Assembly: GCA_030065735.1 (NCBI GenBank)
Contig: JASJDD010000003.1
Span: forward strand, 1 to 64,000
Direction of reading: 5' to 3'
DNA from: Crocosphaera sp.
GTDB taxonomy: Bacteria; Cyanobacteriota; Cyanobacteriia; Cyanobacteriales; Microcystaceae
Length of the DNA: 64,000 nucleotides
Shown here piece by piece: positions 1-64,000 of this stretch; position 1 is the first letter of the stretch, and every line of letters begins with the position of its first letter. The notes below the pieces were generated by a model, which saw only the letters and a program-made list of their open reading frames with translations, searched no databases and had not been told where the DNA came from. The translations under genes were made by a program, and so were the position numbers.

Positions 1-947
1 GCATAATTGGTTATTCCTTCTAATAAAAAAGGAGTTTCAGCAAAATCATTTCTCACTAAAGAAACAATGGGAATATCTAAGCGCATGGTTTCAGCAAAAG
101 TGCTAAACCCAGGTTTAGAAAAAACCCGACCACATAAAGGCATAAAATCAACGGGACGGTAAAAAGAATCGGTAATTTTAATGATATTATCTAATTCCAG
201 TGCTTGATGATCAAACGTAATAAATTGCCAGTCAGAAAATTGGGCTAAATTACCATAAGGAATTTGTTGTAATCCTAAACCCCCAAACGTTAATAAAATT
301 GTTTTTTCTGGGGAAGCAGTCAGGTTAAACTTATTTCTTAAATCATCGATATTATAACGAGGTTTTCCTCCTGTTAACCCCACATCAGTGATAGAATTAA
401 ACGCATTCATGGGTTCAGCCATCGGGAGACGAAACAGGCGATCGCATTGTTGATAACAGTCTTTAATCCAGTTAACAATCTCCTGCCAATCTTTTCCCCA
501 AGCTTCATAAATAAAATCCCAACCAAAATTACTCATCATCCAACAAGGTACTCCTGCAAGCTTAGCAATGGGTGCCATTAACGGGGGAATATCAGCTAAA
601 ATTAAATCAACTTGATTCGTCTTAATAAAATTAATTTCTGATGCTATTAACCCTTGATGTTTCTCATAAATTTCCTGCATTTTGTTGAGGGTGGCAACCT
701 TATCCATTTTAAAACTATCCGATTGAATCACCCCCACATCAAACGCCAACGGACGATAAATAAAATCCCCTGCAATATAGGATTCTAACAACCATCGCGG
801 GGCAGTTGTTACCATAATTAATAAACTATCAGGACGCAATTTCAAAATAGCATCTGCTACCGTAGAAATGCGTACCGCGTGGCCAAAACCGTGACCCGTT
901 GCAGCTAAATAAATGATCGGTCTATTTCTGTTCGTTAATTCAGTCAT
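1..947 (-). CDS. Glycosyltransferase-like protein (GT-B fold), C-terminus cut by window edge
   Basis: The gene is open on the minus strand to the left edge, so only about the first 315 residues are visible. Near the start it reads IYLAATGHGFGHAVR, the glycine/histidine-rich loop of MurG-like glycosyltransferases and of the N-terminal half of plant-type L-arabinokinases. Further on are an LILADIPPL segment and a GGLGLQQIP segment, consistent with the donor-binding half of a GT-B enzyme. The start is placed at the ATG at 947; an in-frame ATG at 971 would add eight residues. Donor and acceptor cannot be told from the sequence. It lies just downstream of the phosphatase gene on the same strand, 36 bases away, so the two may be co-transcribed. 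Confidence 0.7.
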   Translation of the reverse strand, partial: MTELTNRNRPIIYLAATGHGFGHAVRISTVADAILKLRPDSLLIMVTTAPRWLLESYIAGDFIYRPLAFDVGVIQSDSFKMDKVATLNKMQEIYEKHQGLIASEINFIKTNQVDLILADIPPLMAPIAKLAGVPCWMMSNFGWDFIYEAWGKDWQEIVNWIKDCYQQCDRLFRLPMAEPMNAFNSITDVGLTGGKPRYNIDDLRNKFNLTASPEKTILLTFGGLGLQQIPYGNLAQFSDWQFITFDHQALELDNIIKITDSFYRPVDFMPLCGRVFSKPGFSTFAETMRLDIPIVSLVRNDFAETPFLLEGITNY

Positions 948-983
948 AATTCTTAATTCTAAATTTTCCATAGCTTACCAATC

Positions 984-2909
984 TTAAAAATTAACTTTAG
1001 GTCTAATTTTCAAACGAACTAAGACGGCAGTAATGTTATCATGGCCGTTATAGCTATTAGCAAAGTCCATCAATTTTGTCATTCCTTTATCTAAAGATTG
1101 ACTCGAACTAACTAAAGGTAATAGATAGGTTTCCCAGTGATCTTCAACTAAATCATTGTCACATAAACCATCGGAACACAGGAGCAATAACGTATCTTCT
1201 ACCAGGTCTAAAAAGCGAATATCCGGTTGTATGTAGTTATTATCATGGGGGCCTAACGCTTGGGTTAATTGATAGGCATCGGGTCTAGCATAGGCTAGTT
1301 TGGGATCAACGCCATTTTGGATCGCCCTTTGTCCTACTTCGTGATCCACAGTCAGTTGTTGAACTCCTTTTTTGCGACTAATAGAATAAACCCGACTATC
1401 TCCCACATGAGCAACTGCAACCTTAGTCTGATTGACTAACATTAATACCAAAGTGGTTCCCATGCGTCCGCTACCAGAACTGGCATTGCTTTGATTGACA
1501 TCGTATAACTTTTTATTGGCTAATAAAATCCCTTGTAATATGGTTTCTTCGTCAGGAAAGTCTGTTTGCCAATGTTGAGCAAAGTAGGTTTCTAAGGTTT
1601 CCACTGCCATTTGACTGGCCACTTCCCCGGCCGCATGACCTCCCATTCCATCACAAACAATATAGACTCCTCGGCCGTCTACCATTGTCCCTTCATTGGT
1701 TTGTCGGGTTTTGACTTCGGTATTCATGCCAAAATAATCTTCATTGTGATGCCGTTGTCTTCCGCGATCAGTACACCCCAAAGCCGTTAAAGTAACTAAT
1801 TCCATAGGCAACACAGCAGTTGCATCAGTGCCAATATCGGTATCGGTTGGGGCCTCTTCTAACTCACCACTCAACAGTTCGGGCTGAAATTCTGGTAATT
1901 CTTCGGCAACAAAGTCTAAAGATGAGGTAGAATCATCCTTATTAATCGGTTTTTCTTCGTCATCAGTGATCTGTTGCTCTGCTGCTAAATCTTGCAGTTG
2001 TAAGCGTAATTCAGCAACCTGGTTAAGCTTACCTTCGGCCACTTGTTGAATAAGGGTAGCCAGTTTACTGGAGGAAGGATAACCACCTTTGCTGAACCAA
2101 GTTTGCCATAATTGACCTAATTTTTCTAAAGAGGGGGGATCATCGGGGAGATCAGGATATAATTTCACTAACCCAAAGCTTTGATCTTCATCAAGTCTTA
2201 AGTTATCTTCTACGAGGAGGCTTTGACAACAGTTGATGACCGATAAGCTTTTCCAGAGGGTAACAATCTGATTAAGCCAATAAATAATCTGTAGGGTAAG
2301 TAAGGAATGATTGATCAGTAAATCAGGAATGGCTTGCCAATGGTTGCGATCGGGCAATAAGATTACTTCGGTGTCATTATCTATCCAAGCGTCATACACT
2401 TCAGGAACGACGGGAGTTAGGTCTTTCAGGGTGAGGTAGGGAAAGGCAACCGAAGGAATTCCCATTTGTTGCCATAATAATGTAGGGTCGTCTTCTTCAG
2501 TGTCTTTTAATAGGTCTGAGGCTTGATTGACTAATATGGGTAGAGTAGATTTGGCTAAAGGTTGACAGTCAACCACTTGACCTTGATAAAGGGTATGAGT
2601 TTCAGTTTTAGCAATGACCTCAAAGACTTCTTCTTCTTGGGAAGGCCAGATTTGATATCGTTGTCCGAGATCGAGATATTTGCTATTAAAAGTCAAATTA
2701 TCCTTTGTTTGATCACTACTAATCGGTTGGGCTAGAATTACCTGCCAACGTTGACCAATAAAAGTGCCACATTTCGGGCAATAGGCCTGAGAAAAAAGGG
2801 TATTATGACCACAGTGAGGACAAGGGCGATGGGTCAATGAGGTTTGACATTGTTGACAGACCTGACTATTATTGGGGTTTTCTGAGTGACATTGGGGACA
2901 AACAAGCAT
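984..2909 (-). CDS. PP2C-type Ser/Thr protein phosphatase with N-terminal zinc ribbons
   Basis: A 641-residue protein with three parts. Residues 1-50 hold two CxxC pairs of zinc-ribbon type (C4/C7 with C18/C21, C30/C33 with C44/C47). Residues 80-330 contain LDLGQRYQIW and a poorly conserved stretch that looks like a degenerate protein-kinase-like domain; this middle part is inference. From about 373 to 636 is a PP2C domain with RHHNED, VCDGMGGHAAGE, HVGDSRVY and LLCSDGLCDND, which supply the acidic metal ligands, so it should be an active Mn/Mg-dependent phosphatase reversing Ser/Thr phosphorylation in the cytosol. No signal peptide or membrane segment is seen. The partner kinase is not in this window. 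Confidence 0.88.
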   Translation of the reverse strand: MLVCPQCHSENPNNSQVCQQCQTSLTHRPCPHCGHNTLFSQAYCPKCGTFIGQRWQVILAQPISSDQTKDNLTFNSKYLDLGQRYQIWPSQEEEVFEVIAKTETHTLYQGQVVDCQPLAKSTLPILVNQASDLLKDTEEDDPTLLWQQMGIPSVAFPYLTLKDLTPVVPEVYDAWIDNDTEVILLPDRNHWQAIPDLLINHSLLTLQIIYWLNQIVTLWKSLSVINCCQSLLVEDNLRLDEDQSFGLVKLYPDLPDDPPSLEKLGQLWQTWFSKGGYPSSSKLATLIQQVAEGKLNQVAELRLQLQDLAAEQQITDDEEKPINKDDSTSSLDFVAEELPEFQPELLSGELEEAPTDTDIGTDATAVLPMELVTLTALGCTDRGRQRHHNEDYFGMNTEVKTRQTNEGTMVDGRGVYIVCDGMGGHAAGEVASQMAVETLETYFAQHWQTDFPDEETILQGILLANKKLYDVNQSNASSGSGRMGTTLVLMLVNQTKVAVAHVGDSRVYSISRKKGVQQLTVDHEVGQRAIQNGVDPKLAYARPDAYQLTQALGPHDNNYIQPDIRFLDLVEDTLLLLCSDGLCDNDLVEDHWETYLLPLVSSSQSLDKGMTKLMDFANSYNGHDNITAVLVRLKIRPKVNF

Positions 2910-3048
2910 AAATAACTACACCAGTGACTAAGAGTAAGAGTATTATTGGTTTGAGACTGTTGTATTCAGCCCAACAATTGCTATTAACGTCTAATAACTT
3001 AGTAGCAAAAAATAGGAGTAAAAGGTAATAAATAGTAGCCAAACTCCT

Positions 3049-3092
3049 AACACCTTGACTTCCCTCAGGGCTAACACTGAGCGGAGTCGAAG
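3049..3092. repeat. Dispersed TTCGACT/CGCTCAG palindromic repeat
   Basis: A mosaic of TTGACTTCCCTCAGGGC and CACTGAGCGGAGTCGAAG units directly abutting the 3' end of the IscB gene. A related double hairpin lies at 43364-43411 beside the TnpB element. These palindromes account for the small spurious reading frames here. Confidence 0.6.
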
Positions 3093-3094
3093 AG

Positions 3095-4402
3095 CTAAAC
3101 AGTAAATAAGTAATCGTACCCATCATTACGGTGGATAAATCTCTCTAAGAACTTTATATTTTGGGAGACTCTTAAACCATTTAATTTAACCTCAAATCCG
3201 TTTTTAGTTGGTGTTTTTACTCTAGCCGTGTAAACTCCTGCAATAGCTGCCTTCCTATCTTTGTCAAGTCGGAACTTAACTAAGTCACCTGCACAACAGT
3301 GTCTGTAAATGATTTTAGGTTTAATTGGTTGGCCACTTTTGTCTAAAGCAGGAAATCCAGAAGCGTTACATCTTACTGCTTGTCTAGTGCCATGTCCCTT
3401 ACACAGAACAATTAATGGTTGTTCTGTTAGTAAGTTGATCTCAGCGGCCGACTCTCCTACACAAGCAGCATCTATACTGTGAGATTTTAATAGACCAAGG
3501 TTGACTCTGTTATGCTTAGTCCTGCCTCCACTCCAACACTTAACATCTGAGCATAGCTGTTTGGCCCTTTTAACGATGGCGAATCTTGTGGAGTTGACTG
3601 CACTGGCACTCGCTAATGGTTTAGGAGCATTGGTGAGGATTTTTTTGAGTAAATTGGGCTTATGTTGAAGAAAGTCTCTAACATCTTGTGTTCCCTTAGC
3701 TATGTTACAGTGTTCACAAGCTAAAGTCAGATTGCCTATGCGATCGCTACCACCATTAGCTTTGGCTTTGATATGTTCTATCTGCAATGGTGTGTTGGTT
3801 GCCCCACAGTACACACATTGGCGACCCCATTTCTCTAGTAGATATTCTCTGACCTCATAACCAAATAACGTACCTTGTTGATACTCCTGACCAGAGATTT
3901 CAGGATTATCTAGTTTTTGTAGGTCAAATCTTACAAGTTCAATCTCAATAGTTTGAATAGGACACCAAGACATAAACCTTTTAATCCAAGTCTCAGTGGT
4001 GTCTAAACGGTGTCTCAGACTTGGTGCTAACCAACCTTGAGGTTTGGAGCGATTGAATCTTTTTGGTCTGTAACGTAGTTTTCTGGTTCTTCTACTGCGT
4101 CTAAACCCTGCTCTTTTTGTTAGGGACTCTTTTATTAGTTGTCCTCGATGCTTTAACTCCATCCTAAAAACTATATCTTGACCACATTGAATAGCAAAAC
4201 CTGTCCAAGTTGCTCCTGGGTCTATTTTTAGTATGTATTCTTTAGTGTTAGCCGTTTCAAAGCAATTAGAGTTTATGAGGACGTAAGGATAAGTGCGAAA
4301 AGTTTTAGCCTTCTGTTGAGATTGTAACTTTCTTGCCCTAGCAGGGTGAACCATATCTAGAGGTTGTTTATTTGAGTCTATTTGAAAAACATAGTTTTGC
4401 AT
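3095..4402 (-). CDS. iscB: IscB: RNA-guided RuvC/HNH nuclease, ancestor-type of Cas9
   Basis: A 435-residue protein with the full IscB architecture. Residues 13-27 (PLDMVHPARARKLQ) are the N-terminal PLMP-type domain. RuvC-I is ILKIDPGATWTG with D61. The arginine-rich bridge helix (RRSRRTRKLRYR) spans about 97-117. RuvC-II is IEIELVRFD with E155. An HNH domain spans 194-235 with zinc pairs C196/C199 and C229/C232 and H210, N224 and N233. RuvC-III is SHSIDAACVG with H308 and D311. All catalytic residues are present, so it should be active. Members of this family cut DNA using a short guide carried on an omega-RNA encoded just 5' of the gene, and such an RNA region is visible here. There is no TnpA transposase nearby, as is usual for iscB loci. 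Confidence 0.93.
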   Translation of the reverse strand: MQNYVFQIDSNKQPLDMVHPARARKLQSQQKAKTFRTYPYVLINSNCFETANTKEYILKIDPGATWTGFAIQCGQDIVFRMELKHRGQLIKESLTKRAGFRRSRRTRKLRYRPKRFNRSKPQGWLAPSLRHRLDTTETWIKRFMSWCPIQTIEIELVRFDLQKLDNPEISGQEYQQGTLFGYEVREYLLEKWGRQCVYCGATNTPLQIEHIKAKANGGSDRIGNLTLACEHCNIAKGTQDVRDFLQHKPNLLKKILTNAPKPLASASAVNSTRFAIVKRAKQLCSDVKCWSGGRTKHNRVNLGLLKSHSIDAACVGESAAEINLLTEQPLIVLCKGHGTRQAVRCNASGFPALDKSGQPIKPKIIYRHCCAGDLVKFRLDKDRKAAIAGVYTARVKTPTKNGFEVKLNGLRVSQNIKFLERFIHRNDGYDYLFTV

Positions 4403-4638
4403 TTCTGCTGCTCTCCATAGGAGGTTATGTTTGCTTCGACAATGCTTATAGGCTTGTTAGTGGCGTTCGGTGTTCCACCTGTTAATGGGCGATGTTCCTA
4501 AGCGGACGCTTGAGACTAGCGAATCTCATTAAGTCATGACCTATAAGCGTAGCTCTTCTTAAGCTTAGTCTGGCGTGAGAGGATTCCGAATTACTGCGAA
4601 ATCCACCGTTTAATTACGGTTTAACCCTCACTCTTCTT
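4403..4638 (-). ncRNA. Omega-RNA (HEARO-type) scaffold for the adjacent IscB
   Basis: On the minus strand, the region between about 4638 and the IscB start folds into several nested stems by hand. An outer GTGAG/CTCAC stem encloses the hairpins ACCGT/ACGGT and GGATT/AATCC. Next comes a 9-bp long-range helix, GCTTATAGG with CCTATAAGC, which encloses TGAGA/TCTCA and GGTG/CACC hairpins. Length, position and multi-stem design match IscB-associated omega-RNA, also called HEARO RNA. The targeting guide is expected in the roughly 16 bases just 5' of the outer stem, about 4639-4655. The RNA may continue into the IscB ribosome-binding region. Exact ends are not established. Confidence 0.72.
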
Positions 4639-4742
4639 TTATCATGCCCCTGTTCCCCCTTAGCGTCAATCGAAGTCAATAATTCTATGACTTAGTTTGA
4701 ACCGCTAGTTATGATGAAAGAAAGAGCAAGTAGAGGACTGGA

Positions 4743-7688
4743 ATGGTTTCCACCGACACAAGCGATCGCCCTTTGATTTATCGTGGCTTAACGTCTGAGC
4801 AGGTTCAGTTAAGTCGTCATCATTATGGTAGCAATATTTTAACCCCTCCCCAACAAAACCCTTGGTGGTTGCTTTATTTAGATAAGTTTAGTGACCCGAT
4901 CATCCGTATTTTAATTATTGCTGCGATTATTGCTTTAGTTATTGGCATCATTGAAGAAGAATACGCCGAAGCTTTGGGCATTTTAATGGCTATTTTTTTA
5001 GCCACTACCCTTGCTTTTTTTAATGAGTATCGGGCCAATAAAGCGTTTGATTTATTGAATAATGTTTATGATCAAACCCCTGTTAAGGTGATTCGTGACC
5101 ATAAATTTACTCAAATTTCTCGTCAAGATTTAGTAGTAGGGGATTTGGTTTATATTGAACAAGGGGATGAGGTTCCGGCTGACGGAGAATTGTTAGAAAC
5201 TGTGAGTTTATTGGTGGATCAAGCTAAAATTACGGGGGAATCTAAAGCGGTTAAAAAGCTTCCCAAATCCCCTGTGCAATCTAATGATTATTCTCAGAAA
5301 ACCTATCCTTCTTTTCAAGTTTATCGTAGTACGATTGTGGCTCAAGGTCATGGGATTTTTCGCGTAACAGCAGTAGGCGATCGCAGTGAAATTGGACAAC
5401 TCGCTCAAGTGGTTATTTCTCTTGATAATGGTCAATTAACTCCTTTAAATTTTCAGTTAGAAAGGTTAAGTCAATTAATCGGTATTATTGGTTTATTGAT
5501 GGCGGTATTGACTTTTTTAGGTCTTTTATTCCAAGGATTTTTAAGTGATAAAATTATTCTTAGTTTTCCTCAAACTTATTGTTTAGGTTTAATTCTCATT
5601 AGTAGTTTGATTGCTTTAATTCCTGTTTGGTTTCCGATTATTGAAGAAGGATTAAAGTCTCTTAATTTAGGTTTCGATTCTTTTCCATTCTTTGGTCATA
5701 ATTTTCTTCATTCATGGGGGATTAGCTTAGGAAGTGGATTATTCATTTTTTTAGGGGGTATTTCTTATCTTTATTTCCAGGGATGGATAGATGATTTTAA
5801 TGATATTTTATTATCTCCATCGGTGGGAATTTTGATCTTAAATTATTTTATGGTTGCTGTTACAATTATCGTGGTTGCTGTCCCTGAAGGGTTAGCCATG
5901 AGTGTCACCTTATCCCTTGCTTATAGTATGGGAAAAATGGCAGCTATGAATAATTTAGTTAGACGAATGCACGCTTGTGAAACCATTGGCTCTGCTACGG
6001 TCATTTGTTCTGATAAAACAGGCACTTTGACTCAAAATAAAATGCAGGTCGAAATTGCTCATTTTCCTTGTTTAAATTGTTCAGATAACGACCAAAAAGA
6101 AGTTTATCAAAATTTAATTTATGAAGGGATTTCTGTTAATAGTACCGCAAACTTAGAACGAACATCTAAAGAGATTTGTTCTCCGATTGGTAATGTTACA
6201 GAAACCGCTTTATTATTATGGTTAGACCGTCAAAATGTAGATTATCTTATTTATCGCCACCATTTTCAAATATTGGATCAATTGCCTTTTTCGACTGAAA
6301 CAAAATATATGGCTACCGCAGGTAAATCCAGTGTTATTTCAGGCAATATTCTCTATTTAAAAGGCGCACCAGAAATTATTTTATCCCACTGTTCTCAACA
6401 ATTAACACCTGAAGGAATCAGAGATTTAGATAATCAAGAGCAATGGATAAAAACCTTCCATAAATATCAAGAAAGAGGAATGAGAGTGTTAGGAATGGCT
6501 TATAATTATTTAGGAATTCAGGAAAAAGAAGAGACAATTAATCCCTTAGATAACCAATTAATTTGGTTAGGATGTTTTGCTATTACTGATCCGTTGCGTC
6601 CAGATGTAAAAGAAGCCATTAAAAGTTGTTTTAATTCAGGCATTGAGATAAAAATTGTTACAGGAGACAGTCAAAAAACAGCCGAAGAAATTGCCAAAAA
6701 AATTAACTTATACCCCTCAAATAATGAAAACAATACTACTTACTATCATCTCACAGGTCAAGAATTTAATCAGCTTAATGATCCCGAAGCAAAAGAAGCG
6801 ATAAAAACCTTAAAAGTCCTATCAAGAGCAACCCCATTAGATAAACTAAGATTAGTTAAACTATTACAAGAAAATGGTGAAGTTGTTGCCGTGACAGGAG
6901 ATGGAACCAATGACGCTGCTGCTTTAAAACAGGCCCAAGTCGGTTTATCAATGGGAAGTGGAACAGCCATTGCAAAAGAAGCCAGTGATATCATTTTATT
7001 AGATGATTCTTTTCATAGTATTGTTACGGCTGTTATGTGGGGACGATCATTATATGAGAATATCCAACGCTTTTTAATTTTTCAATTAACCATCAACATT
7101 GTGGCTTTAGGAATCGCTTTTTTTGGGTTATTTATCGGCATTTCTTTACCTTTAACTGTGACACAAATGTTATGGATCAATTTAATTATGGATACCTTTG
7201 CAGCTTTAGCGTTAGCTACAGAACCCCCTCATAAAACGGTGATGAATAAACCGCCTCGTCATCCTCAAGATTTTATTATTTCTCCTAAAATGTTAAAAAT
7301 TATTATAGGGACAGGCTTACTTTTTCTACTATTTTTAATGGTATTTTTAGCTTATTTAGAGATGGATGGAACAGTGAATAATTACGAACTTTCTATCTTT
7401 TTTGCTATTTTTGTTTTCTTGCAATTTTGGAACTTATTTAATACTCGTTCCTTTGGTTTACAACAATGGGTTTGGCAAGGGTTAGGAAAAAATAAAGCAT
7501 TTTTAGCCATTGCTACCGTCATTTTCTTAGGACAAATTTGTATTGTTCAATGGGGAGGTAAAATATTTAGAACCGTTCCCCTTTCTTGGAAAGATTGGTT
7601 ATGGATTATTTTAGGAACGTCCCTAGTATTATGGATAGGAGAATTATGGCGATTCTTCCTAAGAAAAAGAACAGACAAACCACTTTAA
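4743..7688 (+). CDS. P-type Ca2+-transporting ATPase, PMCA-like
   Basis: A 981-residue P2-type ATPase that pumps a cation, most likely Ca2+, out of the cytosol. Visible motifs are the actuator loop KITGES, the M4 motif VAVPEGLAMS, the phosphorylation motif CSDKTGTLTQNKM, the nucleotide-binding KGAPE, and the hinge TGDGTNDAAALKQA. The N-terminal region (NPWWLLYLDKFSDPI) resembles plasma-membrane Ca2+ ATPases rather than SERCA types. Hydrophobic segments flank the actuator domain, with a C-terminal cluster at about 770-970. It is somewhat longer than usual (about 900-950) because of extra hydrophobic sequence between M3 and M4. Ion specificity is inferred from the family. It ends at a hairpin shared with the convergent Nif11 gene. 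Confidence 0.92.
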   Translation: MVSTDTSDRPLIYRGLTSEQVQLSRHHYGSNILTPPQQNPWWLLYLDKFSDPIIRILIIAAIIALVIGIIEEEYAEALGILMAIFLATTLAFFNEYRANKAFDLLNNVYDQTPVKVIRDHKFTQISRQDLVVGDLVYIEQGDEVPADGELLETVSLLVDQAKITGESKAVKKLPKSPVQSNDYSQKTYPSFQVYRSTIVAQGHGIFRVTAVGDRSEIGQLAQVVISLDNGQLTPLNFQLERLSQLIGIIGLLMAVLTFLGLLFQGFLSDKIILSFPQTYCLGLILISSLIALIPVWFPIIEEGLKSLNLGFDSFPFFGHNFLHSWGISLGSGLFIFLGGISYLYFQGWIDDFNDILLSPSVGILILNYFMVAVTIIVVAVPEGLAMSVTLSLAYSMGKMAAMNNLVRRMHACETIGSATVICSDKTGTLTQNKMQVEIAHFPCLNCSDNDQKEVYQNLIYEGISVNSTANLERTSKEICSPIGNVTETALLLWLDRQNVDYLIYRHHFQILDQLPFSTETKYMATAGKSSVISGNILYLKGAPEIILSHCSQQLTPEGIRDLDNQEQWIKTFHKYQERGMRVLGMAYNYLGIQEKEETINPLDNQLIWLGCFAITDPLRPDVKEAIKSCFNSGIEIKIVTGDSQKTAEEIAKKINLYPSNNENNTTYYHLTGQEFNQLNDPEAKEAIKTLKVLSRATPLDKLRLVKLLQENGEVVAVTGDGTNDAAALKQAQVGLSMGSGTAIAKEASDIILLDDSFHSIVTAVMWGRSLYENIQRFLIFQLTINIVALGIAFFGLFIGISLPLTVTQMLWINLIMDTFAALALATEPPHKTVMNKPPRHPQDFIISPKMLKIIIGTGLLFLLFLMVFLAYLEMDGTVNNYELSIFFAIFVFLQFWNLFNTRSFGLQQWVWQGLGKNKAFLAIATVIFLGQICIVQWGGKIFRTVPLSWKDWLWIILGTSLVLWIGELWRFFLRKRTDKPL

Positions 7689-7721
7689 AATTAAGAAAAA
7701 ATAATGGTTTTTGCCTGTTCT
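7668..7721. terminator. Bidirectional hairpin terminator between convergent genes
   Basis: Arms AGAACAGACAAACCA (7668-7682) and TGGTTTTTGCCTGTTCT (7705-7721) form an imperfect stem of about 15 bp. Read on the minus strand the stem is followed by TTTTCTT, fitting termination of the Nif11 gene; on the plus strand it overlaps the ATPase stop. The loop is about 22 bases, longer than ideal. Confidence 0.5.
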
Positions 7722-7747
7722 GGGTTAACTGTTTCCAAGAGAATTAA

Positions 7748-8041
7748 TTATGAATTAGGATTAGGATCGCCACTATAGGGTTGAACCCCAATAGAAGGAG
7801 GAACATTATCATGATCAGGGCTAAAAGCTTCAGCGATCGCTTCTGCTAATTTACCAAAAAAACCAGGTTTCCGTTTTAATTCATCTAAAGCTTCATCAAC
7901 GTGTTCAGAGTCAAATTCAAATCCCTCTTCTTTAGCTAATGAAGTTAATTCATCTTGATTTTTGACGTTTTGTAATTTATCTTTGAGGTCTTGATTTTTA
8001 GCAGCCTCACCTAAAAATTGAATAACTTTTTCTTTGGCCAT
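7748..8041 (-). CDS. Nif11-family small protein
   Basis: A 97-residue protein. Residues 1-60 match the Nif11 pattern of a helical domain: VIQFLGEAAKNQDLKDKL, then DELTSLAKEEGFEF, then HVDEALDEL. Nif11 domains serve as leader regions of ribosomal peptide precursors in some cyanobacteria and as stand-alone proteins of unknown role in nitrogen fixers. The tail from about residue 75 is rich in Pro, Asp, Asn and Ser and shows neither a clear GG/GA cleavage site nor a Cys/Ser/Thr-rich core. No lanthionine synthetase or transporter gene lies nearby, so a stand-alone role is more likely than a precursor peptide. Confidence 0.8.
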   Translation of the reverse strand: MAKEKVIQFLGEAAKNQDLKDKLQNVKNQDELTSLAKEEGFEFDSEHVDEALDELKRKPGFFGKLAEAIAEAFSPDHDNVPPSIGVQPYSGDPNPNS

Positions 8042-8155
8042 AATCCTTCCTTAAATCATTCAGAAATTGAAGTAAACTCATCAACTAACTTGAGTTTCCA
8101 TTTCTATTATAACTTTAAGGGAATGCAGCCTTTCTTTTTACTCGCAAAACTTTAC

Positions 8156-8274
8156 TATAGCAATTCCCATACTTGTGAGGTACAAAGTTTTCTAGTTTTA
8201 GGAGTCAGGAGTCTCCGAGTCAGGAGTCAGGAGTTGAATTTTAGGTGTATCTCATGAGTTCGGGAAACGCTATA
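8156..8274 (+). repeat. MITE-like repeat family A, full copy 1
   Basis: Starts TATAGCAATTCCCATAC and ends GGAAACGCTATA, with 29-bp imperfect terminal inverted repeats. The core holds repeated GGAGTCA-type units. It occupies the gap between the Nif11 gene and the P450-like gene; no other feature was seen in that 357-base gap. Confidence 0.8.
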
Positions 8275-8398
8275 TTTAAACATCAAATAGTAACTCAACA
8301 AGACTATCTTTATTTAGTGGACATTGAAAAAATGGTTATAAATAAATGTTAAGACCTTCCTTCCCCTTTAAATCCCTTTGCTAGAATAAGGCTTACAA

Positions 8399-9763
8399 AT
8401 GGGAGTCAAAACAATGGACTCAACCACAAAACCCTCTCTATTAGACAAAATTCTTAACCAATTTCAGGCTTGGGCAATAGAGAACCCTAAACATCCTATT
8501 AGCTCAACCCTCTTACCAATAATTGGTTTGCTAGAAGGAATTTTTGCTCACTTGTTGTTTACTTACCCCGTTTACCTAGATATGAAACGGCGGAAGTTTG
8601 GGTCAACCTTTTGTTGTACAGGAGAGGTGGTTTTAGCAGACTTTAAAACCATCGAAACCAATCTTACCACGCCTCAAGCCCGTAGTTGGTATCTGGGAAT
8701 GAGTCCCCTATCTGCTCGTCATTGCCCACAGGGTGATGTGGGAGGGCGCAATGTGTTTTTGATTTCTCTGTCCGATACAGCGGCAGGAGGAGAAGATCAT
8801 GATGCTTTTCGTCAGTGTGTTGAAGATTACTTTTTCACCGATGAAATGAAAGCCCGTCAACAAGATCCAATAGGGCAACAGTTATTAGAAACCTTGGGAA
8901 ATGATTATAGGGAGTTAATGGGTGAAAATCGCTTAGAAGACTTTTTCACCAACGATCAACGGGGTTTAATGGGGTTTTTAATCAGATATCTCCATTATGT
9001 TATCTTTGCCATTAATCCTGAAGATGAGGCTGCCATTGCCACCCTGACCAAGTTTCACTACACCAGACGAGGAACCTTACATTATTTTGCTGCCAGTCAC
9101 ATTTTAGAATGGTTTAATCTCTTGGGATGGCGTGAAATACCAGGAATGATCGACGAAGTAGCAACAATTTACGAACAGTCCCCTGTCTTGGCAAATTTTC
9201 AAGAAAATAATCCCAAGTATAACAATATGACAAGACGGGAACTGGCAAAATTAATGGTGGCGTTGATGAGTATTGCAGCGTTGCAAGGCCCTCTTCATCT
9301 GGGACGAACCGCGATGGGACATCAAAGTCTTCCCCGTTACCAAGGTCATCAAACCAGTGAAATTGAGGTTACCACCTATTGGGATAAGCTTGATCTCGAC
9401 GATACTAGCAGTATTAAACTATTTTTACTCGAATGTGGTCGTTTATTCACACCTGTTAGTGGTTCTCATCGAGTGGCAACAGAACCATTTACAGTAGAAG
9501 TAGCAGGTAAAACGCGAACCTTTCCCCCAGGAACTACTATTTTGATCCCCTTGATCTTAGGAATGCTGAGTGAGGAGTTTTGGGGGCCAACTACCTACGA
9601 CTTTCAACCCCAACGGGAGAATCTTTGTCCTTATCATATGGGGTTTCATTCCGTAGGCGATCGCCATGCTGGCCGAATTTGTCCTGGAAGAGACTTAGCT
9701 TTAGAAATGTTAACCGATGTCATCAGTGTTGTGGGAAAAGTGCGTCGTTCTCAACTGGGATAG
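8399..9763 (+). CDS. Cytochrome P450-superfamily protein paired with a lipoxygenase
   Basis: A 454-residue protein whose C-terminal third is P450-like. It has LECGRLFTPVSG (a K'-like helix region), PPGTTILIPL, and a Cys-ligand loop GDRHAGRICPGRDLALE near residues 425-443. The loop is longer than the classical FxxGxRxCxG and resembles the GD..xGxxCPG form of CYP152 fatty-acid peroxygenases; CYP74 enzymes, which act on lipid hydroperoxides, also have unusual loops. The next gene on the strand is a lipoxygenase, so a role in converting fatty-acid hydroperoxides to oxylipins is likely by context. An ATG at 8414 with GGGAG upstream is an alternative start. The I-helix acid/alcohol pair typical of monooxygenases is not obvious. 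Confidence 0.72.
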   Translation: MGVKTMDSTTKPSLLDKILNQFQAWAIENPKHPISSTLLPIIGLLEGIFAHLLFTYPVYLDMKRRKFGSTFCCTGEVVLADFKTIETNLTTPQARSWYLGMSPLSARHCPQGDVGGRNVFLISLSDTAAGGEDHDAFRQCVEDYFFTDEMKARQQDPIGQQLLETLGNDYRELMGENRLEDFFTNDQRGLMGFLIRYLHYVIFAINPEDEAAIATLTKFHYTRRGTLHYFAASHILEWFNLLGWREIPGMIDEVATIYEQSPVLANFQENNPKYNNMTRRELAKLMVALMSIAALQGPLHLGRTAMGHQSLPRYQGHQTSEIEVTTYWDKLDLDDTSSIKLFLLECGRLFTPVSGSHRVATEPFTVEVAGKTRTFPPGTTILIPLILGMLSEEFWGPTTYDFQPQRENLCPYHMGFHSVGDRHAGRICPGRDLALEMLTDVISVVGKVRRSQLG

Positions 9764-9837
9764 TTTTCTGATCTAATTAAAAACGATTACAGCAATTTTC
9801 AAGTGCGTGAAACATCCAAATGAAATCTGCTAAGTAG

Positions 9838-9962
9838 TATAGCTATTTTCAGATCAATAGACTAACCAAGAAAATAAACATTCCCCCCACACTTCCCACA
9901 CCTCCCACACTCCCCACACTCAACTAACTAAAATCTTGATACACCCAATTGAAAACCGCTAT
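9838..9962 (+). repeat. MITE-like repeat family B, full copy 1
   Basis: A 125-bp element starting TATAGCTATTTTCAGATC and ending CAATTGAAAACCGCTAT, with a core of repeated CCCACACTTCCCACACCT units. It ends one base before the lipoxygenase start codon, so the leader of that gene is repeat-derived. A second full copy is at 22727-22852. Confidence 0.72.
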
Positions 9963-9963
9963 C

Positions 9964-11874
9964 ATGAACCCCTCTCTACCGCAAAACGACCCAAACCCAC
10001 AACAAAGATTGGACTCTCTGGAAAAAGAGCGAAAAATATACCAATGGGGTTATTATCCTAACCAAGATGGTATCCCAATGATTGGGAAGTTGCCCCTACC
10101 CCAAGAACTTCCTAAAGAACCTCAATGGTTTCTCGATGTCATCAAAGTTATTATTATCATTATCTCTAACCGTGCTATAGAAGATTTTGCTTCCGGTGGT
10201 TTAGGTCTTAACTTACTGGTCTATGGGGTGATGACTTGGATAGTCAGATTTATTGATTGGCTGAGTCAGTTCTTAGAAAAAAGACGCAAAAATCGCTTAT
10301 TTTGGTGGTTCATTAATAGTTTAGTTAAGTTAATTGGAAAGATTTTACAACGTCGTCAAGTTTCTAATTATCAAAGCAGTATCGAAGATAGAACCGTTGT
10401 CACTAAGCCAATCATTCCAAAGGATTTAGAATCTTATAATAATTTGTTTGAAATTATCCATCTTCCCTGTATTAGTTATCACTTTCAGCAAGATCGTCTA
10501 TTTGCAGCCCAACGGGTGGCCGGACCAAACCCCTTGGTACTCGAACGAGTGAGGCCAGAACTGCCTGCAAAATTTCCCCTGAGTGATGAAGCTTATCAGT
10601 CCGTTATGGGATCAGACGATTCTCTCCAACAGGCGATCGCAGAAAAAAGGCTATATATGGCTGACTATGAAATATTGGACACTATCAAAGCCGGTCATTT
10701 TCCCCCCGCTTATCGCAAGTATATTTATGCACCTATCGCTTTATTTGCCATTTCTTCTAGAACTCACGCCACTGGTTCGTTGGTTCCTGTGGCCATTCAA
10801 TGTGGACAAACTCCAGGAGACAATTATCCCATTTTTACCCGTCCCCCTACAGGAACACCCCGTGATCAACAGTGGTCTTGGTTAATGGCTAAAGCGATTG
10901 TCCAAATTGCTGATGGTAACTATCATGAACTTATTTCCCACTTAGGAAGAACCCATTTATGGATAGAACCCTTTGTCATCGCTACCCAACGACAACTAGC
11001 TTCTAATCATCCTTTGGGTATTTTACTCCGTCCCCATTTTGAAGGAACGTTATTGATTAATACGGCTGCAAGATTAAGTTTAATTGAGGAGGAAGGAACG
11101 GTTGATGCTGTTTTGGGGGGAAGTATTCAGGAGTCTATCCGCATAGCTGCAACGGGGGTTAAAGGGTATCCTTTTACGTTTAATGACTCAATGTTACCGA
11201 AGTTTTTAACCTTACGGGGTGTAGATGATTTTAATTCCCTATCAGATTATCCTTATCGAGATGATGGACTATTGATCTGGGATAGCATTCATCAATGGGT
11301 GGATAATTATTTATCTGTGTACTATCACTCTGATGACGATGTACAGAAGGATGAGGAACTTCAAGGATGGATAAAAGCCTTAATTTCCAGTGATGGGGGA
11401 CGCATGACGGGGATTGGAGAAAAGACGGCATCCGGTGGCTTCGATATTAAGACAAAAGCTTACTTAATTGATGCAGTCACCCTAATTATTTTTACTTGTA
11501 GCGCGCAACACGCGGCGGTTAATTTTCCTCAAGCGACGGATATGTCCTATGTACCCAATATGCCTTTGGCTGGATATACGGCAGCCCCTACCACCCCTCA
11601 AGCAACTAAGGAGGACTATTTTAACTTATTACCCCCTATCCCCCAAGCTGAGTCACAAATGAATACCACTTATGCTTTGGGATCGGTGTACTATACAAGA
11701 CTGGGTGATTATGGCGAGGGTTATTTTAAAGATCAACGGGTAGAACAACCGTTAAAGGCTTTTCAAAATCGCCTTTTAGATATTGAAACCATAATTAATG
11801 ATAGAAATGAGGTCAGAGGAACGTTTTATAATGTTTTATCTCCGAGTCGCATTCCCCAAAGTATTAACATCTAA
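9964..11874 (+). CDS. Lipoxygenase (non-haem iron fatty-acid dioxygenase)
   Basis: A protein of about 636 residues that inserts O2 into polyunsaturated fatty acids to give hydroperoxides. The iron-ligand helix reads YHELISHLGRTHLWIEPF (the H-x4-H pair), followed by the expected HPLGILLRPH; the second helix has CSAQHAAVNFPQ, and the chain ends in isoleucine (PQSINI), the fifth ligand of lipoxygenases. The N-terminal 150 residues carry two hydrophobic stretches (VIKVIIIIIS; LNLLVYGVMTWIVRF) instead of an obvious PLAT domain, so membrane association is possible. The ATG at 9964 is chosen over a TTG at 9949 that lies inside the preceding repeat. No good Shine-Dalgarno sequence precedes it, perhaps because the repeat replaced the native leader. 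Confidence 0.9.
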   Translation: MNPSLPQNDPNPQQRLDSLEKERKIYQWGYYPNQDGIPMIGKLPLPQELPKEPQWFLDVIKVIIIIISNRAIEDFASGGLGLNLLVYGVMTWIVRFIDWLSQFLEKRRKNRLFWWFINSLVKLIGKILQRRQVSNYQSSIEDRTVVTKPIIPKDLESYNNLFEIIHLPCISYHFQQDRLFAAQRVAGPNPLVLERVRPELPAKFPLSDEAYQSVMGSDDSLQQAIAEKRLYMADYEILDTIKAGHFPPAYRKYIYAPIALFAISSRTHATGSLVPVAIQCGQTPGDNYPIFTRPPTGTPRDQQWSWLMAKAIVQIADGNYHELISHLGRTHLWIEPFVIATQRQLASNHPLGILLRPHFEGTLLINTAARLSLIEEEGTVDAVLGGSIQESIRIAATGVKGYPFTFNDSMLPKFLTLRGVDDFNSLSDYPYRDDGLLIWDSIHQWVDNYLSVYYHSDDDVQKDEELQGWIKALISSDGGRMTGIGEKTASGGFDIKTKAYLIDAVTLIIFTCSAQHAAVNFPQATDMSYVPNMPLAGYTAAPTTPQATKEDYFNLLPPIPQAESQMNTTYALGSVYYTRLGDYGEGYFKDQRVEQPLKAFQNRLLDIETIINDRNEVRGTFYNVLSPSRIPQSINI

Positions 11875-11894
11875 CCCTCTGACCGACATTTAAG

Positions 11895-14687
11895 TTAATT
11901 AATTTCTATGCCACCAGAAATAACAAGGGCATAATCTTGAGGGCCTTCAGAAACGTCAGATCCAATGACAGAAATTTTCCATTCTCCAACTTCTGGGGAC
12001 TCTACTACAATACCTTCAACGTTATTTGTAGTATCAAGGTTGCCTGTTTTCTCAAAATCATTGCCTAAGTAATATTTTCCACTAGGACTAAATAACATTA
12101 GATTGAGATTATTATATAATCCTTCTCCTGGATAATCACTGTAAACCAAAGTAACTTTCAATATGACACTGGTATCAATAATGTTAATTTGATATTTACG
12201 AAATTCATTAGTATTTAGTCCTTTAGTTTCATCAATAAACTGGACTTTTGTAGGAGAAGGAGGATTAAGAACTTGGGACAGATTAACTCTACCCCACCCT
12301 TGCTCATTATCTGCCCATTGTTTAGAAAGAGGGTGTTTAAAGCGATAGTTAATATATTGCGCTGAGTGAATTAAAATTCCTTTAACTAAAGCTGCACTAG
12401 GATTAGCTATATTTTCTTTTTCTCGCAAGTATTGTCGCACTAATGCTGCACATCCAGCTACTAGGGGAGTAGCCATCGAAGTTCCGTGATCATACATATA
12501 GTGTTTAGGAGCATTGGGATAAATTCTTCCATCAAAATCATATTCTGCTATTTGAGAAGATCGAGTTGACAAAATAAAAGTACCTGGAGCCATAAGATCA
12601 GGTTTACGACGACCATCTTGGCAAGGACCTCGACTACTGATAGCAGCAATATCATCAATAGAATCTGCCATTTTGTCTGATTTAATCGGATCATAGGGAA
12701 ATTTATCTGGCCACCGTTGACCATAGGTATCAGGAAATTGAGCATCCCGTTGATTTTCTGAAGCACCCACCGTCAAACAATTTTTAGCCGTGCCAGGGGA
12801 ACCTACACTTCCAAGATCAATGCCGGTTCCTGACGAACTTTGTTGTCCATCATTTCCTGCAGCAACCACAACCAAAAAATCTTTATGCTTCCACACAAAT
12901 TGATCTAATTGAAAAGCACGTAGGTCATATTGCCCAAAATTGCTACGTCCCCAAGAATTAGAGTGAATTCGCGCCCCTTGATCATAAGCTTCTTGGAAGA
13001 GGTCTTTTAAATCTGTTGGAATACCATATAAACCAGATTTAGGGGGCATTTCTCCGTAAGTATTAATATGCCATAAGATTCCTTGAAGATTCCATTCGGG
13101 CATCTGTTCAAGAGCCTGAAAAATTAACTTGGCTTTAGTTGCCATTCCTGCTGGTTTAATAGAAATTCCTGATTCTTCTGCAAAGTTTCCATCACCCAAT
13201 GCACTACCTGCTACGTGAGTACCATGTCCCGAATGTTGGTCAATGGGGGGATCTTGATGACCAAAATTTGAGATATACTCCTCCTGTAGTAGGGTAGTCG
13301 GAACAATGGTATAACTTTTCAGAAACTGAACCCTTTCTTTAAAGTCGGGATGTACTGTTTTTATATCTCCTGTATCTAGTCCTGTATCGGCGATCGCAAT
13401 CTTTTCCCCTTGCCCTGTTAAATCTAAATCATTAAGTTGAGGATGAGGATTAGAAGGAATCACGTTTTTAGCGACAATATAGCGTGCTTGTTCGTTAAAT
13501 AGTCGGGGAATTGTTTCCTCTTCTAAGGACTGTAATCCTGTTAATTGAGCAATATTTTGAAAGGATTCTAAGGCGTTGGCATCTTTACTAACATCAATCA
13601 CTAAGGTTGTTTTCCCTGGACAGTTAGCAATACGAATTCCTTTATTTTCTAATTCTTGCGCTCCTTGATTACGATCATCTTCTGTGAAAAAGTCAGCAAT
13701 TAAAATTCCTGGTATGGTATTTTTCTTGCGACGATTGTTTGATTGGGATCTCGCTGCTTTAATTCTCGCTTCGGCGATCGCTTTTTTGAGGTCTTCTTCT
13801 GTGGCGTTGGCAGGGGTTTGATAAAAGTTTTGTAAGTTTTGAGTATTAACCCGAATTCTGGGAATGTAAGGTTTTATGTCTTCCACCCCTTCCACATTAT
13901 CCTTGATTTGTTGAACTATGTCTTGGTTAGGAACGGAGACGACAATTTCTCTACGACCAATGGGACGTAAAATAGTAGTACCTAGATCCTCGATTTGACG
14001 TTTCCAGTCATCAAGAATAGGCATATTGAAGTAAATAACTTGATCTCTCTGATCTGGCATAGTTTCCTCTGAGTTTGGGACTTGGTTTTTGGACGATGGA
14101 TTCAAGGGTTCAACAGGAAAGCTTTCTTTGATTTGGTTAATTGTTTCTTCTGTAGTTGCAATGATAGCAAAACATGAGTAAATTTTAATGACTTCCACTT
14201 CGGGTGGCAATTTCTCAAGATCATTTTCAGAGCAAAATACTCGATATCTTTTATACAATCTTGCTGAAATTTCTTTGATCGCAACATCTAGTAAACTTGA
14301 CTCGTAGCGAGGTTCCTCTTTAATTTTTTGTAAAATGTTTAATTCGTATTCTCCTCCATGTTCATATATCCACATTAAAGCCTTTTCAAAATCATATTCA
14401 TCTGAGGGAGCAAACAACGTGACTATTCTTTGAATTTGTTCAATGTAAAATCTAATTTTCCGACTCAAAATTTTGGAATCATCTAATTCAATAGACTTTT
14501 CACGAACAACTTTATTGAGGGTTTTCAAAGATTCTTTTTCACACTTTTCTATTTCAATTTTATCTTTTTTATTGAGATGCTCTGGTTCATCAATAACTTT
14601 TTTATAAATTCTTTCTAATGTTTCACGTTGCTCGTTAGCTATTATGTCGAGTTCTTCAGGGGGAGAAGCTAGAGTTCCTTTGCTCAT
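11895..14687 (-). CDS. Leaderless S8 (subtilisin-like) serine protease with long N-terminal region
   Basis: A protein of about 930 residues (941 from an upstream ATG at 14720; numbering below uses that form). The triad is complete: D445 in IAIADTG, H499 in HSGHGTHVAG, S748 in HGTSMATPLVAG, with the oxyanion Asn in VAAGND. The first 420 residues contain three stretches with the size and pattern of I9 propeptide-type domains (about 160-205, 227-290 and 335-415); this is inference by eye. The C-terminal 120 residues look like a beta-sandwich P/pre-peptidase-type domain. There is no signal peptide, so it likely acts in the cytosol. It lies downstream of a histidine kinase and a receiver-only regulator on the same strand, suggesting signal-controlled proteolysis. 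Its target is unknown. Confidence 0.9.
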   Translation of the reverse strand: MSKGTLASPPEELDIIANEQRETLERIYKKVIDEPEHLNKKDKIEIEKCEKESLKTLNKVVREKSIELDDSKILSRKIRFYIEQIQRIVTLFAPSDEYDFEKALMWIYEHGGEYELNILQKIKEEPRYESSLLDVAIKEISARLYKRYRVFCSENDLEKLPPEVEVIKIYSCFAIIATTEETINQIKESFPVEPLNPSSKNQVPNSEETMPDQRDQVIYFNMPILDDWKRQIEDLGTTILRPIGRREIVVSVPNQDIVQQIKDNVEGVEDIKPYIPRIRVNTQNLQNFYQTPANATEEDLKKAIAEARIKAARSQSNNRRKKNTIPGILIADFFTEDDRNQGAQELENKGIRIANCPGKTTLVIDVSKDANALESFQNIAQLTGLQSLEEETIPRLFNEQARYIVAKNVIPSNPHPQLNDLDLTGQGEKIAIADTGLDTGDIKTVHPDFKERVQFLKSYTIVPTTLLQEEYISNFGHQDPPIDQHSGHGTHVAGSALGDGNFAEESGISIKPAGMATKAKLIFQALEQMPEWNLQGILWHINTYGEMPPKSGLYGIPTDLKDLFQEAYDQGARIHSNSWGRSNFGQYDLRAFQLDQFVWKHKDFLVVVAAGNDGQQSSSGTGIDLGSVGSPGTAKNCLTVGASENQRDAQFPDTYGQRWPDKFPYDPIKSDKMADSIDDIAAISSRGPCQDGRRKPDLMAPGTFILSTRSSQIAEYDFDGRIYPNAPKHYMYDHGTSMATPLVAGCAALVRQYLREKENIANPSAALVKGILIHSAQYINYRFKHPLSKQWADNEQGWGRVNLSQVLNPPSPTKVQFIDETKGLNTNEFRKYQINIIDTSVILKVTLVYSDYPGEGLYNNLNLMLFSPSGKYYLGNDFEKTGNLDTTNNVEGIVVESPEVGEWKISVIGSDVSEGPQDYALVISGGIEIN

Positions 14688-14771
14688 AATTGTATCAATC
14701 ACCCAATAATTTAAACACAATCTAAAATAAACCGTAATTCAACAATATTTTATCTTTAATTTTATCTGAAC

Positions 14772-15185
14772 CTAAACCTCACTTAACATTTCTTTTACTT
14801 CCTTAACAAGTTGATAAGGAACAGTATCTATCTTTTGGACAAACTTACTTTTAGGATTGTTTTGAATTTCTTGTTCTACTTCTTGATCATCGATTTTAGC
14901 AAGATTACTGAAAATAATAATTGGTAAACTCTTATTATTTTTTCTAATTTTATTATAAAAAACAATGCCTGTTCTTAATCCATCATTAGTACCCTTTTCT
15001 TTAGATAGTTTTCCACTTCGCATCATAATATCAAGAATTAAGAATTCTATTTCTTCTTGACGTTCCTCAAAGTATTCTATAGCTTCATCAATATTTTCAG
15101 CTAATTCAACTTCATAGTTGGATAACTCTAATTCCTCAATATAGACTTCCATTCTTCCTGGTTCATCATCTACAATTAGAATCAT
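14772..15185 (-). CDS. Single-domain response regulator (receiver only)
   Basis: A 137-residue CheY-like receiver. It has the acidic pair in LIVDDEP, the phospho-acceptor Asp in FLILDIMM, the switch Ser in IIFSN and a conserved Lys in FVQKID. An insertion after the phospho-Asp (about 15 residues, GKLSKEKGTNDG) makes the beta3-alpha3 loop unusually long. No output domain is present, so it must act by binding a partner. It starts within the last codons of the kinase gene (4-base overlap), and the protease gene follows, so it probably relays the kinase signal to the protease. That link is inference from gene order. Confidence 0.88.
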   Translation of the reverse strand: MILIVDDEPGRMEVYIEELELSNYEVELAENIDEAIEYFEERQEEIEFLILDIMMRSGKLSKEKGTNDGLRTGIVFYNKIRKNNKSLPIIIFSNLAKIDDQEVEQEIQNNPKSKFVQKIDTVPYQLVKEVKEMLSEV

Positions 15186-17533
15186 TTTATATCTCCTTTA
15201 TTATTAATTGATTCCTGTTTAGGTGGTTGTTTTGGTACGGTAAGATGAAACTCTGTTGGATTACGATTATACTTTAATATTAAATCCCCTCCTAATTGTT
15301 TCATAATGTTTTTTGAAATCGACAAGCCAAGTCCTGATCCTAATACATCCATTGCTTGTGCTTGACGACTACGAAACCCCTGCTCAAAGATTTTATCACG
15401 ATCTTCTTCATTTATTCCGATTCCCCAATCTTGGAATTTAATAATGAAGTCTTCTTGATTTTCTTCCACTTCCAAAAAAACTCTAAATTGATTCGGATCT
15501 TTTTTTAGAGACTTAGGCCGATCTTTAGAGTATTTAATTGCATTTATAAGAAGATTAGAAATAACCTGGTTTAACTTTGTTCTATCTGTAAAAATTTGAA
15601 TTCTATCAACATCTTTTGAATCATATATTATATTTTTAGGAGAAAGTTTAAAATTCCTAAGAGTAAGACTTAATTGATTAATGGTTTTGACAATAATATC
15701 TTTGAAAACATTGGTTTGTTCAAATATTAATTTACGAGAATTAGGTATCCCTAGTAAATATTCTAGTTCTCCGACTTGATTCGCTAAACTTTCTGAATCA
15801 GCTAATATATCATTTAATTTGATGACAATATAATCTTTATCTTTTTTTTCAATTAGGTTAATTTGATCATTAATTTTACGACGTAATAGGAAATCAACAT
15901 TACTTCTTATCCCAAAAATAGGAGACTTGAATTCGTGCATACTTTTATCAATCATTCCCGTTTTTAGTCTTTCCAAAAAATTAATAGAATAGTCTATCAA
16001 ACTTTTGATAATTTGGATGTCTTCCTCATAAATATATTTGCGATATCTTTTTTCATAACCAACTTCAATTGTTCCTATTACTAGATTAGTTGATTGTTCA
16101 ATCATAGGAAGAAAAGCTCTAATTAAATAACGATGTTTATATTTATGATAAATTCGACCATCAAGTCGGTCATCCCATGCATCAATTACTTCTATTTTCC
16201 CATTTTTAATAATATCTGATTGAATATCATTCTCTTGTAATGAATGAGAAACTTCTTGTTTAAATTCTTCCTGAGTTTTTGGTGACATAAAATTCCCAGA
16301 GACATATTCACTTTTAATGCTTGTTTGTTCGGAATCAATCAAAGAAATATTAACCCATGTAAACTTTAAAACATCAGTAATAGTATTAATTATAATCTTA
16401 ATAATCTTCTCATAGTTTTCTGCATTAAAAATTTTTTTTTCAATTTTTCTGAGTTCCTTAATTTTACGTTCAGATTCTATTCTCTCTAAGCGAATAGCAG
16501 CAAAACGAGCTAATAACCAAAGACGTTCTTTATCATTTTCTGAAAAAGCATTTGTCTTATCACTTTCTAAATTAATGACTCCAAAACATTTAGACCCTAA
16601 TTCAATTGTCTGACCAATTCTAACAGGAATGTCATTAATAACAATAGGAAGATCTAATTCTGAAAGGGTATCTGGGTTATGTTGAATATAAATATTTCGT
16701 AGCAAATCAGAAGCATTTTTAACATCATTAACAAGAATGGGCTTTTCATCTTTGATTGCTTTACCAGTAATGCCAATTTTTTGATTTTTGAGAGAAGATT
16801 GGCGATTTTCTTGTTCTAAATTAGACTGTTGATTAGCTGTTTTTAGCTGACCCGTTTTATGGTCTAGTTTACTAATCCAAACATATTTAAAATCGACTAA
16901 TTCTGAAGAGCCTTCTTCTAAAAGTTGCCAGACATCAGTAACTGTATACTTTTGAGTCATTGTTAGCATAATATGTATTAATTTTTGTAATTTTTGTCTA
17001 TCTTCATATTCTGATTTATAGATAGCAGATAAAGTACAAGTTCCCAGAATTTTAAATACTTCTCTTGTTGCTTTAGTTAAAGTAAATTGTTTATTTTCTT
17101 CTTTAATTAATAAATCAAGTAAGCCAACCAATCTTTCCTCAGTTCTTAAAGCAATTGTTGCAATAGAATTACATTTTTTTTTAATTTCTTCCTTGGATAT
17201 TAATATAAGTTTAATATCTTTAAGATCTTTAATATAAAACACTTTATTTTTGACTGTAGACTTATTAAAGTTAAATTTACGCTGAATTGTCGGGTGATTT
17301 AAGGGAAGTTCAATTCTTTTATATTCGTCATCTACTTCTTGAGAAGCATAAGCAACTTGAAATTTTTGCTCTTGTTCGTTTAATATCCATAAAATACAAC
17401 TATCAGCTTTTAATAATTCACAAATCTTGTCGGGTAATTGCAACAGAAACTCATGAGGAGATAGATAAGCTAAATCATCTGATAGCTGACTTAACTTTGC
17501 GAGTAAAGATGGATTATTAGTAGTCTTGTTCAT
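15182..17533 (-). CDS. Soluble multi-GAF histidine kinase
   Basis: A 783-residue kinase without membrane segments. Three GAF-like sensor regions lie at about 20-170, 190-350 and 365-525. The dimerisation helix carries the phospho-His in KSMHEFKSPIFGI, near residue 535. The ATPase domain has NLLINAIKYSK (N box), DWGIGIN (G1) and GSGLGLSISK (G2). It senses an unknown cytosolic signal and should phosphorylate the receiver encoded immediately downstream (4-base overlap). No phytochrome-type chromophore Cys was identified. The three-gene set with the S8 protease looks like one cassette. Confidence 0.9.
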   Translation of the reverse strand: MNKTTNNPSLLAKLSQLSDDLAYLSPHEFLLQLPDKICELLKADSCILWILNEQEQKFQVAYASQEVDDEYKRIELPLNHPTIQRKFNFNKSTVKNKVFYIKDLKDIKLILISKEEIKKKCNSIATIALRTEERLVGLLDLLIKEENKQFTLTKATREVFKILGTCTLSAIYKSEYEDRQKLQKLIHIMLTMTQKYTVTDVWQLLEEGSSELVDFKYVWISKLDHKTGQLKTANQQSNLEQENRQSSLKNQKIGITGKAIKDEKPILVNDVKNASDLLRNIYIQHNPDTLSELDLPIVINDIPVRIGQTIELGSKCFGVINLESDKTNAFSENDKERLWLLARFAAIRLERIESERKIKELRKIEKKIFNAENYEKIIKIIINTITDVLKFTWVNISLIDSEQTSIKSEYVSGNFMSPKTQEEFKQEVSHSLQENDIQSDIIKNGKIEVIDAWDDRLDGRIYHKYKHRYLIRAFLPMIEQSTNLVIGTIEVGYEKRYRKYIYEEDIQIIKSLIDYSINFLERLKTGMIDKSMHEFKSPIFGIRSNVDFLLRRKINDQINLIEKKDKDYIVIKLNDILADSESLANQVGELEYLLGIPNSRKLIFEQTNVFKDIIVKTINQLSLTLRNFKLSPKNIIYDSKDVDRIQIFTDRTKLNQVISNLLINAIKYSKDRPKSLKKDPNQFRVFLEVEENQEDFIIKFQDWGIGINEEDRDKIFEQGFRSRQAQAMDVLGSGLGLSISKNIMKQLGGDLILKYNRNPTEFHLTVPKQPPKQESINNKGDIK

Positions 17534-18085
17534 TATCTTAATACCATTGACACACAGTGATATAAGTGCCTAAACAAAATTGATTGCACGGTGGGCATTG
17601 CCTAGTAAAAGGCCAAAACTTTTATCCAGAGCTTATTGTGGGCATTGCCCACCCTACAGTTTTTGTGTAATTAATTTTGTGTGCTTACTTAAAACTTACT
17701 TAGGAAAAAGAATGGATAGTTGTGTTTTTTGATAGAGTTTTTTTAGAGATTATCCCTATTAACTAAAATTTAATCGTATTGTTGAGATTTAAAATCTTAA
17801 AAAATTATTAACTTTAAACTAGAGTTTAAACTAACTGCCGAAAAAGCATACCGTACAGTCTAGTCTAAGCAAACATGGTAAATGCTAAGAGGATAATCTG
17901 TTTAATATTAATTTTGATTTCTAACGCTTTACCCTGAAGAGACGATACATATTCAATAAGTAGGTGAGTAGAAATAAACGGATAATGTGCGCAATGTCGA
18001 GAAGTCTCTTTATATCAAAGTTTTAGCTTTAATTAGCATTGCCCACCCTACAAATATTTCATGTTTAATTATGCCTACCTACTTA
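17534..18085. other. Intergenic stretch, 552 bases, no gene seen
   Basis: No convincing reading frame or RNA gene. It holds one full family C palindromic repeat at 17589-17657 and a half copy ending CATTGCCCACCCTAC at about 18036-18051. The promoter of the kinase cassette must lie near its left end, but no clear -35/-10 pair was identified. Confidence 0.6.
17589..17657. repeat. Palindromic repeat family C
   Basis: Begins CGGTGGGCATTGCC and ends GGGCATTGCCCACCCTAC, giving inverted ends. Related copies occur at 22926, 27351, 29675, 56225 and 59011-59168. Confidence 0.65.
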
Positions 18086-20653
18086 CTAACTATTTTTAGC
18101 TTCTAAGTTAGCAATACGACTTTGTAATTCTTGATTTTCTTGTTTCAGTTTTTCAAGTTCATCCCGTAAAGATTGAATTCCTTTATCTGATCCTAATTTT
18201 TTCTGAACTTTTTTGATAGCTTCCTCTGCTTTTCTTTTAACTCGTCCATCTGGGGTTCTATCAGCTAAGCTTTGTAAAATAGTCACTGCTTTGGGGGTTT
18301 CCATTTGTCCTAAAGCTGTGCTAACTGCGACTTGAGTTAAGAAGAAACTTTCTTGAGAAATAGACTCTAGAATGTCAAGAATTTCTTCTAATTTATTGGG
18401 TGTTTGTCCTGTAGAAATAGTCCCTAATGCGCGAATGGCTGTTAATCTTAAGGGTTGAGGAATTCCTAATTTTGTATAATTAACAATAACATCCACAGCA
18501 TCGCCGTTCGTTTTGAGTTTACTTAACCCATTAATTGCCCCTGATCTTACCACTTCATTCCAACCTGAACGAGTTTCTAAGACGTTTTTTAATAATTCAA
18601 TGACTTCTGGGGTTTTTTCTTTTAAATTACCAGATAATATTGACCCTAAACTGGTAGCGATCGCTGCTTCACAATAGTAGCTTTTATCTTCAGTTTCTAA
18701 GCAAGTTTTTAAGGTATCATAACAGTCATTATTGTTGATTTTTCCTAAGCTTTCAATGACAGCGCGGCGAACTTTAGCATGATTATCTAATAACCCTTTT
18801 CTTAAAGCTTCTCCTGCTTGATCTAAGGTGATTTTTCCTAATTGTTTAGCTGCTTCTAATCTGACTCCCCAAAAGGGATCATTTGTCAAGGATTCTTCTA
18901 AACTTTTAACTGCTTCTACGTTGCCTTTTTTTCCAATAGCAATAGCTGCATAAATACGAGAAACAGGATCAGGATCATGTTTTAACTGGGCTTTTAATTC
19001 GGCAATGGGATAGTCTAATTCTACGGTTTTCAAGAAATAGTTATTAACATCAAAGCTAATAAAATCGGGTTTTGTTTCTAGGGGAAAGTAAAAGGTTTGT
19101 TGTTTCTCATGAATACGCATAGTAAAGGTTTTCATGGCTGCATTTTCATACCCAAAACCAATGGGTATTTTTAGATCAAAGTTATCTTTATTATTACCCT
19201 CTTCTTCTTTGACTTGGGTTTGCGTAATGGTTAATTTAGCCAGATTATTATCATTATCCCAACTGTAATTAATCTTGTAGTCAGGATGTCCACCCCGAAA
19301 GACATATTGATCAAAAAGGAATAGTAAGTTATAACCTGTAGCGGTTTCTATTGCTCTTAATAAGTCAATGGTTTCTACAGTTTTATGAGCATTTTCATTA
19401 ACAAACTTATGAATTGCTTTATCAAATAATTCTTCTCCTAAAATACCTCGAATCATGTGATAAACACAAGCACCTTTTTCGTATAAATGGCGATCATATA
19501 ATTCAATTGCTTCGCGATAAATATTAGTAACAATGGGGCGACGATAACGGGAAGAATCTTCGTCTAAATAACTTCTGGCTTCATTTAATAGGTAATAAGC
19601 AGCATCATCTTTTCCGTATTCCTTTTCTGTCCATAAAACTTCAGAATAAGAAGCCATTCCTTCCTTAATCCAAGCGTGAGACCAGTGTTTTATAACCACC
19701 AAATCACCAAACCATTGATGGGCTAATTCATGGGCGACTAAACTTTCTGTAAAGGGTTTATCTTTAACCGCTTTTTCATCCAGTAAACAGCGATCAGTTA
19801 GTAAAGTAGTTGAAGTATTTTCCATCCCACCAAAGATGAAGTCACTAACACAAACTTGGGCATATTTAGGAAAAGGATAATTATAGCCAAACTTTGAAGA
19901 AAAATAGTCAATCATTTGGGGCGTTTTCCCCATACTGATCTTTCCTTGTTCTTCTTTGCCTTTTTCTACATAATAAGTAACAGGAATACCTTTCCATTCA
20001 TCTTTGATTTCACTAAATTCTCCTACCGCTAACGTCATTAAATAGGTAGGATGAACCTGTTTTTGCAACCAGTGATAAATCGTTTCATCTCCAACGGTTT
20101 CTTGATTAATTAATTCACCATTAGAAATAGCCATAAACTTGTTAGGAACTTTGACTTTAATTTCTGAAGTTGCTAACTGTCCCGGATAGTCAAAACAAGG
20201 GAACCAAAAGCGCGAGTCTTCATCTTCTCCTTGTGTCCAAACTTGAGTCGGTTTCTCAGGATAATGCTCATCTGGGGCAATAAAATAAAGTCCTCTTTGC
20301 GGTTTTTCTACGCCATAGTTTATAATGATTTTAATGGGATCTTCTTGAGTCGGTTTTAGCAGATTAATAGTTAATTTTCCTTGCTCATAATCAAAAGGTT
20401 GACTAACTTCATTAATTAGGACAGAATCGATGTTTAAATCAACAGCATCGAGAATTAATTGATTAATTCCAGAACGTACAGGGGTTAAGGTAATGTTACA
20501 GGTTCCCGTGAAGCTTTGATGGGGAATATCGAGGGTTAAATCGAGAAAAATATGATTAACTTGTCCGTAGCGATCGGGGTTATAATGGGGTTTAGCTCCT
20601 GGTAATTCAAATTTACGGTTATTGTCTTCGCTATCAAAGTTTTTTAGATTCAT
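18086..20653 (-). CDS. M1-family zinc aminopeptidase with C-terminal HEAT-like repeats
   Basis: An 855-residue enzyme that removes N-terminal residues from peptides. It shows the exopeptidase motif GGMEN (275-279) and the zinc site HELAH (308-312) with the third ligand E331, exactly 18 residues after the HELAH histidine. The N-terminal 200 residues are the beta-saddle domain. Beyond about residue 560 the protein has alpha-helical HEAT/Armadillo-like repeats (DPVSRIYAAIAIGKKG, DPFWGVRLEAAKQLG, DNHAKVRRAVIESLG and more) and ends in a coiled coil of about 30 residues (LRDELEKLKQENQEL). No signal peptide, so it is cytosolic. Its place between two conflict-type loci may be chance. Confidence 0.92.
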   Translation of the reverse strand: MNLKNFDSEDNNRKFELPGAKPHYNPDRYGQVNHIFLDLTLDIPHQSFTGTCNITLTPVRSGINQLILDAVDLNIDSVLINEVSQPFDYEQGKLTINLLKPTQEDPIKIIINYGVEKPQRGLYFIAPDEHYPEKPTQVWTQGEDEDSRFWFPCFDYPGQLATSEIKVKVPNKFMAISNGELINQETVGDETIYHWLQKQVHPTYLMTLAVGEFSEIKDEWKGIPVTYYVEKGKEEQGKISMGKTPQMIDYFSSKFGYNYPFPKYAQVCVSDFIFGGMENTSTTLLTDRCLLDEKAVKDKPFTESLVAHELAHQWFGDLVVIKHWSHAWIKEGMASYSEVLWTEKEYGKDDAAYYLLNEARSYLDEDSSRYRRPIVTNIYREAIELYDRHLYEKGACVYHMIRGILGEELFDKAIHKFVNENAHKTVETIDLLRAIETATGYNLLFLFDQYVFRGGHPDYKINYSWDNDNNLAKLTITQTQVKEEEGNNKDNFDLKIPIGFGYENAAMKTFTMRIHEKQQTFYFPLETKPDFISFDVNNYFLKTVELDYPIAELKAQLKHDPDPVSRIYAAIAIGKKGNVEAVKSLEESLTNDPFWGVRLEAAKQLGKITLDQAGEALRKGLLDNHAKVRRAVIESLGKINNNDCYDTLKTCLETEDKSYYCEAAIATSLGSILSGNLKEKTPEVIELLKNVLETRSGWNEVVRSGAINGLSKLKTNGDAVDVIVNYTKLGIPQPLRLTAIRALGTISTGQTPNKLEEILDILESISQESFFLTQVAVSTALGQMETPKAVTILQSLADRTPDGRVKRKAEEAIKKVQKKLGSDKGIQSLRDELEKLKQENQELQSRIANLEAKNS

Positions 20654-20722
20654 AATATTGATAAAAATAAAGGATTTAGGGATGCTGTTAATCTAGACCT
20701 ATTGAATATTATATAATAATAC

Positions 20723-20839
20723 TATAGCAGTTCCCATACTTGTGAGGTACAAACTCTCCTAGTTTTAGGAGTTAGGAGTTCGGGAGTTCAGAAGTTGAAT
20801 ATATATTAGGTGTACCTCATGAGTCCAGGAAACGCTATA
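20723..20839 (+). repeat. MITE-like repeat family A, full copy 2
   Basis: A 117-bp copy, the shortest, starting TATAGCAGTTCCCATAC and ending CCAGGAAACGCTATA. It lies between the 434-residue protein gene and the aminopeptidase gene. Confidence 0.85.
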
Positions 20840-20886
20840 GCTTTTCTTACTACAAGATCTAAATTCTAGGGAAAGTCTCACTTGAC

Positions 20887-22191
20887 TCAGTTTAATTTAG
20901 CTAAGATAGCTTTCGCTCCTAATCCCAAACATCCTAAAATAAAGATCATGATGATAGGAAAGGCAACAATTTCTCCAAAGTTACTATCACATACTCTCTC
21001 TATGAATTGATTAGGCATTACTTCTGTAATAGCTTTACATTTTTTTCCTTCATCGTCAATTAAAGCCATTAATGCAGTTCCTGTTCCCACTAGAGTTACA
21101 AGGTTTTGAAAGTTGCGATCGCGTTTGGCTTTTTCTGCTTCTATTTGACTGCGAATAATATTAATATTACTTTCTAATAATTTTAATCCAAGTTCCATGT
21201 TTTCTTGATCTTTGATGATTTGTAAGCGATATTTCTGATAGGATAAGTTAATAAATTTATTGAATACTTTGGTATTTTCAGATACGTTTAATTTATTTTT
21301 GATTATTTTTAACCTTCTTTTGTAGTTAATAAGATTTATTTCTAAAATTTGTCTTTTTATGTTTAATTTTGGCAAGTCTACGGTATAGTCTTCTAAAATT
21401 TCTTGAATATCATCTAGTTTAATTTTGAGATGTTTTTTATTAAGTTTTTGTTTTGTACTTTCAATTTTTCTATAAAACTTAAGTAAAGATTCTTTTATTG
21501 TTCTACTTTGATTATAAGCCCAAAATATTTTATGTTGATAACAAAATAATCCAATTAGATCTATGGATAGATTAGCAATTTTTTGCTCATTCTCTATTTT
21601 AGAATAGATGATGATTATAACATGATGAGTGTTATTTGTTAATAGATCATTATGCCAAAGTTCAAATAATTCACCATCAAAAAATGATATTTTTTCTTGT
21701 AAATTTTTCTGCCAATTATAGTCTGGAAACAAGGTATTATAAGAATCTTTGGCAATTTTTTCATGAGTTTGCTCAGCACTATTTTTAAGACATCCTGAGA
21801 TTAACCAAGTTTTACCTAATGTTTCTTTTTGTTTGTTTAATTGTTGTTCAATTGTTTCTTTTATAAGTTTAAAGCTATTGATAGGTTGGGCAACTATTTT
21901 ATTCTCGATTGAACAGTCAATTTGTAAGGCGTATGTATCATTTAAACGGACAGGATAGTAGTAACCTTTTAAGCTTTTATCCTCATATTTTGTTTCAAAA
22001 TCAATTGTTTTTTTTTGAGGAAGTAACTCTAAATATTCAGTTTCTAGGGTAGAATCAACTAACTGGTTATTAGGGGGAAGTTTACTTTGAAATTTAGTTA
22101 AATTGTTCTTGATTTCTTCATCAGTTGTATTGAGAGCATCCCTGATATCATAGATAAATAAATCAATTGTAGGATAAATTAATTCGCTCAT
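20887..22191 (-). CDS. Unknown protein with long coiled coil and C-terminal membrane hairpin
   Basis: A 434-residue protein I do not recognise. Residues 1-225 are mixed alpha/beta (for example HHVIIIIYSK and NLSIDLIGLFCYQHK). Residues 230-360 are highly charged and helical, with coiled-coil character (RKIESTKQKLNKKHLKIKL; QIEAEKAKRDRNFQ). The last 70 residues hold a weak hydrophobic segment (LVTLVGTGTALMALI), a short loop, then a strong membrane helix (IVAFPIIMIFILGCLGLG). This order, a soluble domain then a long helix then two membrane segments, resembles CorA-type topology, but no GMN motif is present. It follows the 154-residue gene by 21 bases and is divergent from the caspase-STAND gene. 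A membrane effector role is only a hypothesis. Confidence 0.7.
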   Translation of the reverse strand: MSELIYPTIDLFIYDIRDALNTTDEEIKNNLTKFQSKLPPNNQLVDSTLETEYLELLPQKKTIDFETKYEDKSLKGYYYPVRLNDTYALQIDCSIENKIVAQPINSFKLIKETIEQQLNKQKETLGKTWLISGCLKNSAEQTHEKIAKDSYNTLFPDYNWQKNLQEKISFFDGELFELWHNDLLTNNTHHVIIIIYSKIENEQKIANLSIDLIGLFCYQHKIFWAYNQSRTIKESLLKFYRKIESTKQKLNKKHLKIKLDDIQEILEDYTVDLPKLNIKRQILEINLINYKRRLKIIKNKLNVSENTKVFNKFINLSYQKYRLQIIKDQENMELGLKLLESNINIIRSQIEAEKAKRDRNFQNLVTLVGTGTALMALIDDEGKKCKAITEVMPNQFIERVCDSNFGEIVAFPIIMIFILGCLGLGAKAILAKLN

Positions 22192-22212
22192 AAAATTAAA
22201 AGCAAAACATTT

Positions 22213-22677
22213 TTATGATTGACTAGAACCAGTTAAAAATTGTTTCAATTTGCCAATAAATGATAATTGATTGATAGTTGTTTCGGGTTCTGGGGAACGA
22301 CTAATAAGAATCATTGTATTGTTAATTTGTTGTTCATATCCTGTGGGTTTATCCGTAGGTTTAGAACCTTTAATAGCGAATACTGGTTCACTATTAAATT
22401 CTTGTTTAAGTTCCTCAGAAGTGGGTAAGATATCTGTGGTTAAGTTAGGATTTTTTTCTAGTTGGGAGTGATAAGTTTCGTATGCTTCTTTTAATTGAAT
22501 ATTTGAGTCAATGATTTCTAATAACATGGGTTTAGTGTGGGTTTCCCATGCTTTGGTTTGGATGTCGAGTTGATCAGCAATATTTCCTAAAGTTTCCTTT
22601 TCTTCATGGGTTAAGGATATTTTGATGTCGCTTAATGCGAGTAAGAATGCTAAGGTTATTTGTGTTTTTTCTTCCAT
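22213..22677 (-). CDS. Unknown small helical protein upstream of the membrane protein
   Basis: A 154-residue protein I do not recognise. The first 90 residues are predicted helical and acidic (LAFLLALSDIKISL; KETLGNIADQLDIQ). The middle is Pro/Thr-rich and the end is basic (FIGKLKQFLTGSS). There is no signal peptide or membrane helix. It is the first gene of a two-gene minus-strand unit and is divergent from the caspase-STAND gene 344 bases away, so the three genes could form one module. An adaptor role would fit the size and composition, but that is speculation. Confidence 0.68.
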   Translation of the reverse strand: MEEKTQITLAFLLALSDIKISLTHEEKETLGNIADQLDIQTKAWETHTKPMLLEIIDSNIQLKEAYETYHSQLEKNPNLTTDILPTSEELKQEFNSEPVFAIKGSKPTDKPTGYEQQINNTMILISRSPEPETTINQLSFIGKLKQFLTGSSQS

Positions 22678-22726
22678 TAGGTTATCTCCGTTAAGTAGTT
22701 AGATAGGATTAATGATAATTGATATT

Positions 22727-22852
22727 TATAGCAGTTTTCGTTTGCATAGATTAAACATTAAAATGCACATACTCCCCATACTTCCCACCCCTCCCACACT
22801 CCCCACACTCACGCCTACTGAAATTTTGATACACTCAATTGAAAACTGCTAT
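22727..22852 (+). repeat. MITE-like repeat family B, full copy 2
   Basis: A 126-bp element, TATAGCAGTTTTCG at the left and CAATTGAAAACTGCTAT at the right, with a core of CCCACACTCCCCACACTC type. Confidence 0.72.
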
Positions 22853-22925
22853 TAAGTGATGGGATAGAATTAAAGTGAACACTGTGGTTGTTAGATCCTA
22901 ATCTTAGCTTAAATTTTAACTCAAA

Positions 22926-22992
22926 GGTGGGCTACGACGAATTGTTATATTCCTGTGATAGCCTAAATTATAGCCGTCGTAACCCACCCTAC
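22926..22992. repeat. Palindromic repeat family C
   Basis: Begins GGTGGGCTACGACG and ends CGTCGTAACCCACCCTAC, immediately upstream of the caspase-STAND start. Confidence 0.6.
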
Positions 22993-23021
22993 GGTGATTA
23001 TAATAAAGAGACTGATAACTG

Positions 23022-26000
23022 ATGAGTAATCATGGTCAATGGGAAGCTTTAATAGTTGGGATCGATCGCTATCCTTCTCAGACTACTCTATTTTATCTTA
23101 CTTCAGGGGAGAAAGATGGAGAAGATTTGTCACGACGGTTAGATCGTTATGGGTACGAAACTTTTCGCATTCAAAGATTACCTGAAAATCCCAATCAAAA
23201 AGGAGAAGAAAAACTAACAGGGACGGGTTTAGTTTGTTCAGAAGACTTGAAATATAAAATTACGAATCTTTTTAATCCTCCTGCTTCCGATCCTATTGCT
23301 GAGACTGCTTTATTCTTTTTTTCGGGTCATGGATGGCGTAAAGTTGTTGATGGAAAAGAAGATGTTTTTTTAGTAACCAGTGATGCTTATCCTGATGGCA
23401 ATATTTATGGTGTTTCTATAAGTTGGTTAGGAGAACAAATACAACAGAGTAAGGTTAAAAAAGTAATTGTTTGGTTGGACTGTTGTTATAGTGGGGAGTT
23501 GCTTAAATATATTCCTGAAGATAAAGATTATTGTTTAATTACAGCGACCCGATCGCATGAATTTGCTAAGGAGATTACTCATCAACAAGGGTTATTAACT
23601 GAAGTTTTATTACAAGGGTTAAACCCTGAAAATGATGCTGATGGATGGGTAGATAGTCATAAGTTGGGGACGCATATTGAGAAGGCAATGAGAACTACAT
23701 CTCAACGTCCCTTAATTGCTAATTCTCCGCGCAATATTCTCCTAACCAAGCGTAATACTTTAATGAACTTTAGGGATGAATGTCCTTATCGTTCTTTGTC
23801 TTATTTTCAGGAAATTCCAGAAGATGCAACGGTATTTTATGGAAGGAAACAGATAACGGAGAGATTATTAGAAAGAATAGAAAAAGACAGAGTATTAGCT
23901 ATTTTAGGGGCTTCTGGTAGCGGTAAATCCTCCTTATTACGGGCAGGTTTGTTATATGAATTGAAATTAGGACAAAAAATTTTAGGCAGTCATTTATGGA
24001 CATATTTAACTCCATTTTCTCCCACAGAAAACCCCTTACAACAATTACACAACGTAGGTTGGGTTGAGGACACGAAACCCAACAGTATGAAGTCAACCCA
24101 CCCTACCCTCCCAGGAGGGGAAGTAGGGATAAATGAAGCAACCAAAATAATCATGATCATCGATCAGTTTGAAGAATGCTTTACCATGTGCGATGAAGTA
24201 ACTAGAACAGACTTTTTAAGAGAACTGGTGAGGTTATTACAAGAACACAAAAATCTCTATTTAATTATTGGGATGCGTTCAGACTTTCGGGGACGCTTAC
24301 GAGAATATCCTCAATTTGTGCAACAGATCAATAAACCCTATATTAATGTTGAACATTTAAACAGTGAAGAGATAGAAGCAGCCATCATTAAACCAGCAGA
24401 TTTGGTGGGAGTACAGATAGGAAGTGGATTAAAACAACAGTTAATTAACGATGTTGAAGATTATCCAGGAAGTTTACCCCTACTGCAATATACCTTGACT
24501 CAACTGTGGTTAGAAACAAGGAAACAAGGCGAAAAATTTTTAACCCTGAAAACTTATCAAAACTTAGGTGGAATTGAAGGAACCTTAGAAAAACGCGCCG
24601 ATGCTGTCTTTGAAAGTTTGAATAAAAAAGAACAGGCGATCGCTCAACGATTGTTTTTAGAATTAACTCAAATAGGAGAAACCTTTGATACTCGCAGAAG
24701 AATTGCTTTACAAGAATTAGTCAATCAATATCATTCTTGGGATGACTTAGATAAGGTAACAGAAAAGTTAGCAGATAAAGATAATAGACTTATTCTTCGG
24801 GAAGGCAAAAGGCAACCCACCCTACCCTCCCAGGAGGAAAAGGCAAAAGGCAAAAGTAAATTTTTATTATTAATGGTTAAGCAAATAACTGTTTATGGGT
24901 TAACAGGTTTTTTCCTGCAACAACCAACAAATAAACATGATGACTCAGATATTATTATTGATGTGGTTCATGAAGCATTAATCAGAAACTGGGGACGGTT
25001 AAGACAATGGCAGGATAAATATCGAAGTGCTATGGTAATCCAGAGAGACATTGAAACGGCGGCCAAAGACTGGGTTAACCAAGGAAAACCCCGTGATCGA
25101 GGGCTGTTGTTACAAGGGACCAAACTAGAGAAAGCAACAGACTACCTCAGTAAATACCGTCAGCTAAAAATGTTGAATGGGATGGCCAAGGACTATGTTG
25201 AGGTTAGTCAGCAACAAGACGAGATGCGTCGTTGGCGACACCGAGGGGTTATGGTTATCATTGCTGTCATGGGTGTGGTATCTGTGTTTTTTGGGATGGA
25301 CTCCAATAAACGGGCCACTGTTGCAACGTTACGAGAACAAGCAGCAACCGTTAAGAACTTATTACCTATTCAACCCTTAGAAGCGTTGTTATTGTCTATT
25401 GCTACCACAGGAGATAATCTAAATGCTTGGCAAGTTCCCAGGATGTTACCCGAAGTGCGATCGAGTTTGTATGCTGCGATCGATCAGGTCAGGGAAAGAA
25501 ACTCTATAGAAGGTCATCAAGATCCTGTCAGCAGTGTCGCTATCAGTTCTGATGGAGAGACCATTGTTTCTGGGAGTTCTGACAAGACGGTCAAGGTATG
25601 GGATAGACAGGGTAATCTTCTCCATACCCTAGAAGATCATCAAAATACTGTCAGGAGTGTCGCTATCAGTTCTGATGGAGAGACTATTGTTTCTGGGAGT
25701 GATGACAAGACGGTCAAGGTATGGGATAGACAGGGTAATCTTCTCCATACCCTACAAGGTCATCAAAATACTGTCAGCAGTGTCGCTATCAGTGAAGAAG
25801 GTAATCAAGATACTGTCCTGAGTGTAGCTATCAGTTCAGACGGAGAGACCATTGTTTCTGGGAGTTCTGACAACAAGGTCAACGTCTGGGATAGACAGGG
25901 TAAACTTCTCCATACCCTACAAGATCATCAATATCCTGTCAGCAGTGTAGCTATCAGTTCTGATGGAGAGACCATTGTTTCTGGGAGTTGGGACAAGACG

Positions 26001-26498
26001 GTCAACGTATGGGATAGACAGGGTAAACTTCTCCATACCCTACAAGGTCATCAATATCCTGTCAGCAGTGTCGCTATCAGTTCTGATGGAGAGACCATTG
26101 TTTCTGGGAGTTGGGACAACACCGTCAAAGTATGGCGTGGGGGTGATTGGTTACACTGGTTAGAAATAGGATGTGAAAGATTACAGTTTCATCCTGTGTT
26201 GCTGTCTGTTCCTTCCTCAAACATGGAAGCTGAGGCCAAAAGTGAAGCAGAAACCGCCGAAAAGGCAGCCGAAACTTGCTTAAACTATGGGGGTTGGAGT
26301 GATGAAGAAAAAGCAGAATTTTTAGTGAGACAAAGTTTCGCTATTGCTAAGGGGACAGGAAATATTAAAACAGCGAAACGGAAGCTAAAAGCAGCTAAAA
26401 AATTAGATAATAAAATCGATATACAATCCTTACAACAAGAGGTTAAGCAGTTAGCTGAATCTGGTAAAATAAAGGAAAATAATGAAGATAATCTTTGA
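23022..26498 (+). CDS. Caspase-like / STAND NTPase / WD40 repeat protein
   Basis: An 1158-residue multidomain protein. Residues 1-245 are a caspase-like (C14) protease with H103 in FFFSGHGW and C155 in WLDCCYSGEL. Residues 255-650 are a STAND NTPase with Walker A GASGSGKSS and Walker B IMIIDQFEE. A membrane helix follows near 748 (HRGVMVIIAVMGVVSVFF). Next are five WD40 blades of 41 residues plus one truncated blade (about 830-1040), then a helical charged tail. Such proteins are thought to sense invaders through the repeats and trigger proteolysis, often as suicidal defence. Two stretches look inserted: repeat-derived peptide at about 345-366 and 595-615. The first lies between the Walker motifs, so NTPase activity may be altered. 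Confidence 0.92.
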   Translation: MSNHGQWEALIVGIDRYPSQTTLFYLTSGEKDGEDLSRRLDRYGYETFRIQRLPENPNQKGEEKLTGTGLVCSEDLKYKITNLFNPPASDPIAETALFFFSGHGWRKVVDGKEDVFLVTSDAYPDGNIYGVSISWLGEQIQQSKVKKVIVWLDCCYSGELLKYIPEDKDYCLITATRSHEFAKEITHQQGLLTEVLLQGLNPENDADGWVDSHKLGTHIEKAMRTTSQRPLIANSPRNILLTKRNTLMNFRDECPYRSLSYFQEIPEDATVFYGRKQITERLLERIEKDRVLAILGASGSGKSSLLRAGLLYELKLGQKILGSHLWTYLTPFSPTENPLQQLHNVGWVEDTKPNSMKSTHPTLPGGEVGINEATKIIMIIDQFEECFTMCDEVTRTDFLRELVRLLQEHKNLYLIIGMRSDFRGRLREYPQFVQQINKPYINVEHLNSEEIEAAIIKPADLVGVQIGSGLKQQLINDVEDYPGSLPLLQYTLTQLWLETRKQGEKFLTLKTYQNLGGIEGTLEKRADAVFESLNKKEQAIAQRLFLELTQIGETFDTRRRIALQELVNQYHSWDDLDKVTEKLADKDNRLILREGKRQPTLPSQEEKAKGKSKFLLLMVKQITVYGLTGFFLQQPTNKHDDSDIIIDVVHEALIRNWGRLRQWQDKYRSAMVIQRDIETAAKDWVNQGKPRDRGLLLQGTKLEKATDYLSKYRQLKMLNGMAKDYVEVSQQQDEMRRWRHRGVMVIIAVMGVVSVFFGMDSNKRATVATLREQAATVKNLLPIQPLEALLLSIATTGDNLNAWQVPRMLPEVRSSLYAAIDQVRERNSIEGHQDPVSSVAISSDGETIVSGSSDKTVKVWDRQGNLLHTLEDHQNTVRSVAISSDGETIVSGSDDKTVKVWDRQGNLLHTLQGHQNTVSSVAISEEGNQDTVLSVAISSDGETIVSGSSDNKVNVWDRQGKLLHTLQDHQYPVSSVAISSDGETIVSGSWDKTVNVWDRQGKLLHTLQGHQYPVSSVAISSDGETIVSGSWDNTVKVWRGGDWLHWLEIGCERLQFHPVLLSVPSSNMEAEAKSEAETAEKAAETCLNYGGWSDEEKAEFLVRQSFAIAKGTGNIKTAKRKLKAAKKLDNKIDIQSLQQEVKQLAESGKIKENNEDNL
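24054..24118. repeat. Family C-type repeat lying inside the caspase-STAND reading frame
   Basis: GTAGGTTGGGTTGA (from 24054) and TCAACCCACCCTAC (to 24106) are inverted ends, and a CCCTCCCAGGAGGG palindrome follows. It is translated in frame between the Walker A and Walker B motifs. A 25-base part (24094-24118) recurs exactly at 24813-24837 in the same gene. Confidence 0.65.
24813..24837. repeat. Second copy of a 25-base repeat inside the caspase-STAND gene
   Basis: Identical to 24094-24118 (begins CAACCCACCC, ends CAGGAGG) and followed by a GGCAAAA-repeat stretch; translated in frame as QPTLPSQE. Confidence 0.65.
25512..26141 (+). repeat. Near-identical 123-bp WD40-coding tandem repeats
   Basis: Repeat units start at 25512, 25635, 25758, 25800, 25923 and 26046. 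Five are full blades; the unit at 25758 is cut to exactly 42 bp (14 codons), keeping the frame. Long stretches such as ATGGAGAGACCATTGTTTC are identical between units, which points to recent duplication or gene conversion. Confidence 0.85.
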
Positions 26499-26515
26499 AA
26501 AAAGGAATAAATAAC

Positions 26516-26782
26516 GTGAGATTCGTTTTGAGTAAACACGCAGAAGAAGAAATTATGAAGCGAAAAATCCCCATTTCGATTCTTGAATTAATTTTGGAAA
26601 ATCCAGAGGAAATCATAGAAGAAGACGAACTCAAAGTTTATCAAGGAACATTTACCAAAAATAATGATAAAATATATTTACTGAGGATTTATGTTAATGA
26701 TTTAGTTGAACCTAAAAAAATTGTCACCGTTTATTTTACTAGCAAATTAAACAAATATAGGAGATTAAACAATGGAAGCTAA
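26516..26782 (+). CDS. DUF4258-type putative toxin
   Basis: A small basic protein of about 89 residues with VRFVLSKHAEEEIMKRKI near the start, a pattern of DUF4258 proteins, which resemble RelE-like RNases. A GTG at 26516 preceded by AAGGA nine bases upstream is the best start; an upstream TTG at 26495 would overlap the caspase-STAND stop. It overlaps the DUF2283 gene by 11 bases. DUF4258 and DUF2283 genes are commonly adjacent in cyanobacteria and look like a toxin-antitoxin pair. Activity here is inferred from that arrangement only. Confidence 0.75.
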   Translation: MRFVLSKHAEEEIMKRKIPISILELILENPEEIIEEDELKVYQGTFTKNNDKIYLLRIYVNDLVEPKKIVTVYFTSKLNKYRRLNNGS

Positions 26783-26984
26783 ATATGATAGAGATGTTGA
26801 TGTTTTAAGACTTAATTGGAGTAACGCAGAAATTGAAGAAAGTGATGCTATCAGTCCAGGGGTTATATTAGATTATGACGCACAAGGAAACGTCATCGGA
26901 ATTGAAATTTTAAATGCTTCCAAAAAAATTGAAAATTTTACACAAACTAAAGCAATTGGAGATTTGTATCATGAAAAAATTTGA
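26772..26984 (+). CDS. DUF2283 family small protein, putative antitoxin
   Basis: A 70-residue protein: YDRDVDVLRLNW, then DAISPGVILDYDAQGNVIGI, the core of DUF2283. It overlaps the upstream DUF4258 gene by 11 bases and the downstream DUF6887 gene by 14, so the three are translationally coupled. Its family is commonly the partner of DUF4258 proteins. Confidence 0.82.
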   Translation: MEAKYDRDVDVLRLNWSNAEIEESDAISPGVILDYDAQGNVIGIEILNASKKIENFTQTKAIGDLYHEKI

Positions 26985-27174
26985 ACAAATGACAACCCAA
27001 GAATTAAGAGACTATATCCGTAAAAATACCACAGATGCAGCAGCAATTCGAGTTAGGATGAAACAAATAGAAAACGATCCAAACTCAATTACTGTAAGCT
27101 ATGGAACCTCTGGAAATGAAATAGAAAATATTTTGTCCCAGACCAATAACATAAAACCCAAAAAGAATGATTAG
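26971..27174 (+). CDS. DUF6887-type small protein
   Basis: A 67-residue protein from the ATG at 26971 (MKKFEQMTTQELRDYIRKN). The QELRDYI...RVRMKQI pattern is that of a family of short cyanobacterial proteins usually found in small-gene clusters near toxin-antitoxin loci. Function unknown. An earlier in-frame ATG at 26914 would run deep into the DUF2283 gene and is not preferred. Confidence 0.7.
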   Translation: MKKFEQMTTQELRDYIRKNTTDAAAIRVRMKQIENDPNSITVSYGTSGNEIENILSQTNNIKPKKND

Positions 27175-27205
27175 TTAAAAATTACAACAAAACTGTATTT
27201 TATTC

Positions 27206-27441
27206 ATGTCTATATTAAACTTAGAAGAAAAAGAATTATTAAACAGTGTTGAAAATGAAGAATGGCAAACCATTGATAATGTTGATGCAGAAATTAAACG
27301 TTATCAAACCTACGCAAATCATCATATCAATCAAAAACACATACCAGTAAGTAGGGTGGGCAATGCCCACCTTACGATTTAACAACAGAAATATTACATA
27401 AATACTTGCAAGGAGAACTAATAGAAAAAGTCAATTCATGA
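27206..27441 (+). pseudogene. Broken CopG/BrnA-like antitoxin gene interrupted by a palindromic repeat
   Basis: From the ATG at 27206 the frame reads NEEWQTIDNVDAEIKRYQTY, the N-terminal pattern of BrnA/CopG-like antitoxins, and stops at 27382. Downstream, in another frame, it continues DLTTEILHKYLQGELIEK (to 27441), which is the C-terminal pattern of the same family. Between the two lies the 25-base palindrome at 27351-27375. The usual middle (a ribbon-helix-helix segment ending in PYQTLI) is missing. So an internal deletion plus a repeat insertion has inactivated the gene. Confidence 0.65.
27351..27375. repeat. Minimal palindromic repeat family C
   Basis: A 25-base near-perfect palindrome, GTAGGGTGGGC with GCCCACCTTAC, inserted in the antitoxin remnant. 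Confidence 0.75.
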
Positions 27442-27513
27442 AATATAATAAAACTGCGATCGCTGATTTATGACAGAAAAATTAATAGGATAATTTGATG
27501 CACTTAGGAAAAA

Positions 27514-27666
27514 TATAGCATTTCCTGGACTCATGAGGTACACTTAAGATTCAACTTCTGAACTCCCGAACTCCCGAACTCCCGAACTCCCGAACTCCTG
27601 AACTCCCAAACTCCTAACTCCTAAAACTAGAAGAGTTTGTACCTCACAAGTATGGGAACTGCTATA
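27514..27666 (-). repeat. MITE-like repeat family A, full copy 3 (inverted)
   Basis: A 153-bp copy in reverse orientation with about eight CGAACTCC-type units in its core. It lies upstream of aspS, about 150 bases before the start codon. Confidence 0.88.
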
Positions 27667-27817
27667 TAAACTTAATCTTAAAAAAAATAGACCGTTAAAC
27701 CCAACACAGTTCAAAAGGACAACAATAAGAGATAATGGAAAGTACGTCTCAATTTTAGTCAGTGTCAAGAGAAACAAGACACAACTGAAGTACAATAACA
27801 AATTAGATAAATTCCAG

Positions 27818-29614
27818 ATGCGAACCCATTATTGTAACCACTTAAAAGCAACGGATATTAATAAAACTGTCACCCTGTTTGGATGGGTTGATCGCCGTCG
27901 AGATCACGGTGGAGTAATTTTCATTGATCTACGCGATCGCACAGGCATCGTGCAAATTGTCAGCGATCCCCAACGTACCCCTACATCCTATCCCATTGCT
28001 GAGACGTTACGCAACGAATATGTGGTCAAAATTATCGGACAAGTGAGTAAGCGTCCCCCAGAGTCTTTAAACCCAAAAATTCCCACAGGGGAAGTAGAAA
28101 TTTATGCAGAGTCCATTGAGTTATTAAATGGCGTTAATAAACAACTTCCTTTTGTGGTTTCTAGTTTAGATGCAGAGTTAGTAAAAGAAGAAACTCGTCT
28201 CAAATATCGCTATTTAGACTTAAGACGCGATCGCATGGCTAAAAACTTACAATTACGCCATGCTGTTGTTAAAGCGATGCGTCGTTATCTCGAAGATGAA
28301 CAGCAGTTTATGGAAATAGAAACCCCCATCCTGACTCGTTCTACTCCTGAAGGGGCAAGGGATTATTTAGTACCTTCTAGAGTTAACCCTGGACAATGGT
28401 ATGCACTGCCTCAGTCTCCTCAATTATTTAAACAATTATTGATGGTATCAGGATGCGATCGTTACTACCAAATTGCTAGATGTTTTCGTGACGAAGACTT
28501 ACGGGCCGATAGACAGCCTGAATTTACGCAATTAGATATGGAAATGAGTTTCATGTCTGAAGATGAAATTCTAGAACTGAATGAAGGATTAGTTTGCTCT
28601 ATTTTTAAAGCAGTCAAAAATCTTGATTTACCTCGTCCTTTTCCTCGCTTGACGTATCAAGATGCCATGAATAAGTATGGCACAGATCGCCCAGACACTC
28701 GCTTTGATCTAACTTTAGTTGACGTTTCCGATATTGTAAAAGATAGCGGTTTCAAAGTGTTCTCAGGGGCAGTAAAAAATGGAGGTAAAGTAAAAGTTTT
28801 ACCCATTCCTGGGGGGAATGATGTTATCTCTAACGTTCAAATAAAACCAGGAGGTGACTTATTTAAAGAAGCAACGGATGCAGGTGCAAAAGGGATCGCT
28901 TATATCCGGGTTAAAGAAAATAATAAACTAGATACCATTGGGGCGATTAAAGATAATTTAACAGAGGAACAAAAAGCTGAGTTATTAGCAAGAACTGGGG
29001 CAAAACCTGGATATTTGTTATTATTTGGTGCAGGAGATACAGATACAGTAAATAAGTCTTTATCTCGCTTAAGATTAGTGGTTGGTCAACGCATGAATTT
29101 AATTGATCCTGAGAAAATAAACTTACTTTGGATCACAGAATTTCCTATGTTTGAATGGAATGCCGATGAGAAGCGTTTAGAAGCATTGCACCATCCTTTT
29201 ACTGCCCCTAATTTAGCAGATTTAGACGATTTAGCCACCGCAAAGGCGCAAGCGTATGACTTGGTTTATAATGGGGTAGAAATTGGTGGCGGAAGTTTAC
29301 GAATCTATCAAAAAGAAATCCAAGAAAAAGTATTTGAAACCATTGGGTTATCGTTAGAAGAAGCCTATAATAAGTTTGGCTTTTTGTTAGAAGCATTTGA
29401 GTATGGAACGCCACCTCATGGGGGTATTGCTTACGGGTTAGATCGTCTCGTTATGCTATTAGCAGGAGAGGACTCTATTCGTGATGTTATCGCCTTTCCT
29501 AAGACTCAGCAAGCCAGTTGTTTGCTGACAGAAGCCCCCGCTTCCGTTGATAGTAAACAGTTGAAAGAATTACAAGTAAAATCCACTTATAAACCGAAGA
29601 CAAAAGAGGATTAA
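27818..29614 (+). CDS. aspS: Aspartyl-tRNA synthetase
   Basis: A 598-residue class II aminoacyl-tRNA synthetase that charges tRNA(Asp) (or tRNA(Asp/Asn) in non-discriminating forms). N-terminal OB fold with [15 protein letters not shown]; class II motif 2 in [20 protein letters not shown]; a bacterial GAD insertion at about 300-420; and motif 3 in [19 protein letters not shown]. Length matches bacterial AspRS (about 590). The start ATG at 27818 gives MRTHYCNHL, typical for cyanobacterial AspRS. Confidence 0.97.
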
Positions 29615-29674
29615 ACATTGCCAGAGACGTTCCTCAAAATGTCTCTAAACCTATTTAATAAGAGAAAAGATATG

Positions 29675-29740
29675 GTAAGGTGGGCAAATTGGAAAAAACT
29701 TATTACATGATTAGAGATTATTATTTTTTGCCCACCCTAC
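29675..29740. repeat. Palindromic repeat family C
   Basis: GTAAGGTGGGCAAA at the left and TTTGCCCACCCTAC at the right, with an AT-rich middle, between aspS and bioF. Confidence 0.7.
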
Positions 29741-29761
29741 AATTGAGGTTTAAAAAGTTTT

Positions 29762-30943
29762 ATGATTTCTGGTATTAATAACGATAATGACTTAGAATTT
29801 ATTGAAAGGGAGTTACAAGAAAGAGAAAAAAGTAATAATTTAAGACAATTAAATAGTGTTTATCCAAAAGATGCAGTTACAGTTATTAAAAATGGCAAAA
29901 GTTTAATTAATTTTAGTTCTAATGATTATTTAGGACTCTCCAAACACCCCAAAATTATTGCAGCCTCTCAAGACTATCTTAACCAATATGGAACGGGATC
30001 AACTGCGTCCCGCTTAGTCACTGGAACCTATGATATTCATGAAAAATTAGAGCAAAAATTGGCAAAATTATGCGGGAAAGAATCAGCATTGCTATTTAAC
30101 ACGGGATTTCAGGCTAATACAACCATTATTCCTACTTTAGTTAATCAACAATCCCTAATATTATGCGATCGCTTAATCCATAGTAGCCTTCTACAAGGTA
30201 TTCTTTTGAGTAAAGCCCAATGGAAACGCTATAAACACAATGATTTAAACCATTTGGATAAATTACTTCAAAAAGCAATTTTACAGGGCTACAATCGTAT
30301 TTTAATCGTTACTGAGACAGTTTTTAGTATGGAAGGTGATCGAAGTGATGTGGATGCTTTGATTCAACTTTCTCAACAATATAATACACTTCTTTACCTC
30401 GATGATGCCCATGCTTTAGGTATCATGGGAGAGAAGGGCATGGGACTGACAGCGAACAAGTCAGGAATTGATATTAGTTTAGGAACTTTTGGCAAAGCAA
30501 TAGGCAGTTTTGGGGCGTTTATTACTACCTCTAAACTAATGCGTGATTATTTAATTAATTGTTGTCCAGGGTTCATTTATACCACTGCTTTACCTCCTGC
30601 TGTTATAGGTTCTATTGATGCTGCTTTTGATATCATTCCTCGCTTAGATCAAGAAAGGAAATATTTATTGCAACAGGTAAATTATGTACAAAATAAACTG
30701 AAAAATTTAGGGTATCAAGTTCTAAATTCTAATTCTCCTATTATTCCTGTAATTATTGGTGATGAAATGCAAGCCCTGAATTTATCACAATACTTAGAAA
30801 AGAATGGTATTTTAGCTACTGCAATTAGACCCCCAACTGTTCCGAAAAATACTGCAAGAATTCGTTTAGTTTTATCAAGTCAACATCAACCCGAACACAT
30901 TAATTATCTTATTGATTTATTACAACAGTATCATGAATTTTAA
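29762..30943 (+). CDS. bioF: 8-amino-7-oxononanoate synthase
   Basis: A 393-residue PLP enzyme that condenses pimeloyl-ACP with alanine in biotin synthesis. It has the substrate-binding stretch NFSSNDYLGLSKHP, GTGSTASRLVTGTYDIHEKL, and LYLDDAHALGIMGEKG. The PLP lysine is in DISLGTFGKAIGSFGAF. First gene of a three-gene biotin unit; the next gene starts 11 bases before its stop. Confidence 0.95.
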   Translation: MISGINNDNDLEFIERELQEREKSNNLRQLNSVYPKDAVTVIKNGKSLINFSSNDYLGLSKHPKIIAASQDYLNQYGTGSTASRLVTGTYDIHEKLEQKLAKLCGKESALLFNTGFQANTTIIPTLVNQQSLILCDRLIHSSLLQGILLSKAQWKRYKHNDLNHLDKLLQKAILQGYNRILIVTETVFSMEGDRSDVDALIQLSQQYNTLLYLDDAHALGIMGEKGMGLTANKSGIDISLGTFGKAIGSFGAFITTSKLMRDYLINCCPGFIYTTALPPAVIGSIDAAFDIIPRLDQERKYLLQQVNYVQNKLKNLGYQVLNSNSPIIPVIIGDEMQALNLSQYLEKNGILATAIRPPTVPKNTARIRLVLSSQHQPEHINYLIDLLQQYHEF

Positions 30944-31628
30944 AGGAGAAATTATTGCTTATCATGGTTGGGGTTTTGATAGAAATTTCTGGAAAAACTG
31001 GCAATCAATATTATTAGCTAATTTTCAATTTAAAGCTTACGATAGAGGATATTTTCAAGATAAAAATTGTCCAAAATTTGAAGATACTAATCTAAATAAG
31101 ATTATTTTTGCTCATTCTTTTGGGTTACATTTATGTCCTTTAGAACAAATTAAACAAGCTAATATACTCATTCTTTTTAATAGTTTTGATGAATTTCATC
31201 CTGAGAATGACAAGCAAAGAAAACGATCAAAATATGCTTTAAAACTAATGATAAATGAATTTAGAAATAATCCTAAAACTGTTCTAGCATCCTTCTATAA
31301 AAAATGTTATTATCCTTTTTCGTCTATTGAACCCAATTATAAAAATGCAAACTGGGAAAAATTAGAACAAGATTTAAACCTATTAGATACATCAAGATTA
31401 GATATAAATATTCTAAAAAAAATACCTAAAATCTATATAATTTATGGTTCAAAAGATAGAATATATATTGCATCTTATAGTCAAAAATTCCATAAAAAAT
31501 TGAGTCAAAATAGTGAATATTATGAAATTAAAGATGCTGGACATGCTTTACCTTTTACTGATACAAAATCTTGCTTAACCATTGTCAATCAAGCATTAGG
31601 AGAAATAGACAATTATGGTATTCATTGA
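30933..31628 (+). CDS. Pimeloyl-ACP methyl ester esterase-like hydrolase (BioG/BioK/BioH role)
   Basis: An alpha/beta-hydrolase of about 231 residues. It starts at the ATG at 30933, overlapping bioF. Features are YHGWGFDRNFWKNW (oxyanion region), FAHSFGLHLC (nucleophile elbow with Ser), YGSKDRI (acid Asp) and DAGHALPF (catalytic His). Its place between bioF and bioC, and the GWGFD motif close to the GWGMD of BioG, make it the esterase that frees pimeloyl-ACP from the BioC-made methyl ester. Which of the known esterase types it belongs to is not certain. Confidence 0.85.
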   Translation: MNFKGEIIAYHGWGFDRNFWKNWQSILLANFQFKAYDRGYFQDKNCPKFEDTNLNKIIFAHSFGLHLCPLEQIKQANILILFNSFDEFHPENDKQRKRSKYALKLMINEFRNNPKTVLASFYKKCYYPFSSIEPNYKNANWEKLEQDLNLLDTSRLDINILKKIPKIYIIYGSKDRIYIASYSQKFHKKLSQNSEYYEIKDAGHALPFTDTKSCLTIVNQALGEIDNYGIH

Positions 31629-32430
31629 ATCAACTAAATGTGAGCAAAAAGAAAAAATAGCGTATAATTTTAGTAAAGGAGTTGCCAACTATTTATATCA
31701 TTCACAAGTTCAAAAACAATGTGCGGAAAAGCTATTAAAACTATCAGAAAAATATGCTTATTCTATTCCTAAAGGACTAATTTTAGAAATTGGTTGTGGA
31801 ACAGGGTTTGTAACTCAGGGACTTATTCAACAGTTTCCTAACCATTATTTAGATATTATTGATATCTCTGATGAAATGCTGAAATATTGTGACGAAAACT
31901 TACAAATTCCTGAGGAACAAAAAAAATTAATTCAATTTCGACAAGTAGATGGAGAAACTATAAAAACAAATCCCAATAGTTATGCTGCAATTTTTAGTAG
32001 TTTTACCGTACAATGGTTTCAAGATATTGTTAATAGTTTAGATCGTTTAATTAATAGCTTAAAACCTCAAGGATTGTTATTAATTGCTTTTCCCAATGAT
32101 GAGAGTTTTCCTGAGTGGAAAAATATGTGTAATGAATTAAATTTACCGTTCACTAGAAATCAATTACCCAATACAGTTGAGTTAATTAAAAACTTATCAA
32201 TTCCCCCTCATAAAACTTATATATATGAAGAAAAAGTGACCATAAATTATAAGAATGCAGCCGATTTTTTTAGAAGTCTTAAAATGATTGGTGCAGGATG
32301 CAATTTAAAGCAACAAAAACTATCAATTCCTGAGATGAAGCAATTAATCAATTACTGGAATAATCAATGCTATCCTAAACCAATAGAAGTAAGTTACGAT
32401 GTTACTTTTTTAATCATTAAATTAATATGA
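31615..32430 (+). CDS. bioC: Malonyl-ACP O-methyltransferase
   Basis: A 271-residue SAM-dependent methyltransferase. The SAM-binding motif is LILEIGCGTGFVTQ, followed by IDISDEML and SFTVQWFQD, which match BioC. BioC primes pimeloyl synthesis by methylating malonyl-ACP. It overlaps the esterase gene by 14 bases and has GGAGAAAT upstream as ribosome-binding site. It completes the bioF-esterase-bioC unit. Confidence 0.92.
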   Translation: MVFIESTKCEQKEKIAYNFSKGVANYLYHSQVQKQCAEKLLKLSEKYAYSIPKGLILEIGCGTGFVTQGLIQQFPNHYLDIIDISDEMLKYCDENLQIPEEQKKLIQFRQVDGETIKTNPNSYAAIFSSFTVQWFQDIVNSLDRLINSLKPQGLLLIAFPNDESFPEWKNMCNELNLPFTRNQLPNTVELIKNLSIPPHKTYIYEEKVTINYKNAADFFRSLKMIGAGCNLKQQKLSIPEMKQLINYWNNQCYPKPIEVSYDVTFLIIKLI

Positions 32431-32478
32431 TATACTAAATATTGTTGCTACATAACCTAGTAAGTTCTATTTTCTATT

Positions 32479-32745
32479 ATGTCTTGGTTTGTGAAAATTG
32501 AAACAGGAATTGTTAATAAGGAAGTCTTTGATCAATATGTTCCTGACCATAAAAAATATGTCCAAGAATTAATTAATCAAGGACATGAAGCAAAAACAGG
32601 ATATTGGGGAGACTATGGAGGGGGGATGTTGTTATTTAAAGCAGGTTCTTTAGAAGAAGCAGAAGCTATCATTAAAAAAGATCCCTTAATTGTTAACAAT
32701 TGTGTTGACTACGAATTACATGAATGGTGTATTGTTGTTGAATGA
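32479..32745 (+). CDS. YciI-family small protein
   Basis: An 88-residue ferredoxin-like-fold protein of the YciI family. It has DHKKYVQELINQGHEAKTG with the conserved His-Asp pair region, LFKAGSLEEAEAIIKKDP and ending HEWCIVVE. Role unknown; family members are proposed minor catalysts. It is 48 bases downstream of bioC on the same strand and may be co-transcribed. Confidence 0.88.
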   Translation: MSWFVKIETGIVNKEVFDQYVPDHKKYVQELINQGHEAKTGYWGDYGGGMLLFKAGSLEEAEAIIKKDPLIVNNCVDYELHEWCIVVE

Positions 32746-32760
32746 ATAGGATGCTAACAC

Positions 32761-33522
32761 CTAATCCTTTTTTTTCTTTTTAGACTGATTAAGCTTCCGT
32801 TTAAATTGTGTTCCAAATGCAATGGCTGTTGCTGTTCCTAGAATAGTAATGGGTTCAGGAACTGGTGAGATAGTAACATCATCAATTGCTAGAGGAATTA
32901 CACCATCAGCAAAAGCTTTAGGGGTAAATAATTGCAATTCATCAAACGTTACCCCAGACAAAGATAGGGTAGAAGATAAATATCGACCGGCTGGATCAAA
33001 TTGAGTAAAATCTGAGATTAACACTGAAGTTGTAGCTACTGACTCTCCTTGAAAAAAGGCTTCTAAAACCAGAGAGTCATCACTTGGGGGTAAAAATGGA
33101 CCGCTAGAACCAAAAGAGGGATTTAGGGTAACTACATCTAAACTAACACTGTCTGAAACTTCGTTAGGGGTAATCATCATCGAACCAAAGGAACCAATAA
33201 GAGACTCCTCAACATTAGGAACACCAAAGGTTAGATAATTTGGACTAGAAAAAAAGGGTTCAAATTCATTGCTTGACTGGATCAAAAATTGAGGCCGGTC
33301 TAATCTAAAGCCTGCTATTAAACTGGAAAATGTAATATCATTATCAGTAACAGTAGAACCAGAAAAACCTGGTGTTAAACTGTCGAAGTTAGCCACAGCA
33401 GCTAAAGAAGGTGTTGCTAACCCTAAACTAGAGATAACCCCTAAAACTAGAATGTTGCGATGGTAATTGAATAGGGGTATGTTAACAGAAGAAAGATTAA
33501 AAACCAAGGCTATACTCCTCAA
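32761..33522 (-). CDS. PEP-CTERM sorting domain protein, secreted
   Basis: A 253-residue exported protein. The N-terminus has a hydrophobic signal (ILVLGVISSLGLATP) with a probable cleavage after PSLA. The middle is beta-rich with no catalytic motif. The C-terminus has SPVPEPITILGTATAIAFG followed by a basic tail KRKLNQSKKKKK, the PEP-CTERM anchor recognised by exosortase. It is likely displayed at the cell surface. The convergent YciI gene ends 15 bases away. Confidence 0.9.
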   Translation of the reverse strand: MRSIALVFNLSSVNIPLFNYHRNILVLGVISSLGLATPSLAAVANFDSLTPGFSGSTVTDNDITFSSLIAGFRLDRPQFLIQSSNEFEPFFSSPNYLTFGVPNVEESLIGSFGSMMITPNEVSDSVSLDVVTLNPSFGSSGPFLPPSDDSLVLEAFFQGESVATTSVLISDFTQFDPAGRYLSSTLSLSGVTFDELQLFTPKAFADGVIPLAIDDVTISPVPEPITILGTATAIAFGTQFKRKLNQSKKKKKD

Positions 33523-33627
33523 AAATACCAGAAAAGTTCATGTTTTCAAATTCGTTAAATAATATAGCACTTTGAGAAATATTTTGGCTAGTCTAAAATA
33601 CAGGATTGATGTAATAAACAAAATGTT

Positions 33628-33764
33628 TATAGCAGTTCTCATACTTGTGAGGTACAAACTTTTATAGTTTTAGGAGTTCGGGAGGGCAGGAGGGCAGGCT
33701 TCGCCTGTGCTACGCAGCAGAAGTTGAATATTAGGTGTACCTCATGAGTCCAGGAAATGCTATA
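33628..33764 (+). repeat. MITE-like repeat family A, full copy 4
   Basis: A 137-bp copy, TATAGCAGTTCTCATAC to CCAGGAAATGCTATA. A family B right-end fragment (CCCAATTGAAAAACTGCTAT) follows at about 33827-33846. Together they fill most of the 354-base gap between the PEP-CTERM gene and the sensor kinase gene; no promoter was identified. Confidence 0.85.
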
Positions 33765-33876
33765 TGGTTTTTTAAACTAAAATTAATCAATTGTTAGTCA
33801 TTAATTAATTAATCTACACTTCCCACACCCAATTGAAAAACTGCTATCATAACAACCATTCCTAATGCTTCTGAAG

Positions 33877-35226
33877 TCAATAAATAGGCAAAATAACTGT
33901 AAATATTGTGCCTTTTTCTAACTCACTTTCCACTTTAATTTGTCCATGATGATTATCCACAATCGCTTTTGCGATCGCCAGTCCTAAACCGGAACCTCCT
34001 GCACTTTTACGAGAAGGATCAACTTGATAAAAGCGATCAAATAAATGGCTTAAAGCTACTTCAGGAACGCCTTTTCCTGTATCTTTTACTTTCACTTGTA
34101 ATTGATGTAAACGATCCCGTTTTATCTTTTGTAATTCTACCTCAACAGAAGCAACTTTTTTGTCTTTTTTTGAGATCGTTTCCTCAGAAAAACTATGTTC
34201 TAACCCATTACTAATTAAATTAGTAAATAGACGGGCTAATTGATCCCAATCCCCTGATAAACTAAAATTATCCTCATTACTTTTAAACCCCGTCGTTAAC
34301 GACGAGGTTTGGTCTGGTTCTACAATATGTAATGATAAAAAAATGCTTTTTTGTTGGGCTAAAATTCTCTGTTCTTCTATTACTTCAATCAAAAGTGCAT
34401 CTAAGGGTATGTTTTGCTGTCTCATTTGTAACATTCCACTATCAGATCTAGCCAAAAATAATAAATCATTGACCAAATTTCCTAAACGTTTCGTTAACCT
34501 TTCTACGACTTTCAACTGTCGTTGTTGTATTTGTGGGTCGCTATTTCCGTAAGCTAAAGCCATTTGTACATTGGTTTGAATCGTGGCAATAGGGTTTCTT
34601 AATTCATGGGAAGCATCGGCTGTAAATTGTTTTAAACTTTGATAAGAATCTCGTATAGGTTGAATAGCTAAACCCGATAAAAACCAACCAATAAACCCCA
34701 CAATAATAATAGTAATTAAAGTTCCCAGTGCTAAATCAAGACTAAGTTGACGAATGGGTTTTGTCACTTCAAACCAAGGATGACTGACTCGTAAATAACC
34801 TAAAATATAGCGGTCTAAATTAATTCTTTGGGTTACTTGTCTGAGAATGCGATCGCCATTAAAATAAACCGTCTCTGCCTGTCGGTTAAGATGAAGGGGA
34901 ATGGTGGGAGGATCGCTAAAGGTTGACCAAACTAACTCTCCTTGAGGGTTAAACCATTCAAGATCAATGTGATCATCTTCCACTGCTTCAGCATTGTCCC
35001 GAAAACTGGCTTCTAGATTAACCTGATAGCGTCCCTGAGACACCGAAACAGACTCAATGACCAAAGAACGGTTAACCACTTCCACAACGTGCTTTAAAGT
35101 GTCATCAACTCGTTCCACTAAGGTACTACGAACATAAAAAAAGACTCCTGTGGCAAACAGAAGTAGCAAAATAGCTGTAACTGTAGTGTACCATAGAGCT
35201 AAACGACGGCGTGTCGCTTGAAACAT
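33877..35226 (-). CDS. Membrane sensor histidine kinase (OmpR-partner type)
   Basis: A 449-residue kinase. TM1 lies at about 10-30 (LALWYTTVTAILLLLFATGV), then a periplasmic sensor domain of about 130 residues, then TM2 near 165-185 (TLITIIIVGFIGWFLSG). The phospho-His is in FTADASHELRNPIATIQ; the N box is NLISNGLEHS; DTGKGVP and GSGLGLAIAKAIVDNHHG form the ATP lid. It resembles RppB/NrsS-type cyanobacterial sensors. No regulator gene is adjacent; an orphan OmpR-type regulator lies at 48.5 kb, but pairing them is a guess. Confidence 0.9.
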   Translation of the reverse strand: MFQATRRRLALWYTTVTAILLLLFATGVFFYVRSTLVERVDDTLKHVVEVVNRSLVIESVSVSQGRYQVNLEASFRDNAEAVEDDHIDLEWFNPQGELVWSTFSDPPTIPLHLNRQAETVYFNGDRILRQVTQRINLDRYILGYLRVSHPWFEVTKPIRQLSLDLALGTLITIIIVGFIGWFLSGLAIQPIRDSYQSLKQFTADASHELRNPIATIQTNVQMALAYGNSDPQIQQRQLKVVERLTKRLGNLVNDLLFLARSDSGMLQMRQQNIPLDALLIEVIEEQRILAQQKSIFLSLHIVEPDQTSSLTTGFKSNEDNFSLSGDWDQLARLFTNLISNGLEHSFSEETISKKDKKVASVEVELQKIKRDRLHQLQVKVKDTGKGVPEVALSHLFDRFYQVDPSRKSAGGSGLGLAIAKAIVDNHHGQIKVESELEKGTIFTVILPIY

Positions 35227-35260
35227 AAGGGAATTAGATAATTCTTAATTGCCCATTATC

Positions 35261-36550
35261 CTATCCCATTTTAACCTGTTTTAAACAAGTTAAATCTACC
35301 TTGCCAAAATGAACACTAAAAGCTAGTTGTAAATTTTCTAAGGATTTGACTAACCAGGGAACCCCCTCTTTGGTAAAGGATTCATAGTGATTAAAGAGGA
35401 TAGAAAAACGCTTTTCTAAATAGGGTTTTACCTTGTTAGAAACTAAAACAACCTTTAGTAATAAACCCATCGTCCGAGTCACTCCCATGTTAGAAATCAT
35501 ATCGACAAAAACGTAGTGATCGGGTTTCTTTCCATTTTCAACGATGAGGAAATTCATTAATTGACTCGCAGTCCGTAACATTAAAAACTCACTGGGTTTT
35601 TGATGATTACACTCAGGTAGGGTATTTTGTAATAATTGATAGAGATTTTTATTAAATTGACCTTTGGAATATTTGGGATCTAAAGAGGTAAGAATATATT
35701 CATAGAGGTCGTCTTTATAACGTCCAAAGCTTTGAGTATGAACCGTATGACTCAGGAAATTTTGGGATAAACTCTTATAGGTATAACCTCCGTCAACCGT
35801 TCCCACAAAATGCTTTAATGCTTGGTTTAATTCTTTATCTTTGAGCAGGGTGGGATTTTTAACGGGGCGAATGATGCGACCTTTTTCGGGAACGACTAAT
35901 TCAGGAGAACGGGACATTTGTGCCAGTCTAACTTTGTAAGTGACATAGCGAGATAAATTGACCTCAAAACGCCTTTCTGTTTGAGTTTTAATTTTTCTGA
36001 CGGTTTGTTGATGTTCTTGACTACTTTCGTCCCCTAAAAGGCAATGATTATAGAGATAGGGATAACGATGAATTAAGTTGCCCACTATGTTAGATTTTTC
36101 AGGAGCGAGTTTATTAATGACCACTCGCGCTAATCGCTGAAGCTTGATATACTGGTCGCACTGGGTAAAGTTTTTGACCAGATATCTTACCCGATTCGCT
36201 GTACCCTGATAACCGCTCCGAGGAGGGGCAAGATTCTCCATAAGTCCAACTAACTCAGGAATAGCAGCATGGGACTGCACATCCATTTGCCAATGGTTAA
36301 TCAGAATATGGCAACAACGGTTGAAGAAATAGTTGAATTGATATTCTTCATTCTTCCTTTTAACGATTTTTTCTAAGGCCGTATAAAGTTGGGGGTCACG
36401 AAATCCTCGCGCTTCGATAAATAAGCGACGAAAATCCTCAACCAACTGACCAGGGGTGTCAGTTCGGATGTGTTGTAAGAAGTAGTCGTAAATAACTTGC
36501 TCTTCTTGAGATCCTTGTTGTCTGGAGTAAGTTTGGGGTAAGTTATTCAT
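35261..36550 (-). CDS. Conserved-looking protein of unknown function
   Basis: A 429-residue soluble, mostly helical basic protein I do not recognise. It has no signal peptide, membrane helix or known catalytic motif. Conserved-looking segments include IEARGFRDPQLYTALEKIV, NYFFNRCCHILINHWQ and VFVDMISNMGVTRTMG. It is encoded 34 bases upstream of the sensor kinase gene on the same strand, so the two may share a transcript. Confidence 0.75.
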   Translation of the reverse strand: MNNLPQTYSRQQGSQEEQVIYDYFLQHIRTDTPGQLVEDFRRLFIEARGFRDPQLYTALEKIVKRKNEEYQFNYFFNRCCHILINHWQMDVQSHAAIPELVGLMENLAPPRSGYQGTANRVRYLVKNFTQCDQYIKLQRLARVVINKLAPEKSNIVGNLIHRYPYLYNHCLLGDESSQEHQQTVRKIKTQTERRFEVNLSRYVTYKVRLAQMSRSPELVVPEKGRIIRPVKNPTLLKDKELNQALKHFVGTVDGGYTYKSLSQNFLSHTVHTQSFGRYKDDLYEYILTSLDPKYSKGQFNKNLYQLLQNTLPECNHQKPSEFLMLRTASQLMNFLIVENGKKPDHYVFVDMISNMGVTRTMGLLLKVVLVSNKVKPYLEKRFSILFNHYESFTKEGVPWLVKSLENLQLAFSVHFGKVDLTCLKQVKMG

Positions 36551-36961
36551 GGCCGTCAGCCCATTTCAATTGATTAATTCAACCTGGGGCTGTAAAATTC
36601 CGTTTAGATTATAGGTAAATTTATCGCCCGCTTTTAGTTTAATGATAGACGTTGCTCAAGCATTTTTAGCTGTCTGGTTTAGGTCAACAGTGTTTATTGT
36701 ATTGCTTCCATATTATAACAATTTAGGAAAGGAGTTTGAAAACTTTTCTCTTTCCAACTTTGTTCATGATTGGTCAGCTAAACCTGCTTTCATAAAGTTC
36801 ACAGTTAAACATACTTTACTTAATGATCTTTGTTTTGTAAAGACATTTCTTAAAGTAACGGAAAAGAACACCTTTTGTATGTGATCTTGATCACGAATTC
36901 TGAATTTTTTTTATTCAGTAAATCTCCTATATTTTCCCAGTATTCATCCCTAAAAACTACT
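36551..36961. other. Intergenic region upstream of murF
   Basis: This holds the divergent promoters of murF and the unknown gene. An 80-codon frame at 36642-36884 has no recognisable features and is judged spurious. The only clear element is the CRP-type palindrome at 36880-36895. Confidence 0.5.
36880..36895. promoter_or_regulatory. CRP-family (SyCRP1-like) binding site
   Basis: TGTGATCTTGATCACG matches the TGTGA-N6-TCACA consensus at nine of ten half-site bases. It sits 67 bases upstream of the murF start. Cyanobacterial SyCRP1 uses this consensus; regulation here is inferred. Confidence 0.6.
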
Positions 36962-38317
36962 ATGATCCTAAATGAAATCCCAAACATTTTCCCGAATAAT
37001 CTAAAAAAAGTATCGCAACTTTTGTCTAATCAATTAATTAACAAAGTTAATACTGATAGTCGAGATATTCAGAAAAATGACATTTTTGTTGCTTTAAAAG
37101 GGGATAAATTTGATGGACACTCTTTTGTTGATAATGCAATTTCCAAAGGAGCATTGGCTTTAATTGTTAATTATGAAGTGCCTGTAAAATCTACTAAGAA
37201 AATACCACAAATTGTTGTTAAAGATACCTTAAAGGCTTATCAAGAAATAGCAAATTGGTGGCGAAATAAAGTTCAGATTCCTATTATCGGAATTACGGGT
37301 TCTGTGGGTAAGACAACCACTAAAGAATTAATGGCTGCGGTGTTAGGGGTTTATGGAAATGTTCATAAAACCCAAGCAAACTATAATAATGAAATAGGAG
37401 TACCGAAAACCCTATTAGGATTAACAACGACTCATGACTACGCCGTTATTGAGATGGCCATGCGGGGAAGAGGCGAAATCGCCCTGTTAAGTCAAATTGC
37501 ACGTCCTACCATCGGCATCATTACCAATGTGGGAACAGCGCATATCGGACGACTGGGATCACGACAGGCGATCGCTGAGGCAAAATGTGAATTATTGGCT
37601 GAAATGCCTAAAGATAGCCTCGCTATTCTCAACCATGATGATCACCGATTGATGAAAACAGCAGCAACGGTGTGGCAAGGTAAAATCATGACTTATGGGT
37701 TGGAAGGGGGCGACATTACAGGAGAATTACTGGAAAATCAAGTATTAAGGGTAGAAGGGATGAATTTTCCCTTACCTTTACCCGGTCGTCACAATGCCTT
37801 GAATTATTTAGCTGCTCTGGCTGTGACTAAACAGTTAAACTTAGACTGGACTGTTTTGACTCAAGGAGTGAAAGTCAACCTTCCTCAAGGGCGATCGCAA
37901 AAGTATTCTTTACAAAACGATATTATTCTTCTAGACGAAACCTATAACGCTGGATTGGAATCCATGAAAGCAGCCCTACAACTGCTCAAAGATACTCCAG
38001 GAGAGCGTCATTTAGCGGTTTTAGGGACGATGAAGGAACTAGGGGACGCATCAGCCCAATTACATCGGGAAGTAGGGGAAATGGCTCAAAAATTGGGCAT
38101 TGACGGTCTGTTTATCTTAGTGGATGACACGCAAGCCAAAGCCATTGGGGAAGGGGTTAAGACCATTGAAACCGAGTCTTTTCTAACCCACGAAACATTA
38201 ATACAACGATTAACCCAAGTGATTAAACCCGGCGATCGCATTTTATTTAAAGCGTCTAATTCTGTCGGTTTGAAGCGTGTAGTGGAAGCAGTTCGTGGTG
38301 TAATGGATAATGAATAG
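36962..38317 (+). CDS. murF: UDP-N-acetylmuramoyl-tripeptide--D-alanyl-D-alanine ligase
   Basis: A Mur ligase of about 451 residues that adds D-Ala-D-Ala to the peptidoglycan precursor. It has the N-terminal VNTDSRDIQKNDIFVALKG and the ATP loop GITGSVGKTTTKELM. It also has TQANYNNEIGVP, VIEMAMRGRGEIA and the C-terminal domain with LLDETYNAGLESMKAAL. The ATG at 36962 is chosen; a TTG at 36875 would add 29 atypical residues and run through the CRP-type site. Confidence 0.95.
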   Translation: MILNEIPNIFPNNLKKVSQLLSNQLINKVNTDSRDIQKNDIFVALKGDKFDGHSFVDNAISKGALALIVNYEVPVKSTKKIPQIVVKDTLKAYQEIANWWRNKVQIPIIGITGSVGKTTTKELMAAVLGVYGNVHKTQANYNNEIGVPKTLLGLTTTHDYAVIEMAMRGRGEIALLSQIARPTIGIITNVGTAHIGRLGSRQAIAEAKCELLAEMPKDSLAILNHDDHRLMKTAATVWQGKIMTYGLEGGDITGELLENQVLRVEGMNFPLPLPGRHNALNYLAALAVTKQLNLDWTVLTQGVKVNLPQGRSQKYSLQNDIILLDETYNAGLESMKAALQLLKDTPGERHLAVLGTMKELGDASAQLHREVGEMAQKLGIDGLFILVDDTQAKAIGEGVKTIETESFLTHETLIQRLTQVIKPGDRILFKASNSVGLKRVVEAVRGVMDNE

Positions 38318-38336
38318 GGAAGAATTTTGCTAAAAA

Positions 38337-39305
38337 ATGAGTTATCAACAAGAGAAAGAATTAGCCTTGAGGATAGTCACAGAAGCAGCTAAACTCTGTC
38401 AACGAGTCCAACAAACTGAAGGGGGAAAAGCGGTTAAAAAGGCCGATACCAGTCCCGTAACGGTGGCAGATTTTGGCGCGCAAGCTATTTTATGTCAAGG
38501 GTTAATTGAAGCGTTTCCCGATGATCCTGTCATTGGAGAAGAAGATGCTACCCTCCTACAACAATCTGAGTTAGAAGGGGTACGCCAGCAAATTATTGAA
38601 CAGGTACAACAGAGTCTTCCCACCGCCACCCCAGACAATGTGATTGATTGGATCAACTGGGGTAACGGAAAAGTGGCGCAACGTTATTGGACGTTAGATC
38701 CTATTGATGGTACTAAAGGGTTTATTCGGGGAAACCAATACGCTGTGGCGTTGGCGTTAGTAGAAGGAGGAGAGGTGAAGTTAGGGGTGTTAGCTTGTCC
38801 TGCTTTTCCAAGAGAAAATGGCAGTAAAGGGGCGATTTTCTTGGCTATTCGGGGTCAAGGAGCGGTAGAAATGCCCTTAGAAGGGGGAAATCCTGAAATA
38901 ATTAAAGTTGATCCCTCGTCTAACTTTGAGCAGTTATATCGTATCGAAAGTGTGGAATCAATTCATAGCGATCGCAAAGTACAAACCGCGATCGATCAGC
39001 GTTTGGGGTTAACTTATGTAGCGAAACAGATGGATTCTTTGGCTAAATATGGGGCGATCGCCAAAGGAGATGCTCATCTTTATACTAGAGTGCCGTTACC
39101 TCAATTTAAAGGGAAAAAAGAGAATATCTGGGATCATGCTGCTGGAGTGATTCTTGTAGAAGAAGCAGGGGGCAAAGTGACAGATTTAGAGGGAAAACCT
39201 TTAGATTTTTCTGTGGGGACAAAATTAAGCAATAATTACGGTGTTTTGGCAACAAATGGGACGATTCATTCCCAAGTTTTAGCAGCGATTCAACAAGAAA
39301 AATAA
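38337..39305 (+). CDS. 3'(2'),5'-bisphosphate nucleotidase (inositol monophosphatase superfamily)
   Basis: A 322-residue phosphatase. The motifs VIGEED and WTLDPIDGTKGFIRG carry the metal ligands, and IWDHAAGVILVEEAGG is the third signature. The length and the TKGFIRG extension match the HAL2/CysQ-type enzymes that hydrolyse PAP to AMP in sulfur assimilation. It follows murF by 19 bases on the same strand. Confidence 0.92.
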   Translation: MSYQQEKELALRIVTEAAKLCQRVQQTEGGKAVKKADTSPVTVADFGAQAILCQGLIEAFPDDPVIGEEDATLLQQSELEGVRQQIIEQVQQSLPTATPDNVIDWINWGNGKVAQRYWTLDPIDGTKGFIRGNQYAVALALVEGGEVKLGVLACPAFPRENGSKGAIFLAIRGQGAVEMPLEGGNPEIIKVDPSSNFEQLYRIESVESIHSDRKVQTAIDQRLGLTYVAKQMDSLAKYGAIAKGDAHLYTRVPLPQFKGKKENIWDHAAGVILVEEAGGKVTDLEGKPLDFSVGTKLSNNYGVLATNGTIHSQVLAAIQQEK

Positions 39306-39306
39306 T

Positions 39307-39335
39307 TATAGCAGTTCCCATACTTGTAAGGTAAA
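39307..39335 (+). repeat. Family A left-end fragment
   Basis: Starts TATAGCAGTTCCCATAC and continues TTGTAAGGTA, then diverges. Only the left end of the element remains, just after the nucleotidase stop. Confidence 0.7.
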
Positions 39336-39424
39336 GAAGTTTAGCCACGCTTTAATTCTTCCTCTAGATCATCAAAGTGAACAACATATTATCTATAAAA
39401 TTTAGAATCCTCAGATGAAAATTG

Positions 39425-40315
39425 TTAATGTTGTTTTGAATCTAAATTATGCTCTGCAATACAATTTTCAATAATATCAAGCGACTGTTTTAGACGTTTA
39501 TGTCTCTGTTTTAAGCCTGCCATAAAAGTATCTTTTCCTAAAGCTAAACCGATAGGAAACAAAATAAAAGTAGCTAATTTTTCTGAGTCCAGGTTTTTAA
39601 TTAATTCAAAATCTCCAAAGTTTAACATATTTGCTATATACTGTATTGCTATGACCAAACTATCCCCAGAAATATATACGACCAAAAAAGATATAACAGA
39701 AGCAAATACAATAATAAAAACATTAATTTTTTTCCAATCATAATCTAAACTTAACATATCATCTTCTATGATATTTTTTATGATTTCATCTGCTTCTATG
39801 TTTAAATTATTATCATCTATGTTTCTAAGATTAAAAACATAGTCTTTAATCTTATCAAAAATTATATCTATTTGGTAAAAAGTGCCTTCAACAAATGAAT
39901 AAAATGTACCGAATCTTATGCCAAATATTGTAAAAGACAATTGAAAAATCAATAGAGAAACGCCACCAAATAAAATTAACCAGAGATTACTGTTTCTAAC
40001 CAGAAAACTAATAAAAAAAGATATAATTGAAAATAAAAATATCTGTTTATCTCTATTAGGCAACCAGAGAAAAGAAAACCAGATCATCTGTAACCGATTA
40101 GGTTTTTGATAAATATCAATAATAGACTGATTTATTCTATTATTACGACTTATTAAAGAATGTTCTTCTACTTCTTGTTTTCTAATTGCTTTCCGAAATT
40201 CTGTACGTATATATTGTTCAAATATTTTTTGATATTGGTTTTTTAACTTATATGCAGGTAAACTCATCAAATTACGAAAAACTAGATCAAATAGTTGTTC
40301 TTGACGATGCTTCAT
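39425..40315 (-). CDS. Unknown membrane protein
   Basis: A 296-residue protein I do not recognise. It has a basic helical N-terminus (EFRKAIRKQEVEEHSL), then about five hydrophobic segments. These include IFLFSIISFFISFLV, LWLILFGGVSLLIFQLSF, VFIIVFASVISFLVVYIS and LATFILFPIGLALG. A charged, Asp/Asn-rich loop lies at 165-190 and the tail is cytosolic and helical. No transporter or enzyme motif was seen, and it has no same-strand neighbour close by. Confidence 0.7.
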   Translation of the reverse strand: MKHRQEQLFDLVFRNLMSLPAYKLKNQYQKIFEQYIRTEFRKAIRKQEVEEHSLISRNNRINQSIIDIYQKPNRLQMIWFSFLWLPNRDKQIFLFSIISFFISFLVRNSNLWLILFGGVSLLIFQLSFTIFGIRFGTFYSFVEGTFYQIDIIFDKIKDYVFNLRNIDDNNLNIEADEIIKNIIEDDMLSLDYDWKKINVFIIVFASVISFLVVYISGDSLVIAIQYIANMLNFGDFELIKNLDSEKLATFILFPIGLALGKDTFMAGLKQRHKRLKQSLDIIENCIAEHNLDSKQH

Positions 40316-40544
40316 GATGATAACTCTCTTTTAAAGTTTGTATTAAAAACTATAGCAATATGATAAGACATTAAATATAAAAAACAAAAGAATGCTTTTG
40401 AAAAAAAGATTAAGATTTTTTTGATCATTCTAGTTACATTTTTTAAATTAAGAATTATGACAAAAAAGATTGATTAGTTCTTCCTCATTTCAAGGTTGAT
40501 TAGCAATTAATTATAATAAAGATAATGATTTATGGATAAATTTT

Positions 40545-42194
40545 ATGTCAACTGATAATCAATCAGGTTGTGGCTGTCTTCCTCTCATTGGATTAACGGC
40601 TATGGTAGTAGCAGGAAGTGCAGGAGCTTATTATTATTTTCAAGGAGAATTACCATTCCTGTCAAGTCAACCAATAACCCCTCTAATTGCAGCAGAAGTG
40701 ATTCCTGAATCAGCTTTTGCCAGTGGCTATTTTTCTACCAATGAGAAAGCTTGGCAACAGTTGTCTCAATATGGAAACCCTCAAGCTAAACAAGATATTC
40801 AAACTCGTATTGATCAATGGGATAACCAAACCCTTGCTAATCAAAACATTTCCTTTGAAAAAGATATTAAACCTTGGATGGATGGCGTAACAATTGCGTT
40901 AATTCCTCCTCAAGAAACATCTCCAATTTTTGAAAATTCCAATCCTTTGATTGTGATTGGTGTTAAGAATGAAACAAAAGCAAGGCAATTTTTTGATAAA
41001 CTTGAAAAGGAAGAAAATGTTACCTTAGAAACGAGAGAGTATCAAAAGATTACTATTAAAAAAGTAAGGAATCCTTCAGGAAAGAATTTTAGTTTTGCTT
41101 TTTTAGATAATCGCTTAGTGGTAGCTGAGAAAGGTTATATAATTGAGAGAGCGATTGATAGTTTTCAAGGAGCATCTTCTTACGCGGATAAACTCGAAGT
41201 ACAAGACTTATTAAAACAGTCTCTTTCTGTCAAAAATCCGCTTCTAACTATTTATATCCCTAATTATAAAATAACGATTGAACAGTTTTTAGATAATACC
41301 GATAAACCCATTCCAGAAACCAGCTTAAAACAGCTAGATGAAATCGAATCAATTGTAATCGGAATTGGTGCAGAAAAACAGGGATTACATTTACGAGCGA
41401 TCGCTAATCTTAACCCTGATCAAATTGATAAAATACCAGAGTCAGTGCAGGGAACTATCTTATCAGAATTTCCAGGAAAAACTTTCTTATTTGCTAATGG
41501 ACAAGGAATCGATCAAGGATGGAATCAATTAGTAGAAACGGCCAAAGAAGATAGAGAAGTTAATCGTTTGGTTAGAGACATTCGTAAGAGATTTCGTCGA
41601 ATTAATTTAGATGTAGATCGAGAAGTTTTTAACTGGATGAATGGAGAATTTGCATTAGGAATGATTGAGTTAGATCGAGGCGGAATTGCGAATTTAGGAG
41701 TGGGAGGAATGATGCTATTAGAAACAAGCGATCGCCAAACTGCTAATAATACTTTAGACAAATTAACAGAGTTAGCTAGTCGGAATGGGGGTGTTACTTT
41801 AAATAAAAAAAGTATGGAAGGAATTGAAGTAGTTGAATGGATGTTACCGTTACAAGGTATTGTTTTATCTTACGGATGGTTAAATAAGCAGAATTTAATG
41901 GTAACAGTTGGGACATCTTTTGAGATAATTCAAGAGTCAAAACAACAAGAAACCTTACTCAACAATCCAAACTTTAAAGAAATTAAATCCCTTTTACCGT
42001 CTAATAATTTAGGCTATTTCTATGTTGATTTTTCACAAATATCAGAACAATTGAATCAGCTTCCTATTGAGAGTTTGCCACCAGAAAGTGAACCCATTGT
42101 CAAGTCTGTGAAAGGGTTAGGAATGACTGTTAGTTTTCCTGATGATTCTACCAGTCAATTTGATGCAGTTTTGTCCATTAATTCTAGTTTCTAA
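40545..42194 (+). CDS. DUF3352 family protein
   Basis: A 549-residue protein with a short N-terminal membrane anchor (LPLIGLTAMVVAGSAGAYYY), then a large extracytoplasmic beta/alpha domain. Motifs LIAAEVIPESAFASGYFST, GNPQAKQDIQTRI and NLGYFYVDFSQI match the cyanobacterial DUF3352 family. Function is unknown; by topology it sits in the periplasm or thylakoid lumen. Its stop overlaps that of the convergent rhomboid gene by 4 bases. Confidence 0.88.
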   Translation: MSTDNQSGCGCLPLIGLTAMVVAGSAGAYYYFQGELPFLSSQPITPLIAAEVIPESAFASGYFSTNEKAWQQLSQYGNPQAKQDIQTRIDQWDNQTLANQNISFEKDIKPWMDGVTIALIPPQETSPIFENSNPLIVIGVKNETKARQFFDKLEKEENVTLETREYQKITIKKVRNPSGKNFSFAFLDNRLVVAEKGYIIERAIDSFQGASSYADKLEVQDLLKQSLSVKNPLLTIYIPNYKITIEQFLDNTDKPIPETSLKQLDEIESIVIGIGAEKQGLHLRAIANLNPDQIDKIPESVQGTILSEFPGKTFLFANGQGIDQGWNQLVETAKEDREVNRLVRDIRKRFRRINLDVDREVFNWMNGEFALGMIELDRGGIANLGVGGMMLLETSDRQTANNTLDKLTELASRNGGVTLNKKSMEGIEVVEWMLPLQGIVLSYGWLNKQNLMVTVGTSFEIIQESKQQETLLNNPNFKEIKSLLPSNNLGYFYVDFSQISEQLNQLPIESLPPESEPIVKSVKGLGMTVSFPDDSTSQFDAVLSINSSF

Positions 42195-42781
42195 GAATAG
42201 TATCGTTTTTCATTGGCGATTAATTTAGCTGCTAAAATTCCCCCTAAAAAACCAAATAAGTGGCCTTGCCAAGAAATTCCTGATGCTGTAGGTAACACTC
42301 CTAAGACTAATCCACCATAAAGAAAAGTGACTAAAACAGACATAAAGATAGAGACAAAATTGCGCTGAAAATAACCCCGTAATAGTAAAAATCCTAAGTA
42401 ACCAAAAATCAAAATACTAGCCCCAATATGAATAGAAGTGGGTGCAGCAAATAACCATACTCCTAAACCGCCTACTATCATAGTTAAGATAGTAACAATC
42501 CAGAAATCGCTAGTTTCTTGTAACATCACTAACCATCCCAAAACTAAAAAAGGTATGGTATTACTTATTAAATGGGGTAAATCTCCGTGCAGAAATGGAG
42601 CAAATAAAATACCTCGTAAACCAATTAAACTATGGGGTTGAATACCGTATTGATTTAACCTTCCTTTTAAAATAAAAACGTCAATAAGTTCGGTTATCCA
42701 AAAAATACTAACAAAACTACCTAAAATAGTAACTTGAGTTTTAACTTCGCGGGAAAGATTATTATTCGGTGAGTGACTCAT
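42191..42781 (-). CDS. Rhomboid-family intramembrane serine protease
   Basis: A 196-residue polytopic membrane protein with the rhomboid layout. It has GLRGILFAPFLHGDLPHLISN (L1 loop and the first His-Asn region, here cut by a loop), IHIGASILIFGYLG with the catalytic Ser in GAS, and SWQGHLFGFLGG with the catalytic His. The usual GxSG reads GASI, so the oxyanion surroundings differ slightly. Substrate unknown. Confidence 0.87.
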   Translation of the reverse strand: MSHSPNNNLSREVKTQVTILGSFVSIFWITELIDVFILKGRLNQYGIQPHSLIGLRGILFAPFLHGDLPHLISNTIPFLVLGWLVMLQETSDFWIVTILTMIVGGLGVWLFAAPTSIHIGASILIFGYLGFLLLRGYFQRNFVSIFMSVLVTFLYGGLVLGVLPTASGISWQGHLFGFLGGILAAKLIANEKRYYS

Positions 42782-42868
42782 AGGATTTATAGTAAAATTA
42801 TCTTATTAACAATCATAGCGATTGAACCTAGATTTTGTCTAAATATTTTGATTCAACCAATAACTGAA

Positions 42869-43228
42869 ATGGATTTTATTGAAGTGACGGGTATTCGTTG
42901 TTACGGTTATACAGGCTATTTACCTGAAGAGCAAGTTTTGGGACAATGGTTTGAAGTGGATTTAATTTTAGGGGTTGATTTAAAGGATGCTGGTATGAGT
43001 GATAACCTTGATGATACCTCAGATTATCGACAGGCGATCGCCATTGTTAAACATCATATTAAAACCACAAAAGTTGCTCTTGTGGAAAGGTTAACAGAAA
43101 TGATTGCTCACGAAATTCTTACTTTATCAAAGGTTAATCAAGTTAGGATAAGATTAACGAAAGTTTCTCCTCCTATTCCTGATTTTGGCGGTAAAATTAC
43201 TATTGATATTACTCGCACAAAAGCTTAG
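42869..43228 (+). CDS. folB: Dihydroneopterin aldolase
   Basis: A 119-residue enzyme of folate synthesis, cleaving dihydroneopterin to hydroxymethyl-dihydropterin. It has VTGIRCYGYTGYLPEEQ, DTSDYRQAI, LVERLTEMIA and VRIRLTKVSPPIP, all diagnostic. The start is set at the ATG at 42869 (MDFIEVTGIRCYG). An upstream in-frame ATG at 42773 would add an unlikely 32-residue tail overlapping the rhomboid start. Confidence 0.93.
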   Translation: MDFIEVTGIRCYGYTGYLPEEQVLGQWFEVDLILGVDLKDAGMSDNLDDTSDYRQAIAIVKHHIKTTKVALVERLTEMIAHEILTLSKVNQVRIRLTKVSPPIPDFGGKITIDITRTKA

Positions 43229-43530
43229 TTATTGATCCCTACATTTTTCAAGATTAAAAAATATTGATTTATCTAGAATGTCGGGCGAAGACCCCCGTTA
43301 CACGAACGTTAGCGGTGGGATGAAGCCCGACCAATAAACGAAATTGCGTAGCATCCATATTTTAGCCCTTCGACTACGCTCAGGGCTAACACCTCGACTT
43401 CGCTCGGTGTTAGCAACTTCTTGGTGAGCGCATCCTACCGCCGTAAGACGGCGGTAGGGTCGCATCCGCTTTTTGGTCAAACTAGAAAACTCTGTGTTAA
43501 ACTATATTTAGGCTATTAAGGTTAGCATAA

Positions 43531-44703
43531 ATGTTAGTCCTAGAGTTCAAAGTCAGAGCCAAAAAACATCGATATATAGCGATAGATGAGGCAATACGCA
43601 CGGCTCAGTTTGTCCAAAATAAATGTTTGCGCCTTTGGATGGACAATGAAAAGGTGAACAAGTATGACCTCAATAAGTATTGTCGTGTACTAGCCCATGA
43701 TTTTGACTTTGCTAATAAGCTAAACTCACAAGCTAGACAGTCTAGTGCTGAAAGAACATGGTCAGCTATTTCTCGTTTTTACGACAACTGCAAACGGAAG
43801 ATTCCAGGCAAAAAAGGTTTTCCAAAGTTTAAGAAAAATTGCCGTTCAGTAGAATACAAAACTACAGGATGGAAGTTGGATTTAACTACCAGGAAAGCCA
43901 TTACTTTTACTGATAAAAACAACATCGGCAAACTTAAGTTAGTAGGAACTTACGACTTAAACTTTTACCCGATTGAATCTATCAAACGAGTAAGATTAAT
44001 TCGTAGGGCTGATGGCTACTATTGCCAGTTCATCTTGTCAGTTGACGTAAAAATAGATACTGAACCAGCTAATAGTATAATCGGCTTAGATGTGGGGTTA
44101 GAATCATTTTACACCGACCAAAATGGTAATAAGATTGATAACCCTAGATTCTTAAGAAAAGGAGAAAAGAAACTTAAAAGACTTCAAAGAAAACTATCTA
44201 GAAAAAAGAAAGGATCTTCTAACAGAAGAAAAGCTAGACAGCGATTAGCTAAAGCTCACCTTAAAATAAGTAGGCAACGTAAAGACTTTGCTGTGAAGTT
44301 AGCAAGGTGCGTGGTTCACTCTAACGATGTGATAGCTTATGAAGATTTAAGGATTAAAAACTTAGTTAAAAATCATTGTCTAGCTAAATCAATTAACGAT
44401 GCTGCATGGTATCAATTTCGTCTTTGGCTTGAGTATTTAGGAGAAAAACACGGCAAAGTAACTATCGCTGTACCACCCCAATTTACCAGTCAAAATTGTT
44501 CTGATTGTGGTGATAAAGTTAAAAAATCTCTATCTACAAGGACTCATATTTGTGCTTGTGGATGTCAGTTAGATAGAGACGAAAACGCTGCACGCAACAT
44601 CTTAAAACTTGGATTAAGTACCGCAGGGCATTCGGGAACTTGGCTACTCGCGCATTCCCATGCCGAGGAAACCTCGGCGGGGTCGCTCGTCAAGATAGCC
44701 TAA
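43531..44703 (+). CDS. tnpB: TnpB RNA-guided nuclease (IS200/IS605 accessory, Cas12 ancestor)
   Basis: A 390-residue TnpB with all catalytic residues. RuvC-I is IIGLDVG (D187), RuvC-II is IAYEDLRIKNL (E271), and RuvC-III is DRDENAARN (D350). The zinc ribbon has C323/C326 and CACGC at 341-345. An N-terminal helix-turn-helix-like region and the basic linker KKLKRLQRKLSRKKKG precede it. TnpB cuts DNA guided by an RNA made from the 3' end of its own gene and right end, which helps the element persist. The C-terminal 30 residues overlap the RNA region. Confidence 0.94.
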   Translation: MLVLEFKVRAKKHRYIAIDEAIRTAQFVQNKCLRLWMDNEKVNKYDLNKYCRVLAHDFDFANKLNSQARQSSAERTWSAISRFYDNCKRKIPGKKGFPKFKKNCRSVEYKTTGWKLDLTTRKAITFTDKNNIGKLKLVGTYDLNFYPIESIKRVRLIRRADGYYCQFILSVDVKIDTEPANSIIGLDVGLESFYTDQNGNKIDNPRFLRKGEKKLKRLQRKLSRKKKGSSNRRKARQRLAKAHLKISRQRKDFAVKLARCVVHSNDVIAYEDLRIKNLVKNHCLAKSINDAAWYQFRLWLEYLGEKHGKVTIAVPPQFTSQNCSDCGDKVKKSLSTRTHICACGCQLDRDENAARNILKLGLSTAGHSGTWLLAHSHAEETSAGSLVKIA

Positions 44704-44824
44704 ACGCTTTGGGAGAGGATACCTCTACTTTTTCAGGAGAAATCCTGTCTGAGCAAGTAATCTCGCTGAACAAAGAATCCCCCGTTACAGCGACGAGAGG
44801 AGCGCGGGCGGTGGGAGTCGTCAA
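44600..44824 (+). ncRNA. reRNA/omega-RNA scaffold at the TnpB 3' end
   Basis: The region from the last tnpB codons to the right end is GC-richer than its surroundings and has stems such as GCCGAGG/CCTCGGC and AGGAG/CTCCT-type pairs. It ends in the CCCCCGTTACA...CGGTGGGA motif and TCAA. TnpB guide RNAs end at the right end, with the guide being the flanking bases, here about 44825-44844. Exact 5' end unknown. Confidence 0.6.
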
Positions 44825-45141
44825 AGTATTAATTGAACTAATCTAGAGAAAACTGGGTGTATTCACTAATTTACAGTGGTGTTGAGGATAACATTTTTCT
44901 AGAAAAAATGATCACAGATTGAGGAAATATTAAGCGGTGTAACCTAGTTGAATTAAGAATTATAGCAATTTTTAAAAGTTGTTTTTTTGATTCCAATCCC
45001 AGAAAATACTTAGTATGGGTAAATTTTAGCAAAATGTTCCGTGTTTATCACCAAGCAAAATGTATCTCTAATCTGTCACATTAATGATAGAAAGGTTGTC
45101 TAATGATGATAACCAATAATTCTTAAACATCACTTAATGGT
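44825..45141. other. Intergenic stretch after the TnpB element
   Basis: AT-rich, with no convincing gene or repeat. The first 20 bases are the predicted guide segment of the TnpB RNA. Confidence 0.45.
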
Positions 45142-45369
45142 TTGACTTTAAAATTACTTAGGGATTTTACAAAAATGAGATCACCAATAAACTTATGGCG
45201 TTTTAAACATATCGGAATTGCTATTTGGACTTATCTTAACCAACCTTTATTTGATCGCAATCAACCTATGGTTTGGGAAACGAAACGTTTTTGGTATTTA
45301 TACAAAATCCAACTTTTAGAAAATTGTTTTTTAAAAGACGGTACCTCTCAAACCTATTATACTCAATAA
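45142..45369 (+). CDS. Small unknown protein
   Basis: A 75-residue frame, or 64 residues from an internal ATG at 45175 (MRSPINLWRFKHIGIAIWTY). Rich in Trp, Tyr and Phe with basic ends. I do not recognise a family. Amino-acid composition looks protein-like, and it is followed by a family A repeat right after its stop. It may be a short membrane-associated protein or a spurious frame. Confidence 0.4.
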   Translation: MTLKLLRDFTKMRSPINLWRFKHIGIAIWTYLNQPLFDRNQPMVWETKRFWYLYKIQLLENCFLKDGTSQTYYTQ

Positions 45370-45376
45370 TAGATTA

Positions 45377-45530
45377 TATAGCAGTTCCCATACTTGTGAG
45401 GTACAAACTTTTCTAGTTTTGGGAGTTCGGAAGTTCAGGAGTTCAGGGGTTCGGGAGGGCAGGTTTCGCCCGATGCTCCCCAGCAGAAGTTGAATATTAG
45501 GTGTACCTTATGAGTCCAGGAAATGCTATA
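45377..45530 (+). repeat. MITE-like repeat family A, full copy 5
   Basis: A 154-bp copy, TATAGCAGTTCCCATAC to CCAGGAAATGCTATA. It ends 19 bases before the DUF3318 gene. Confidence 0.88.
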
Positions 45531-45549
45531 GGGTTTTAGCTATTTTTTT

Positions 45550-46155
45550 ATGAGTATTGATAGTGAGATTAGCCGTTTATTAGATATTATGCCTGCTTCT
45601 GGGAGAATGTTAACAAAAATTGTTAGCAAACCTCAGCAGTCAAAGGTTATTGATGCACCATTTGCGTCCCCTTGGAATCGAGAAAGCCGTCCTATTTATA
45701 TTAACTTTGATTTATGGCGACGGCTACCAAGAGGCCAACGAGATTTATTAATATTAAGGGCAACCAGTCGTTTAATTAATATTCGTTGGTTTAAACCCGA
45801 TGTTAACCAGTTTATTGTCTTAGCTGGAACCATCGGATTAATGGTGGAAACTAGCCAAGGAGATGCTATAGGAATGTTAATTGCTGGTGGTTTAACGGCC
45901 ATTTCCGTTAGACAAATTTGGCGAGATAATCGCAGTGTTCAACGAGAATTGGATACAGATGAAGCTGCCATAAAAGTTTCCTTAAGACGAGGTTATACAG
46001 AGGTAGAAGCTGCTCAAAATCTTCTCGAAGGGATAGAAAATGCTGCTAAAATAGAAGGCCGTTCTATTTTAAATTTTACTGAATTGATTCGCACTCAACA
46101 CCTTAAATACTTGGCTAATCTTTCTAATATTGATTTACCTACAGAGATTAACTAA
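45550..46155 (+). CDS. DUF3318 family protein
   Basis: A 201-residue cyanobacterial protein: LLDIMPASGRMLTKIVSKP, PIYINFDLWRRLPRGQRDLL and RELDTDEAAIKVSLRRGYT are the family pattern. A weak hydrophobic pair at about 95-125 (IVLAGTIGLMV; AIGMLIAGGLTAIS) suggests membrane association. Function unknown. The family A repeat just upstream may supply its leader. Confidence 0.85.
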   Translation: MSIDSEISRLLDIMPASGRMLTKIVSKPQQSKVIDAPFASPWNRESRPIYINFDLWRRLPRGQRDLLILRATSRLINIRWFKPDVNQFIVLAGTIGLMVETSQGDAIGMLIAGGLTAISVRQIWRDNRSVQRELDTDEAAIKVSLRRGYTEVEAAQNLLEGIENAAKIEGRSILNFTELIRTQHLKYLANLSNIDLPTEIN

Positions 46156-46233
46156 AGTTAAATAGATCGTAGAAGGAGAATTTTTGACTGAATGATATAA
46201 TTAAAATGTATTTGAGAAAACCTTGTCATCTTT

Positions 46234-46754
46234 ATGTTGAATTCCATCACTTTATTGATAAAGACTTATATATTATTTGGTAGTTTTATTATTATACTAA
46301 AAATAGTTTCTCTGCTACCTTCTATTTATGACTTAACTCCCCAAGGTAATATTTTTCCGCCTCTAACTGTATTTATTTCTCTCAGTTTAATAACAACTCT
46401 AATCTCTTTAGGGATCACATCTTTTCTTCCTGGTCGTTTACAAAACATAAGAATTATTGGATTTTTGAGCCGAGGAATTTGTTTAACTCCTTTGACCTTA
46501 GTAACCATTGCATTATATATCTTCGTTTGTCCATCGCTATTTGCTGGTCATTTTTTTTGTTAGCAAGTCTTTTTGTTCATCTTTTGGGTTTTCTTTGTAT
46601 TTATCTATATCCTAGATCAGAATATCGATCAAGAAGATCATCATTTTTGGGGTTTTTAGTTTTCTGGCCAAATTATTTCCTATCTTACTTGACTATCTTA
46701 ATTATTTGGTGGTCATTGGCCTCTTATCACTGTAATAATGTGACTTGTTGTTAA
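46234..46754 (+). pseudogene. Membrane protein split by a frameshift at a T8 tract
   Basis: Two overlapping hydrophobic frames. The first (46234-46563, 109 residues) has membrane helices and stops right after eight T (46551-46558). The second continues from the tract in another frame: LASLFVHLLGFLCIYLYP, then FLVFWPNYFLSYLTILIIW, ending at 46754. Adding one T (or removing two) would join them into one protein of about 173 residues with five or six membrane helices. This could be a true mutation, slippage or a sequencing error. Family not recognised. Confidence 0.6.
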
Positions 46755-46768
46755 CAGTGAACTTGTAT

Positions 46769-48250
46769 TTAATCGATAACAACATTAATCTTCTTTAACA
46801 TGGTATCAGTACAGCCAGAAATCACTCCGCCTAACTGTTTTATGTGTATTAAATAGTCTATGGCTTCACAAGTAATTATTTCACCTGGCATTAATACAGG
46901 AATTCCTGGGGGATAAGGACAAATAATTTCACCGCTAATTTTGCCAATACTTTCCTCAATTTTGATGGTTTGTTTAGGGGCAAAAAAAGCATCACGGGGG
47001 GATAATTCCAAAGGAGATGGGTTAAGCAGATGAGGGGACGAAGAAAATAGGAAATTAGGAGATGAGCGGAAATAATTATTGAGGGTTTTAAAGGCATTAA
47101 TTAACTTATTAATATCCTGTTTTGTATTGCCAATGGAAATAATAAAAGCGAGATGAGATAACATCGGTAACTCAGCCGTCACCTCTAATTTTTCCCTAAA
47201 AATATCATCAATTTCTAAACCACTTATTCCTAAACCAGAAACATTAACGGTTAAGCGAGTGATGTCTAAATCATGGAATCCTGGTCGCTTTTCATCTAAT
47301 TCTAAAACCGATAAATTGTCAATTTTCTGGATGTTTTCAATGGCAAGTTGTGATAGTTCAATGGTTTGAGTTAATAAGCTTTCTCCATGTAAAGCCATTT
47401 GTTGTCTCGCCCCATCCAAAGACGCTAATAATAAATAACTGGGACTGGTAGAATGGACTAATTGTAATGCCTGACTAATTTTGTGGGGGTCAATGCGATC
47501 GCCCTGTAGATGTAACATAGAAGCCTGAGTCATAGCTCCTAATACCTTATGGGTCGATTGTACGCTCAAATCTGCTCCTACGGACAAAGCGGAAGGCGGT
47601 AGGGCTTCATGAAACTTAAAATGGGCCCCGTGAGCTTCATCTACCAGTAGCGGAATGTTATGACGATGGGTAATCGCTACGATAGACTGAATGTCGCCAC
47701 AAACGCCGTGATAGGTCGGATAAACCAGTAAAACGGCTTTAACATGAGAATTTGCTTGTAAAGCTGCTTCTAAAGCCGATGGGGTAATGCTCAGAGCAAG
47801 ATCCCAAGTAGGATCGTATTCAGGATTCAGAAAAATGGGAACCGCCCCAGAGATAATTAAACCCATGATGACAGATTGATGGGTGTTACGGGGTACAATA
47901 ATTTTGTCTCCAGGCCTACAGGTTGCCACAATAGCAGCAATAATGCCACAAGTTGACCCATTGACCAGAAACCATGTCTGATCGGCCCCAAAAGCTTCAG
48001 ATGCTAGGATTTGGGCTTTTGCAACCGCCTCATCAGGGGCAAATAAATTCCCCAATTCTGGCAATTCTGGTATATCAGCTTGAAACACCGCTTCCCCTAA
48101 CAAAGACAGCAAAGGATCACTAATTCCTTGTCCGCGTTTATGGCCGGGAACATAAAAAGCAGCATCGGGTTTGTTTTTTAAGATGGTTAAAACATCAATG
48201 AGTGGTGTTGTCTCTTGACGATAAAAAAAAGAGTTTGATGATATGGTCAT
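46769..48250 (-). CDS. Orn/Lys/Arg decarboxylase-family PLP enzyme
   Basis: A 493-residue fold-type I PLP enzyme. It has FYVPGHKRGQGISDPLL, VNGSTCGIIAAI, LLVDEAHGAHFKFHEALP and the PLP lysine in SVQSTHKVLGAMTQAS, the family signature. It lacks the long N-terminal wing domain of E. coli enzymes, as is usual in cyanobacteria. Substrate (Arg, Lys or Orn) cannot be told. A low-complexity stretch at about 393-415 (SSPNFLFSSSPHLLNPSPL) looks like translated intergenic repeat inserted in frame. Confidence 0.92.
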   Translation of the reverse strand: MTISSNSFFYRQETTPLIDVLTILKNKPDAAFYVPGHKRGQGISDPLLSLLGEAVFQADIPELPELGNLFAPDEAVAKAQILASEAFGADQTWFLVNGSTCGIIAAIVATCRPGDKIIVPRNTHQSVIMGLIISGAVPIFLNPEYDPTWDLALSITPSALEAALQANSHVKAVLLVYPTYHGVCGDIQSIVAITHRHNIPLLVDEAHGAHFKFHEALPPSALSVGADLSVQSTHKVLGAMTQASMLHLQGDRIDPHKISQALQLVHSTSPSYLLLASLDGARQQMALHGESLLTQTIELSQLAIENIQKIDNLSVLELDEKRPGFHDLDITRLTVNVSGLGISGLEIDDIFREKLEVTAELPMLSHLAFIISIGNTKQDINKLINAFKTLNNYFRSSPNFLFSSSPHLLNPSPLELSPRDAFFAPKQTIKIEESIGKISGEIICPYPPGIPVLMPGEIITCEAIDYLIHIKQLGGVISGCTDTMLKKINVVID

Positions 48251-48498
48251 TGACTAAAACAAATAAAAGGTTATGGGTGATCGTTTGGTATTTAGGAGAG
48301 AAATTTTGACCCTGACTGAAATCTGTTAATGACTTTGATTGTTGTTCAAACCATTTTTTATTCCCTTTTTCGATCTCAAGAGGTCATTTTACCCATATTG
48401 AGAGCAAAACATCATAAAATTCCACTTTAAATCTCTTTTTGTGGGAAACGTCTGCTTAGTTCAGTTCCTATCAATATATTCCCTAACCAGTTTTACTT

Positions 48499-49242
48499 AT
48501 GACTGTTAGTATTCCTCATCTACAAACATCTATGGTACTCAATTCTCCTCAACCTAAAATTTTAATTGTTGATGATGATTCGGCTATTTGCCAGTTAATC
48601 TCTCGATTTTTTAGCTACAATAATTACTACATTGAAGCTGCGGCCGATGCGAGAACAGCAAGACAACTCTTTCAAAAGTTTAACCCGGATTTAGCCATTT
48701 TGGATGTTAATTTACCGGATGAAAGTGGGTTTAGTCTCTGTAAAGAGATTCGTCAAACCGGAACCCTGGTGCTGATGTTAACCTGTATGAGCGATACTAG
48801 CTATGTTTTAGAAGGGTTTGAACAGGGGGCCGATGATTATTTAACTAAACCCTTTAATTTGGAAATTCTCAAAGCCAAGATTGCAGCCCTCTTAAAACGC
48901 CGTAATATTGGGGAAATTAGCCTAAATACTCCCAATAACTCTTTTACCATTGAAGGATTAACCATTGATCCTAACCGGTGTGAAGTTACCCTCAATGATG
49001 AAGTGTTACCTTTAACGACTTTAGAGTTCGAGTTATTGTACTTTTTGGCAACCCATCCTAACCGAGTTTGGGAAAGAAGCGATCTAATTTCTGCGGTTTG
49101 GGGTAATAATCGTGAGGTTGGAGTGGAAAGAAAGGTCGATGTTCATATTGGTCAAATTCGTAAGAAAATTGATGATCTTCAAGGTCAAATCATTAAAACG
49201 GTTCGGGGAAGAGGTTATCTGTTTGAACGTTCTCAAGGATGA
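48499..49242 (+). CDS. OmpR/PhoB-family response regulator
   Basis: A 247-residue regulator. The receiver domain spans about 18-135 with ILIVDDD, the phospho-Asp in DLAILDVNLPDESG, and LTCMSD then DDYLTKPF. The C-terminal winged helix spans about 150-245 with LTTLEFELLYFLATHPNRV and IIKTVRGRGYLF. It binds DNA as a dimer when phosphorylated. There is no kinase gene next to it. Its stop abuts that of the convergent EcfT-like gene with no gap. Confidence 0.92.
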   Translation: MTVSIPHLQTSMVLNSPQPKILIVDDDSAICQLISRFFSYNNYYIEAAADARTARQLFQKFNPDLAILDVNLPDESGFSLCKEIRQTGTLVLMLTCMSDTSYVLEGFEQGADDYLTKPFNLEILKAKIAALLKRRNIGEISLNTPNNSFTIEGLTIDPNRCEVTLNDEVLPLTTLEFELLYFLATHPNRVWERSDLISAVWGNNREVGVERKVDVHIGQIRKKIDDLQGQIIKTVRGRGYLFERSQG

Positions 49243-50118
49243 TTAAGTATTTCCCCACATTAATCGTGCAAACCAAAAAAGAATTAATAGTAATAATGCT
49301 AACAAATCTCCTTGTATTAAACGTAATTGATGCCATTCTACTTGGTGTTGGTTAGGACTAATAAAACCCCTAATTTCCATAGCGATCGCAATTTCTTCAG
49401 CGCGCATTAACAGGTTTTCTAATAACTTTTCTACCACGACTAACCAAACCTGTAAACTTCTTTTGATGCCTAATTTTTTCCAGTTAATAGCCCTAGTACG
49501 AATGGATCTAATTAAATTTTGTACTTCTTCTAAGACTAAAGAAATAAACCTCAAGGACAAGGTTAAGGTTAATAAAATTTCAGTAATAGGAATTTTGAAG
49601 CGACGTAATGGAGATAGTAAATTATCTAGTCCTGCGGTAATTTCTTCCGGTGCGGTGGTTAATAAATACAAATTGGTACTATAAATTAAAATAAAAATTA
49701 AGGTGCTAATTCTCACACCTAATTCTAAAGAACGACGAGTGATAAATAATTTCCCCTGATCCACTAAAACATAATTATAGTCCGTAGGTTGAGGTAATGA
49801 TAAATCACTGATGGGTAGTCTTGGTTGAGAAGACACTGGTAAACCATCAGGGGATAAGGTAGTAATAATGAATATCAGTAGGGTTAGGATTAATAACCAT
49901 CCCATTTGTTGTTTCCAGACTCTGAAAGGAATTTGAGAAATTAAGGTAAGACTCATTAGAATTCCTACCAACACTAATCGCCATTCAGGGGTCGATAAAA
50001 TAGGGGCTAAAAGAAAGGATAATAACCAGGCTAACTTGACTCTTGGATCGAGTTTGTGTAACCAAGTAAAGGGGTTTTCTAGATAGAGTCCAATGGGAAG
50101 CGATCGTAATAAATCCAT
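49243..50118 (-). CDS. EcfT/CbiQ-like ECF transporter membrane subunit
   Basis: A 291-residue membrane protein with about five to six helices. KLDPRVKLAWLLSFLLAPI at the start and the coupling motif AEEIAIAMEIRGF near residue 255 are typical of EcfT/CbiQ, the scaffold that joins a substrate-binding S subunit to ATPases. No S or ATPase gene is adjacent. Substrate unknown. Confidence 0.85.
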   Translation of the reverse strand: MDLLRSLPIGLYLENPFTWLHKLDPRVKLAWLLSFLLAPILSTPEWRLVLVGILMSLTLISQIPFRVWKQQMGWLLILTLLIFIITTLSPDGLPVSSQPRLPISDLSLPQPTDYNYVLVDQGKLFITRRSLELGVRISTLIFILIYSTNLYLLTTAPEEITAGLDNLLSPLRRFKIPITEILLTLTLSLRFISLVLEEVQNLIRSIRTRAINWKKLGIKRSLQVWLVVVEKLLENLLMRAEEIAIAMEIRGFISPNQHQVEWHQLRLIQGDLLALLLLILFWFARLMWGNT

Positions 50119-50265
50119 AGTTTAGAATTGATTGATTTTTTGCTCAATTTCTCAATTTTCTAGGAGTGTTAACTTTATTATCCCATAAGGGGTGAGAGAG
50201 TTCTTTGTTAATATAATGAGGTTAACAACTTAAGGTTTAGACATAATACCTAGATATAGTCTCTT

Positions 50266-51903
50266 ATGAAAAGATTTTCTCAGAAAACTTTACAGTTTGT
50301 TGCCTTATTATTATCAATATTTTGGGGATTAATTGCTTGTGATAATTCTGTTAATATTGAGCGATCGCAACCTCTTCCCCAAGATCCTTTTATTGAGGTC
50401 TATTTTAACCTAAATCAAGCCAAAGGTGCCAATTATAGTGATCCCTATCGTAATATTGATCGTCCTGGGGATAATTTAGAAAATATTATCATTAATACTA
50501 TTAATTCTGCTCAATCAACGATTGATCTTGCTGTCCAAGAGTTTCGCCTTCCTAATATTGCTAAAGCATTAGTTCAACAAGCCGAAAAAGGCATCAAAGT
50601 TAGAATTATTTTAGAGAATACTTATAACCAATCTCTTGCTAATTTTACTCCAGAAATGATTGCTAATATGACAATCAGAGAAAAACAAAAATATGAGCAA
50701 TATTTTAATTTCATTGATATTGATAATGATCAGAGAATAAGTCAAAAAGAACTTAATGAAAGAGATGTTTTTACTATTTTAAATCAAGAGAATATTTCCA
50801 TCATTGATGATACAGAAGATGGCTCTAAAGGAACGGGTTTAATGCACCATAAATTTATCATTATTGATGGTAAAGTCATTATTGTTAGTTCAGCTAATTT
50901 TACTTTAAGTGGGATTCATGGAGATTTTAACAATAATCAAACGAGAGGAAATGCCAATAACTTACTAAAAATTGAATCATCAGAATTAGCGCAACTTTTT
51001 ACCGAAGAATTTAACTTGATGTGGGGAGATGGTAAAGGAGGAAAAAAAGATAGTCAATTTGGAATTAATAAATTAAAACGATCACCTAAAACAATTACGA
51101 TAGGAACATCTCAAGTTACGGTTAAATTTTCTCCTAATTCCTCAAAAGAGGATTGGCAACTCACCACTAATGGATTAATTAGTAGCATATTAAATCAAGC
51201 CCAAAATTCAATAAATTTAGCTTTATTTGTCTTTAGTGACCAAAATATAGCTAATACCTTAGAAAGAAAAAATAATCAAGGTATAAAAATAAAAGCCTTA
51301 ATTGATCCAGAATTTATTTTTCGTTATTATAGTGAAGGTTTAGATATGTTAGGGGTTAGCTTGAGTAATAATTGTAAGTATGAAATGGATAATCAACCCT
51401 GGAAACAAAACATTAATACGGTTGGGGTTGCTAACCTTCCTCAAGGAGATAAATTACATCATAAATTTGCTATTATTGATGATAATATTATTATTACAGG
51501 TTCTCATAATTGGTCAGCGTCAGCTAACTATCAAAATGATGAAACTTTATTAGTAATTAAAAATTCTCTTATTACGGATCATTATCAACAAGAATTTGAT
51601 AAATTATACAATAATTCGAGTTTAGGAATTTCTAAGAATATTAATAACAAAATTCAAGAAGATATTAAAAATTGTCCTACATTATTAACACAAAAATCAC
51701 AAAAAAATGTCACAAAAATTATAAATTTAAACACAGCTAGTTTAGGAGAATTAGAAACATTACCAGGAATTGGAAAATCCCTAGGAGAGAGAATTATTGA
51801 GGTTCGTGAGATTCAACCTTTTACCTCTTTAGAAGACTTAACAAGAGTCAAAGGCATTGGAAAAAGTAAGATTCAACAATTAGAAGGAAAAGTAAGCTGG
51901 TAA
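50266..51903 (+). CDS. PLD-type lipoprotein nuclease with EF-hand and helix-hairpin-helix
   Basis: A 545-residue protein with an unusual order. The signal has lipobox LIAC (C25). The first PLD half carries HHKFIIIDGK (about 194-201) with downstream SSANFTLSG. The EF-hand loop DIDNDQRISQKE (151-162) is inserted upstream of this HKD motif. The second PLD half carries HHKFAIIDDN and GSHNWSASANYQ. The C-terminal helix-hairpin-helix pair (INLNTASLGELETLPGIGK and LEDLTRVKGIGKSKI) resembles ComEA. PLD pairs hydrolyse phosphodiesters, and the HhH pair suggests DNA as substrate. Calcium control and an envelope location are inferred from the EF-hand and lipobox. Confidence 0.88.
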   Translation: MKRFSQKTLQFVALLLSIFWGLIACDNSVNIERSQPLPQDPFIEVYFNLNQAKGANYSDPYRNIDRPGDNLENIIINTINSAQSTIDLAVQEFRLPNIAKALVQQAEKGIKVRIILENTYNQSLANFTPEMIANMTIREKQKYEQYFNFIDIDNDQRISQKELNERDVFTILNQENISIIDDTEDGSKGTGLMHHKFIIIDGKVIIVSSANFTLSGIHGDFNNNQTRGNANNLLKIESSELAQLFTEEFNLMWGDGKGGKKDSQFGINKLKRSPKTITIGTSQVTVKFSPNSSKEDWQLTTNGLISSILNQAQNSINLALFVFSDQNIANTLERKNNQGIKIKALIDPEFIFRYYSEGLDMLGVSLSNNCKYEMDNQPWKQNINTVGVANLPQGDKLHHKFAIIDDNIIITGSHNWSASANYQNDETLLVIKNSLITDHYQQEFDKLYNNSSLGISKNINNKIQEDIKNCPTLLTQKSQKNVTKIINLNTASLGELETLPGIGKSLGERIIEVREIQPFTSLEDLTRVKGIGKSKIQQLEGKVSW

Positions 51904-52011
51904 GTTGATATTTTGAAGCAGTTTGAAGAAGGCAGGAGGCAGGGGGCAGAAGGCCCAATTGGATGGGGATTCAAACATAGAGAAAATAATGGAGGATAAC
52001 TAGCGATTATC

Positions 52012-52389
52012 TTAAGTTATCAACGTTGAATGTGCCATTATTACTTGCCACAGATCATTTGAATTTTTACTCCAAATACGGGAAAATCGAAAGTTATTTT
52101 CAGATATTTGATTATTTAAAATACCAATAATTCTGGCTTCTGTATTGACTAAAGCTACGCCATCTAATAATTTTATATTTAGATTTTTTAGCTCGATATT
52201 TTTTATTGTTAGAATACCAGATTTGTGCAAATTCAAATCATCCTGTTTTGTCATTAAATGACCGACATGGTTAGTAAATATGAGATCATCAGCTAGTAAC
52301 TCATTAAGTTCATCAACATTTGAGTTTAACATAGCATTTTGTAAACGACTTTCAAGGGTTTGTATGATTAACTCATGTTCTTCATTCAT
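52012..52389 (-). CDS. DUF4440/NTF2-like (SnoaL-type) small protein
   Basis: About 125 residues from the ATG at 52389 (143 from an ATG at 52443). ESRLQNAMLNSNVDELNELL, DDLIFTNHVGHL and WQVIMAHSTLI fit the NTF2-like fold of DUF4440 proteins, a cone-shaped pocket used for binding or minor catalysis. Ligand unknown. It lies downstream of acsF on the same strand, separated by a terminator. Confidence 0.82.
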   Translation of the reverse strand: MNEEHELIIQTLESRLQNAMLNSNVDELNELLADDLIFTNHVGHLMTKQDDLNLHKSGILTIKNIELKNLNIKLLDGVALVNTEARIIGILNNQISENNFRFSRIWSKNSNDLWQVIMAHSTLIT

Positions 52390-52558
52390 AATCTTTTTTA
52401 AATTTAGTAAGGATTTCAACTTTGAAGTTTGTTGGGTGGACAACTCAAATTATATCAAATAATTTAGATACCTAAAACTCTTGCCCAACTTAGAAAATTG
52501 TTTTTTTATCAACAGGAATATAACTTTTGTCCCGTTCGGCTGAGTTCACTGCCGAAGC

Positions 52559-52582
52559 CTCACAAGTATGAGAACTACTATA
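52559..52582 (-). repeat. Family A end fragment
   Basis: CCTCACAAGTATGAGAAC then TACTATA, matching the inverted left end of family A. The rest of the element is missing. Confidence 0.55.
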
Positions 52583-52695
52583 ACTGAGGTTCAAAGCAGT
52601 TTATGAGAAATGGGAGTATTCATACCTCAATTACTCAAGAAGGTTAGGGAACAGGGAACAAACAGAATATTGGAGCATACAATTACTAATATAAC

Positions 52696-52726
52696 AAAAA
52701 AAGAAAGCTTACATTAGCAAGCTTTC
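52696..52726 (-). terminator. Rho-independent terminator of acsF
   Basis: A perfect 8-bp stem GAAAGCTT/AAGCTTTC (52703-52710, 52719-52726) with an 8-base loop. On the minus strand it is followed by seven T (52702-52696). It lies 32 bases after the acsF stop. Confidence 0.85.
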
Positions 52727-52758
52727 AAAACTTATTTGAGGTTATAATTTATTTTACT

Positions 52759-53832
52759 CTATCGGACGGTTCCCCGTAATGCTTCTGCATCAATGGGTTT
52801 GATTAAATAAATACGCAGTAAATCTCCTACAATACCCGCAATTAAAGGCAGTTTACGTAAGGTTTTAAGCAACTTAGGAGCATCACTTTCCCCAATTTCT
52901 TTCATCTTCAAATTACGGTCAGAACACCGTTGTAAACGGGGATAAAACTCAGGATGATCTACGTCTAAAACACTAGGAAATGCTCGAGCAGAGGTTTCGT
53001 TAGTCTGACGAATCACTTCTTTATCAAACTCTGTTGCATTTAATCCCAATGACTCATAAAAACTAGCTCGTTCATGAACGGTTAAAGTGTGGGTTGCAAA
53101 CACGGATAACAGGAAGAAACGACTCCATAAACGCGCTTTCCAAGTTTTCCAAAGTTTGGGTTGAGAACGCAATAAAGCGGTGAAAATATCGCCGTGACGG
53201 TTCTCATCTTGACACCAGTTTTCAAATTTTTTGAAAATAGGATAAAACTGTTTTTCGGGATGTTTTTCTAAGTGATGGAAGATGATAATATAACGCCAGT
53301 AACCAATTTTTTCAGACAGGTAAACAGTGTAAATAACCCATTCTAAAGGAAAGAAGGTATAGGTACGGGTTTTAGTGACTTTTCCTAAATCTAAGGATAG
53401 GTTAAAGTCGGCCATGGCTTTGTTTAAAAACCCTGCATGACGGGCTTCATCCCTAGCCATTAAATGAAACATTTCTGATAGAATAGGGTTACGGCCTTTG
53501 AGTTTTCTAGATAATTCTTTAAAGAGTAAAAAGCCAGAAAATTCGGAAATACAAGAGCGTTCTAAATACTCAATAAAGCCTTCTTTTGTGGTTTCATCTA
53601 AATGATCCCAGTTACCGGTTTTAAATTCTTCATCCCGAACAAAATGATGACGGTTGTAGTCGTTACGCATTTCCGTCAACATTGCATTTAACTCGGTTTC
53701 CTGTTCCGTTAAGGAGAGATTAGCAGCAGTTTCAAAGTCTGTAATATAAAAGCGAGGGGTGAGGAGAGTTTCTTTAGAAGGGGCTTTTGTTCCTGGTTTC
53801 GGCTGATCGGGTTTAACAGGAGTCTTAACCAT
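52759..53832 (-). CDS. acsF: Mg-protoporphyrin IX monomethyl ester oxidative cyclase (aerobic)
   Basis: A diiron enzyme of about 357 residues that builds the fifth ring of chlorophyll using O2. It has FYITDFETAANLSLTEQE near the start. Carboxylate/His diiron ligands lie in ERSCISEFSGF, MARDEARHAGF and WCQDENRHGD. The family has 350-360 residues, so it is full length. The ATG at 53832 is preferred because AGGA lies six bases upstream of it; an ATG six bases earlier (53838) abuts AGGA. A perfect inverted repeat sits right before the start. Many unicellular cyanobacteria have two copies; only one is here. Confidence 0.96.
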   Translation of the reverse strand: MVKTPVKPDQPKPGTKAPSKETLLTPRFYITDFETAANLSLTEQETELNAMLTEMRNDYNRHHFVRDEEFKTGNWDHLDETTKEGFIEYLERSCISEFSGFLLFKELSRKLKGRNPILSEMFHLMARDEARHAGFLNKAMADFNLSLDLGKVTKTRTYTFFPLEWVIYTVYLSEKIGYWRYIIIFHHLEKHPEKQFYPIFKKFENWCQDENRHGDIFTALLRSQPKLWKTWKARLWSRFFLLSVFATHTLTVHERASFYESLGLNATEFDKEVIRQTNETSARAFPSVLDVDHPEFYPRLQRCSDRNLKMKEIGESDAPKLLKTLRKLPLIAGIVGDLLRIYLIKPIDAEALRGTVR

Positions 53833-53842
53833 AACCATTCCT

Positions 53843-53862
53843 ATATAACTGGATAGTTATAT
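53843..53862. promoter_or_regulatory. Perfect inverted repeat just upstream of acsF
   Basis: ATATAACT-GGAT-AGTTATAT, 8-bp arms with a 4-base spacer, 4 bases before the first possible acsF ATG and next to its ribosome-binding site. It could be an operator or an RNA hairpin affecting translation; which is not known. Confidence 0.45.
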
Positions 53863-53916
53863 CATCCGATGCTGAGGTGATTTTGTCTATGGTTGTTCGC
53901 AAAACTTTAGATTTTC

Positions 53917-54498
53917 TCACCAAATCTCAGTTAAATCCAAAATAAACCCAGGTAAAACAGCTTCTCCTGATAGGGTTTGAGGATGATTTAAAATCTCTCT
54001 TTTTTGTCCTAATCGGTAGATTTCTACTGTTTTGGCTGATGGTTCGATTAACCAACCCAATTGAACCCCATTTTCTAAATATTCTTGCATCTTTGCCTGT
54101 AAATCAGAGTATCTTTGATTTTTGATATCACTATGACTGACTAACTCGATGACAAAATCAGGTGCAAGAGGAGGAAAACCGTCTTGTTGTGCTATAGTTA
54201 ATTGATTCCAGCGATCTATCTTAATCCAACTGACATCAGGACTTCTTCTAGCACCGTTGGGTAAGATAAATACTGTAGAAGAGTCAAATACTTCTCCTTT
54301 TTGTTCGATATCTGCCCAATTTCTAAGTTGTTGAATTAAACGGCTGTTTTTTCTTCCTGCGGTGCCACCAGTGGGACTCATAATAATTAATTCTCCATCT
54401 TTAGTTAACTCCATTCGTGTTAATTGTTCGGCAGAAGCAAGTTGCTCAAATTGTTCTGGAGTTATTCTAAATCCTTTCGGAATGCTGATAGTTTCCAT
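53917..54498 (-). CDS. Uma2-family (DUF820) PD-(D/E)xK nuclease-like protein
   Basis: A 193-residue protein. IIMSPTGGTAGRKNSRL, PDVSWIKIDRW, and PDFVIELVSHSD with the D...E-x-V core match Uma2, a restriction-endonuclease-fold family greatly expanded in cyanobacteria. EYLENGVQLGWLIEP is typical. Biological role unknown. It is on the same strand as, and 78 bases upstream of, acsF but is probably unrelated to it. Confidence 0.88.
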   Translation of the reverse strand: METISIPKGFRITPEQFEQLASAEQLTRMELTKDGELIIMSPTGGTAGRKNSRLIQQLRNWADIEQKGEVFDSSTVFILPNGARRSPDVSWIKIDRWNQLTIAQQDGFPPLAPDFVIELVSHSDIKNQRYSDLQAKMQEYLENGVQLGWLIEPSAKTVEIYRLGQKREILNHPQTLSGEAVLPGFILDLTEIW

Positions 54499-54634
54499 AT
54501 TTTAGAAGAGAGTTGATATCTTTAATTAATATTATAGAAAATGACTCACGGCAAAGCCTCACAAGACACGAAAACTGCTTTTTCTAGGAGCCAGTAATCT
54601 ATCAATATCTGCCAATATCTTCTAAAATCTTTAT

Positions 54635-55726
54635 TCACTTCACACTCCCTGTTACTGTATATGTTATCAATTTATCTTCATCTACCTTAAAGTCACTTAA
54701 AAAATTAGGTACTTTTACTGTTCCATTTTCTGGAATACATTTATAGGTAACAATGTCATCTAGATAGTCATTAGTGTTTAATGCTGCGGGATAAATGAAG
54801 TGATCTAAAGTGGCAAGAGAAAGGTTAAAAAATGCGCCTATAGAAGATTCTAACATTCCCCCACACCACACTCCAATATTATTTTTTTGACATAAATCAT
54901 GTATTTTTTTTGCTTCTGTAAGTCCTCCAACCCTTCCAGGTTTAATATTAATAATTTTACAAGCATTTATTTTAATCGCTTTACGAGTATTTTCTAAGGA
55001 TAAAATACTTTCATCTAGACAAATAGGGGTGTTAATCTGTTGTTGAAGTTCTGCATGATCAATAATATCATCCCAACCTAAAGGCTGTTCTATCATCATT
55101 AAATTAAAGTTATCTAAGGTTTTTAATAATTCTATATCTTTTAAAGTATAAGCGGAGTTTGCATCAGCAAGTAAAGGAACATCAGGAAACTTATTTCTGA
55201 TGATTTCTAAAGGTTGAATGTCCCAACCAGGTTTTATTTTTAGTTTAATTCTTTTGTAACCTTGTTCAATTTTTAAACTAATTTCTTCTAACAGTTTATT
55301 TTTATCTTCAGTAATACCAACTGCTCCACCTATTTTAATCTCTTTCTGCTTTCCTCCTAAGAGTTGCCAAAGAGGTGTTTTAAGTTGTTGTGAATAAAGA
55401 TCCCATAATGCTGTTTCTACGGCTGTTTTTGCAAAATTATACCTTTTAATATGAGTGAATAGTTTAGTCATTTCACTAGGATGATTAATCCTTTTACCAG
55501 TAATTTGAGGAATAATTAAATCTTTTAAGACAATAAATGAGGTGTCAGTATATTCAGGTAAATAGAAAGGAAATGGTAAGGTTGATGCTTCACCATAACC
55601 CGATAAATGAGAGGTAGAGAGTTTAACAATAATACTTCTTTTTTGATTCATATCACCATAGCTAGTTTGATAACTTTTGATGAAAGGTAATTCAAATAAA
55701 AATATTTCTGCACTTTCGATAATCAT
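54635..55726 (-). CDS. MenC-like enolase-superfamily enzyme (OSB synthase / N-acylamino-acid racemase / dipeptide epimerase type)
   Basis: A 363-residue member of the muconate-lactonizing subgroup. The base-bearing strand is KRIKLKIKPGW, the metal ligands are in PLLADANSAY, MIEQPLG and ICLDES, and a second catalytic Lys lies in IINIKPGRVGG. The NFAKTAVETALWDL segment fits the o-succinylbenzoate synthase and racemase group rather than the short MenC type. It could act in phylloquinone synthesis or on amino acids; the sequence does not settle this. It is 10 bases downstream of hoxW on the same strand. Confidence 0.8.
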   Translation of the reverse strand: MIIESAEIFLFELPFIKSYQTSYGDMNQKRSIIVKLSTSHLSGYGEASTLPFPFYLPEYTDTSFIVLKDLIIPQITGKRINHPSEMTKLFTHIKRYNFAKTAVETALWDLYSQQLKTPLWQLLGGKQKEIKIGGAVGITEDKNKLLEEISLKIEQGYKRIKLKIKPGWDIQPLEIIRNKFPDVPLLADANSAYTLKDIELLKTLDNFNLMMIEQPLGWDDIIDHAELQQQINTPICLDESILSLENTRKAIKINACKIINIKPGRVGGLTEAKKIHDLCQKNNIGVWCGGMLESSIGAFFNLSLATLDHFIYPAALNTNDYLDDIVTYKCIPENGTVKVPNFLSDFKVDEDKLITYTVTGSVK

Positions 55727-55736
55727 GAATCATTAA

Positions 55737-56189
55737 TTATTTGATGGATAAAATATCTTTTATGTTTTCTAAAGTGAGACTAACATATTTTTGGGTAATT
55801 GATGAAAAATCTTCACTAAAATTAAAGTTAATAGCTGGAACTAATATCCAATAAGCTTTAGGTACTTTTTGATAAATAGCTTGGGTTACAGATAATAATT
55901 GTTCGGGGTTATTATGATGAGCTAAATTATTAATTTTTCTATTAATAGAAATGGTTTTAATTTCAAGTTTGGCAGTATTGACATCAGTAATAGGTATTGC
56001 ATCTATAAAAATAATGGTATCAACTTGAGCAATATTTTCTGCTAAGTCTGGAGTGAGTTGATGAACAGCCAAAGATGTTATATTATTAATGTTCCATTGT
56101 TCAATAATTTCTGCTATTTTATAACCAACTCCATCATCTCCTCTTAAGGTATTACCATAACCAATAATTAGTATTTCATTTTTTTTCAT
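55737..56189 (-). CDS. hoxW: Hydrogenase maturation protease
   Basis: A protease of about 150 residues that cuts the C-terminal tail from the NiFe hydrogenase large subunit once nickel is in place. It has IIGYGNTLRGDDGVGY (nickel-binding Asp), VHQLTPDLAENIA and TIIFIDAIP. The start is the ATG at 56189 (MKKNEILIIGYGN), not one at 56234. HoxH encoded nearby has a matching cleavable tail, so assignment to hoxW is strong. Between the two lies an unrelated block on the opposite strand. Confidence 0.88.
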   Translation of the reverse strand: MKKNEILIIGYGNTLRGDDGVGYKIAEIIEQWNINNITSLAVHQLTPDLAENIAQVDTIIFIDAIPITDVNTAKLEIKTISINRKINNLAHHNNPEQLLSVTQAIYQKVPKAYWILVPAINFNFSEDFSSITQKYVSLTLENIKDILSIK

Positions 56190-56224
56190 GATTAATTCAA
56201 CCATCGACAATATGAAGACATTTA

Positions 56225-56293
56225 AGGTAGGCAATGTTTATGATAGGTTGTCAATAAATATTGCAGACTTTTAGTTAGCATTGCCCACCCTAC
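56225..56293. repeat. Palindromic repeat family C
   Basis: AGGTAGGCAATG at the left and CATTGCCCACCCTAC at the right, between hoxW and a plus-strand gene. Confidence 0.65.
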
Positions 56294-56315
56294 AGATACT
56301 AACTTAATCAATATT

Positions 56316-56774
56316 ATGAATATAAATCTAAACTACTTGACAAGTTTATTACTATTATTTAATACCTCTGAATTATCAAAGATAGAAAATAATTTTCAAT
56401 GGTTAAATCAGATAGCAATTGTTAATCCTAACCCTGTACAAAAAAGTTATACAGCAACGGCTCAATTTTGGGGAAGAGTCGCAACTGGGGTTAAACAACC
56501 CAGTACGGTTACTTTATATCCTAATCAAGAAAATCGTTTGCTAGTCATTATGATTTTATCACAAAATTGTGGACGTTTTTTTGAACTTTATGATCATAAA
56601 ATCAAGAAAGTAACTTATAGTTGTCCTGAACAAGAAAAAGACGAATCTGCTGAGTATACGAATTGGAAAGTTGAACATAATGCGTTAACTAAAGAAGTCA
56701 AAATGATTGCTCCTGCTGCAAAAAGTAACCCTTTATATATAAGAAATGAAGCATTTTGGTTGATTAAATATTAA
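56316..56774 (+). CDS. Unknown small protein, possibly exported
   Basis: A 152-residue protein I do not recognise. The N-terminus has a hydrophobic run (YLTSLLLLF) that could be a weak signal. The rest is beta-rich (TVTLYPNQENRLLVIMI), with an isolated pair of Cys (NCGRFF, YSCPEQ) that could form a disulfide if exported. No motif points to function. Confidence 0.62.
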   Translation: MNINLNYLTSLLLLFNTSELSKIENNFQWLNQIAIVNPNPVQKSYTATAQFWGRVATGVKQPSTVTLYPNQENRLLVIMILSQNCGRFFELYDHKIKKVTYSCPEQEKDESAEYTNWKVEHNALTKEVKMIAPAAKSNPLYIRNEAFWLIKY

Positions 56775-56927
56775 ATGAATAATAACATCAGAAAACTTCA
56801 AAAATTTAGGGTTGATACCCACAATTTACTTGGTTTTGCTAAAGACTCCACTTATGATTTAATGGATGCAGTTTTAACCACTAGCACTGCTTACTCACTG
56901 GCATATTTTTCTCTTTCACCTACTTAG
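56775..56927 (+). pseudogene. Truncated transposase N-terminus
   Basis: A 50-codon frame containing LGFAKDSTYDLMDAVLTTST and YSLAYFSLSP, which resembles the start of a transposase type common in Crocosphaera-like genomes. It stops at 56927 with no further transposase sequence. Probably a decayed insertion-sequence fragment. Confidence 0.5.
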
Positions 56928-57025
56928 GACAGGAAAACATAGATAAAAAATCAGCATCTTTTTTTAGATTTCGTTGATACTACACTTTGAAGTGCGGAAT
57001 GTGGGTTGTTAAAGTAAATGAAGAG

Positions 57026-57376
57026 ATGATAGATTTTGGAACAAATATGCCGAGTAGACACCCAAAACGTATCCACATCGGAGCGTTAGCCCCTTATGAA
57101 GATCGATTACTTGCTTGCCTGTCGTTTTTTCGCTTCAAGCGGAAACACACTGTACAGGCTAGGCATTGCTTATCGATGTATCTGAGGCAAGGGGAAAACA
57201 GAATCAGAAATGAGGTTGGCTTCTATGCCAAGCGGCTCGGGATGGATACTGATGAGATGATCGAGTTGATTTATGAAGATCCACAGAAAGCTGAAACCCT
57301 ACTCAAGCAAGCATTCGAGAGTGACGACAATCCTTTATTGATGGATGAGGAAGACAATGTAGACGAATACCGCTAA
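57026..57376 (+). CDS. Unknown protein of GC-richer composition
   Basis: About 116 residues from the ATG at 57026, or 129 from one at 56987. I do not recognise it. It has a basic middle (RFKRKHTVQARHCLSMYLRQ) and an acidic C-terminus (DEEDNVDEYR). Its DNA is visibly less AT-rich than neighbouring genes, and it follows a transposase fragment, so recent transfer is possible. Start choice is uncertain. Confidence 0.55.
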   Translation: MIDFGTNMPSRHPKRIHIGALAPYEDRLLACLSFFRFKRKHTVQARHCLSMYLRQGENRIRNEVGFYAKRLGMDTDEMIELIYEDPQKAETLLKQAFESDDNPLLMDEEDNVDEYR

Positions 57377-57497
57377 GTTATCCTGCGATCGCTGTAATCG
57401 AGAGTGTAGAAACTCGCGCACAACGATCGCAACATACCACAGAACGTTTTCTATTTAATTCTGCCTAGTGCAGCCTGGTGGAAATAGTCCGTCAGAT

Positions 57498-58922
57498 TTA
57501 ATCTCGACAAACCTCATCTAATAAGTCACCATTTGCTCCAAATAATTGAATATGTAATGGCATTTGTCCGGCTGCATGGGTAGAACAACTTAAACAGGGA
57601 TCATAACAACGAATTCCCGCTTCTACACGGTTTAACATTCCTTCTGTCATCGCATTTCCATCAACATAATGTTTGGCGATTTGTGCAACAGTTTGATTCA
57701 TCGCTAAGTTATTATTTCCCGTAGCAATAATCAGGTTAACTTTCTTAATTAAGCCATGTTCATCTACATTATAATGATGGAAAAGGGTTCCCCTTGGTGC
57801 TTCACTAACCCCTATCCCCTCTAAATTATTAATTCCTGCTTTAGCACGGGTATTATTTGATAAGATATCAGGGTCATTAACGAACCGTTCAATGCGTTCT
57901 AAACAACCAATAATTTCCACTAATCTGGCATAATGATAGAAGAAGGAAGAAGTAGCCACACCACCAGCGCGATCGCGAAATTCTTCTAATTCTTGATCAG
58001 CTTTTTCTGTACCAAAACGAGAACAAATATTAACCCTTGCTAAAGGTCCAACCCGATAAATTCCTTCGGGATATCCTAATGGTTTATAGTAAGGAAATTT
58101 GAGATAAGACCATTTTTCTACTGACTCTCCAATAAAGTCCTTATAATTGTCTTCTTTTAGGTTATCAGCAACAATATTTCCCTCACTATCAGTAAAGCGA
58201 AGATGTCCCCCATAATGTTCCCAAAGTCCATTCTCTCCAACTAACCCCATAAACAAAGAAGGAAAGTCACCAAATGTTTTAACTTCGGTTTCAAACCTAT
58301 CAAGAAGTCCTTTAAATAAACTCAAAGCATTATTAGCGGTTTCGTAAGCTTCGGGTAGTCTTTTTTTTATCCATTGTTGACCTTCTTCTGATAATGGTGA
58401 TCTTACTCCTCCTGGTACAGACCAAGCTGCATGAATTTTTTTTGCGCCTAAAAGTTCAATAATTGTCTGTCCAAACTGTCTTAAACGAATACCACTTTTC
58501 GCTAATTCTGGATCATTTGCAATCAAACCAAATATATTTCTTTTAGCAGGATCACTATCCCATCCTAATAGAAAATCAGGACTACTTAAGTGGAAAAAAC
58601 TAAGAGCATGGGATTGAGTAATTTGGGCTAAATTCATCAATCTTCTTAATTTTTCTGCTACTGAGGGAATTTTTACCGCTAAAATTTTATCCCCCGTTTT
58701 TGCAGAAGCAAGGAGATGACTAACTGGACAAATCCCACAAATTCTGGCGGTAATTCCTGCCATTTCCCACATGGGACGACCTTCACAAAACTTCTCAAAA
58801 CCTCGATATTCTACTACATGAAATCTAGCATCATCTACTTGACCATTATCATCTAAAAAGATGGAAATTTTAGCATGGCCTTCGATACGAGTGACGGGAT
58901 CGATTACAATTGTTTTAGACAT
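57498..58922 (-). CDS. hoxH: NiFe hydrogenase large subunit
   Basis: The 474-residue catalytic subunit of the bidirectional, NAD(P)-linked hydrogenase. The nickel ligands are C62 and C65 in [10 protein letters not shown], and C443 and C446 in DPCLSCSTH. The chain continues 25 residues past H449, the tail removed by HoxW. Fe-CN/CO is also bound here. It is the last gene of hoxEFUYH, but 249 bases of tandem repeat separate it from hoxY. Confidence 0.97.
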
Positions 58923-59000
58923 AATTATCTCTATTTATAGCATCAATTTATTGTCTTGTAGGGGTTTAATATTGTTACACCCATCTTAACTATTAAGCCA

Positions 59001-59171
59001 ATTAATAGAAGTGGTGGGTAAACATAACTAATTTTTTTGTGCATTTAGGAAATTATTTTAGATTTTACCCACCCTACATTATTGTAAAATCTATTAATAG
59101 AATTGGTGGACAAACATAATTTATCTTTTAAGTATTCAGAACATTATTTTAGATTTTGCCCACCCTACGTT
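59001..59171. repeat. Two tandem family C-type repeats between hoxY and hoxH
   Basis: Diverged copies with a period of about 92 bases (ATTAATAGAAGTGGTGGG at 59001, ATTAATAGAATTGGTGGA at 59093). Each closes with CCCACCCTAC, at about 59068-59077 and 59159-59168. The second runs to the hoxY stop. Confidence 0.72.
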
Positions 59172-59717
59172 TTAACCAAATTTAATCATTTTTCTTCCTT
59201 CCATAACAGGTTTTTCTCCTTTTAATAAGGGTTCAATCGCTGCACGAATTCTCTCAGCATTGGGGGGACATCCTGGTAAGAATAAATCAACATTGACCAC
59301 TTCATGAACAGGACTAACTCTATCTAATAATTCAGGAACAATACCGGGTTCATTTGGTAGTTGAGGTGTAATATCTCCTAACTCTAAATAAGATCGTTTT
59401 AAAACGGTTTCTGCTGGTCCTAACATATTTCTCATAGCTGGAACATTAGCGGTTACAGCGCAGTCTCCAAAGGAGATAATTAACTTAGTTTTTTGTCTAA
59501 TTTCTTTAATTAATTCTAAGTTTTCTTCATTAGCGATCGCCCCTTCTACTAAACAAACATCAACGTCATCAGGATAGTCTTTAATATCAGCAATGGGACT
59601 ATAAACCATGTCCACTTTTTCGGCTAATTCTAATAACCATTCGTCCAAGTCTAAAAAGGACATATGACATCCTGAACATCCTGCTAACCAAACTGTTGCT
59701 AATTTAATCTTTGTCAT
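59172..59717 (-). CDS. hoxY: NiFe hydrogenase small subunit
   Basis: A 181-residue subunit carrying one [4Fe-4S] cluster near the active site. Ligands are in [13 protein letters not shown] (C14, C17), SFGDCAVT and [11 protein letters not shown]. It is short, as expected for Hox-type small subunits. It transfers electrons between HoxH and the diaphorase part (HoxEFU). Confidence 0.96.
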
Positions 59718-59761
59718 TTTTACTATTCCTTATTTTGCAATTATTAATTATTAATTGTTAA

Positions 59762-60478
59762 TTATCTAATCCATTCTTTTTTCTCCCTTGCGGTTACTAA
59801 AAAGCCTATTTTTCCAGGATCATGATTCATTTCTGAAACGGTACTTCCTTGTCTAAAAATAGCCCCCGTAGGACAAGCATCAACACATTTACCACAGGAA
59901 GTACAAGTATTAACTTCTCCCCAAGGTTGGTTAATACCTGAAACGATAAAAGATTGACCGCCACGACTAGCAATATCCCAAACGTGCGCCCCTTCTATTT
60001 CATCACAAACTCTAACACATCTGGTACACAAAATACAACGGTTATGATCTATGCCAAACTGCGGATGAGAGAGATCAACTTTTCGCTTAGGAAACTGATA
60101 AGGAAAACGAGAATGATCCATCCCCACTCTAATAGCAATATTTTGTAGTTGACAATTACCATTAACTACACAAACGGCACAAACATGATTACCTTCAGCA
60201 AACAAAAGTTCTACAGCTATGCGTCGATAGTTTTGTAATTTTTCTGTTTCTGTCTGTATAACCATTCCCTCTTGTACTTGAGTAACACAAGCGGGTTGTA
60301 GTTTAGAACTCCCTTCAATTTCTACTAAACATAAACGACAGGCACTGACATTTGAAACCCCTTCTAAGTGACATAAGGTAGGAATGCCAATTCCAGATTC
60401 TTTTGCTGCTTCTAAAATTGTCTGATTTTCTGATGCTGTAATTAATTGATCATTTATAGTTAAGGTTTTGACTGCCAT
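59762..60478 (-). CDS. hoxU: Hydrogenase diaphorase subunit (iron-sulfur)
   Basis: A 238-residue subunit related to the N-terminal part of NuoG. It has a plant-type [2Fe-2S] site ([20 protein letters not shown]), a His-Cys site ([15 protein letters not shown]) and two [4Fe-4S] sites ([29 protein letters not shown]). It carries electrons between HoxF and HoxY. It starts 11 bases after the hoxF stop. Confidence 0.96.
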
Positions 60479-60489
60479 GTTTTCACTCC

Positions 60490-62097
60490 TTAAGTTAATT
60501 GAAGTAAGCTAAGATATTCGTCTCGAAAATACTGCAATGTGCTAATCACTGGGTTCGGTGCAGTCATTCCTAAGCCACACAAACTGGTATCTTTTACCAT
60601 TTGACAGAGGGCTTCTAATTTGTCTAAATCTTGTTGAGTTGCTTTCTTTTCTATTAACTTGGTTAATAAATTGTATAACTGTACCGTCCCGGCGCGACAA
60701 GGAACACATTTTCCACAACTTTCTTCTCGACAAAAATCCATATAAAATCGGGCAATTTCCACCATACTGGTGTCTTGATCCATGACGATCATTCCTCCCG
60801 ATCCCATAATGGTTCCTAACTTTTGTAAGGAGTCATATTCAACAGGCGTATCTAATAAATGTGCTGGAATACAACCCCCTGAAGGTCCTCCCGTTTGCAC
60901 GGCTTTTACTGTTCCTTGATCGGGAACCCCTCCGCCAATTTCTTCAACAATTTTTCGGATAGAAGTTCCCATAGGAACCTCAATTAATCCGTTATTTTCT
61001 ACCTTTCCCGTTAGGGCAAAAACCTTGGTTCCTTTGCTATTTTCTGTGCCAATACTAGCGTACCAGTCCCCCCCTTCCCGAATAATGGGAACGATGTTTG
61101 CATAGGTTTCCACATTGTTAATAAGAGTGGGATCGCCCCATAACCCTAATTCTGCTGGGTAGGGAGGACGAGGGCGAGGAGTTCCTCTTTTGCCCTCTAC
61201 CGAGGCGATCAAAGCGGTTTCTTCCCCACAGACAAACGCCCCTGCGCCCACTCTAATATCAATTTTGAAGTCAAAGGGAGAATCAAAGATTTGTGACCCC
61301 ATTAAGCCGTATCGTTTCGCTTGTTGGATGGCTTTTTGCAGACGTTTGATGGCGAGGGGATATTCAGCGCGAATGTAGATATAGCCATGATTTGCCCCCA
61401 CTGCATAGGCTGAGATTGCCATGCCTTCTAGCACACGGTGAGGATCGCTTTCTAAGACAGCCCGATCCATAAATGCCCCTGGATCACCTTCATCGGCGTT
61501 ACAGATGACGTATTTTTGCTGTCCTGGCATTTTTGCCACCGTTGCCCATTTTACTCCTGTAGGATAACCTCCGCCACCTCTTCCCCTTAATCCGCTTTTT
61601 GTCACTTCTTGGGTAACATCATTGGGGGTCATTTCTAAGAGGACATGACGCAATTGTTGATAGCCTCCTTGACTAATATAATCATCAATACTTTCCGGGT
61701 CAATCTTGCCACTATTTTCGAGAACGATGGGCTGTTGATAAGCAAAGAAAGGATGAGTTAGATCTGTTTTTTCAGGTAATTTTTCTGGGTTTTCTTTACC
61801 GTTTAAACTATCAATAATAGCCTCAGCTTGTTCAGGTTTAACTTGTTGATATAGAGTATCATCGGGGTCAATTTCAATTAAAGGTCCTTGGCCACATAAC
61901 CGCAAACAGCCAACAGAAGTAATTTCAATGTTTTCAGTTAGATTTGCATTTTTAACAGCAGTCTTTAAGTTTTCTATAACCGCTTTTGATCCTGAAGATA
62001 AACACCCTGCTGCGGTACAACATCTAACTCTTTTTCGTTTCTGCTGATGTTTAGTTTGGTTTTTTTCTTTAATTTCTAAGAGTTCTTCTAATTCCAT
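60490..62097 (-). CDS. hoxF: Hydrogenase diaphorase subunit (FMN, NAD(P)H-binding)
   Basis: A protein of about 535 residues. The N-terminal thioredoxin-like [2Fe-2S] part has [11 protein letters not shown] and CLRLCGQGP. The NuoF-like part has [16 protein letters not shown] (NAD site), [13 protein letters not shown] (FMN site) and the [4Fe-4S] ligands in [13 protein letters not shown]. The ATG at 62097 is preferred over one at 62121 that overlaps hoxE, because GAAGAG lies at a good distance upstream. Confidence 0.96.
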
Positions 62098-62102
62098 TTG
62101 TC

Positions 62103-62618
62103 TTACTCTTCTTTTTGCCAATTTTTGATTCTTTCCAGTACATTTTCTGGCATTTGTTTACCTGCAACTTCTCCATCAAAAACCACTGCAGGAGCAATAC
62201 CACAAGCTCCTAAGCATCGGGCAGATAGTAAAGAAACTTGTTTATCTGGTGTTGTTTCTCCTGATTTTATGCTTAATTCTTGTTGTAATGCTGCTAAAAC
62301 TTTATTACTTCCTTTTACATAGCAAGCGGTTCCCAAGCAAACAACACAAGTGTGTTTTCCACTGGGTTTAAGAGAGAATAAGTGATAAAAAGTGGCAACA
62401 CCATAAACTCGACTCAAAGGAAGTTTTAAGGCGTGGGCAACATATTCTAAAACATCGGGTTCTAGATACCCAAATGCTTCTTGTGCCTTGTGTAAAATTT
62501 CGATGAGGGCATCTTGACGGTAGTGATTCCGCTTCATGGTAATATCTATTATCTTGAAGCGTTTATCTACTTTTTGACCAGATTGTTGAGGCTTTTTGGT
62601 CAGGGTTTTAGTTTCCAT
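62103..62618 (-). CDS. hoxE: Hydrogenase diaphorase subunit (NuoE-like)
   Basis: A 171-residue subunit with a helical N-terminus and a thioredoxin-fold [2Fe-2S] domain. Ligands lie in [13 protein letters not shown] and [12 protein letters not shown]. It is the first gene of hoxEFUYH, so the operon promoter should lie in the 260 bases upstream, a region shared with the divergent Rpn gene. No NtcA- or LexA-type box was clearly visible there. Confidence 0.96.
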
Positions 62619-62878
62619 ATTTTTGCCTTTTATCTTACTTTCTATTATCTCATTTTTTGACTAGGCTGAAAACGACAACAAAGTTACGAAAATGTTAAAA
62701 TTTTCCTCAATCTCAATAAAATTTACCTCTTTCCATGCTAAAAGAAAAGAGATGCTCTGAACTCCGATGTTAACTTTTTTTGATAAACAACAAAATGATT
62801 TCTAAATTCTGATGTTACAATAAAGAAAGAAAGAAAGGTTAAAAGTAAACGATAATAGTATTTAATCAGGAGAGAAAA

Positions 62879-63832
62879 ATGAGATTCATTAATCCTAAAA
62901 CAGATTATGCGTTTAAAAGAATTTTTGGTTCAAATCAAAGTAAGGAAATTTTAATCAGTTTTTTGAATGCAATTTTATATCAAGAAAAAGATGTTATTCA
63001 AGATTTAGAAATTTTAAATCCTTACTCTCCAGGGGCAAGTTTTAGTTTAAAAGATACTTATTTAGATGTTAAAGCAAAACTGGACAATAACACAACTGTC
63101 TTAATTGAAATGCAAGTGTTAAATAAATATGCTTTTGACAAAAGAGTTATGTATAATGCAGCTAAAAGTTACGCCAATCAATTAGACTCAGGAGAGAGAT
63201 ATATTTTACTTAATCCTGTGATTGCTTTAACCATTATTGACTTTATTATGTTTGATAACAATAGAGAAATTATTAACTCATTTGTTTTTCAAGAAGAAAA
63301 ACAGAAATTTGTTTATAATGAGGAAATAAAGTTAGTTTTTCTGGAATTAAGAAAATTTAATAAATCTTTAGAGGAGTTAAATACTATTAGTGATAAATGG
63401 ATTTACTTTATCAAAAATGCAACAGAATTGAGAGAAAAACCCACTAATTTTCAGTCGATACCTGCTTTAAACAAAGCATTAGAAATTGCTAATTTGGCTG
63501 GTTTAAATAGAGAGGAATTAGAAGAAATACAAAACCGAACTATTTGGTTAACTGATCAAGAAGGAATTACTCTATATGCACAAGAAAAAGGTCGAGAAGA
63601 AGGTCGAGAAGAAGGTCGAGAAGAAGGTATAATTGAAGGTAAAATACAGGGAAAAATTGAATTAATTATTACATTACTTCAACAAAAATTAGGAAAAATT
63701 TCTTTAAAAAATAGTCAAAAAATAGAACAACTATCTAGTCCAAAGATAGATACTATTATTGCCAGTATTTTTAATATTAATAGTTGGGAAGATTTAGAAA
63801 ATATGTTAAACAGAAATCAACAAGAAGATTAA
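62879..63832 (+). CDS. Rpn-family PD-(D/E)xK nuclease / transposase-like protein
   Basis: A 317-residue protein. It has INPKTDYAFKRIFGS at the start and LDVKAKLDNNTTVLIEMQV, which carries the D...E-x-Q nuclease core. A repeated GREEGREEGREEG run and a helical tail then complete the pattern of the recombination-promoting nuclease (Rpn) family, abundant in cyanobacteria. The GREE run comes from tandem 12-base DNA repeats (GAAGGTCGAGAA). It is preceded by AGGAGAG at a good distance. Role in this organism unknown. Confidence 0.9.
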   Translation: MRFINPKTDYAFKRIFGSNQSKEILISFLNAILYQEKDVIQDLEILNPYSPGASFSLKDTYLDVKAKLDNNTTVLIEMQVLNKYAFDKRVMYNAAKSYANQLDSGERYILLNPVIALTIIDFIMFDNNREIINSFVFQEEKQKFVYNEEIKLVFLELRKFNKSLEELNTISDKWIYFIKNATELREKPTNFQSIPALNKALEIANLAGLNREELEEIQNRTIWLTDQEGITLYAQEKGREEGREEGREEGIIEGKIQGKIELIITLLQQKLGKISLKNSQKIEQLSSPKIDTIIASIFNINSWEDLENMLNRNQQED

Positions 63833-63862
63833 AATATTACTTTTTAAAAAGTATTTTATCAA

Positions 63863-64000
63863 CTAATTAGCAACATCAAATATTTGTTTAGCTGTTAAGT
63901 TAAGATCAGGAAAAATCGGAGACATTAGAGTATTATTATCCCTAAATTGTTGGACTTGATATTCATCATCAACCAATTGATAAATAGAAATAGTCGGCTT
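63863..64000 (-). CDS. Uma2-family protein, C-terminal end only
   Basis: The last 45 codons of a minus-strand gene that continues past the window edge. It reads ISIYQLVDDEYQVQQFRDN, then SPIFPDLNLTAKQIF, the usual C-terminal pattern of Uma2/DUF820 proteins. The nuclease core is outside the window. Confidence 0.72.
   Translation of the reverse strand, partial: KPTISIYQLVDDEYQVQQFRDNNTLMSPIFPDLNLTAKQIFDVAN

Follow-up and report, generated by a model that had tools for sequence, protein, structure and literature searches.

Does the protease encoded behind a histidine kinase and a lone receiver in this Crocosphaera genome answer to them by phosphorelay, and do the three genes constitute a system of their own? 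In the stretch analysed here (the window, 64,000 nucleotides of contig JASJDD010000003.1), the list of open reading frames places three genes head to tail on the minus strand: a histidine kinase (HK; 15182..17533, 783 aa, assigned from its reading frame, Pfam and motifs), a stand-alone receiver or response regulator (RR; 14772..15185, 137 aa, assigned from its reading frame, Pfam and alignment) and an effector, a leaderless S8 subtilase (11895..14720, 941 aa when counted from its TTG). The HK and RR reading frames overlap by 4 bases, and coordinates, strand and overlap all agree with the first-pass annotation, which had described three same-strand genes. The protease reading frame opens with TTG, but we consider it likelier that translation begins 33 nt downstream of this, at the ATG of residue 12 (position 14687). 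The gap between RR and protease accordingly measures 51 nt if the TTG is used and 84 nt if the ATG is. A promoter scan of the locus did no better than shuffled sequences (29 vs 28.3). An identical protease (100%) is encoded in a Crocosphaera sp. metagenome-assembled genome.

Two GAF domains (residues 28-165 and 204-349) and a HATPase_c domain carrying GSGLGL were identified in the HK by Pfam, and a third GAF-like segment would, judging from its position, lie at about residues 360-515. Pfam returned no HisKA match in the window HK at E<=0.1; H, N and G2 boxes are nevertheless recognisable in its sequence, with the H-box HEFKSP at 533 and the N-box at 660. Among ten kinases from the loci described below, script patterns recovered the H-box and the G2-box in all ten and the N-box in nine, the N-box of the remaining kinase (G648) reading NLLMNSIKY, which is outside the pattern and keeps both Asn. 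A strict G1 pattern was present in five of the ten, and the D, G and G of this box are invariant in the nine kinases aligned (9/9). The maximum 19-residue mean hydropathy of the window HK is 1.22, which suggests no membrane or signal segment and fits the soluble GAF kinase of the first-pass annotation. The customary threshold of 1.6 was exceeded by three of the ten kinases (1.64 in G043, 1.61 and 2.31 in G444), so that the term “soluble” is secure for the window HK and not for every relative. The G444 kinases are shorter and start without the first GAF region, their matches beginning at profile position 165-168; the sensor part of the kinase therefore varies.

The RR matches Response_reg (45 bits, Pfam), and no DNA-binding or output domain was found in it with Pfam. 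Alignment places the acidic pair at D6/D7, the phospho-Asp at D52, the conserved hydroxyl residue at S93 and the lysine at K118; the Asp pair, phospho-Asp, Ser/Thr and Lys are kept in 11/11 receivers aligned. The loop insertion, which had been singled out as unusual for a receiver-only regulator, is borne out by a loop beyond the phospho-Asp strand that is 13 residues longer than in a CheY-like receiver of known structure, and a G..TG motif inside it is invariant in 11/11 family members aligned. PADLOC gave a weak match of the window RR to its SduA model (22.8 bits). One of the related loci (G052) carries two receivers in tandem.

The effector is a Peptidase_S8 protein (155 bits against a Pfam cut-off of 21.8). 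Its catalytic domain (12291..13415, minus strand) contains the triad D434, H488 and S737 as well as the oxyanion residue N612, numbered from the ATG, and is followed by a C-terminal part of the KP-43/SubHal type (11898..12290, minus strand), placed by its profile match to 1wmd; the two parts together match KP-43/SubHal (PDB 1wmd, 5fax) over profile positions 403-924 with 357 bits. With a maximum 19-residue mean hydropathy of 1.17 and no hydrophobic leader, the protein corresponds to the leaderless S8 protease with a full triad that had been proposed from the sequence. The Asp/His/Ser triad is present in all seven complete cassette proteases read (7/7), a count that lies outside the effector of G648, which ends at a contig end before its catalytic domain. 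About three beta-alpha-beta segments (13481..14249, minus strand) were placed between the N-terminal helical region and the catalytic domain from low-confidence and partial models; they are weakly alike (best E 6e-4, probability 28%). Pfam gave no I9 match for these segments, which are possibly I9-like inhibitory prodomains. The model of the full-length protease reached a mean pLDDT of 43 (four sequences), with low confidence beyond residue 200.

The first-pass annotation had read the three genes as one cassette and had named their adjacency across genomes as the comparison that matters. The trio was contiguous, on the same strand and in the order HK-RR-effector in all ten loci read (the window, G002, G003, G010, G361, G052, G043, two in G444, and G648; nine genomes), with gaps of -17 to +57 nt between HK and RR and of -16 to +149 nt between RR and effector, and this contiguous recurrence in the same order is more than chance would give. 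The cassette of G004 was taken from its 100% identical protease and from an HK and adapter at the same spacing rather than from gene-by-gene reading. Four of the ten loci are close kin, forming one clade with RRs 69-77% identical to that of the window, so that the independent cases number about six. A profile of the HK (E<=1e-60) identified at least 10 of the 388 genomes of the order, at 11 or more loci, and a profile of the N-terminal adapter described below (E<=0.001) found in the same 388 genomes these ten and G053, with at least 12 loci. These counts are lower bounds because scoring in each genome was limited to the top candidates (two for the HK, 14 for the adapter and 10 for the RR). In a sample of 386 genomes of the phylum, an RR profile gave at least five matches in four genomes at E<=1e-10, and all five sit in cassettes with E<1e-46; as the weakest of them reaches 2.8e-47, nothing scored between the RR family and the limit applied. 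The reading of the three genes as one cassette thus held, with adjacency in every locus read and a receiver family that, in the phylum sample, is confined to cassettes.

In the further families of G361, G052 and G444, 2 of 25, 1 of 1 and 1 of 11 genomes gave matches, all of them cassettes already known. Searches of plasmids with the RR returned no match, those with the G361 kinase returned partial matches covering at most 27% of the query, and viral contigs yielded nothing with RR or HK alignments. Some relatives of the protease were considered and set aside. Those on plasmids of Azospirillum and Methanohalobium have related catalytic domains, but the annotation shows neither a kinase nor a receiver in the 6 kb around them; a third, from a Persicobacter plasmid, comes without annotation. 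A Pseudomonadales relative (L010, 37% identity) has no HK, RR or adapter match on its 4.9-kb contig, its genome contains no member of the RR family at E<=1e-10, and 0 of 299 genomes of its phylum matched the RR at E<=1e-13, in a set that holds no positive control. Within the samples searched, the cassette is rare, patchy and found in cyanobacteria only.

What the genes behind the kinase and receiver have in common is a helical adapter, which in the window effector comprises residues 1-146 of the ATG form (14250..14687, minus strand) and was delimited from model and profile. A model of residues 1-189 has a mean pLDDT of 83 (three sequences) and is helical up to residue 144. The adapter profile was built only from eight cassettes with subtilase-type effectors, including G648, for which this class was judged from the adapter and a prodomain-like part, the catalytic part lying beyond the contig end. 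This profile finds the adapter of a cassette with a CHAT protease (G043; 54.7 bits, E 3e-16) and those of two STAND proteins (G052, 32.7 bits; G053, 33.9 bits; E about 1e-9), compared to a best score of 7.4 bits among the 864 shuffled sequences scored (900 made). In G043 the adapter is a separate protein, with a CHAT protease gene and then a Pepco gene downstream of it, and in G052 it is fused to an nSTAND1 NTPase (CHAT, Pepco and nSTAND1 all by Pfam). The adapter-nSTAND1 sequence of G053 was left out as a complete cassette since it is a fragment at a contig end, its frame interrupted near that end. The HK tree joins the CHAT cassette to G648 as its sister (support 100/98) and places the STAND cassette together with the window group and G361 (97/97), without resolving the order among these; the RR tree is poorly resolved.

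The adapter is thus, on sequence similarity, homologous between cassettes, and the effector behind it differs: a subtilase, a CHAT protease with Pepco, or an nSTAND1 NTPase. The simplest reading is that effectors have been exchanged behind a conserved HK-RR pair: as the same adapter follows the same HK and RR with effectors other than subtilases, the pair would be a conserved switch and the effector its exchangeable part. The first-pass annotation had seen no output other than the protease, which stands for the window locus and fails for the wider system, where HK and RR also serve CHAT and STAND effectors through the adapter. Kinship of the adapter with known effector-associated or death-like adaptor domains was looked for in a Pfam scan of seven of the ten adapters, where the best match had an E of 0.006, below the cut-off. 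Fold comparison returned generic helical matches only (best Z 7.6) and Foldseek none at E<=0.001, and because of this generic character no fold kinship is claimed for the adapter. Its docking role is accordingly argued from gene order and from its sharing between cassettes. A resemblance to HPt domains was considered and dropped, the conserved His being absent from the adapter core.

Taken together, the HK, the RR and the adapter-bearing effector are, as far as their sequences tell, a conserved and co-inherited gene set in which the catalytic residues are kept. Phosphorelay control, as proposed in the first-pass annotation, would fit these features. We consider it more probable than not that this set is a modular cassette in which the effector is gated by phosphorelay through protein contact. 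The cytosolic HK would sense an internal cue via its GAF domains, autophosphorylate and then phosphorylate the lone receiver, a protein that itself lacks an output domain. The phosphorylated RR, with its inserted loop beside the phospho-Asp, would then bind the N-terminal helical adapter of the effector. In the protease form this contact may relieve an inhibition exerted by the beta-alpha-beta, prodomain-like segments, and in the CHAT and STAND forms it may trigger assembly. The armed effector would degrade or disable proteins of the cell, as a self-harm or defence response to stress or infection.

The genomic site shows how the cassette behaves within the genus. In the window and in G003 it lies between a gene for an M1 aminopeptidase (18086..20653, minus strand, in the window) and, on the other side, a P-type ATPase gene (plus strand) and a Nif11 gene (minus strand; the two within 4743..8041), all of which are flanking genes outside the system. 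The protein neighbours in the window also include a lipoxygenase. Two other members of the genus, G006 and G008, possess the M1, Nif11, ATPase and PP2C genes with no cassette in between, the G008 site being occupied by an IS605 OrfB-type gene; in G001 there is likewise no cassette between the M1 and Nif11 genes. In G002 the lipoxygenase adjoins M1, and the cassette is located elsewhere in the genome, beside a truB-like gene. Among the eight other members of the genus in the sample, the HK was found in G002, G003 and G004 and not in G001 and G005-G008. Within the genus, gain or loss affects the cassette as a whole.

The genes around the cassettes were scanned with PADLOC, covering 72 of 83 flanking proteins and the best 25 of 53 matching families, as raw counts that stand without a background rate. 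Among the matches listed there was one that we count as a clear defence gene, PbeC (PbeC/DndD, 966 bits) in G002, about 1.6 kb downstream of the protease. Of the families listed, PDC-S03, a candidate, accounted for as many as three of the flank proteins, with a best E of 2e-88; tracing led for two of these to genes that we take, from their type of sequence, to be Uma2-like. Also listed was mad3, with matches in two flank proteins, one of which was followed back to its gene, a RecN-like one. The window further encodes a STAND-WD40 protein that matches a caspase model (E 2e-9) and lies upstream of the HK, about 5.5 kb away. Enrichment in defence genes was not seen among the matches listed for the 72 flank proteins, and the case for a defence-island context is weak.

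The cassette flanks are mostly housekeeping genes, and this lends some weight to a different account, namely an ordinary stress or protein-quality response in which the phosphorelay turns on a housekeeping protease for the turnover of damaged proteins or the recycling of nutrients. Metabolites or light are common inputs of GAF kinases, and subtilases may have degradative roles. On the other hand, the exchange of the subtilase for CHAT with Pepco or for nSTAND1 would be unusual for a housekeeping function, as would an occurrence in 10 of 388 genomes combined with gain and loss as a unit inside one genus. We regard this account as unlikely, if the most serious of the alternatives. A role in conflict or regulated death would instead be favoured by the kinds of effector found (an intracellular subtilase, nSTAND1, and CHAT with Pepco), by the patchy presence and by the gain and loss as a unit, although a role specifically in defence or self-destruction is put forward here as a possibility that we hold with somewhat more doubt than confidence. 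The stress-response or abortive-infection device suggested in the first-pass annotation would likewise agree with these effectors and with the patchy occurrence.

Somewhat less probable than a housekeeping protease is an account without phosphorelay, in which the receiver is an adapter-bound inhibitor or a nucleotide-type switch and the kinase a phosphatase or accessory sensor. It draws on PMC8195603, in which receivers of conflict systems are treated as switches independent of kinases and are proposed to be nucleotide-responsive. In the cassettes, however, a kinase with H, N and G2 motifs adjoins the receiver in each of the ten loci read, and all eleven receivers keep the Asp/Asp/Asp/Ser-Thr/Lys residues. 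That the trio is merely an operon, its RR acting elsewhere and its effector controlled only by co-transcription, would suit a receiver without an output domain, and distant partners are common among lone receivers, but this is quite improbable given that the adapter is kept across effectors, where separate control would need no shared adapter, and that the RR family is confined to cassettes in the phylum sample.

Contact-mediated gating of the effector by phosphorelay therefore remains the reading that we prefer. A broader version of it, in which a dedicated kinase and a lone receiver form a portable trigger that arms any of several lethal effectors (subtilase, CHAT protease or STAND NTPase) by direct contact with the shared adapter and so brings about self-destruction, is offered more tentatively than the defence or self-destruct role as such. 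Two-component systems are textbook gene switches, whereas the triggers generally assumed for effector-swapping conflict systems are nucleotides, NTPases or proteolysis. The arrangement described here suggests that two-component signalling may be joined to an effector-swapping system of the conflict type. If true, a kinase-receiver pair gating exchangeable proteolytic or STAND effectors via a common adapter would join both fields, and an intracellular protease would be switchable by a single phosphorylation event, which is cleanly testable. Such gating would also be a candidate for how cyanobacteria, Crocosphaera among them, bring about regulated cell death. The broader version would further mean that a classical two-component pair triggers bacterial programmed cell death without transcriptional output.

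Among known systems, the modular conflict systems resemble the cassette in that, according to PMC7159879 and PMC8195603, a shared adaptor is combined with varying effectors, including proteases and STAND proteins, in a patchy distribution. In the relevant passages of Kaur et al. 2020 (PMC7159879), receivers occur sporadically among the effectors and no histidine kinase appears among the effectors associated with vWA. The receivers in these accounts act independently of kinases, whereas the cassette has a dedicated HK; no MoxR or vWA gene, as in VMAP-type ternary systems, was present among the window neighbours scanned. Pairs of Response_reg_2 and HEF_HK proteins, described in PMC8011034 as similar to two-component systems and linked to restriction-modification, share with the cassette an HK-like and RR-like gene pair and, from that account, differ in their effectors; the window RR and HK gave no Pfam match to PF19192 or PF19191 at E<=0.1. 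HATPase and REC domains, as in the cassette, also occur in defence systems predicted by DefensePredictor and still unvalidated, according to PMC13092281. The orthocaspase and CHAT-like domains that PMC7517822 places in variable proteins of cyanobacterial diversity-generating retroelements belong to a different context from the CHAT protease of the cassette.

Among the matches listed in the open-licence literature, none describes an HK-RR-adapter cassette whose S8, CHAT or STAND effectors are interchangeable. The helical adapter and the exchange of effectors in relatives are new here, and neither they nor the beta-alpha-beta segments figure in the first-pass annotation. The abstract of Burroughs and Aravind (J Bact, 2020, doi 10.1128/JB.00365-20) is said to name histidine-kinase-based, two-component signalling among newly proposed immune mechanisms that trigger effectors, and for this reason the cassette may be related to a system described in that paper.

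Closer comparisons can be drawn for the protease and for its proposed control. IetAS is a defence system composed of an AAA ATPase and an S8 protease, and it resembles the cassette in its S8 effector and in weak profile matches, the window protease matching the PADLOC models “subtilase” with 68.3 bits and IetS with 45.8 bits. It differs in that the NCBIfam model of IetS gives 42.6 bits against a cut-off of 900, and in that no AAA ATPase gene is adjacent to the window protease. The KP-43/SubHal subtilases are secreted enzymes, whereas the window protease is leaderless and comes with adapter and sensor genes. RssB and CpdR are receiver-type adaptors that deliver substrates to ClpXP, and resemble the proposed cassette in that a receiver would control proteolysis by protein contact; they serve ClpXP, however, while the receiver of the cassette sits with a protease of its own.

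The interval between the M1 aminopeptidase and the Nif11/P-type ATPase genes, in which the window and G003, a genome of the same genus, carry the cassette, is suggested to be insertion-prone, because the cassette-free site of a third genome of the genus, G008, is occupied by an IS605 OrfB-type gene (L075, 3374-4597, plus strand). In the window, two genes (8399-11874, plus strand) separate the cassette from the Nif11/ATPase genes: one for a protein whose P450 match stays below threshold (E 0.05), and an adjoining lipoxygenase gene. Neither is present in this position in G003. In G002, a lipoxygenase is located at the M1 site. A gene of the RRXRR-HNH endonuclease type (3095-4402, minus strand) lies close to the variable site in the window.

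About 5.5 kb upstream of the histidine kinase, the window encodes a protein of 1158 aa (23022-26498, plus strand) that combines nSTAND1 with WD40 repeats and whose N terminus matches a PADLOC caspase model (E 2e-9). This is a second conflict-type gene near the cassette.

The STAND-type cassette of G052 (L028) contains two receivers of the cassette family in tandem (9584-10449, minus strand). Directly upstream of its kinase, a 639-aa protein (12703-14619, minus strand), which has no significant Pfam match and matches ZorA weakly (E 6e-5), is possibly an extra component.

Among the subtilase cassettes, HEAT-like repeats are fused to the protease, or HEAT-repeat genes follow it, at the two G444 loci (L044, 6303-10386, minus strand; L045, 10106-14429, plus strand), and a PbeC-type gene (966 bits; L008, 14452-16518, plus strand) follows the G002 protease at a distance of approximately 1.6 kb, on its downstream side. 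The G361 cassette is preceded, a few kb upstream and beyond a glmS-like gene, by genes that appear to encode phage tail components (L029, 98-4439); their Pfam domains are Beta-lactamase2 in a 1169-aa protein and NlpC/P60 plus JAB in a 254-aa protein.

A related subtilase in a Pseudomonadales MAG (L010, 1002-3335, plus strand) has no adapter, kinase or receiver beside it. On a Methanohalobium plasmid (L048, NC_014254.1), a protein annotated as an S-layer-domain protein contains an S8 domain that is also related, with 36% identity across 59% of the query.
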